A stretch of 34,605 bases of DNA from contig JAJUHI010000004.1 of NCBI GenBank assembly GCA_029267955.1, positions 1 through 34,605 on the forward strand, in the 5' to 3' direction. Numbering within the stretch: position 1 is the first letter of the stretch; each line of letters begins with the position of its first letter. A program made the position numbers and the translations under genes. Of this stretch, positions 1 through 34,605 are shown in pieces. Origin of the DNA: Sporobacter termitidis. Lineage in GTDB: Bacteria > Bacillota > Clostridia > Oscillospirales > Oscillospiraceae. The notes beneath the pieces are model-generated. The model did not search any database and was not told the DNA's origin. It was given only the letters and a program-made list of their open reading frames with translations.

Positions 1-2
1 CC

Positions 3-476
3 CGGGCGGCTTATCTTGAAGACCTTTTAAACGCCGAGCTGGACGGGCGCAATCTGGTGCGTGAAAAGTACATCCACATGATGAAAAACGTCGTCCCGGC
101 GCAGTACGCGCTGCTGGCCGAGACGATCCCCATACCGGAGCCAGCCGTTACAAAACTTGCGGGCGAAATTTCCGACAGGCTGCTGGCCCAGACGCAGACG
201 CTGTTCGACCGGTATCCCCATGTGACCGGCGCCGGTCGGCCCCTGCGGGCATCATCCGACACGCCGTATGTCACCTCCATTGAAACCTATCAATACAGCG
301 AGCTGCTGACCTATTCCGAAGCAACGCTTACCGCCCTGAAGGCCCATTTGGAAGCATTGGAGAAAGAGGGCCGTCTGCTGGCGCGGGAAATCCTTGAAAA
401 CACCGTCCGCCACTACGGCTACCAGACCCTGGAGGCGGCGGAAAACGCGGCAAAAACCCGCGGTATGCGCCCATGA
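3..476 (+). CDS. DUF4125-like protein, 5'-truncated by the window edge
   Basis: Frame 3 is open from the window edge (RAAYLEDLLNAELDGRNLVREKYIHMM...); stop at 474-476 overlaps the next ATG. Family call from memory of DUF4125 sequences beside DUF4037 genes. Confidence 0.6.
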   Translation, partial: RAAYLEDLLNAELDGRNLVREKYIHMMKNVVPAQYALLAETIPIPEPAVTKLAGEISDRLLAQTQTLFDRYPHVTGAGRPLRASSDTPYVTSIETYQYSELLTYSEATLTALKAHLEALEKEGRLLAREILENTVRHYGYQTLEAAENAAKTRGMRP

Positions 477-1399
477 CGGACTTTTATGACAGGCTTGACG
501 CGCTGTATCAGGCCGGCGACCCTGAGGCCGTGGAGCCGTTTATCCGGGCGCAGCTCCGGCACGTTGCGGACACGGCGGGCGACGACAGCCCCGAATACGC
601 CGCGGTATTAAACGAGCTGGGCGGCTTTTTGCGGGGCGTCAGCCGGTATGACGAGTCGGAGCGGGCCTTTCAGCAGGGCCTTGACATCCTAAAGGCCCAG
701 GGCGGACATTTCACTACCCAGTACGCTGTCATGCTGATGAATTTTGCGGGCCTTTACCGGCTCACGGGCCGGGCGGACGAAGCCGTGAGATTGTTCACCG
801 AAGCCAGGCAGCTCCTGGACGCTTCGGGAGCGGAAAAGGATGCGGCCTACGCCGCCGTTTTGAATAATCTGGCGCTGGCGTATCAGGATACGGGCGATTT
901 TGACGCGGCGCTGCAGACGGCGCTGGAGGCCGACGCCCTCGCCAGGCAGCTTGGTACGGGCGACCATGAAAAAGCCGCCTCGCGCAACAACCTTGCCGTC
1001 CTCTGCCTGTGCGCCGGACGGCCCCGGGAGGCGGAGGCGTACATTGACGAAGCCCTAGACCTCTACGACCGGATGCCGGAGCCCGATGTCCACCACGCCG
1101 CCGCGCTGACCACAAAAGCCACCCTTTGCTGCCGCGCCGGCCAGTTTGAGAAGGCGCTGCCCCTGTTTCTGCGGGCTAAAGACCTGACGGCGCGCTTTTT
1201 CGGCAGAAATATCGAATACGCCGCCGGGGAGCGCCATATTGCCATGACCTACGAAGCCCTGGGCGATTTAAAAAACGCCCTTGTCCATATAGCCAGCGCG
1301 CTTAAAACGTATGAACAGCTGCTGGGGCCGGACCACCCGCGCGCGGCGGAGTGCCGCGCCATGCAGGAGCGCATTTTATCGCGGGAGACGCCCTTATGA
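473..1399 (+). CDS. Tetratricopeptide repeat protein
   Basis: Repeated TPR-like units (AAVLNNLALAYQDTGDFDAALQTALEADALARQLG, AAGERHIAMTYEALGDLKNALVHIASALKTYEQLLG); ATGA overlaps with both neighbours. Confidence 0.85.
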   Translation: MTDFYDRLDALYQAGDPEAVEPFIRAQLRHVADTAGDDSPEYAAVLNELGGFLRGVSRYDESERAFQQGLDILKAQGGHFTTQYAVMLMNFAGLYRLTGRADEAVRLFTEARQLLDASGAEKDAAYAAVLNNLALAYQDTGDFDAALQTALEADALARQLGTGDHEKAASRNNLAVLCLCAGRPREAEAYIDEALDLYDRMPEPDVHHAAALTTKATLCCRAGQFEKALPLFLRAKDLTARFFGRNIEYAAGERHIAMTYEALGDLKNALVHIASALKTYEQLLGPDHPRAAECRAMQERILSRETPL

Positions 1400-2331
1400 A
1401 CGCTATGACCCTCTCCCGGCAGTATTTTACGGAGATTGCCCGGCCTTATCTCCAGGAGGATTTCCCCCACCTCTACCCTGCCCTTGCCGCCGGACTTGTG
1501 GGCAACGGGTCGGAATGCTTCGGCTATGACGACGAGATTTCCCGGGACCACGACTGGGGCGTGGATTTCTTTATCTGGCTGCCGGAGGAGAACCGGGACC
1601 TGGTCCCTGCCCTCCAGGCCTGGAAATCGGCGCTGTTTGACAAGCACCCGCCGGTATACCCCAGAACGCGCTCGGAATACGGCGCGCGCCTGGGCGTCAT
1701 GACCGCCGGCGATTTTTACAGAAGCCTCATCGGCTTCCCCCAGGGCCCGCAGACCCTGGAGGACTGGCGGCGGATACCGGAGGAGAACCTTGCCATGGCC
1801 GTCAACGGCGAGGTCTTTATGGACAACGCCGGGGCGTTCACCGCCGTGCGTCGACGGCTGCTGGAACATTACCCGGAGGATCTGCGTCTGAAAAAGCTGG
1901 CCGCCCGGTGCATGGCCATCGCCCAGACAGGCCAGTATAACGCAATACGGTGCTACCGCCGGGGCGACTATGTGACCCTGCGGGCCGTCACCGCCCGTTT
2001 TACCGACAGCGTCATCTCCGCCGTGTTTCTGCTCAACAGGGTTTATAAGCCCTATTATAAGTGGGCCTTCCGCCGCATGACGGAACTGCCTGTTTTGGGG
2101 CCGGAGCTGGGCCCTGAGCTGACGGCGGTGGCGCTGTCTCCCATCGACGACCCGGATAGCTTCAAGCTTCTGGACGCGCGGCTCCGCCGCATCTGCGACC
2201 GTTTGGGCGCCGAGCTTATAAATCAGGGCCTGTCCTCTTCCGACGACTGGTTTTTTACCTCTCACGCCGAAGAGATCCGGCAAAAAATCCGCGATCCTTT
2301 TCTCAAATCTCTGCCGACGCAGTACGAATAA
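1396..2331 (+). CDS. DUF4037-like protein with a nucleotidyltransferase-like motif
   Basis: ATG at 1396 overlaps the upstream TGA (ATGA). N-terminal GNGSECFGYDDEISRDHDWGVDFFIW resembles the GS...D-x-D pattern of pol-beta-type nucleotidyltransferases. Confidence 0.65.
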   Translation: MNAMTLSRQYFTEIARPYLQEDFPHLYPALAAGLVGNGSECFGYDDEISRDHDWGVDFFIWLPEENRDLVPALQAWKSALFDKHPPVYPRTRSEYGARLGVMTAGDFYRSLIGFPQGPQTLEDWRRIPEENLAMAVNGEVFMDNAGAFTAVRRRLLEHYPEDLRLKKLAARCMAIAQTGQYNAIRCYRRGDYVTLRAVTARFTDSVISAVFLLNRVYKPYYKWAFRRMTELPVLGPELGPELTAVALSPIDDPDSFKLLDARLRRICDRLGAELINQGLSSSDDWFFTSHAEEIRQKIRDPFLKSLPTQYE

Positions 2332-2345
2332 AGGGGGCGATCTGC

Positions 2346-3272
2346 ATGTCCAGTTCGCATAAGAAGAAAATACTTGTTATCGGCGGCAGCGCTTTTGCTG
2401 GGCGCGTGTTTTCCATCCAGATGTCCAAAAAAGACCACATGGAGCTCCATGTGGTCAACCGCGGCCAGTTTCCGCTGAACCTGCCCAGTGTGAAAGAATA
2501 TAAATGCGACCGGCACAACCCCAGAATGCTGGCCCGCATCGTTCCGGAAGGACCCTACGACGCGGTGGTCGACTTCTGCGCCCACACGGCCGGCGAGGTC
2601 AGCTCGCTTTTAGACGCGCTCCGGGGCCGGTTTTCCCATTACATCATGTTCTCCTGCGCTAGTGTCTACGAGCCGTACGGCGACAAGGCCAAAAAGGAGG
2701 ACGACCCGCTTGTCACATCAAGCCAGGGGGACCCGATTTCCGATCAAATCTACAACAAAATCCTGCTGGAGCAGGAGACGGTCGCAACCTGTAAGAGCCT
2801 GGGCGTCCCCTATACAATCTTCCGCCCGACCTTTATCTACGGCCCCTTTACCCGTTCCGGGCGCGAATCCCATTACGTGGAGCTGATTGCCCGCGGACAC
2901 GTGGTGCCGGTCCCCACGGACGCCACCTCCCGGTTCCAGCTGGTCTATGTCTTTGACATCGCCCGGGCTTTGGAGGTCAGCATCGGCGACGAGAGGGCCT
3001 TTAACCAGATCTTCAACCTGTCGGCCCCGGAGGAGATCACCCACGGTAAGCTGCTGGAGGCCTTCGAGGAGTTCAACGGCGGCCCCTTCATGTCGCGGCC
3101 GGTCACCGTGGAGGAGATTCTGGACGAGAACATCCCCAATCCCTTCCCCCTGACGGAAAACGAGCTGTTTTCCGGAGAGAAATTCGCCGAGACCTTTGAG
3201 TTTACCTATACGCCCTTCATGGAAGGCATGGAGAAAACCTTTAAAATCTTCTACTCGCTGTTTATCAGCTGA
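2346..3272 (+). CDS. NAD-dependent epimerase/dehydratase-like (atypical SDR) protein
   Basis: N-terminal KKILVIGGSAFAGRVFSIQ Rossmann motif, FRPTFIYGPFTRSG, FQLVYVFDIARAL; RBS-like gggggcgat upstream. Confidence 0.8.
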   Translation: MSSSHKKKILVIGGSAFAGRVFSIQMSKKDHMELHVVNRGQFPLNLPSVKEYKCDRHNPRMLARIVPEGPYDAVVDFCAHTAGEVSSLLDALRGRFSHYIMFSCASVYEPYGDKAKKEDDPLVTSSQGDPISDQIYNKILLEQETVATCKSLGVPYTIFRPTFIYGPFTRSGRESHYVELIARGHVVPVPTDATSRFQLVYVFDIARALEVSIGDERAFNQIFNLSAPEEITHGKLLEAFEEFNGGPFMSRPVTVEEILDENIPNPFPLTENELFSGEKFAETFEFTYTPFMEGMEKTFKIFYSLFIS

Positions 3273-3293
3273 GCGCGCGCGATAAAATTTAAG

Positions 3294-3330
3294 CAGCCCG
3301 ACGCCGTTGACGGTGTCGGGCTGTTATTTT
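3294..3330. terminator. Bidirectional intrinsic terminator between convergent genes
   Basis: CAGCCCGACgCCG-ttga-CGGtGTCGGGCTG stem (3294-3323) followed by ttatttt; lies between the epimerase (+) and rnfB (-). Confidence 0.8.
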
Positions 3331-3341
3331 GTCTATCTTGC

Positions 3342-4163
3342 TTATGCCGTCCGGCTGTTGACGCCTCTGAAGTCGGCTTCGGTGATGCACTTGACCGGGC
3401 AGACCTGGACGCATTTGCCGCAGGCGGTGCATTTGTCGTAGTCGATCACCGCCACGTTGTCCGTCACTACAATCGCGCCGGCGGGGCACTCGCGCTCGCA
3501 CCGCTTGCAGGCGATGCAGCCGCGGCTGCACTGCTGCCGCGTCACGGCGCCCTTCTCCTTATTGCTGCACATGACCGCCTGGCGGATGGCGTCCGGTTCG
3601 ATAGTGATGATGCCGTTGGGGCACGCCGCGGCGCACAGGCCGCAGCCGGTGCACAGCCGCGTATCGACCCGCGCCAAGCCGTTTTCGATGCAGATGGCGC
3701 CTTCGGGGCAGACGGCGGCGCAGTCGCCGAAGCCCATGCAGCCGTAAGTGCAGGACCCTTTCCCGCCGTACAGGAGCTTGCAGGCCTGACAGGTATTTAT
3801 GCCCTCGTAGTTCATCCTGTCCCGGGTGGCTGTATTGTCGCCGCAGCAGTGGACAACCGCCACCTTCTCCTGTACTTCCTCAAAGGCGACGCCGAGTATT
3901 TCGCTGATCTCCCGGGAGACGGCGTCGCCGCCGGGGATGCAGAGGTTTGTTCTGACGCCGTTACCGTCCACCAGGGCGGCGGCGTAGCCGTCGCAGCCGG
4001 GGTACCCGCAGGCGCCGCAGTTGGCGCCGGGCAGCTTCTCCCGGATACGCTCGGCGCGCTCGTCTGTTTTGACCGCCATCACCTTGGAGGCGACGGCCAG
4101 CATCACGGCGCACAAGAGGCCGATTGCCGTCACAGAGACGACGGCAGTTATGATACCACTCAT
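3342..4163 (-). CDS. rnfB: Rnf complex subunit B, polyferredoxin
   Basis: N-terminal TM, GANCGACGYPGCDGYAAAL, and several CxxCxxC...CP 4Fe-4S motifs (CTGCGLCAAACP, CKRCERECP, CTACGKCVQVCP). Confidence 0.95.
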   Translation of the reverse strand: MSGIITAVVSVTAIGLLCAVMLAVASKVMAVKTDERAERIREKLPGANCGACGYPGCDGYAAALVDGNGVRTNLCIPGGDAVSREISEILGVAFEEVQEKVAVVHCCGDNTATRDRMNYEGINTCQACKLLYGGKGSCTYGCMGFGDCAAVCPEGAICIENGLARVDTRLCTGCGLCAAACPNGIITIEPDAIRQAVMCSNKEKGAVTRQQCSRGCIACKRCERECPAGAIVVTDNVAVIDYDKCTACGKCVQVCPVKCITEADFRGVNSRTA

Positions 4164-4181
4164 TGAGCCATCTCCTCCTTT

Positions 4182-4778
4182 CTAACCGAACAGATTTTCA
4201 ATAACGCCGTTAAAGCCGAAGAACGCCAGCGACAGGATCGCCGCCGAGATCAGCGTTATCGGCAGGCCCTTAAAGGACGGGGGCGGGTCGCTGGCCTCCG
4301 TGTGGCTGCGCACGCCGGAGAAGATCACCATGGCCAGCATGAAGCCAAGACCGGAACCCAGCGCGTTCACAAGCGCCTCAATAAAGGTGTAGCCCTTGTT
4401 GATGTTGGCGATGGTCACGCCCAGCACCGCGCAGTTGGTTGTGATCAGCGGCAGGTAGACGCCCAGGGCCGTATACAGCGCCGGGATGTACTTTTTCAGC
4501 GTGATTTCCACCAGCTGCACCAGGGCGGCGATGACCAGAATGAACACAATCGTCTGCAAATAGCCCATGCCGTTGGGGTTGAGCAGATACGCCTGAATGG
4601 GCCAGGTGACGGCGGTGGCCAGCAGCATAACAAAGATGACGGCCACGCTCATGCCGGTGGCGTTTTTCAGCTCCTTGGAGACGCCCAGAAACGGACAGAT
4701 GCCCAGGAACTGACGCAGAACGTAGTTGTTGACCAGCACGGCGCTCATGAGGATAATAACCAAAGCTCTGAAATCCAT
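4182..4778 (-). CDS. rnfA: Rnf complex subunit A
   Basis: 198-aa polytopic protein (NNYVLRQFLGICPFLGVSKELKNATGMSVAVIFVM, TTNCAVLGV); position in rnf order. Confidence 0.95.
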   Translation of the reverse strand: MDFRALVIILMSAVLVNNYVLRQFLGICPFLGVSKELKNATGMSVAVIFVMLLATAVTWPIQAYLLNPNGMGYLQTIVFILVIAALVQLVEITLKKYIPALYTALGVYLPLITTNCAVLGVTIANINKGYTFIEALVNALGSGLGFMLAMVIFSGVRSHTEASDPPPSFKGLPITLISAAILSLAFFGFNGVIENLFG

Positions 4779-5455
4779 CAGTTGTCACCCGCCTCTCCGC
4801 ATTTCAGCTTGCCGCAGGCGGCGGCCGACGGACAGCCCTCGCAGCCGAATTCGGTTTTCTTAATAGCCTTCCCCTTGGTGAGCTTGTTGACAAGGGCGAT
4901 GAGCAGGCCGAAGACCACAAAGCCGCCGGGGGCCATGGTCATGATGGAGATGGTGTTCTCGGACAGCGCCGGGATGGCCATGCCGAACCAGGTGCCGTTG
5001 CCGAAAATCTCCCGGATGGTCGCCATGGCCAGCAGCGCCAGCGTAAAGCCGACGCCCATGCCGATGCCGTCCAGGGCCGAGTCGCCGACGCCGTTCTTGT
5101 TGGCAAACATCTCCGCCCGCCCTAAAATAATGCAGTTGACGACGATCAGGGGCAGGTAGATGCCCAGCGCCTGATACAGGGAGTAGGCGTACGCCTCCAC
5201 CACCATCTGGACGACGGTGACAAAGCCGGCGATGACGACGATGTAACACGGGATTCTGACCTTGTCGGGAATCACGTTTCTCAAAAGCGAGATGGCGATG
5301 TTGGAGCACACCAGCACCGCCGTAGCGGCCAGGCCCATGCCGATGGCGTTGGTGGCCTGGGTGGAGACCGCCAGCGTCGGGCAGGTGCCCAGAACCAATA
5401 CCAGAACGGGGTTTTCCTTGAGGATGCCCCGGGTCAGGTTGGCTAGTTTTTTCAT
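4778..5455 (-). CDS. rnfE: Rnf complex subunit E, with Cys-rich C-terminal tail
   Basis: NPVLVLVLGTCPTLAVSTQATNAIGMG, VVNCIILGRAEMFA; C-term FGCEGCPSAAACGKLKCGEAGDN. Confidence 0.95.
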   Translation of the reverse strand: MKKLANLTRGILKENPVLVLVLGTCPTLAVSTQATNAIGMGLAATAVLVCSNIAISLLRNVIPDKVRIPCYIVVIAGFVTVVQMVVEAYAYSLYQALGIYLPLIVVNCIILGRAEMFANKNGVGDSALDGIGMGVGFTLALLAMATIREIFGNGTWFGMAIPALSENTISIMTMAPGGFVVFGLLIALVNKLTKGKAIKKTEFGCEGCPSAAACGKLKCGEAGDN

Positions 5456-5973
5456 TTCGCCGCCTCCTTTGCAATCTCAAAAGCGCTGTAGGCGTCTTTG
5501 ACTGCGTTTATATAGGCCCTGGAGGTGATGGTGGCGCCGGATACGGCGTCAACGCCCTCCAGCGCGGCGTCAGACCCGGGCAGAACGCGCTCCAGAGTGT
5601 CGATGGCCTTGGTGCCGATCCCCTTCGTCTCGGACTGCTCCAGTGTCCTGCAGGCGATGAGGAAGCCGTCGGGGTCGATACCGCAGAGGAGCTTCATATC
5701 GCCGCCGTAGCCGGCGGTGGTCAGCGCGATGACGTAGCCGACGCCGTTTGTCGCTCTGTAGACCTCCGTCACGGCAGCCGGCAGGCCGTCCAGGGTCAGC
5801 TCTTCAAAGCCCTCGGCCTCCGGTATGATGGCGTTTCTTGCTTCCTCCGCCCGCCGGGCGGCCGCCTCGGCGATCACCGGCCCGGTAAAGCTGTCCGTGA
5901 TGGCCAGGGCCGCGGTGATGACAAGGCAGATGACGGTTAAAACCAGGATGGGCAGTACAAAATCCTTTTTCAT
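5452..5973 (-). CDS. rnfG: Rnf complex subunit G (FMN-binding)
   Basis: N-terminal TM; VDAVSGATITSRA flavinylation-type SGAT motif. Confidence 0.93.
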   Translation of the reverse strand: MKKDFVLPILVLTVICLVITAALAITDSFTGPVIAEAAARRAEEARNAIIPEAEGFEELTLDGLPAAVTEVYRATNGVGYVIALTTAGYGGDMKLLCGIDPDGFLIACRTLEQSETKGIGTKAIDTLERVLPGSDAALEGVDAVSGATITSRAYINAVKDAYSAFEIAKEAAK

Positions 5974-6887
5974 GAGCCGGCACCTCCAAACGCCTTGCGC
6001 CTTGTCAGGCGGTTAATATACGGCACCAGGATGTTCATCAGCAGAATGGCGTAGGAGACGCCCTCTGGGAAGCTGCCGTAGACCCGGATGAGCACGGTGA
6101 AAAAGCCTGCGCCGAAGCCGAAGATGATTTTCCCCCAATTTGTCTGGGGCGAGGTGACGTAATCGGTGGCCATGAAGAAAGCGCCGAGAACAAGCCCGCC
6201 GGACAGCATCTGATACAGGGGCTGCTGCCCTAACAGCAGCGTCAACAGGCCCACCGTCCCGATGAAAGCCACCGGGATATGCCAGCTGATAACCCGGCGG
6301 ATTAGGAGGTAGACACCGCCCAGTAAAAGGGCCAGCACGCTGGTCTCGCCCAGGCAGCCGCCCCGGACGCCCAGCAGCATATCTTTAAGCGGCGGCAGCA
6401 GCTCCGGGGTACCTTTAGCGATTATCGCCAGCGGCGTGGCGCCGGACACGCCGTCCGGGGCCACCCAGCTTGTCATGGAAACCGAAAAAGCTAAAAACAT
6501 CACAATCCGCGCCGTAATGGCGGGGTTGGCAAAGTTTTTGCCGATGCCGCCGAACAGCTGCTTGACGAGAATGATGGCCACCACGCTGCCGAAAACCGCC
6601 TGCCAGAGCGGGATGGTAACCGGCAGATTGTACCCTAACAGCAGGCCTGTCACGACGGCGGACAGATCGCCCACGGTGACGGGCTTTTTCATGGCCTTTT
6701 CATACAGCCACTCGCTGAGGACGCAGGATAATACGCACACGGCGGCCACCAGGGCCGCCCGCGGGCCGAAGACCCAGACGGCGGCAATAAGGGCCGGAAC
6801 AAGGGCGATGATCACATCCAGCATGATTCTGCGGGTTGTGGCACTGCTTCTGATGTGGGGGGACGCCGAAACCGTCAGCATACTCAT
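5970..6887 (-). CDS. rnfD: Rnf complex subunit D
   Basis: Multi-TM; DGVSGATPLA SGAT motif; FANPAITARIVMFLAFS. Confidence 0.94.
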   Translation of the reverse strand: MSMLTVSASPHIRSSATTRRIMLDVIIALVPALIAAVWVFGPRAALVAAVCVLSCVLSEWLYEKAMKKPVTVGDLSAVVTGLLLGYNLPVTIPLWQAVFGSVVAIILVKQLFGGIGKNFANPAITARIVMFLAFSVSMTSWVAPDGVSGATPLAIIAKGTPELLPPLKDMLLGVRGGCLGETSVLALLLGGVYLLIRRVISWHIPVAFIGTVGLLTLLLGQQPLYQMLSGGLVLGAFFMATDYVTSPQTNWGKIIFGFGAGFFTVLIRVYGSFPEGVSYAILLMNILVPYINRLTRRKAFGGAGS

Positions 6888-8206
6888 TGGACCTTCGCCT
6901 CCTTCCCGGCTTTCTGTTTATCCTGATAGCTTTTGAGCATGGGCTTGGAAAGCTTCATCACCTGCACCAGCCGCCGCTTCGCCGGACAGACAAAGGCGCA
7001 ACAGCCGCACTCCATGCAGAGATTGACTTTATACGTCTCCAACAGCTCCGGCTTTTTCAGCTGATACGCGGTTTCAATGTTCAGTGGCATCAGCTTCATC
7101 GGACACGCCTTGACGCATCGGCCGCAGCGGATGCAGGGCGTCTCTTCCGGCAGCGCCGCGTCTTTTTTGTTAAAGGCCAGGACGTCGTTGGTGTTTTTTA
7201 AAACGGGCACGCTGTCGTCCGGCACGGCGATGCCCATCATCGGGCCGCCGTACAGAATCTTTTCCGCGCCTTCCAGCCCGCCGCAGAACTCAAACAGATC
7301 TTTAATCGGCGCGCCGATGGGCGCGATGACGTTTTTCGGTTCTTTCACGGCGGAGCCGTCCACCGTGACGCATTTTTCAATAAGGGGCATGCCCGTCTTG
7401 ACGTACCGCGCGATGGCCGCCAGGGTCGTGACGTTGAGGACAACAACGCCCACATCCAGCGGCAGCTTCCCTTCCGGGACAATCCTGCCGGTGATGCTGT
7501 ATATCAGGACCTTTTCGCCGCCCTGCGGATAGAGCCCGGGCAGCTCGAACACTTCGACGCCTTCCGTCTTTGCGGTCAGGTCCTTCATAACCCGGATGGG
7601 CTCCGGCTTGTTTTTCTCAATCCCGATGACGATCTTTTTCCCGAAGAATTTCCGCAGCAGCCCGATGCCCTCGGCCACAAAGTCGGTTTCATCCAGCATG
7701 GTGCGCGTGTCGGAGGTGATATACGGCTCGCACTCCGCGCCGTTTATCAGGATATAGTCAACCTTGTCAAGCTCTTTGACCGTCAGCTTCACCGCCGTCG
7801 GGAATCCGGCCCCGCCGAGCCCAACGACGCCGCTGTCCCTGACCGCCTGCAAAAACTCATCCAGGTTGGTCACCGCCGGCGGCTTTAGCCCCTCCCAGAG
7901 CGTCTGTTGTCCGTCGGACTCGATGGTTATTGCCGTGGTCTTCTGACCGGCCGACGTTATAAAATCGCCGACGCTTTTGACCTTGCCGGAGACGCTGCTG
8001 TAAACCGGCGACGAGACAAAGCCCGCGGCCTCGCCCACGAGCTGGCCCACCGCCACCTGGTCTCCGGCTTTGACCACCGGTTTTGCCGGCGCGCCGATGT
8101 GCATGGACATCGGAAGCACGATTTCCTTTGGCAGCGGCAGCCTTTCCGGCTTGCTTCCGGCTGTATTCTTACGGTGCGGCGCGTGGACGCCGCCGAGTCT
8201 TCTCAT
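6884..8206 (-). CDS. rnfC: Rnf complex subunit C
   Basis: LPKEIVLPMSMHIGAPAKPVVKAGDQVAVGQLVGEA, GLGGAGFPTAVKL, CIRCGRCVKACPMKLMP. ATG at 8206 preceded by ggggaga is preferred over the ORF-track start at 8257. Confidence 0.93.
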   Translation of the reverse strand: MRRLGGVHAPHRKNTAGSKPERLPLPKEIVLPMSMHIGAPAKPVVKAGDQVAVGQLVGEAAGFVSSPVYSSVSGKVKSVGDFITSAGQKTTAITIESDGQQTLWEGLKPPAVTNLDEFLQAVRDSGVVGLGGAGFPTAVKLTVKELDKVDYILINGAECEPYITSDTRTMLDETDFVAEGIGLLRKFFGKKIVIGIEKNKPEPIRVMKDLTAKTEGVEVFELPGLYPQGGEKVLIYSITGRIVPEGKLPLDVGVVVLNVTTLAAIARYVKTGMPLIEKCVTVDGSAVKEPKNVIAPIGAPIKDLFEFCGGLEGAEKILYGGPMMGIAVPDDSVPVLKNTNDVLAFNKKDAALPEETPCIRCGRCVKACPMKLMPLNIETAYQLKKPELLETYKVNLCMECGCCAFVCPAKRRLVQVMKLSKPMLKSYQDKQKAGKEAKVQ

Positions 8207-8253
8207 AGCATTGTCTCCCCTCTCCCCGAGTCTTGTAGGATGCTTACACGCAC

Positions 8254-8282
8254 TCAATAATCATATCGCTGTTTTTTGTCAA
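8254..8282 (-). promoter_or_regulatory. Putative sigma-A promoter of the rnf operon
   Basis: Minus strand TTGACA - 17 nt - TATTGA, about 50 nt upstream of the preferred rnfC start. Confidence 0.55.
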
Positions 8283-8461
8283 TGTCCACTGATTTTATAT
8301 TACCAGGGCAAAATGAACGGCGTCTGATTGAAGTCCAACAATTTATTAACAAACTTATGCCGAGGCGGCAAATTGGGGCAGAAACCGGCCAAATTGCATA
8401 ATGACGGCCCCCCTGGCAAAAAATATCGTAGATTAGCCGCTTCAGGAGGAATCACCAAAGA

Positions 8462-11400
8462 ATGTCTTATCATGACCACGACAACGTGTCAGCGTATGAG
8501 GACCTAGTAAGATTTGCCCGGGAAACCGCCGGCGCCATCAAAATCGGCGGACGTGTTTCCCCTTCCTATACCGCCAAAACAGCCGAGAACAACCTGACGC
8601 TGATCAAGTCCGTGATGAAGAGCGCTTCGGCTTACGCCGAGGCCCATGTCACGCTGCCCCAGGAGATCGAATGGCTCCTGGATAACTGGTACATCGCCGA
8701 ACGCGAAGGCAAAAGCGCCGTCTTTGACATGAAAACGGCGCCCAAAATGAATACCGTGGCTAATTCCGGCAAGAAAAAGCGCCTTGTGGTCAGCGAAGCC
8801 GCCCTGGCTCTTGTCCGATATGGGCGGGGTTGCGTAACCTCAGACCATATCGAGGTTTTTCTGGACGCCTTCGGCGATATCATCTGCCTGTCGGAAGCCG
8901 AGCTGTCATATTTTATCCCCGCCCTTCGGCTGGAGCTGATCGCCGCCCTGGCCGGCGGCTGCAGAAAGCTGAAAAACGTCATTGCCGGCGGCGCGCCGGA
9001 GGAGGACCTGGCGTGCTTTTTGGGCAGCCTGTTCACCTCGCTGCGGTTTTTGTCCGGCTTTGACGCCTCGTCCATCCTCGAAAACGTCAACCGGGTGGAG
9101 CGCACGCTCCGGTGCGACCCGGCCGGCGTTTATTCCCTGATGGACGAGCAGACCCGGTTCTCCTACCGGCGCGAAATCGCGCATCTTGCCGAAGAGCGCG
9201 GAGAAAACGCCTTTGACGTGGCCGGGCGGATACTCCAGCTGGCCCGGTCATCAAACTGCCATGTGGGCTACTATATCTTCACAAAACCCCTGGGCGAGGC
9301 GAAAAAGGCGCGTTCCGGCGCGCTTTATATCGGCTTTATTATTCTGGCGAGCCTTTTCATCGCGCTGCTGATAAGCTTCTGGCTCGACCAACCGGCCCTG
9401 TCGATTCTCCTTTTGCTGCCGGTGTCGGACTTTATCAAGAACGTCACCGACTACGCCGTACTGCGGTTTGTCAGGCCCCGCCGCATCCCGCGGCTGGAGC
9501 TTTCCGGCGGCGTTCCGGCATCCGGCAAAACCCTTTGCGTCATCTCCCTGCTGCTCACCTCCACCGAGGGTATCCGCCGGGCGGCGGGGCTGTTGGAGGA
9601 ATATAGGCTCGCCAACCGCGACGCCGGAGAAAATCTCTTGTTCGGCATTTTGGGGGACCTGCCCGACGCCGTTTCGGAGAGCCGCCCAGAGGACGAAAAG
9701 CGAGTTTGTACCGCGGCAGAAGAAATCAACCGGCTCAATTCTGCCTACGGCGGCGGTTTTTTTCTTTTTACCCGGGGCCGCCGCTACAACCCGCGGGACC
9801 GGCAGTACACCTGCTGGGAGCGCAAGCGCGGCGCGATTCTGGAGCTGTGCCGCTACCTGCGCGGGCGGGACACCGCCCTGGGCTGCCGGGCGGGGGATGC
9901 CTCAAAGCTGTCGGATATCGTTTATCTCATCACGCTGGATAACGACACGCGCTTGAACGCCGGGGCCGCCAGAGAGCTGATCGGCGCGGCGCTGCACCCC
10001 CTCAACCAGCCGGCGGTCGACGATAACAAAGGTCTTGTCACGGCCGGCTACGGCATCATCCAGCCGCGCATATCGGTGGACCTTGCCGCCGCCAACCAGA
10101 CCGATTACACGCGCATCTTCGCCGGACAGGGCGGCATTGACCCCTACGGCGGGATGACGGGCGACATTTATCAGAACCTCTTCGGCGCGGGGAGCTTTGC
10201 CGGCAAGGGCATCATTCACGTGGGCGCCTACCTGGCCTGTCTCGACGGCTGCTTCCCGGACAATACGGTGTTGTCCCACGATCTTTTGGAGGGCGCGTAT
10301 CTCCGGTGCGGCTTTGCCGGCGATATCGAGCTGACCGACGGCTTCCCCGCCAAGATCACGACCTTTTACGACCGCATGCACCGCTGGACCCGGGGCGACT
10401 GGCAGTCGATGCCCTGGCTCTTCCGCCGCGTGAAGAGGACCGACGGGTCAAAGGCAATAAACCATCTGTGCCAGATCGACCGGTGGAAGATTGCCGACAA
10501 TCTGCGGCGCAGCCTGGTGCCGGTGGCCACCTTTGTCTCCCTGGCCTTGGGGATGCTCTTTTATAACGAGGACTTTCTCTGGGCGGCCGGCATCGCCGTG
10601 ATTGCCGCCGTGTCGCACCTTTTAATCACGTCGGCATCCGGCGTTTTCAGCAAGCGCCACGGCCGCGTCCGGTACCAGACGACGATTGTCAGCGGCTTTA
10701 AGGGCCAGCTGTTGCAGACGGTTATCAAGCTGATTCTGCTGCCTTATGAGGCCTGGGTCTGCCTGCACGCGATTGTGACGGCGCTGCTGCGGATGCTGGT
10801 CACCCACCGCAACATGCTGTCCTGGGTGACGGCGGCGGACTCGGAAAAAAGGATGAAAAACACCCTTGCCCAGGTGGTGGGCAAAATGTGGCCCGCCGTT
10901 TTCATCACCGCCGCCCTGGCGGTGCTCACCCCCTTTTTAGCGGCGCGCGTCGTCGGCGTCATCTGGGCGTTATCACCTTTGATGGTGGTGCATTTAAGCC
11001 GGGACAACCGGAAAAAGCCGAGCTTAAACCCGGAGGACAAGCTGCTGCTGTCCCGTTTTGCCGGCGATATCTGGCGATATTTCGACGAGCTGATGACGTA
11101 CGAGGACAACTGGCTGCCGCCGGACAACTACCAGGAGCAGCCCGCCGTCGGCGTGGCGCACCGGACCTCCCCGACAAACATCGGCCTGGCGCTCATCTCA
11201 GCCTTGGCCGCCCACGACCTGGGCGTGTGTACAAAGGAGCGCGCCATACAGGTAATCAGCCGCCTTTTGGAAACCATGGAAAAGCTGCCGAAATGGCAGG
11301 GACACCTATACAACTGGTACGATACCCTGACCCTGCGGGTCCTGCAGCCGGCATACGTGTCCGCGGTGGACAGCGGCAACCTGGCCGGCTGCCTCATCGC

Positions 11401-14400
11401 CCTGCGGGAAGGGCTATTGGAACTTAATGAGACGGCTCTGGCGTCAAAAGCCGACACGCTGCTGAAGGCGATGAGCTTTACGCCATTGTTTGACAAGAAG
11501 CGACAGCTGTTTTATATCGGCTGGGACATTAACGCCGGCGCGCCCACCCAGGGGTGGTACGACCTTCTGGCCTCCGAGGCGCGGCAGACCAGCTATATCG
11601 CCATCGCCCGGGGCGATATCCCCAGAAAGCACTGGCGACGGCTGGGCCGATCCTTAGTTGCCAAGGACGGATACCGGGGCATGGCCTCCTGGACGGGGAC
11701 AATGTTTGAATACCTGATGCCGGAGCTTTTACTGCCCTGCTACCAAAATTCGCTCATCGACGAGAGCCTGCGTTTTTGCCTGTACGTCCAGAGAAAGCGC
11801 GCCGAAGGGTACCCCTGGGGCATGTCGGAAAGCGCCTTTTACGCCTTTGACCACACATTGAGCTACCGGTATAAGGCCCACGGCGTCCAGCGCCTTGCCC
11901 TCAAGCGCGGCATGGGCCGCGAGGCGGTGGTGTCGCCCTACGCCACCTTCCTTGCCCTGCCTTTAAATCCGAAGGCAGCGATCCAGAACCTCAAGCGCCT
12001 GATGAAGCTCGGCATGGAGGGGCGGTACGGCCTGTATGAGGCGGTGGACTTCACCCCCAGCCGGGTGCGCAGCGCCAGCGGAAAATATGAGATTGTCCGG
12101 ACCTATATGGCCCACCACCTGGGCATGAGCATCGTGGCCATCGACAACGCCGTGAAAAACGGCATCATGCAGCGCCGGTTCATGCGGGACCGGGAGATGG
12201 CCTCCTTTGCCGAGCTTTTACAGGAGAAGGTGCCGGTGGGCGGGATCGTCCTGCGGCAGCCGCCCCGGGACGTGCCGGAAAAGCCCGTCCGCGCCGCCTC
12301 GGCCGACTGGGTGTTCCGGACAACCGCCGTGGATTACAGAAATCCGCGCTGCACGCTGCTGGGCAACGGCGCGTACACCGTTATCGCCGCCGAAACCGGT
12401 CAGACCAGCTCCTTCTGGAACGGCGTGGCCCTCACCCGTACCTCCTTTGACCAACTGGGGCCCGACGCGGGCATGTCTTTCTTCCTCAGCTGCGGCGACG
12501 ACATTGTCTCCCTGCTCCCCTCGCCCATTTTCGACAGAAACGTCCACTATTCCTGCGAGATGACGGGCGCCTTCTGCCGGATTGACGCCAAGAGCGGCAG
12601 TCTTTCTTCCTCTATGACCGTCTGCGTCCCCGAGGACGAGGCCGGCGAAAAGCGGGTTGTCGAAATTTCCTCCGGCGTGCCGCGGGAGGCCGAGCTCATC
12701 TGCTACTTTGAGCCCGTCCTGGCGCAGCAGTCGGATTACGACGCCCATCCGGCCTTTTCCAAGCTCTCTCTGGAATCGGACGTCATCGACGGCGCGGTGG
12801 TCTTCCGTCGGCGGCCCCGGGCCCGGGGCCGCGGCATCGCCCTGGCCTTCGACGCCGACAGGCCCTTTGCCTTTGACACCTCCCGGGAGGCGGCGTTAGG
12901 CCGCGGCGGCCTGTTGTCCCTGCGGCAGTATCTGCTCCGGGAGCCCGGTACGACAACCGGCGCGGTGCTGGACCCCTGCGTCATGGTGCGGCTGAAGCTG
13001 CACCTGACGCCGGACGCCCCCTGCCGGGTCAGCTTCGCCCTGACCACCGCGTCCACCACCCAGGCCGCGGCCGCCGCGGCAAAACGGATACTGCAAAACG
13101 GTGAAAGGCCCGGCATATCCCGCTTAGATGAGACGGCCCAGCGTTTAAAGCTGACCGGCGAGCAGATCGAACGGGCCATGGCGCTGCTGCCGGCGCTGGT
13201 TTACCCCTCGCCGGACCGGGTCATCGACCCGCCGGCGGCCGCCGCTCTTGAAAAAGGGCAGAAAAGCCTCTGGTGCCTGGGCATTTCCGGCGACCTGCCC
13301 ATCATCGCCGCCGTCATTGAGGCCGAGGAGGATATCGAAGGCGGCAAGACGCTGATTCCGCTGCACCGGTTTTTATCGGAAAACGGCGTCGCCTTCGACC
13401 TTGTTTTCCTGGTCCGCGGCGGCGGCGACTACCGGAACACCTTACAGGACAAGGTGATGCAGGCGCTGCGGGAGTACGACCATGACACGCGGGTCGGCGC
13501 CCGGGGCGGCGTGCATCTGGCGGATATGGCGGCCGAAGGCGCCGAGACGGTCCGCGCCGTTGCGGTCTTATCCTATACCGGCGGCCGGCCCGTCATCGTC
13601 GCCCCCCGCCACGACACGACCGGACCCCAGCCCCGCCAGCTGTACGGCGTCAATCAGAGCCAGCCGCTACAGTATTGGTACAACGACGACAACAGCTTCA
13701 GCTTTAATATCCGGGGCCAGCTGCCCTATAACGCCTGGAGCCACATGCTGGCAAATGAGGACTTCGGCTATCTGGCAACGGACGCCGGCACCGGGCACAT
13801 GTGGCACCGCAACGCCCGGGAGAACAAGCTCAACAGCTGGCTCAACGACAGCCTTGCCACCGTTGGGACGGAACGGCTGGAGCTTTTATCCGGCGGCGAG
13901 GGCACGCCGGGCGGAGAGAAGATATCCCTTTTCGCTGCGCCCGACGGCTATGACTGCCGCGTCACCTACGGCTTCGGCTGGGCGGAATGGAAAAAAACGA
14001 TCGGCGGCGTCGAGTATACAACGACGGCTTTTGTGCCCCGCGATGTGCCGGCGCGTGTTTTCATCATCGAATCCTCGTCGCCGGACCCCTTTGAGGTCGC
14101 CTACGGCACGGAGCTTGTCATGGCCCCGGACCCGGAGGACGCCGTCTATGTGACCACCTCGCGGACCGGCGACGTCATCTCCGCGCGCAACGCCTACAAC
14201 GCCGACTTTCCTGACACCGTGTTCCATCTGACGGCGTCGTCGCCGGAGAAGGCGTTTACCTGCTCCCGCACCAGCTGGCTGTCCGGCGTCTACGACGGCT
14301 GGACCGGCACGGGGATACTCCCATGCGCGGCGGCGGTGTATATGGCGGAGAAAGCCCTGGTCATCGTCACGGGCTGCGACAGCCCCGAGGCGCTCCGGCA

Positions 14401-15934
14401 GCTAGCTAACCCCGAAACGGCGCGGAAAAAGCTGCGGGAGACCGTCGATTATTGGCAGGACGTCACCGGCAAGCTGACGGTCAACACCCCCTGCGAGCAC
14501 CTCAACCGCTATATCAACGGCTGGGCCGTCTATCAGGCCCTCTGCTGCCGCGTCTACGGACGCAGCTCGCTGTATCAGAGCGGCGGCGCCTACGGCTTCA
14601 GGGACCAGCTGCAGGACATCACGGCCCTTGTGGACGCCGTTCCGGAGGCGGCGCGGCAGCACCTGATCCGGGCCGCCCGCCATCAGTTTTTGGAGGGCGA
14701 CGTCCAGCACTGGTGGCACCCCGTCAAGAGCGACGGCTTCCACGGCGACAAGGGCGTCCGGACCCGCTGCAGCGACGACCTGCTCTGGCTGCCCTACGCC
14801 CTGTGCGTCTACGCCGAAAAGACCGGCGACATGTCCATCTTTTCAGAAAAGGCGGGCTATATCGAATCACAGCCCCTGGGCGAGGACGAGGACGAGCGCT
14901 ACGAGCAGCCCAGATTGTCGGAGAAGACCGAAACGCTCTTAGAGCACGCCGTCCGGGCCGTGGACCTTGTCCTAAAGCGCGGCACCGGCCGCCACGGCCT
15001 GAACCTGATGGGCACCGGCGACTGGAACGACGGGATGAATCTGGTGGGGGCCGGCGGCGCCGGCGAAAGCGGCTGGCTGACCTGGTTTACCGTTGTGACG
15101 GCGACCAAAATGGCCGCCGTCTGCCGGGCGTACCAAAACCCGGGGGCCGCCGCCCGGTTTACGGAAGCCGCCGAAACCCTGAAAAAGGCCGCCGAGGCCG
15201 CCTGGGACGGCGACTGGTTCATCCGCGGCTACTACGACGACGGCACGCCCCTGGGCTCCTGCGCGTCGGAGGAGTGCCGGATCGACTCCATTGCCCAGAG
15301 CTTTGCCGCCCTGGCCGGTGCCGAGGCCGGCAAGACGCGGACGGCGCTCTCCTCCGCCGTGGACAGGCTTTTCGACCGGGAAAACCGCATCGTCCGGCTG
15401 TTCGACCCGCCCTTTGCCAAGGGCTTGACAACCCCGGGCTATATCAAGGGCTACAGCCCCGGCTTCCGGGAAAACGGCGGACAATACACCCACGGGGCCA
15501 TCTGGCTGGCCATGGGCCTGTTTATCGCCGGAATGACAGATTTAGGCTGGGAGCTGTTGGAGGCGCTCCTGCCCCAAGGCCGGCCCAACGAGGTATATAG
15601 GACCGAGCCGTATGTGCTGGCGGCGGACGTCTACACAGCGGCCGGCCACGTGGGCCGCGGCGGCTGGACCTGGTACACCGGGGCCGCCGGCTGGTTTTAC
15701 CGGGTGGCTGTTGAAAACCTGCTGGGGCTGAACCTGAAAGACGGCAGGCTGCATGTTTCTCCCGCGCTTCCTTCCGGCTGGGACGGCTATGAAGCCGTCT
15801 GGCGGAATAACGGAGCCATATACCGCATCACCGTCCGGGACGGGCGCGTCACGGTCTGTCAGGACGGCGGGCCGGACACCGGCGGCGGGGTGATCGTCGA
15901 CGCCGACGCAGAAATGACGGAATTTCAAAAATAG
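8462..15934 (+). CDS. Cyclic beta-1,2-glucan synthase-like protein (GT84-type + glucoamylase-like + GH94-like domains), 2490 aa
   Basis: N-terminal TM pair, ITLDNDTRLNAGAARELIGAALHPLNQP, RMHRWTRGDWQSMPW, C-terminal MGTGDWNDGMNLVG (GH94 catalytic-type) and GQYTHGAIWLAMG; RBS caggagga. Confidence 0.9.
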   Translation: MSYHDHDNVSAYEDLVRFARETAGAIKIGGRVSPSYTAKTAENNLTLIKSVMKSASAYAEAHVTLPQEIEWLLDNWYIAEREGKSAVFDMKTAPKMNTVANSGKKKRLVVSEAALALVRYGRGCVTSDHIEVFLDAFGDIICLSEAELSYFIPALRLELIAALAGGCRKLKNVIAGGAPEEDLACFLGSLFTSLRFLSGFDASSILENVNRVERTLRCDPAGVYSLMDEQTRFSYRREIAHLAEERGENAFDVAGRILQLARSSNCHVGYYIFTKPLGEAKKARSGALYIGFIILASLFIALLISFWLDQPALSILLLLPVSDFIKNVTDYAVLRFVRPRRIPRLELSGGVPASGKTLCVISLLLTSTEGIRRAAGLLEEYRLANRDAGENLLFGILGDLPDAVSESRPEDEKRVCTAAEEINRLNSAYGGGFFLFTRGRRYNPRDRQYTCWERKRGAILELCRYLRGRDTALGCRAGDASKLSDIVYLITLDNDTRLNAGAARELIGAALHPLNQPAVDDNKGLVTAGYGIIQPRISVDLAAANQTDYTRIFAGQGGIDPYGGMTGDIYQNLFGAGSFAGKGIIHVGAYLACLDGCFPDNTVLSHDLLEGAYLRCGFAGDIELTDGFPAKITTFYDRMHRWTRGDWQSMPWLFRRVKRTDGSKAINHLCQIDRWKIADNLRRSLVPVATFVSLALGMLFYNEDFLWAAGIAVIAAVSHLLITSASGVFSKRHGRVRYQTTIVSGFKGQLLQTVIKLILLPYEAWVCLHAIVTALLRMLVTHRNMLSWVTAADSEKRMKNTLAQVVGKMWPAVFITAALAVLTPFLAARVVGVIWALSPLMVVHLSRDNRKKPSLNPEDKLLLSRFAGDIWRYFDELMTYEDNWLPPDNYQEQPAVGVAHRTSPTNIGLALISALAAHDLGVCTKERAIQVISRLLETMEKLPKWQGHLYNWYDTLTLRVLQPAYVSAVDSGNLAGCLIALREGLLELNETALASKADTLLKAMSFTPLFDKKRQLFYIGWDINAGAPTQGWYDLLASEARQTSYIAIARGDIPRKHWRRLGRSLVAKDGYRGMASWTGTMFEYLMPELLLPCYQNSLIDESLRFCLYVQRKRAEGYPWGMSESAFYAFDHTLSYRYKAHGVQRLALKRGMGREAVVSPYATFLALPLNPKAAIQNLKRLMKLGMEGRYGLYEAVDFTPSRVRSASGKYEIVRTYMAHHLGMSIVAIDNAVKNGIMQRRFMRDREMASFAELLQEKVPVGGIVLRQPPRDVPEKPVRAASADWVFRTTAVDYRNPRCTLLGNGAYTVIAAETGQTSSFWNGVALTRTSFDQLGPDAGMSFFLSCGDDIVSLLPSPIFDRNVHYSCEMTGAFCRIDAKSGSLSSSMTVCVPEDEAGEKRVVEISSGVPREAELICYFEPVLAQQSDYDAHPAFSKLSLESDVIDGAVVFRRRPRARGRGIALAFDADRPFAFDTSREAALGRGGLLSLRQYLLREPGTTTGAVLDPCVMVRLKLHLTPDAPCRVSFALTTASTTQAAAAAAKRILQNGERPGISRLDETAQRLKLTGEQIERAMALLPALVYPSPDRVIDPPAAAALEKGQKSLWCLGISGDLPIIAAVIEAEEDIEGGKTLIPLHRFLSENGVAFDLVFLVRGGGDYRNTLQDKVMQALREYDHDTRVGARGGVHLADMAAEGAETVRAVAVLSYTGGRPVIVAPRHDTTGPQPRQLYGVNQSQPLQYWYNDDNSFSFNIRGQLPYNAWSHMLANEDFGYLATDAGTGHMWHRNARENKLNSWLNDSLATVGTERLELLSGGEGTPGGEKISLFAAPDGYDCRVTYGFGWAEWKKTIGGVEYTTTAFVPRDVPARVFIIESSSPDPFEVAYGTELVMAPDPEDAVYVTTSRTGDVISARNAYNADFPDTVFHLTASSPEKAFTCSRTSWLSGVYDGWTGTGILPCAAAVYMAEKALVIVTGCDSPEALRQLANPETARKKLRETVDYWQDVTGKLTVNTPCEHLNRYINGWAVYQALCCRVYGRSSLYQSGGAYGFRDQLQDITALVDAVPEAARQHLIRAARHQFLEGDVQHWWHPVKSDGFHGDKGVRTRCSDDLLWLPYALCVYAEKTGDMSIFSEKAGYIESQPLGEDEDERYEQPRLSEKTETLLEHAVRAVDLVLKRGTGRHGLNLMGTGDWNDGMNLVGAGGAGESGWLTWFTVVTATKMAAVCRAYQNPGAAARFTEAAETLKKAAEAAWDGDWFIRGYYDDGTPLGSCASEECRIDSIAQSFAALAGAEAGKTRTALSSAVDRLFDRENRIVRLFDPPFAKGLTTPGYIKGYSPGFRENGGQYTHGAIWLAMGLFIAGMTDLGWELLEALLPQGRPNEVYRTEPYVLAADVYTAAGHVGRGGWTWYTGAAGWFYRVAVENLLGLNLKDGRLHVSPALPSGWDGYEAVWRNNGAIYRITVRDGRVTVCQDGGPDTGGGVIVDADAEMTEFQK

Positions 15935-15946
15935 CCGCAAAAATAA

Positions 15947-15976
15947 TTACCAAAGTTTATGAAAAAGTAGTATAAT
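15947..15976 (+). promoter_or_regulatory. Putative promoter of the M16/lgt operon
   Basis: TTACCA - 18 nt - TATAAT (perfect -10) about 50 nt upstream of the yfmF-like start. Confidence 0.5.
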
Positions 15977-16023
15977 AGATTTAATAAGCGCTCGACCCGA
16001 GACTGATTCTGCGGAGGCTGTCT

Positions 16024-17328
16024 ATGCAGGAAGTTTTACGAAAGCAAATCATGCCCGACACGCACCTGACCTGCGTGAAAACGGACAAATTCAAAACCTG
16101 TACCTTATCGGTCAATTTGATCGCCCCCTTGGACAGGGAGGCCGCGCCCAAAAACGCGCTGCTGCCGAAGGTGCTGCTGCGGGGCACCGCGGCCCACCCA
16201 GACATGGCGCAGCTCAACGCCGCCCTGGACGAACTCTACGGCGCCCGCATCGTGCCCTTAATCCGCAAAAAGGGCGAGAACCACTGCGTGGGCTTTTTGG
16301 CCGACTTTATCGACGACGATTTCGTGCCGGCTGACGAGCGGATTCTCGAAAAAACCGCCGCCCTGTTGGGCGAGGTGCTGCTATCCCCCACCACCCACGG
16401 CGGCCTGCTGCGCGCCGATTATGTGGACGGCGAGAAGAAAAATCTCATCGACGAGATCCGCGCCGGCATCAACGACAAGCGCAGCTACGCCCTGGACCGG
16501 CTCTTTGAGCTGATGTGCGACAAGGAGCGCTTCGGCGTGCACAAGCTGGGCGACGAGGCCCGCGCCGCGGAGATCACCCCCATGTCCCTCACCCGCCATT
16601 ACCAGAGCCTGTTGTCCGGCGCCCGCGTGGAGGTCTTCTACTGCGGCGCCCACGACCCGGCCCGCGTGGAGGCCGCGGTCCTGTCCGCCCTGGCCGCCCT
16701 GCCCCGATCGGGCCCGGCGACGCCCGTGACAACGGACGTCCGGCTGGAGGCTGTTACAAAGGAGCCGCGGGTCTTTACGGATAAGCTGGACGTCAACCAG
16801 GGCAAGCTGACCATCGGCTTCCGGCTCGGAAAGAGCATGCTGTCGCCCAACTACGCGGCGCTCATGGTCTTCAACGCCGCCTACGGCGGCTCCGTGACCT
16901 CCAAGCTTTTCCTCAACGTCCGCGAAAAGCTGTCCCTTTGCTATTACGCCAGCTCCCTGATTGAAAAGCACAAGGGCGTCATGGCCGTGTCCTCCGGCGT
17001 GGAGTGCACCAAGTTCGAGGTCGCGCAGAATGAAATCCTGGCCCAGCTGGACGCCATGAAAAAGGGCGATATCAGCGACTGGGAGCTCTTGTCCGCCAAA
17101 CGCGCGGTCATCACCTCCATCAAGGCCAACATGGATAAGCCCGCCGGGCTTGAGGAGATGTTCTTTGACCAGACCATCGCCTCCATCAAAATCACGCCGG
17201 ACGAGCTGGCGGCGCTGGCCGACAGCGTCACCGCCGGCGAAATATCGGAGATCGCGTCCGGCGTGGAGCTGGACAGCATCTACTACCTGACCTGCCTGGA
17301 CAACGGAGGTGACGCCCATGAAAACTAA
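16024..17328 (+). CDS. yfmF: M16 family peptidase-like protein (YfmF-like), lacks an HxxEH motif
   Basis: M16 architecture (LNAALDELYGARIVPLIRKKGENH, AYGGSVTSKLFLNVREKLSLCYYASS); adjacent to an M16 paralogue with intact HxxEH. Confidence 0.8.
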   Translation: MQEVLRKQIMPDTHLTCVKTDKFKTCTLSVNLIAPLDREAAPKNALLPKVLLRGTAAHPDMAQLNAALDELYGARIVPLIRKKGENHCVGFLADFIDDDFVPADERILEKTAALLGEVLLSPTTHGGLLRADYVDGEKKNLIDEIRAGINDKRSYALDRLFELMCDKERFGVHKLGDEARAAEITPMSLTRHYQSLLSGARVEVFYCGAHDPARVEAAVLSALAALPRSGPATPVTTDVRLEAVTKEPRVFTDKLDVNQGKLTIGFRLGKSMLSPNYAALMVFNAAYGGSVTSKLFLNVREKLSLCYYASSLIEKHKGVMAVSSGVECTKFEVAQNEILAQLDAMKKGDISDWELLSAKRAVITSIKANMDKPAGLEEMFFDQTIASIKITPDELAALADSVTAGEISEIASGVELDSIYYLTCLDNGGDAHEN

Positions 17329-18592
17329 ATGCTACGACCGGATCGGCGAACAGGTCTACAGCGAAAAGCTGGAAAACGGCCTGACGGTTTTTGTCGTCCG
17401 CAAGCAGGGCTACAACAAGAAATACGCCTTCTTCGCCACCGATTACGGCGGCGCGGACCGGCGCTTCAAGCTGGGCGGCCGCTGGCTGGACACGCCCATG
17501 GGCGTGGCGCATTTCTTGGAGCACAAGATGTTTGATACCGAGGACGGGAACGCCCTGGCGGAGCTGTCCGCCAACGGCGCGTCCCCCAACGCCTTCACCT
17601 CCACGGACATCACCGCCTATTTCTTTGAGAGCATCGAGAAGTTCCAGGAGAATCTGGAGATTCTGCTGAGCTTTGTCTCCATCCCCTATTTCACGCCCGA
17701 AAGCGTCCAGAAGGAGCAGGGCATCATCGGCCAGGAGATCCGCATGACGGAGGATGAGCCGGACTACGCGGTCTACTACGGCCTGATGAAGGCGCTTTAC
17801 AAGCACAATCCCCTGCGGGACTCCGTGGCCGGGACGGTGGAGAGCATCGCGGAAATCACGGCGGACACCCTCTACAGCTGCCACAAGGTGTTCTACAACC
17901 CCTCCAACATGGTGCTCGTCGTCGCCGGCGACGTGGACCCGGAGCAGATCACCGCCGCCGCGCGCAAAATCCTGCCCAAGGAGCCCGGCGAACTGCCCCA
18001 GCGGGATTACGGGCCGGCGGAGGCCATGACGCCGGAGTCCGGCCGGTTTGAGGCGCGCATGGAGGTCAGCATCCCCATCTTCCTGATGGGCTGCAAGGCC
18101 ATACCGCCGGTCAAGGACATTGACTTTTTGCGCCAGGAGCTCATCGGCACCCTCGCCATGGATATCCTGGCCGGCCGCTCCTCCCCACTGTTTCTGAAAA
18201 TGTACGAGGAGGGCCTTATCAACAACAACTTCTCCGCAGCCTACGAATACGCCGCCGGGGCCGCCTGCACCATCGCGGGCGGCGAGAGCGCCAACCCCGA
18301 CAGGGTGTTTGAGCTCTACAAACAGGCCGCCGGCGACCTGGCCGCGAAAGGGCCGGACCCGGAGCTGTTCAACCGGCTCAAAAAGGCCATGCAGGGCCGC
18401 CAGCTGCGCTCCTTAAATTCCTTTGAGACCATCTGCTACAATACCGCCCGGGGCTATTTCAGGGGCTACGACGCCTTCCAGGCCCCGGAGGTACTGGCCG
18501 CAGTCACCCGGGAGGACATTACGGCCTTTGCCAGAGACAACCTCCGCAGCGGGGACATGGCCCTCTCCGTCATCCTGCCGAAAAACGCCTGA
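17318..18592 (+). CDS. yfmH: M16 family zinc peptidase (YfmH-like)
   Basis: GVAHFLEHKMF (HxxEH); ATG at 17318 with ggaggtg RBS, overlapping yfmF by 11 nt. Confidence 0.85.
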   Translation: MKTKCYDRIGEQVYSEKLENGLTVFVVRKQGYNKKYAFFATDYGGADRRFKLGGRWLDTPMGVAHFLEHKMFDTEDGNALAELSANGASPNAFTSTDITAYFFESIEKFQENLEILLSFVSIPYFTPESVQKEQGIIGQEIRMTEDEPDYAVYYGLMKALYKHNPLRDSVAGTVESIAEITADTLYSCHKVFYNPSNMVLVVAGDVDPEQITAAARKILPKEPGELPQRDYGPAEAMTPESGRFEARMEVSIPIFLMGCKAIPPVKDIDFLRQELIGTLAMDILAGRSSPLFLKMYEEGLINNNFSAAYEYAAGAACTIAGGESANPDRVFELYKQAAGDLAAKGPDPELFNRLKKAMQGRQLRSLNSFETICYNTARGYFRGYDAFQAPEVLAAVTREDITAFARDNLRSGDMALSVILPKNA

Positions 18593-18619
18593 TACCCGGG
18601 CCCGGAAGGAGGTTTCCTA

Positions 18620-19501
18620 TTGCAGGGCGTCAAGATTTCCTTTCCCATGTTCGGCGACCGTTTCGTTATAGACCCGCCCACCTATTTCACGGTGTTTTCC
18701 CGACCTGTCTACTGGTATGCCGTCATCGTCACCCTCGGCTTTATCCTAGCTGCCGCCTATATTCTCAAAAGGCGGCGGACCTTCGGCCTTACCCAGGACA
18801 ACATCCTAGACATGTTTCTCATAGCCGTCCCTTGCGGCCTCATCGGCGCCCGGCTCTACTATGTGGCCTTTAATCTAGAGAACTACACCGGGCCCGGCAA
18901 CTGGCTCAACATCTTCAAGATCTGGGAGGGCGGCCTGGCCATTTACGGCGGCATCATCGCCGCGGCCGTGGGAATCTGGATTTACGGGCGGCGCAAAAAA
19001 ATCCCCGCCGGCGTCCTTTTTGACGCGGGCGCGCTGGGCCTGCTCATCGGGCAGGCCGTCGGCCGCTGGGGCAATTTCATCAACCGCGAGGCTTACGGCG
19101 GCGAAACGGACCTGCCCTGGAAAATGGGACTGACGACGGCCGGACGGACAATCTACGTCCACCCCACATTTTTGTATGAATCCCTGTGGAACCTGCTCGG
19201 CTTACTCCTGCTTCATATATTCTCGAAGACCCGCAGAAAATATGACGGGCAGCTGTTTCTGATGTACGCCGCCTGGTACGGGCTGGGCCGCTTTTTCATC
19301 GAGGGCCTGCGGACGGACAGCCTGTATTTGCCGGGCACGGACATCCGTATATCGCAGCTGGTGGCCGCCCTCACCTTCTGCATCGCGGTCTACTTTCTCC
19401 TGCGCAACCGCCTGCGGAAAACGCCGGACCGTCGCCTGTACGCGCAGACCGTACAGGAAGCGCCGGATGCACCCCCGGCAAAAGACGGCCCCGGCGGATG
19501 A
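18620..19501 (+). CDS. lgt: Prolipoprotein diacylglyceryl transferase (TTG start)
   Basis: GGLAIYGGIIAA, GQAVGRWGNFINREAYGG, HPTFLYESLWNL; aaggaggtttcctaTTG. Confidence 0.93.
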   Translation: MQGVKISFPMFGDRFVIDPPTYFTVFSRPVYWYAVIVTLGFILAAAYILKRRRTFGLTQDNILDMFLIAVPCGLIGARLYYVAFNLENYTGPGNWLNIFKIWEGGLAIYGGIIAAAVGIWIYGRRKKIPAGVLFDAGALGLLIGQAVGRWGNFINREAYGGETDLPWKMGLTTAGRTIYVHPTFLYESLWNLLGLLLLHIFSKTRRKYDGQLFLMYAAWYGLGRFFIEGLRTDSLYLPGTDIRISQLVAALTFCIAVYFLLRNRLRKTPDRRLYAQTVQEAPDAPPAKDGPGG

Positions 19502-19546
19502 AAATGTTAGGAAGCACTGGCACGACAAGTAAAACGGAGGTTTGCA

Positions 19547-20083
19547 ATGTCTAATTTTGAAGAGCTCAAACAACGGGCAAAAGACGCCGTGGAATCCATC
19601 GCCGACAAGTCGATCGAGCTGTACAAGGCCACGGAGGAAAAAACGAAGCTGCTGGCCAAGACGACGAAGATTTCGGCTGAAATCACCATGGAAAAGGGCG
19701 CCCTGAGACGGCTGTACAGGGAAATCGGGCAGAAGTACTACGAAGCCCACAAGGAAGCGCCGGAACCGTCCCTGGAGCAGCTGTGCACCGAGGTCACCAC
19801 CACTTTGGCGCGCATTTCGGCCAAGCAGCGGGAAATCGAGGAGCTGCGCGAAGCCTGCGAGGCCGGCCGCCAGCCTGACGACGGCGTCGGAGACATCCAC
19901 GTGGAGATCATCCTGGAGGATGACGCCGACTGCCCGGAAGAGGAATCTCCCGCCCAGCCCGGCGCGGCGGAAGCTTCCGTAGAGCCGGAAGCGCCGGAGG
20001 CGCCGGACCCGGCGTCCGGCACGGACAGTCAGCCCTCCCGGCCCGATAACATCACCGAAATTCCGCCGCCGTTTAAAATGTGA
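19547..20083 (+). CDS. Hypothetical coiled-coil protein with acidic/Pro-rich C-terminal tail
   Basis: RBS cggagg; helical charged N-terminal region followed by DDADCPEEESPAQPGAAEASVEPEAPEAPDPA. Confidence 0.75.
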   Translation: MSNFEELKQRAKDAVESIADKSIELYKATEEKTKLLAKTTKISAEITMEKGALRRLYREIGQKYYEAHKEAPEPSLEQLCTEVTTTLARISAKQREIEELREACEAGRQPDDGVGDIHVEIILEDDADCPEEESPAQPGAAEASVEPEAPEAPDPASGTDSQPSRPDNITEIPPPFKM

Positions 20084-20540
20084 CAAACCGGACGGCCGAT
20101 GATGCCCCGTTTGCCCTAGCTTTAAGGCCGGGGCGGACGGGGTGTCGCCGCGTTCGCCGGCGCCTTTGCGCCCCGTACTTAAAGTTTCTTTCAAGCGTAC
20201 GTATAAAGAAAACGCCATTACTTAAAATAAGCTTCGTGCACCATGCACAACAGCTTACCCCCGCGTGTCGGAATTTCGCCTTTTATTTCGGTATTTTTGT
20301 ATGCTATCAGCGGTAAAATAAACCGATTGCCGAAGAAATTGCCTCATAAGGTATAGTTTTTGTATTTTTTAATGGCATTTTTGGAGTATTGAATGAAAGT
20401 GCCGTATAACAAGGCTTTTCCGCCCTTTCTAATATTTACTTCCCGGCTTTTGGATGATAGAATCATCTGAGCCCGGAGGTTTAATTATCCTGAATAGTTA
20501 CAATTAAGTCATGGTGCACCTTTATACGAAAGGAGTCATC

Positions 20541-21464
20541 ATGATGAAAGTAACTGACATTATGGCAAGGCGCATGGCGTTTTCCTTCGAGCTGTTTCCG
20601 CCGAAAACGGACGCCGGCATGGAAAAACTGATCGGGCCCGGCGGCGTGCTGGACCAGCTGTGCACGATGAGGCCCGACTATATCTCCTGCACCTACGGCG
20701 CCGGCGGCGGGAATGTGGGCAAGAACCTGGAGGTTCTCGACGCCATTAAGCAAAAGACCATCGGCGTCACGCACTTCACCTGTATCGGCAACACCCGCGA
20801 GGGTATCCGCGACCAGCTGCAGACCTATTTGGACCACGGTGTCGACCATATCCTCGCCCTGCGCGGCGACCTGCCCTTCGGCTGGACCGGGACAGGCGGT
20901 GACCTGCGCTACGCCACGGAGCTTGTCAAGTTTATCCGCGACACCTTCGGCGACAAGTTCACCATCGCCGTGGCCGGCTCCCCCGAAGGCCACATCCAGT
21001 GCCGCAGCCTGGAGGCCGACATCTCCTTCCTCAAGCAAAAGCAGGACGAGGGCGCGGACTTTATCATGACCCAGCTGTGCTGGGACATGGACCAGTTCCG
21101 GTACTGGCTGGACGCCATCCGCGCCGCCGGCGTCACCATGCCGGTGGATGTGGGCATCATGCCGGTGCTGGACGCGGCCGCCACCATCAACATGGCCCTC
21201 TCCAGAAACGGCTGCGTCATGCCCCGCCCCCTGTGCGAGATCATCTCAAAACACTGGATTTTCCCGAACCCCTTCGCCCCCGGCGAATCCGAGGAATCCA
21301 TCGCCGCCAAAAAAGCCGCCTTCAAGGAGGCGGGCCTCGAATATACCATCAGACTCATCGACGAATACCGCGTCTGCGGTATCCAGGGCATCCACCTGTA
21401 CGCGCTGAACAAGTACGAGGATGTGGCCCGCCTTGTGGCCGAGTCCGGCATCAAGGACCTTTAG
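20541..21464 (+). CDS. metF: Methylenetetrahydrofolate reductase
   Basis: MAFSFELFPPKTDAGMEKL, DYISCTYGAGGG, HFTCIGNTREGIRDQL, ILALRGDLP; RBS aaaggag just upstream of ATG 20541. Confidence 0.93.
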   Translation: MMKVTDIMARRMAFSFELFPPKTDAGMEKLIGPGGVLDQLCTMRPDYISCTYGAGGGNVGKNLEVLDAIKQKTIGVTHFTCIGNTREGIRDQLQTYLDHGVDHILALRGDLPFGWTGTGGDLRYATELVKFIRDTFGDKFTIAVAGSPEGHIQCRSLEADISFLKQKQDEGADFIMTQLCWDMDQFRYWLDAIRAAGVTMPVDVGIMPVLDAAATINMALSRNGCVMPRPLCEIISKHWIFPNPFAPGESEESIAAKKAAFKEAGLEYTIRLIDEYRVCGIQGIHLYALNKYEDVARLVAESGIKDL

Positions 21465-21541
21465 TCGGGAAACTGGCCGTCGTGCGGCTTACCGCCGCAC
21501 CGGCCGTTCAAATACAAGTCACATTTTAAGGAGGAAACCGC

Positions 21542-23299
21542 ATGCTTGACCCGACCAAATACAAAGACTGGCAAATCGCTGAAGAAGCCGAAAAGACTCT
21601 TCCCCCCGTGGATTATTTCCGTGAAAAGATGGGCCTTCTGCCCGATGAAATTATCCCGTACGGCAAGACCCCGAAGCTCGATTTCATTAAAATCATGAAC
21701 CGCCTGAAGGATAAGCCTGACGGCAAGCTCATCGAGGTCACCGCCATCACCCCCACCCCGCTGGGCGAAGGCAAGTCCACCACCTCCCTTGGCATCATTG
21801 AAGGCCTCGGCAAGCTGGGTAAGAACGTTGGCGGCTGCCTGCGTCAGCCCTCCGGCGCCCCCACCATGAACGTCAAGGGCACCGCGGCCGGCGGCGGCAA
21901 CGCGCTGCTGATCCCGATGACCGAGTTCTCCCTCGGCCTCACCGGCGATATCAACGACATCATGAACGCCCACAACCTGGCCATGGTCGCTCTCAACGCC
22001 CGTATGCAGCATGAGCGCAACTACACAGACGAGGAGCTGGCGCAGCGCGGCCTTAAGCGTCTGGACATCGACCCCGAGCGCGTTGAGTGGGGCTGGGTTA
22101 TCGACTTCTGCGCCCAGGGCCTGCGCAACATCCGGATCGGCATGGGCGGCAAGAACGACGGCTTTGAGATGAACTCCAAGTTCTCCGTGGCCGTCTCCTC
22201 CGAGCTGATGGCCATCCTCGCCATCGCCCGCGACCTCAGAGACCTCCGCGAGCGCATCAGCAAGATCGTTCTCGCCTACGACAAGAAGGGCAACCCCGTC
22301 ACCACGAGAGACCTTGAGGTCGACGGCGCAATGACCGCCTGGATGCGCAACACCATCAACCCGACCCTCTGCTACACCATCGAGCATCAGCCCTGCTTCG
22401 TGCACGCGGGCCCCTTCGCCAACATCGCCATCGGCCAGTCCTCCATCATCGGCGACCGGCTCGGCCTGAAGCTGTTCGACTACCATGTCACCGAGTCCGG
22501 CTTTGCCGCCGACATCGGCTTCGAGAAGTTCTGGAACGTCAAGTGCCGCCTGTCCGGCCTCAAGCCCAACGTCTCCATCATCGTTGCCACCATCCGCGCT
22601 CTGAAGATGCACGGCGGCGGCCCGGCTGTCGTGCCCGGACGTCCCATTCCCAAGGAGTACACCGAGCAGAACCTGGAGCTGCTTGAGAAGGGTACGGAAA
22701 ACCTGTTCCACCATGTCAACAACGTCCTCAAGTCCGGTATCAAGCCCGTTGTCTGCATCAACAAGTTCTACACCGATACCGACGAGGAAATCGCTCTGCT
22801 CAAGAAGCTCTGCGCCGAGAGAAACGTCCGCTGCGCTCTGTCCGAGCACTGGCAGTACGGCGGCGAGGGCGCCAGAGAGCTGGCCGAGATGGTCGTCGAG
22901 GCCTGCGAGGAGCCCGTGGACTTCAAGTATCTCTATCCGCTGGAGATGCCCCTGCGTCAGCGCGTCGAGCTCATCGCCAAGGAAGTTTACGGCGCCGACG
23001 GCGTCGACTGGGCGCCGCTGGCCATCGAGAAGGCCGAGCGCTTCGAGAGCGACCCGAAATACAAGAACTATTCCACTATGATGGTCAAGACCCACCTGTC
23101 CCTGTCCCACGACCCGACCCTCAAGGGCGTGCCCAAGAATTGGCGCCTGCCCATCCGCGACATCCTCGAGTACGGCGGCGCTGAATTCCTCTGCCCGATG
23201 GCCGGCACCATCAGCATGATGCCCGGCACCGGCTCCGACCCCGGCTATCGCCGCATCGACGTGGACGTCGAAACCGGCAAGGTTTCCGGCCTGTTCTAA
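21542..23299 (+). CDS. fhs: Formate--tetrahydrofolate ligase, divergent form resembling the C1-THF synthase type
   Basis: P-loop [72 protein letters not shown] aaggagg. Confidence 0.92.
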
Positions 23300-23314
23300 C
23301 TTTGTCTCCTGAAC

Positions 23315-23345
23315 GCTGTGCCGCCGCGAAAAGCGGCGGCACAGC
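23315..23345 (+). other. Perfect 13-bp intercistronic hairpin between fhs and fchA
   Basis: GCTGTGCCGCCGC-gaaaa-GCGGCGGCACAGC, not followed by a T tract. Confidence 0.7.
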
Positions 23346-23436
23346 GGGCCGCGCCATTTGGCATGGCCTATTTACAACGCGAATAGAATGCAATGTATAA
23401 ACGTTGCGTGTCCGCGAATCAGAAAGGAGAAAACAG

Positions 23437-24057
23437 ATGTCATTTGTCACTGTCAGCTGCGCGGAGTTTGTCGACGTGCTGGCCTCAAAAGCCCCCGTCC
23501 CCGGCGGCGGCGGCGCTTCCGCCCTGGTGGGCGCCATCGGCGCGGCGCTGGGCAATATGGTCGGCAGCCTGACCGTCGGTAAAAAGAAGTACGCCGACGT
23601 CGAGGCCGATATCATCGCCCTCATGGAGAAGACCACCGCGCTGCAAAAGGAGCTTCTGCGCCTTGTGGACCAGGACGCCGTCGTTTTTGAGCCGCTGTCC
23701 AAGGCTTACGGCATTCCGAAGGATGACCCCAACAGAGAAAAGATTATGGAAGAGGCGCTCAACGCCGCCTGTTCCGTTCCGCTGGATATCATGCGCTGCT
23801 GCGCCAAGGCCATCGACCTTGTCGCCGAATTTGCCGAAAAAGGCTCCGCCCTGGCCATCTCCGACGCCGCCGTCGGGGCCGTGTTCTTAAACGCCGCGCT
23901 CCAGGGCGCCAGCTTTAACGTCTTTATCAACACAAAATCCATGGTCGACCGCCAGAACGCCGAGAAGCTGGAGGCGGAGGCCGACGCCCTGCTGAAGGAA
24001 TACACGCAGAAGGCCGAGAGCATCGCCGCCGGCGTCTGCAAGAAATTAAGGAGCTGA
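23437..24057 (+). CDS. fchA: Methenyltetrahydrofolate cyclohydrolase (FTCD/FchA family)
   Basis: APVPGGGGASALVGAIGAALGNMVGSLTVG; ISDAAVGAVFLNAALQGA. ATG at 23437 with RBS aaaggag. Confidence 0.9.
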   Translation: MSFVTVSCAEFVDVLASKAPVPGGGGASALVGAIGAALGNMVGSLTVGKKKYADVEADIIALMEKTTALQKELLRLVDQDAVVFEPLSKAYGIPKDDPNREKIMEEALNAACSVPLDIMRCCAKAIDLVAEFAEKGSALAISDAAVGAVFLNAALQGASFNVFINTKSMVDRQNAEKLEAEADALLKEYTQKAESIAAGVCKKLRS

Positions 24058-24062
24058 TTACT

Positions 24063-24914
24063 ATGGCCGCTACGCTTTTGAAGGGCAAGGACGTTGCCGA
24101 TGCGCTGAACGCGAAAATGTCCGCCGATGTCGAGGCCTTAAAAGCCAAGGGCGTCACGCCCACGCTGGCCATCCTGCGCGTCGGCGAGAGACCGGACGAT
24201 ATCTCCTACGAAAAGGGCGCCATGAAGCGCTGCGAGTCCGTCGGCGTCGCCGTGAAGAACGTCGTGCTCCCGGCCGACGTTACCCAGGATGTGCTCATGA
24301 AGAGCGTCCAGGATCTCAACGAGGACAAAAACGTCCACGGCGTTTTGATTTTCCGTCCCCTGCCCAAGCATCTGGATGAGGAGGCCGTCCGCAATGCCCT
24401 CAAGCCCGAAAAGGACATCGACGGCATCACCGACGGTTCCCTTGCCGGCGTTTTCACCGGCAACGGCAACGGCTATCCCCCCTGCACGGCCCAGGCCTGC
24501 ATGGAAATCCTGGATTATTACAATATAGACTGCAAGGGCAAGCGCGCCGTCGTCATCGGCCGCAGCCTCGTCGTCGGCAAGCCCGCGGCTATTATGCTGA
24601 TGGGCAAAAACGCCACCGTCACCGTCTGCCATACGAAGACGGTCGACATGCCCAGCGTCTGCAGGAACGCTGAAATACTCATTGTTGCAGCCGGCAAAGC
24701 CAATGCCGTTACTAAAGATTACCTTTCTCCCGGACAGGTTGTCGTGGACGTGGGTATCAATATGACCGACGAAGGGAAGCTTTGCGGCGACGTGAAGTTC
24801 GACGACGCGGAGCCCATTGTCGGCGCGATTACGCCCGTTCCCGGCGGCGTGGGCACAGTCACAACATCGGTGCTTGTCTCGCATGTTGTGGAAGCTGCAA
24901 AAAAAACATTGTAA
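24063..24914 (+). CDS. folD: Methylenetetrahydrofolate dehydrogenase FolD, probably lacking cyclohydrolase activity
   Basis: PEKDIDGITDGSLAGV, VVIGRSLVVGKPAAIMLM, VVDVGINMTDEGKLCGDVKFD, ITPVPGGVGTVTTSVLVSH. Confidence 0.93.
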   Translation: MAATLLKGKDVADALNAKMSADVEALKAKGVTPTLAILRVGERPDDISYEKGAMKRCESVGVAVKNVVLPADVTQDVLMKSVQDLNEDKNVHGVLIFRPLPKHLDEEAVRNALKPEKDIDGITDGSLAGVFTGNGNGYPPCTAQACMEILDYYNIDCKGKRAVVIGRSLVVGKPAAIMLMGKNATVTVCHTKTVDMPSVCRNAEILIVAAGKANAVTKDYLSPGQVVVDVGINMTDEGKLCGDVKFDDAEPIVGAITPVPGGVGTVTTSVLVSHVVEAAKKTL

Positions 24915-24933
24915 AAAAGGGAGCAAATATGTT

Positions 24934-25764
24934 ATGATTATTATTGCTGAAAAATTGAACGGCTCCATACCTTCCTGCGGAAAGGCCATTGCCGAGCGCG
25001 ACGCCAACTATATCCGCGACTTTGCCAAGAAGCAGGCGGATGTTATCGACGGCGTCGAAGCCGGCGGCTTCATCGACGTGTGCGCTTCCGTCAAGGAAAA
25101 CGAATTTGAGACAATGAAGTGGATGCTGGACCTTGTTAAAGAGGTCACCGACTGCCCCATCTCGGTGGACAGCCCCGACGTCCGCGTCTGCGTCCAAGGC
25201 ATGCAGTACCTGGAAGAAAAGTACGGCGACAAAAAAGGTCTTTTCAACTCCGTGTCCGGCGAGGGCGACAAATTTGACGTGGCTTTCCCGGTCCTGGCCA
25301 AGAACAACTGGGACGTCATGATTCTGCTCTGCGACGATACGGGCATTCCCAAAACCGCCGCAAAGCGCATCGAGGTCTTTGAAACCGCGATGGCGAAGGC
25401 TAAGCAATACGGCATCGCAGAAAACCGCATCCACATCGACCCCCTGGTCGAGATGCTGTGCACCTCCGAAGACGGCATCGCCATGGTCGTCGAGGTCATG
25501 ACCCACATCAAGAAGAATTACCCGAAGGTCCACATCTCCGGCGCCGTTTCCAACATCTCCTTCAACCTGCCGGCCCGCAAGATTGTCAACATCGCTTTCA
25601 CCGTTCTGGCTATGAACGCCGGTATGGACAGCGCGGTTCTCGATCCGCTGAACCAGGACCTCATGGGCGTCATCTTTGCCACCGAGGCGCTGCTGGGCCG
25701 CGACGATATGTGCATGGAGTATATCGGCGCTTACCGTCAGGGCATCTTCGGCCAGAAAAAATAG
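24934..25764 (+). CDS. Methyltetrahydrofolate:corrinoid methyltransferase (DHPS-fold family)
   Basis: IIIAEKLNGSIPSCGKAI, LFNSVSGEGDKF, IDPLVEMLCTSEDG, ISGAVSNISFNLPARKIVNIAF. ATG 24934 with RBS aaaaagggagc; ORF-track start at 24817 lies inside folD. Confidence 0.88.
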   Translation: MIIIAEKLNGSIPSCGKAIAERDANYIRDFAKKQADVIDGVEAGGFIDVCASVKENEFETMKWMLDLVKEVTDCPISVDSPDVRVCVQGMQYLEEKYGDKKGLFNSVSGEGDKFDVAFPVLAKNNWDVMILLCDDTGIPKTAAKRIEVFETAMAKAKQYGIAENRIHIDPLVEMLCTSEDGIAMVVEVMTHIKKNYPKVHISGAVSNISFNLPARKIVNIAFTVLAMNAGMDSAVLDPLNQDLMGVIFATEALLGRDDMCMEYIGAYRQGIFGQKK

Positions 25765-25827
25765 CATTGCAGTTCTAGAGCGAGCGTCGCTTTATTATCA
25801 TTTTTCAAATTACAGGAGGTTTATCAC

Positions 25828-26469
25828 ATGTCAAAAATCAAGGAAGTCGCGAATGCCGTAGAGTTCGGCAAAGTCAAGCTTATTGAGGGTATTGTTCAGG
25901 AAGCTCTTGATGCCGGTGAAGACCCCAACGCCATTCTCAACGACGGCATGATCGCCGCTATGAGCGTCGTCGGCGCCAAGTTCCAGGCCAACGAGATCTT
26001 TGTCCCCGAAATGCTCGTCGCGGCGAAGACGATGAAAAAGGGCGTCGAGATCCTCAAGCCCCACCTGGCTGGCAACAGCGTCGGCAAGCACGGCAAATAC
26101 ATCATCGGCACCGTTGCGGGCGACCTGCACGATATCGGCAAAAACCTCGTTGCGCTGATGATTGAATCCGCCGGCTTCGAAGTGATCGACCTTGGCGTTG
26201 ACGTACCGGCCGAGAAGTTTGTTGAAGCGATCAAAGCCAACCCCGACTGCAAGGTCGTCGGCGCTTCCGCTCTTCTGACCACCACCATGGATTCCCTCCG
26301 CAACACCGTTCAGACGATGATCAACGCTGGCTGCAAGAACCAGGTCAAGATCATGGTCGGCGGCGCTCCCATCACCCAGGCCTGTGCCGACGAGATCGGC
26401 GCGGACGCTTACACCCCCGACGCCGGCGCTGCCGCCGTCAAGGCTGTCGAGCTGGTCACCAAAGGCTAA
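25828..26469 (+). CDS. Corrinoid (B12-binding) protein of a methyltransferase system
   Basis: GTVAGDLHDIGKNLVALMIESAGFEVIDLGVDVPAEKF (DxHDIGK B12 motif), ASALLTTTM, KIMVGGAPITQ; RBS caggagg. Confidence 0.95.
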   Translation: MSKIKEVANAVEFGKVKLIEGIVQEALDAGEDPNAILNDGMIAAMSVVGAKFQANEIFVPEMLVAAKTMKKGVEILKPHLAGNSVGKHGKYIIGTVAGDLHDIGKNLVALMIESAGFEVIDLGVDVPAEKFVEAIKANPDCKVVGASALLTTTMDSLRNTVQTMINAGCKNQVKIMVGGAPITQACADEIGADAYTPDAGAAAVKAVELVTKG

Positions 26470-26484
26470 ATTTAAACGCAAACC

Positions 26485-26515
26485 AAAACCCGGGTCGCCT
26501 GACCCGGGTTTTTCA
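26485..26515 (+). terminator. Intrinsic terminator after the corrinoid protein gene
   Basis: Perfect 12-bp stem AAAACCCGGGTC-gcct-GACCCGGGTTTT, then TTTC. Confidence 0.85.
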
Positions 26516-26520
26516 TTGCA

Positions 26521-26561
26521 GGGTCGCCCCTACGTAGGGCCCGCTGACCCCAGCGGGCCGC
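26521..26561. repeat. REP-like palindromic intergenic segment
   Basis: CCCTACGTAGGG palindrome (26528-26539) abutting GGCCCGCTG-accc-CAGCGGGCC hairpin (26538-26559). Confidence 0.45.
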
Positions 26562-26572
26562 ATATAAATCTA

Positions 26573-26595
26573 CAACCCGGCCGGCGGCCGGGTTG
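26573..26595 (-). terminator. Hairpin, likely terminator of the PocR/AraC gene
   Basis: CAACCCGGCC-ggc-GGCCGGGTTG 10-bp stem just past the minus-strand stop; weak T tract on the minus strand. Confidence 0.5.
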
Positions 26596-26600
26596 CGTCA

Positions 26601-27848
26601 TTATACGTCCTTGCCCGACACATCGCCGAAGTAGTTGTTGCGGAAACGCTTGGGCGAGACGCCGGTCTCTTTTTTAAACACCTTCGTGAAGTAGCTTTGG
26701 TCCTTAAAGCCGCACTGGCTGGAGATGATGGCCAGGCTCACGCCGTCCTCCAGGAGCATCTTCTTGCTCTTTTCCACCCGGACCTTCGTAATATACGCGG
26801 TGAGGCTCATGCCGGTCTCCTGCTTGAAGATGCTGGAGAGATACGACTTGCTCAGGTAGACCTCCTTGGCCAGGGAGTCTAATGTCAGCTTTTCAGCGCA
26901 GTTTTTCTTTATGTAGTTGGTGATCTTGAAGACCACGTCCGAGTGCTTGACCTGGGCCAGGTCAAAGGCCTGGACGATAAACCGGCGGACGATGTCCGAA
27001 ATCCAGAAGGCCAGCTGGTCCACGTCGCTGTAGGATTCAATCTGAAGGATAAAGTTCTCCGACAGCCGGAAGGTCTCCGTCGGGTCGGCGCCGGCCTCGA
27101 TGGTGGCCCGGGAGAGAATGACCAGGAGCTCCAACAGCCGCGCCTTGATGGCGTTGATGTCAAAATTGGAGTAGACGTAAATGTGCGCCAGCATCTCGTT
27201 GAGCATCTGCAGCGCTGAGTTCTTCTCCCCGCGCAAAACGGCAATCCGGAGGTCCTTCTCAAACTGCAGCAGCATGTCGGCGGACTTTTTGTCCACGTCC
27301 TCGTAATAGTCCTTGGCCACATAGATCTCCTTGAGGATCTTTTCCTGATCGTAGAGGAGGTTCTGCAGCTTCTGATGTTCCACGCCGGAGATGTGCGCGG
27401 CGACCACCGAGAGGATTTCCGATATGTGCTGGACCTTTTTTGTCGAATACTCGCTCAGTTGGGACACGGCCCACGCCATTCCCGGTTCCGGCAGGTCCGC
27501 CAGAACGTCCTGCGTCTCCCCCATGACAAAGGGCCCCAGCACCAGGCCGCCGGCTAGTGAGCCGGAGCTAGAAGAAATGGAGGCGGCGATGAAGGTGAGC
27601 CCCATCGGACAGTAATAGATGTACTTCCCGTTCCAGCGGTGCGCCTCATGGCAGCCGTACAGGTGCGTCTTCAGCTCGTCTTCCTTATAGGCGCAGTGGG
27701 CGCAGAAATTCTTCAGCTCGTCCTCATGTAAAAGACACGAGGGCGCGTTTTCCGGGACGTCCACGATTTTACACCCGATATCAAGCAGTTCTGAGAAGTG
27801 CTTCTGATATTTTTCACATTTTTCCTGAAGCTGCGGCGTCATCGGCAT
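26601..27848 (-). CDS. AraC-family regulator with N-terminal PocR-type sensory domain
   Basis: N-term CLLHEDELKNFCAHCAYKEDELKTHLYGCHEAHRWNGKYIYYCPMGLTFIAASI; C-term HTH-AraC LTLDSLAKEVYLSKSYLSSIFKQETGMSLTAYITKVRVEKSKKMLLEDGVSLAIISSQCGFKDQSYFTKVFKKETGVSPKRFRN. ATG 27842 is an alternative start. Confidence 0.88.
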   Translation of the reverse strand: MPMTPQLQEKCEKYQKHFSELLDIGCKIVDVPENAPSCLLHEDELKNFCAHCAYKEDELKTHLYGCHEAHRWNGKYIYYCPMGLTFIAASISSSSGSLAGGLVLGPFVMGETQDVLADLPEPGMAWAVSQLSEYSTKKVQHISEILSVVAAHISGVEHQKLQNLLYDQEKILKEIYVAKDYYEDVDKKSADMLLQFEKDLRIAVLRGEKNSALQMLNEMLAHIYVYSNFDINAIKARLLELLVILSRATIEAGADPTETFRLSENFILQIESYSDVDQLAFWISDIVRRFIVQAFDLAQVKHSDVVFKITNYIKKNCAEKLTLDSLAKEVYLSKSYLSSIFKQETGMSLTAYITKVRVEKSKKMLLEDGVSLAIISSQCGFKDQSYFTKVFKKETGVSPKRFRNNYFGDVSGKDV

Positions 27849-27875
27849 TTCCTCCTTCCCAGCGATTCAGATTTA

Positions 27876-27904
27876 AGAATAAAGAGGATTTCGGTTTTTG
27901 TCAA
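27876..27904 (-). promoter_or_regulatory. Putative sigma-A promoter of the PocR/AraC gene
   Basis: Minus strand TTGACA - 17 nt - TATTCT, about 30 nt upstream of the start codon. Confidence 0.6.
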
Positions 27905-27965
27905 CTTTTATGTTTTTCCTCGGCTGGGCGCCGCCGCCCGCGCATTAAAAATGCAGTCGCAAAAC

Positions 27966-27990
27966 GTCGGGCGATCTGATATCGCCCGAC
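27966..27990 (-). terminator. Hairpin between the corrinoid protein 2 gene and the regulator gene
   Basis: Perfect GTCGGGCGAT-(5)-ATCGCCCGAC; followed on the minus strand by GTTTTGCG, so only a weak T tract. Confidence 0.5.
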
Positions 27991-28059
27991 ATGGTTGCGG
28001 TTGTAACTTAAACGGCGCCGCCGATCCGAAAGGCCCGTTTTGCGGCAGCAGATACGTTG

Positions 28060-28704
28060 TCATTTTCTTTTCCCGGCGCAGACGGCGTAAGCCACTTCCG
28101 CCGCTTCAACGGCGTCTTCGGTGTAGATATCCGCGCCGATATGGGCGCAAAAGCCCTGCGTGACCGGCGCGCCGCCAATCATGATTTTAACCTTGTCTCT
28201 GTAGTTGTGCGCGCTGAACACGTTGACAACGTGGCGCATTTCCTCCATTGTCGCCGTCAAAAGCGCCGAACAGCAGACGACATCGGCGTTGTTTTCAACG
28301 GCCGCCTGGTAAAACGCCTCCGCCGGCACGTCCACGCCCAGGTCAATAACCTTCAGGCCCTTGCTCTCCAGCATGATATGGACGATGTTCTTTCCGATAT
28401 CGTGCATGTCGCCCTTGACGGTGCCGAGCACGGCCACGCCGGTCGCGCCCTGCTCTTCTCCCTGGAGATAAGGCCGCAACACCTGCAGGCCCGCGTTGAT
28501 GGCCCGCGACGCCACAAGCACCTGGGGTACAAAGACCTCATCTGTCTTAAATTTCTCCGCGACGAGGCGCATGCCGCGCAGCAGGCCATCATCCATGATT
28601 ACCCGCGGCGGTATGTTTTCGTCCAGCGCCTGCAGGACGGTCTCCTTCACTTTGGACGCTCGACCCTTTTGTAGATAATCACTGATTCTCTCCAGCGTGG
28701 TCAT
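28060..28704 (-). CDS. Second corrinoid (B12-binding) protein of methyltransferase type
   Basis: GTVKGDMHDIGKNIVHIMLESKGLKVIDLGVDVPAEAF, CSALLTATMEEM, KIMIGGAPVTQGF. ATG at 28704 with ggggagg RBS. Confidence 0.93.
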   Translation of the reverse strand: MTTLERISDYLQKGRASKVKETVLQALDENIPPRVIMDDGLLRGMRLVAEKFKTDEVFVPQVLVASRAINAGLQVLRPYLQGEEQGATGVAVLGTVKGDMHDIGKNIVHIMLESKGLKVIDLGVDVPAEAFYQAAVENNADVVCCSALLTATMEEMRHVVNVFSAHNYRDKVKIMIGGAPVTQGFCAHIGADIYTEDAVEAAEVAYAVCAGKRK

Positions 28705-28940
28705 GTGATCCTCCCCGCGCCATTTGCTTGATTTTAACATTAATTTCAGCATTTTTCAACGAAAACATCGTTTGGGTATCCAATACGCGGCGGACTTTGG
28801 GTTATCTTGCCGCGGGTTCGGCTTCCATGCATGTTGACGATATTAGGTATCCTGCTACGTATGTATATCGGCTATTTTGACGAATGCTTCAGGATAAATT
28901 ATGCAGATTTGCCAATATAGCAATGTTTACAGTTTGTTCA

Positions 28941-28969
28941 TTGACTTTAATGCACAAACCGGTCATACT
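28941..28969 (+). promoter_or_regulatory. Putative promoter of the surface protein/ABC transporter genes
   Basis: TTGACT - 17 nt - CATACT, about 70 nt upstream of ATG 29038. Confidence 0.4.
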
Positions 28970-29037
28970 TAGGACACTATTTTTTGGCTATTGGGTATAC
29001 CCGATTGCCAGATTATTCAAGTGTAGGAGGAGACCAA

Positions 29038-30567
29038 ATGAAAAAGGCACTCGCGTTTGTCATTGCCCTGGTCTTACTTGCGGCAATGACGCCCCTTGCG
29101 CTGGCGGTGGACGCGACAGTCACCGTCAGTGTCAGCGTAGACGGTCAGCTTGTCGTCGCCGCGCAACCTGTGACAGTCAGCGACCTGACCGTAAACGGCG
29201 TTTTGAAGGCAGCCCACACCGCGTATTATTCCGGCGGAGAAAGCGGCTACAGCGCCGAAATTGACCCCATTTGGAACATGTACATGATCAAAAAGACATG
29301 GGGCATCACAGCCACACCCTACGTCATCGTCAACGGCGCGCCGCTGGGCTCGGCAAGCCTCCAGGCCACTGCGGATGTGGCGCCTGTCAAGGCCGGCGAC
29401 AATATTATTGTTTCCATATCCAGCGACCCAACCAAAACCGCCCGGGCAATTGCGCTCACGGCCGACGTGGCCGACGGCAGCGCAACTGTCACCGCCACGG
29501 AATGGGTCCTGGATTTTACTACGTTCACCTATAAGTCCTCACCCTGCGCCAACGCCAAGGTGATCGACCCCGCCACGGGCGCTGAGCTGGGCACAACCGA
29601 CGCTCAGGGCGCCGTTGTCGTCAACGCTTCTGGGATCGCGGCCATCGAGGGCCTGGCGGCGATTCCCGTTGACGGGTCCTCCGCTTCCACCTCAGCCGCC
29701 GCGCCGGCCCCCGCCGCTCCCGCTGCCGCCGCCCCGGCCGCGCCCGCAGCGCCCGCAGAGACCTCCGAAGAAGGCGTTACCGTTTACTTCACCGTCTGTC
29801 TGGACGGCGTTCTCCAGGTTGCGGCGCAGCCGGTTACGGTACATACCCTCAACGGCGACGCCGTTTTAAGGGCCGGGCACGCCAAGTACTACTCCGGCGG
29901 CGAAGCCGGTTATACCGCCGCCATAGATCCCATGTTCAACATGTATCTGATCCAGAGGGTCTGGGGCGTTCAGACAATCCCCACCTTTATCCTCAACGGC
30001 TATCCCCTGGGCACCGGCGACAACAAGGCGTATATCACCGTTGACTCAATCCCGGTGAAGGAAGGCGACAACGTCGTTATCGTCATCTCCACCCTCGTCG
30101 GCACCGCCCCCATCCCCAACGTGGCTTTGACAAGAGGCGACGACGGCACCGTCAAAGCGACCAACTGGACGTTTGACCCCACCACCTATACCTACAGCGA
30201 CACCCCCTATGCCAATGCCGATATCGTCGACGCACAGTCGGGCGAAGTGCTTGGCACCACCGACGCTCTCGGCAGGGCCAAGCTGAAAAGCGAGCCCGCC
30301 TCCGGCGTTATCGCCATTGCCGGCCTCACCGCTCTTGCGGTGGGCGGCGATATACAGCCCTTTACCCCCATTTCCGACAAGTACACACCTCCCGCCCGCG
30401 ATTACTCTGTTTTCGGCGGCCCGGACGGCAGACAGCTGCTCTGGATAGTCATATTCGGCGTTGGCGGAGCCATCCCCCTGGGCGCGATTGTCCTGCATGC
30501 GCAGCGCAAGGAGCTGAAAAACTACGGCGTAAAATTCGTGGACCCTGTCGTCGGCAAGAAGAAATAA
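29038..30567 (+). CDS. Secreted, C-terminally membrane-anchored protein with two homologous extracellular domains
   Basis: Signal peptide MKKALAFVIALVLLAAMTPLALA; repeats ...YYSGGESGYSAEIDPIWNMYMIKKTWGI... and ...YYSGGEAGYTAAIDPMFNMYLIQRVWGV... joined by an Ala/Pro linker; C-terminal TM LLWIVIFGVGGAIPLGAIVLHAQRK. RBS taggagga. Confidence 0.9.
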   Translation: MKKALAFVIALVLLAAMTPLALAVDATVTVSVSVDGQLVVAAQPVTVSDLTVNGVLKAAHTAYYSGGESGYSAEIDPIWNMYMIKKTWGITATPYVIVNGAPLGSASLQATADVAPVKAGDNIIVSISSDPTKTARAIALTADVADGSATVTATEWVLDFTTFTYKSSPCANAKVIDPATGAELGTTDAQGAVVVNASGIAAIEGLAAIPVDGSSASTSAAAPAPAAPAAAAPAAPAAPAETSEEGVTVYFTVCLDGVLQVAAQPVTVHTLNGDAVLRAGHAKYYSGGEAGYTAAIDPMFNMYLIQRVWGVQTIPTFILNGYPLGTGDNKAYITVDSIPVKEGDNVVIVISTLVGTAPIPNVALTRGDDGTVKATNWTFDPTTYTYSDTPYANADIVDAQSGEVLGTTDALGRAKLKSEPASGVIAIAGLTALAVGGDIQPFTPISDKYTPPARDYSVFGGPDGRQLLWIVIFGVGGAIPLGAIVLHAQRKELKNYGVKFVDPVVGKKK

Positions 30568-30620
30568 ATGGCCGGCTGTCAACCTGACATTATCATTATT
30601 GGGAGGTTATCATAAAGGGT

Positions 30621-32387
30621 ATGAAAAAGCAAAAATTAAGCGAGGTCCTCAAACGGATATGGAAGATGGCCGCGCCGTACTGGACCCAATCCAACGAAAA
30701 ATGGGGAAGCCTCGCGCTTCTAATTGTCAATATCGGCGTTATGGTGCTCAGCAACTTCGCCGGCGTCCGCTTTGTCGTCTGGCAAAGAGACTGGATCAAT
30801 GCCTTTAACAACTATGACGTAGAGGCCTGGAAGCAGAATATTTACGTCTTTCTGCTCATCGGCGCGGCAATGACCTTTACCGGCTCCTTTAATGTCTATA
30901 TTACCGAATGGATTAAAATCCGGTGGCGCCGGTGGCTGACCGCCCGTTATCTCGTCTTTTGGATGGACAACAGCAACCATTACCGGATGCAGCTGACCGG
31001 CAACGAGACCGACAACCCCGATCAGCGTATTCAAGAGGATATCAGGCTGTTTATCGACAACACCTGGACGTACACCTTCTCCCTGGCGCAGAACCTTCTG
31101 TCTCTCGGTACATACCTGGTGATGCTCTGGAACCTCTCCGCCTCCATCCCCCTCATTTTCGGCGGCGTCGACTACTCCTTCCCCGGATACTTTATTGTCA
31201 TCGCCTTCATATGGATTGCAATTACCACAACCATCACCCATAAGATCGGTAAACCTTTGGCCCGGCTCAACTTCAGCCAACAGATGTACGACGGTAACTT
31301 CCGCTTCGCTTTGGGACGTGTCCGGGAGAGTTCCGAGCAGATTGCCCTCTTAAAGGGCGAAGAGGTGGAGCATACCCGCCTGATGACCATCTTCGGCGAC
31401 GCGGTGGCCAACACCTTCCGCCTGATGGGCAGGGGCATGCGCGTGGGTATCACAACCTCGCTGCTCAACTACGGCGACGCCATGATGTACACCCTGCTGC
31501 TGGGGCCCTCCTACTTCTATTACGGCGCCATCCCCGGCTACGGTACGCTAAATCAGATCGCCACCGCCTACCTGAACGTCACCACCGGCCTGAAGTGGTT
31601 CCAGAACTCCTATGTGGGTCTGTCCACCTATGTCGCCGTTATCGACCGTCTCTACGCCTTTAACGACAACTACGAGAAAACGCAAAAGATCTCGGCCGAA
31701 TCCGAGCTGCAGATCACGGAAGCCAATCAGGATGAGATTGAAATCCGGAATCTGGACGTCTATCTGCCCACCGGCGCGCTGCAGATCAGCGCGGATAACC
31801 TGGTGATCCGGAAGGGCGAAAAGATTCTGATCAAGGGCAGAACGGGCGCCGGCAAGACGACGCTGTTCCGCGTCATGGCCGGTATCTGGCCCTTCGGCAA
31901 GGGCAACATTGTCCTCCCGAAAGACAAGCGCGTCATCGTCCTGCCGCAGAAGCCCTACTTCCCCATCGGCACCCTCATCGAAGCCGTCAGCTATCCCGCC
32001 CCCGCCGGCACCTATTCCCGGGAGGACATCCAGAAGGCGCTGGCCGATGTGGGCCTGCACATGCTGGTGGGCAGGCTGGACGAGGTTGGCCACTGGAACA
32101 TGATGCTCTCCGGCGGTGAACAGCAGCGCCTGGGCATCGCCCGCGCCATTCTCTATCAGCCGGAATACCTGTTCTTTGACGAAGCCACGGCCTCCATGGA
32201 CGAACCCTCCGAGCTGGAGCTTTACAACATGCTCCTCGACAGGATGAAGGACACCACCATCGTTTCCATCGGCCACCGGACGTCTCTGGAGCAGTTCCAC
32301 AAGCGGCTGATTGTCGCCGAGGCGCAGCCCGGCGGCGCGTACCGGTTTGTGGACCGGACCGGCACCCACGTCGGCATGGACTTTTAG
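30621..32387 (+). CDS. ABC transporter, fused permease-ATPase, SbmA/BacA/YddA/Rv1819c-type
   Basis: WRRWLTARYLVFWMDNSNHYRMQLTGNETDNPDQRIQEDIRLF family hallmark; Walker A GRTGAGKTTLFRVMAG; signature LSGGEQQRLGIARA; Walker B YLFFDEATASMD. Confidence 0.92.
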   Translation: MKKQKLSEVLKRIWKMAAPYWTQSNEKWGSLALLIVNIGVMVLSNFAGVRFVVWQRDWINAFNNYDVEAWKQNIYVFLLIGAAMTFTGSFNVYITEWIKIRWRRWLTARYLVFWMDNSNHYRMQLTGNETDNPDQRIQEDIRLFIDNTWTYTFSLAQNLLSLGTYLVMLWNLSASIPLIFGGVDYSFPGYFIVIAFIWIAITTTITHKIGKPLARLNFSQQMYDGNFRFALGRVRESSEQIALLKGEEVEHTRLMTIFGDAVANTFRLMGRGMRVGITTSLLNYGDAMMYTLLLGPSYFYYGAIPGYGTLNQIATAYLNVTTGLKWFQNSYVGLSTYVAVIDRLYAFNDNYEKTQKISAESELQITEANQDEIEIRNLDVYLPTGALQISADNLVIRKGEKILIKGRTGAGKTTLFRVMAGIWPFGKGNIVLPKDKRVIVLPQKPYFPIGTLIEAVSYPAPAGTYSREDIQKALADVGLHMLVGRLDEVGHWNMMLSGGEQQRLGIARAILYQPEYLFFDEATASMDEPSELELYNMLLDRMKDTTIVSIGHRTSLEQFHKRLIVAEAQPGGAYRFVDRTGTHVGMDF

Positions 32388-32411
32388 TTAGTATAACAAG
32401 CGCTATAACGA

Positions 32412-32442
32412 AGAAGCCCGGACATCCCGGGCTTCTATTCTT
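32412..32442. terminator. Bidirectional terminator between ABC transporter and rpoD
   Basis: AGAAGCCCGG-acatc-CCGGGCTTCT followed by attcttt; convergent genes. Confidence 0.75.
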
Positions 32443-32452
32443 TGCTCTGTAT

Positions 32453-33634
32453 TCAGTTCAAAAAATCCTTGAGCTTTTTGCTGCGGCTGGGGTGGCGGAG
32501 CTTGCGGAGGGCCTTGGCTTCGATCTGGCGGATGCGTTCGCGGGTGACGTTAAACTCCTTGCCGACCTCCTCCAGGGTACGGGTGCGGCCGTCCTCAATG
32601 CCGAAGCGGAGCCGCAGGACCTTCTCTTCCCTGGGGGTCAGCGTCCCCAGCACCTCGGACAGCTGTTCCTTCAGGAGCGTAAAGGACGCGGCTTCCGCCG
32701 GCTCCGAGGCGTCCTCGTCGGGGATGAAGTCGCCCAGGTGGCTGTCCTCCTCCTCGCCGATGGGCGTCTCCAGGGAGACCGGCTCCTGTGCGATTTTCAG
32801 GATCTCGCGCACCTTTTCCACCGGCATGCCCATGTCCTCGGCGATCTCCTCCGGCGTCGGGTCGTGCCCCAATTCCTGCAGCAGCTGGCGGGAGATGCGC
32901 ATGACCTTGTTGATGGTCTCCACCATGTGGACAGGGATGCGGATTGTCCTGGCCTGGTCGGCGATGGCCCGGGTGATAGCCTGCCGAATCCACCAGGTGG
33001 CGTATGTTGAAAACTTGTAGCCCTTGGAGTAATCAAACTTCTCCACGGCCTTGATAAGGCCCAGATTGCCCTCCTGAATCAGGTCCAAAAAGAGCATGCC
33101 GCGCCCCACATAGCGTTTGGCGATGCTGACCACCAGACGGAGGTTGGCCTCCGCCATGCGCTTTTTGGCCTCCTTGTCCCCTTCGGCCATTTTCATGGCC
33201 AGCTCGACTTCCTCTTCGGGCGTCAGCAGGTTGACCTTGCCGATTTCCTTCAGGTACATGCGGACGGGGTCGTCGACGCTGAAGTTGTCGACCAGGGACT
33301 CCGGGTCGATGAGCTCATCCTCGTTGAGGTTTTCAATCTCCTGGAGCTCTTCGATATCCGGCGCGATATCGTCCACCGGCAGGAAAGCCGAATCGTCGCT
33401 GTCGATGGTGTCGATGTTGTAGTTTTCAAGGGTATCATAAAAACGGTCGATCTGCTCCGGCTCCAGGTTCATATCCTCCAGCACTTCGAGGAGGTCCTTC
33501 GAGCTGAGCCGTCCGCGTTTTCTGCCTTCTTCAATCAATGCGGAAAGCCGTTCTTCCGTGTACTGCTCCTTTGTCTTCTCCTGGTTCTCTTCTTCCCGCG
33601 TCTTTTTTTTCTGTTCCATTTCTTTATCCTCCAA
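32453..33634 (-). CDS. rpoD: RNA polymerase primary sigma factor
   Basis: [82 protein letters not shown]. Confidence 0.97.
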
Positions 33635-33637
33635 CCC

Positions 33638-34605
33638 TTATTGGTCACTTTTATTTTTATCCGCGCCGGGCAAATTTCCGGCGCTTTTTTTAAGCTTTTC
33701 TTCCTTGAGCTTCATGAGGCTTTCGCAGATTTCCTCCGCGCTGGCCTCACGGGCGTTTTTTAATTTCTCCGCCCTTATTTTCTCTATGTAATCACGCATG
33801 GCCTTATCACCGTTGGACAGCGATTCCGGCTTTTCGATGATGTGGGTATAATGGGCAGCCTCCGCCCCGTTAAGCTCCGCCAGCACCGCCGCCGGCGAGA
33901 GGTCAAGTCCCGCATCGTACCGGCGCCGCAGCAGCGTGTACACGCGCCTTAAAAACGGCGCTGTAAACTCCTCTTCCCTAAAGTTTAGTTCCCGGACGGT
34001 TTCAAACAGCTCGCTGTCGGCCGTCAACAGGCGAATAACGCCCTCCTCGGCGGCGGCGGAATACACGTTGTCGTACCGGATGGCCCTGTCGGCCGGCTGG
34101 ATCATTACCCGGACGTCCAGCTCCTGCCGTTCCTTTTTCTTCTTTTCCGCCGTTATCCGCTTCTTAAAGGCCTTTTTGACCTCATTTAAGACGGCTTCAC
34201 CGGAGATACCCGCCGCTTCGGCAACCTTCGCGCCGTAGATTTCACGCTGTACGGCGTTTTCGATCCGGGAGAGCAGGTCGGTGGCCTCCGCCAGGTATTT
34301 TAGCCGGCCTTCGTCTGTGTCCAGGCTGTGCTTATTTTTCAGGGTCATCAGCCTGTAATCCAGGTGGAATTCGCTTTTTTTCAGCAGCGCGTCAAATGCG
34401 TCGGCTCCGTATTTTCTGATAAATTCGTCCGGGTCCTTCGCCCCCGTCAGCTGTAACACGCGGACGTCCAGCCCCGCCTTCTCCAAAATCCCGATGGCCC
34501 GCTGGGCGGCCTTCATCCCCGCCCCGTCGGCATCGTAGGCGATGACGACCTGCTGGGTGTACCGGGATAATAGCCGCGCCTGCTCCTCCGTCAGCGACGT
34601 GCCCA
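33638..34605 (-). CDS. dnaG: DNA primase, C-terminal part (5' end outside window)
   Basis: Minus-strand frame is open to the window edge (...QQVVIAYDADGAGMKAAQRAIGILEKAGLDVRVLQLTGAKDPDEFIRKYG) and is next to rpoD, as in dnaG-rpoD operons. Confidence 0.93.
   Translation of the reverse strand, partial: GTSLTEEQARLLSRYTQQVVIAYDADGAGMKAAQRAIGILEKAGLDVRVLQLTGAKDPDEFIRKYGADAFDALLKKSEFHLDYRLMTLKNKHSLDTDEGRLKYLAEATDLLSRIENAVQREIYGAKVAEAAGISGEAVLNEVKKAFKKRITAEKKKKERQELDVRVMIQPADRAIRYDNVYSAAAEEGVIRLLTADSELFETVRELNFREEEFTAPFLRRVYTLLRRRYDAGLDLSPAAVLAELNGAEAAHYTHIIEKPESLSNGDKAMRDYIEKIRAEKLKNAREASAEEICESLMKLKEEKLKKSAGNLPGADKNKSDQ

Follow-up and report, generated by a model that had tools for sequence, protein, structure and literature searches.

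A BacA-type ABC transporter that is paired exclusively with a surface protein of predicted beta-grasp fold was found in Sporobacter termitidis and related genomes, and this exclusive pairing is the strongest new fact of the analysis. The surface protein (P0001) and the transporter (P0002) are proposed to form one two-component transporter, for which a corrinoid would be the likeliest cargo and import the likeliest direction (probability roughly 0.48). It looks like a machine of two parts, a surface receptor and a BacA-like transporter, that has been unrecorded so far and that probably serves B12-type molecules. The domain repeat, the obligate pairing, the transporter family and the superfamily link to corrinoid loci were all computed.

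A two-repeat surface protein is encoded in front of a BacA-type transporter

The window, i.e., the whole stretch of DNA that was analysed, comprises 34,605 nt (GCA_029267955.1, contig JAJUHI010000004.1, positions 1-34,605, forward strand). It belongs to a MAG of 2.64 Mb that is 87% complete (G000). The two genes have the following features:

29038-30567, + strand: P0001, membrane-anchored two-repeat surface protein, 509 aa (open reading frame, repeat comparison, hydropathy, relatives)
29053-29109, + strand: hydrophobic core of the P0001 signal peptide, residues 6-24, Sec-type (hydropathy)
29110-29679, + strand: P0001 repeat 1, a putative beta-grasp half (29110-29430), then a beta-sandwich half (repeat comparison, predicted structure, Foldseek)
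29680-29769, + strand: Ala/Pro-rich linker between the P0001 repeats (sequence)
29770-30351, + strand: P0001 repeat 2, membrane-proximal, of a tree clade exclusive to paired proteins (repeat comparison, tree)
30400-30519, + strand: P0001 anchor, DYS.FGG.DGR, transmembrane helix and basic tail (hydropathy; similar in other paired proteins)
30621-32387, + strand: P0002, BacA/Rv1819c/ABCD-type half-transporter, 588 aa, transmembrane domain and ATPase (open reading frame, family matches, motifs)
32412-32436, + strand: terminator-like hairpin downstream of P0002 (consensus match only)

Sequence comparison revealed that the two repeats of P0001, 190-194 aa each, are 47% identical. Hydropathy analysis detected a single C-terminal hydrophobic segment (residues 467-485) that is followed by a short basic tail, and with its signal peptide and C-terminal anchor P0001 has the secreted, surface-anchored layout of the transcobalamin-like SLBB clade. 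The first-pass annotation had described a secreted, membrane-anchored protein of two domains, which was borne out by the signal, the two homologous repeats and the C-terminal helix. P0001 had no match in Pfam and only chance-level matches in NCBIfam and the PDB. At the gathering score, PF14478 (DUF4430) matched neither P0001 nor any of the repeat rows, and when the DUF4430 HMM was applied to the source genome, P0001 was unmatched and a sub-threshold match was found on contig C50 only.

P0002 contains the motif DNPDQRIQED as well as intact Walker A, signature, Walker B and H-loop motifs. It matched three families above their cut-offs, namely PF06472 (ABC_membrane_2, 160 bits), PF05992 (SbmA_BacA, 65 bits) and PF00005 (ABC_tran, 64 bits). 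In a comparison with solved structures, Rv1819c/BacA (6tqe) was the best relative (257.8 bits, E 1.8e-75, residues 70-576), ahead of plant ABCD1 (208 bits) and ABCD4 (150 bits). Judged by sequence, BacA rather than ABCD is thus the closest characterised relative of P0002 among the solved structures, and the full-length similarity upholds the earlier assignment as an Rv1819c-type transporter. The motif had also been regarded as a hallmark of the SbmA/BacA/YddA/Rv1819c group. It is present in P0002, but the alignment revealed that NPDQR is common to ABCD4 and it was rejected as a BacA hallmark; because DNPDQRI occurs in ABCD4 too, it marks a wider group.

The transporter gene is always paired with a surface protein gene

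The gap between P0001 and P0002 is 53 nt long and has no terminator-like site on the + strand, while such a site follows P0002, which is consistent with co-transcription. The pairing was surveyed in a family sample of 151 genomes. P0002-like ABC proteins (cut-off E<=1e-50) were present in six of these genomes with eight copies, and each of the eight directly follows a co-oriented P0001-type gene, with a gap of 20-58 nt. A chance arrangement is excluded because the same gene order recurs in six genomes, and the earlier proposal that the two genes are one unit was supported by this recurrence. P0002-like ABC proteins were absent from 391 further genomes drawn from the class. Taken together, the P0002-like ABC is almost certainly an obligate partner of a P0001-type gene.

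The source genome has three pairs, in the window and on contigs C63 and C216, and the latter contig begins with the tail of a further P0002-like ABC. P0001-type domains were found in 13 of the 151 genomes. One of them (G002) has P0001-type proteins without such an ABC, and therefore the reverse dependence, of the surface gene on the ABC, fails. Neither gene type was found in the complete genome G098, which belongs to the same genus, and plasmid sequences scanned for the repeat and the ABC yielded no match. Most of the paired surface proteins end alike, with DYS.FGG.DGR followed by a helix and a basic tail, and in the tree the majority of their membrane-proximal repeats group in a separate clade (support 99/96). 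The exclusive pairing, the shared anchor and the repeat clade of their own indicate that the surface protein acts like a transporter subunit, and P0001 and P0002 would presumably be in physical contact.

Several variants of the surface protein were observed outside the pairs. Lone copies in the source genome are located on C141, with a membrane anchor only, and on C64 (L010:5567-7517); the latter is a one-repeat protein with an LPQTG sorting signal and an adjacent sortase gene, as is a relative in G002 (L051:9234-11429). Three-repeat variants are followed by an acyltransferase-3 type gene in G007 (L063:7972-11817), G011 (L066:8137-11854) and G114 (L069:8119-11876), the family having been tested for L063 only. 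Such a gene is also located downstream of one pair (L009:12070-13398), and a similar one lies beside a related secreted protein on C232 (L013). In several of these proteins (L011:8569-9951, L004:645-2189, L055:6919-8322, L058:8685-10694 and L013:1906-2859) other secreted N-terminal domains, about 110 aa long, stand in front of the beta-grasp repeats or in their place.

The repeat is predicted to contain a transcobalamin-like beta-grasp domain

An AF2 model of repeat 1, built from five sequences (pLDDT 82), has the order strand-strand-helix-hairpin-strand, followed by a beta-sandwich; the confidence is low in the hairpin region. This order is the signature of the transcobalamin clade of SLBB domains (PMC1796856). 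In a separate model of the N-terminal half (107 aa, pLDDT 70.6) the hairpin region is helical, unlike in the full-repeat model.

A Foldseek search of the PDB with the full-repeat model gave nothing significant. With the N-half model, haptocorrin with cyanocobalamin was the first match (E 0.018, probability 0.97), the human transcobalamin beta domain with CNCbl (5np4) was seventh, and the first 50 matches included further transcobalamin chains, interspersed with ubiquitin-like folds. The first-pass annotation had suggested this type of check, and for the N-half of the repeat the ranking agrees with its expectation, but all matches lie above E 0.001 and generic ubiquitin-like folds score too. 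In HH comparisons with DUF4430, a pooled set of repeats scored 21.5 (decoy maximum 18.5) and the distant set 22.1 (decoy maximum 16.2), both at an HH probability of about 10%, while the close set (18.5) stayed below the decoys (19.9). Sequence-profile searches of the PDB with the repeat retrieved only designed repeats and cysteine desulfurases, which were judged to be spurious. On the basis of the models, the repeat very probably has a beta-grasp fold, and the transcobalamin clade is the favoured placement of this predicted domain.

Distant relatives of the repeat are located in corrinoid loci

Distant members of the surface-domain family had E values of about 1e-12 to 1e-6 with the A1 profile, and after one iteration nearly all were below 1e-20. 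Their alignment with the paired domains revealed shared conserved positions, e.g., a W-G pair. A cobalamin riboswitch is located upstream of the distant surface gene on the same strand in three genomes (G127, G101, G031), and in G149 it heads a proBAC-type gene run that contains the surface gene. A search of 381 other genomes of the class, which served as a separate test sample, yielded six relatives, three of which (G228, G322, G246) have an upstream cobalamin riboswitch, in G246 about 770 nt in front of the surface gene. In total, a cobalamin riboswitch heads the distant surface gene or its gene run in seven genomes. As about 56 riboswitch matches were counted among an estimated 27,000 genes of 13 genomes, the association is, by our own estimate, far above chance. 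In G149 the riboswitch (C25:9354-9561) is at the head of a proB-proA-proC-like run, and an S-layer-anchored distant surface gene ends such a run there (L067:4137-9193) and in G072 (L061:4038-9129).

The neighbouring genes gave a similar picture. In G007 the surface gene lies between a cobalamin-assembly gene run, recognised by reading translations, and genes for a toroid protein, a DUF4430 lipoprotein, EcfT (CbiQ) and EcfA. The locus in G011 is alike (toroid, DUF4430, EcfT, EcfA) without the cobalamin-assembly genes, and in G058 the surface gene is followed by a DUF4430 lipoprotein, EcfT and EcfA. In four genomes (G031, G060, G246, G457) a P0001-type repeat and DUF4430 are part of one polypeptide. 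Transcobalamin-like surface proteins in such operons have been predicted to scavenge B12 (Burroughs et al., 2007, PMC1796856). These observations support a superfamily link of the P0001 repeat to corrinoid loci. The resemblance to transcobalamin and DUF4430 that had been noted by eye thus holds at the superfamily level, in the Foldseek ranking and in the loci of distant relatives, but does not extend to a match of PF14478 to P0001.

The pairs themselves are mostly located away from corrinoid genes

The pair in the window has corrinoid-related neighbours, which are listed as context only:

28060-28752, - strand: divergent corrinoid protein, MtgC/MtbC type (family matches)
26601-27848, - strand: P0004, AraC-type regulator with a PocR sensory domain (family matches)
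25828-26469, + strand: second corrinoid protein (family matches)

Family matches confirmed two corrinoid proteins (P0003, P0005), a methyl-THF:corrinoid methyltransferase (P0006) and P0004. Corrinoid methyltransferase genes adjoin only one of the eight pairs, the window copy. About 4 kb separate the C63 pair from a gene of the URO-D family. Seven pairs had enough flanking sequence, the C216 contig being too short, and near the other five no corrinoid genes were recognised. The co-location, used earlier as an argument, is therefore real in the window, but homologous pairs were found mostly away from corrinoid genes, an outcome that the first-pass annotation itself had named as refuting its idea. 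The argument from corrinoid neighbours was therefore not accepted as generally valid, the surroundings of the other pairs being unrelated. No cobalamin riboswitch was found in the window, and none precedes any of the eight pairs; the C63 contig has one 8 kb from the pair on the opposite strand. The corrinoid-uptake context of the distant relatives is thus absent from the paired subfamily at the riboswitch level and mostly at the neighbour level. In the tree, the paired and the LPXTG-anchored domains form one clade (100/98) that is separate from the domains at corrinoid loci, and a change of ligand is possible.

Pair-bearing genomes often have another likely corrinoid importer: G007 and G111 have one of the ECF type with ECF and DUF4430 components, G072 probably has one of the ECF type, and G011 and G114 have riboswitch-linked FecCD permeases. 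The B12-gene inventory of the source genome is partial. Translations read at three loci (L102-L104) revealed cobalamin-synthesis genes behind riboswitches, so that corrinoid import need not be essential there. At L102 (C31) a cobalamin riboswitch (405-622) lies upstream of genes that, by eye, are NifH/NifD-like and nitrogenase-type (1924-5392).

Proposed function and alternatives

In the proposed mechanism, P0001 would be secreted, remain tethered to the membrane through its C-terminal helix and display two transcobalamin-like (SLBB/DUF4430-type) beta-grasp domains for ligand binding, each with a beta-sandwich module. A dimer of P0002 would form a BacA-fold (type IV) ABC transporter, which would receive the cargo caught by P0001 and move it at the expense of ATP. 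We infer the nature of the cargo and the direction of transport: a corrinoid has about an even chance of being the cargo, and import is favoured over export with some confidence. The more specific proposal of a type IV ABC transporter with a dedicated, membrane-anchored corrinoid receptor of tandem transcobalamin-like beta-grasp domains, an architecture beside BtuFCD and ECF, is put forward tentatively.

The nearest rival, which is plausible but distinctly less probable than the corrinoid transporter, is that the same machine moves another hydrophilic cargo, for example a peptide, a glycan fragment or a different cofactor. The clustering of the paired domains apart from the riboswitch-controlled ones, the missing riboswitches, the varied neighbours of the pairs and the other likely B12 importers of the relatives would all agree with this; SLBB domains bind diverse ligands (PMC1796856), and BacA is promiscuous, with a large polar cavity and no obvious high-affinity site (PMC10960864). 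However, the distant relatives that share the W-G pair are located in corrinoid loci, a corrinoid carrier is the first structural match, and corrinoid enzymes adjoin the window copy.

A role in envelope biogenesis, with P0001-type proteins as structural or adhesive surface proteins and an ABC transporter that exports or flips an envelope component, appears rather improbable. Lone relatives that carry LPXTG signals and adjoin a sortase gene (C64, G002) and the acyltransferase-3 gene beside the three-repeat variant (G007, G011, G114) and after one pair (L009) point in this direction, but the paired type is anchored by a membrane helix and not by LPXTG, the ABC falls into the BacA/ABCD group, and the distant relatives are housed in uptake operons. 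Still less probable, and very unlikely by our estimate, is export or sharing of a corrinoid, in which the BacA-type ABC would release it from a B12-producing cell and P0001 would hold it at the surface. The source genome does have cobalamin-synthesis genes, and in liposomes BacA moves cobalamin in both directions (PMC10960864), but binders that are tethered are found more typically with importers, and no corrinoid regulation is visible at the pair.

Comparison with known systems

Human ABCD4 is the lysosomal cobalamin transporter in the transcobalamin route, in which cobalamin is delivered bound to a carrier that contains a beta-grasp domain. BacA and ABCD4 both carry cobalamin, and neither is known to have a dedicated binding protein. 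ABCD4 shares the ABCD-family fold and the DNPDQRI motif with P0002, but its similarity is lower (150 bits) and it is not encoded beside its carrier; the likeness is an analogy. Rv1819c/BacA (6tqe) is, like P0002, a half-transporter of one polypeptide and a known cobalamin carrier, a vitamin B12 transporter of mycobacteria (PMC3603451). In contrast to P0002, which is invariably preceded by a surface gene, BacA has no dedicated surface partner described in the parts of PMC3603451 and PMC10960864 at hand. The transcobalamin-like SLBB proteins (DUF4430, PF14478) of CbiO/CbiQ operons in low-GC Gram-positives are secreted beta-grasp proteins, often surface-anchored (PMC1796856), and distant relatives of P0001 occur in such operons; P0001 differs in being unmatched by PF14478, in the additional beta-sandwich of each repeat, and in having a BacA-type ABC instead of a toroid or ECF partner. 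BtuFCD and the ECF-type B12 importers also combine a binding part with an ATP-driven membrane part, but their folds differ, and relatives with the pair encode such systems separately.

If the proposed corrinoid transporter is real, the obligate transcobalamin-like surface partner would show how a promiscuous transporter can gain specificity, and anaerobic Clostridia would have a transport route that is now missed by annotation, as no family is matched by the surface protein.

Other genes in the window

The window also contains Rnf complex genes (3342-8257, two of them checked) and a methyl-branch one-carbon cluster (20511-26469: MTHFR, Fhs, cyclodeaminase, FolD, methyltransferase, corrinoid protein), which together are an acetogen-like set. 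Between them, a GH94/glucoamylase-type protein of 2490 aa is encoded (8462-15934), probably a cyclic glucan synthase or phosphorylase.
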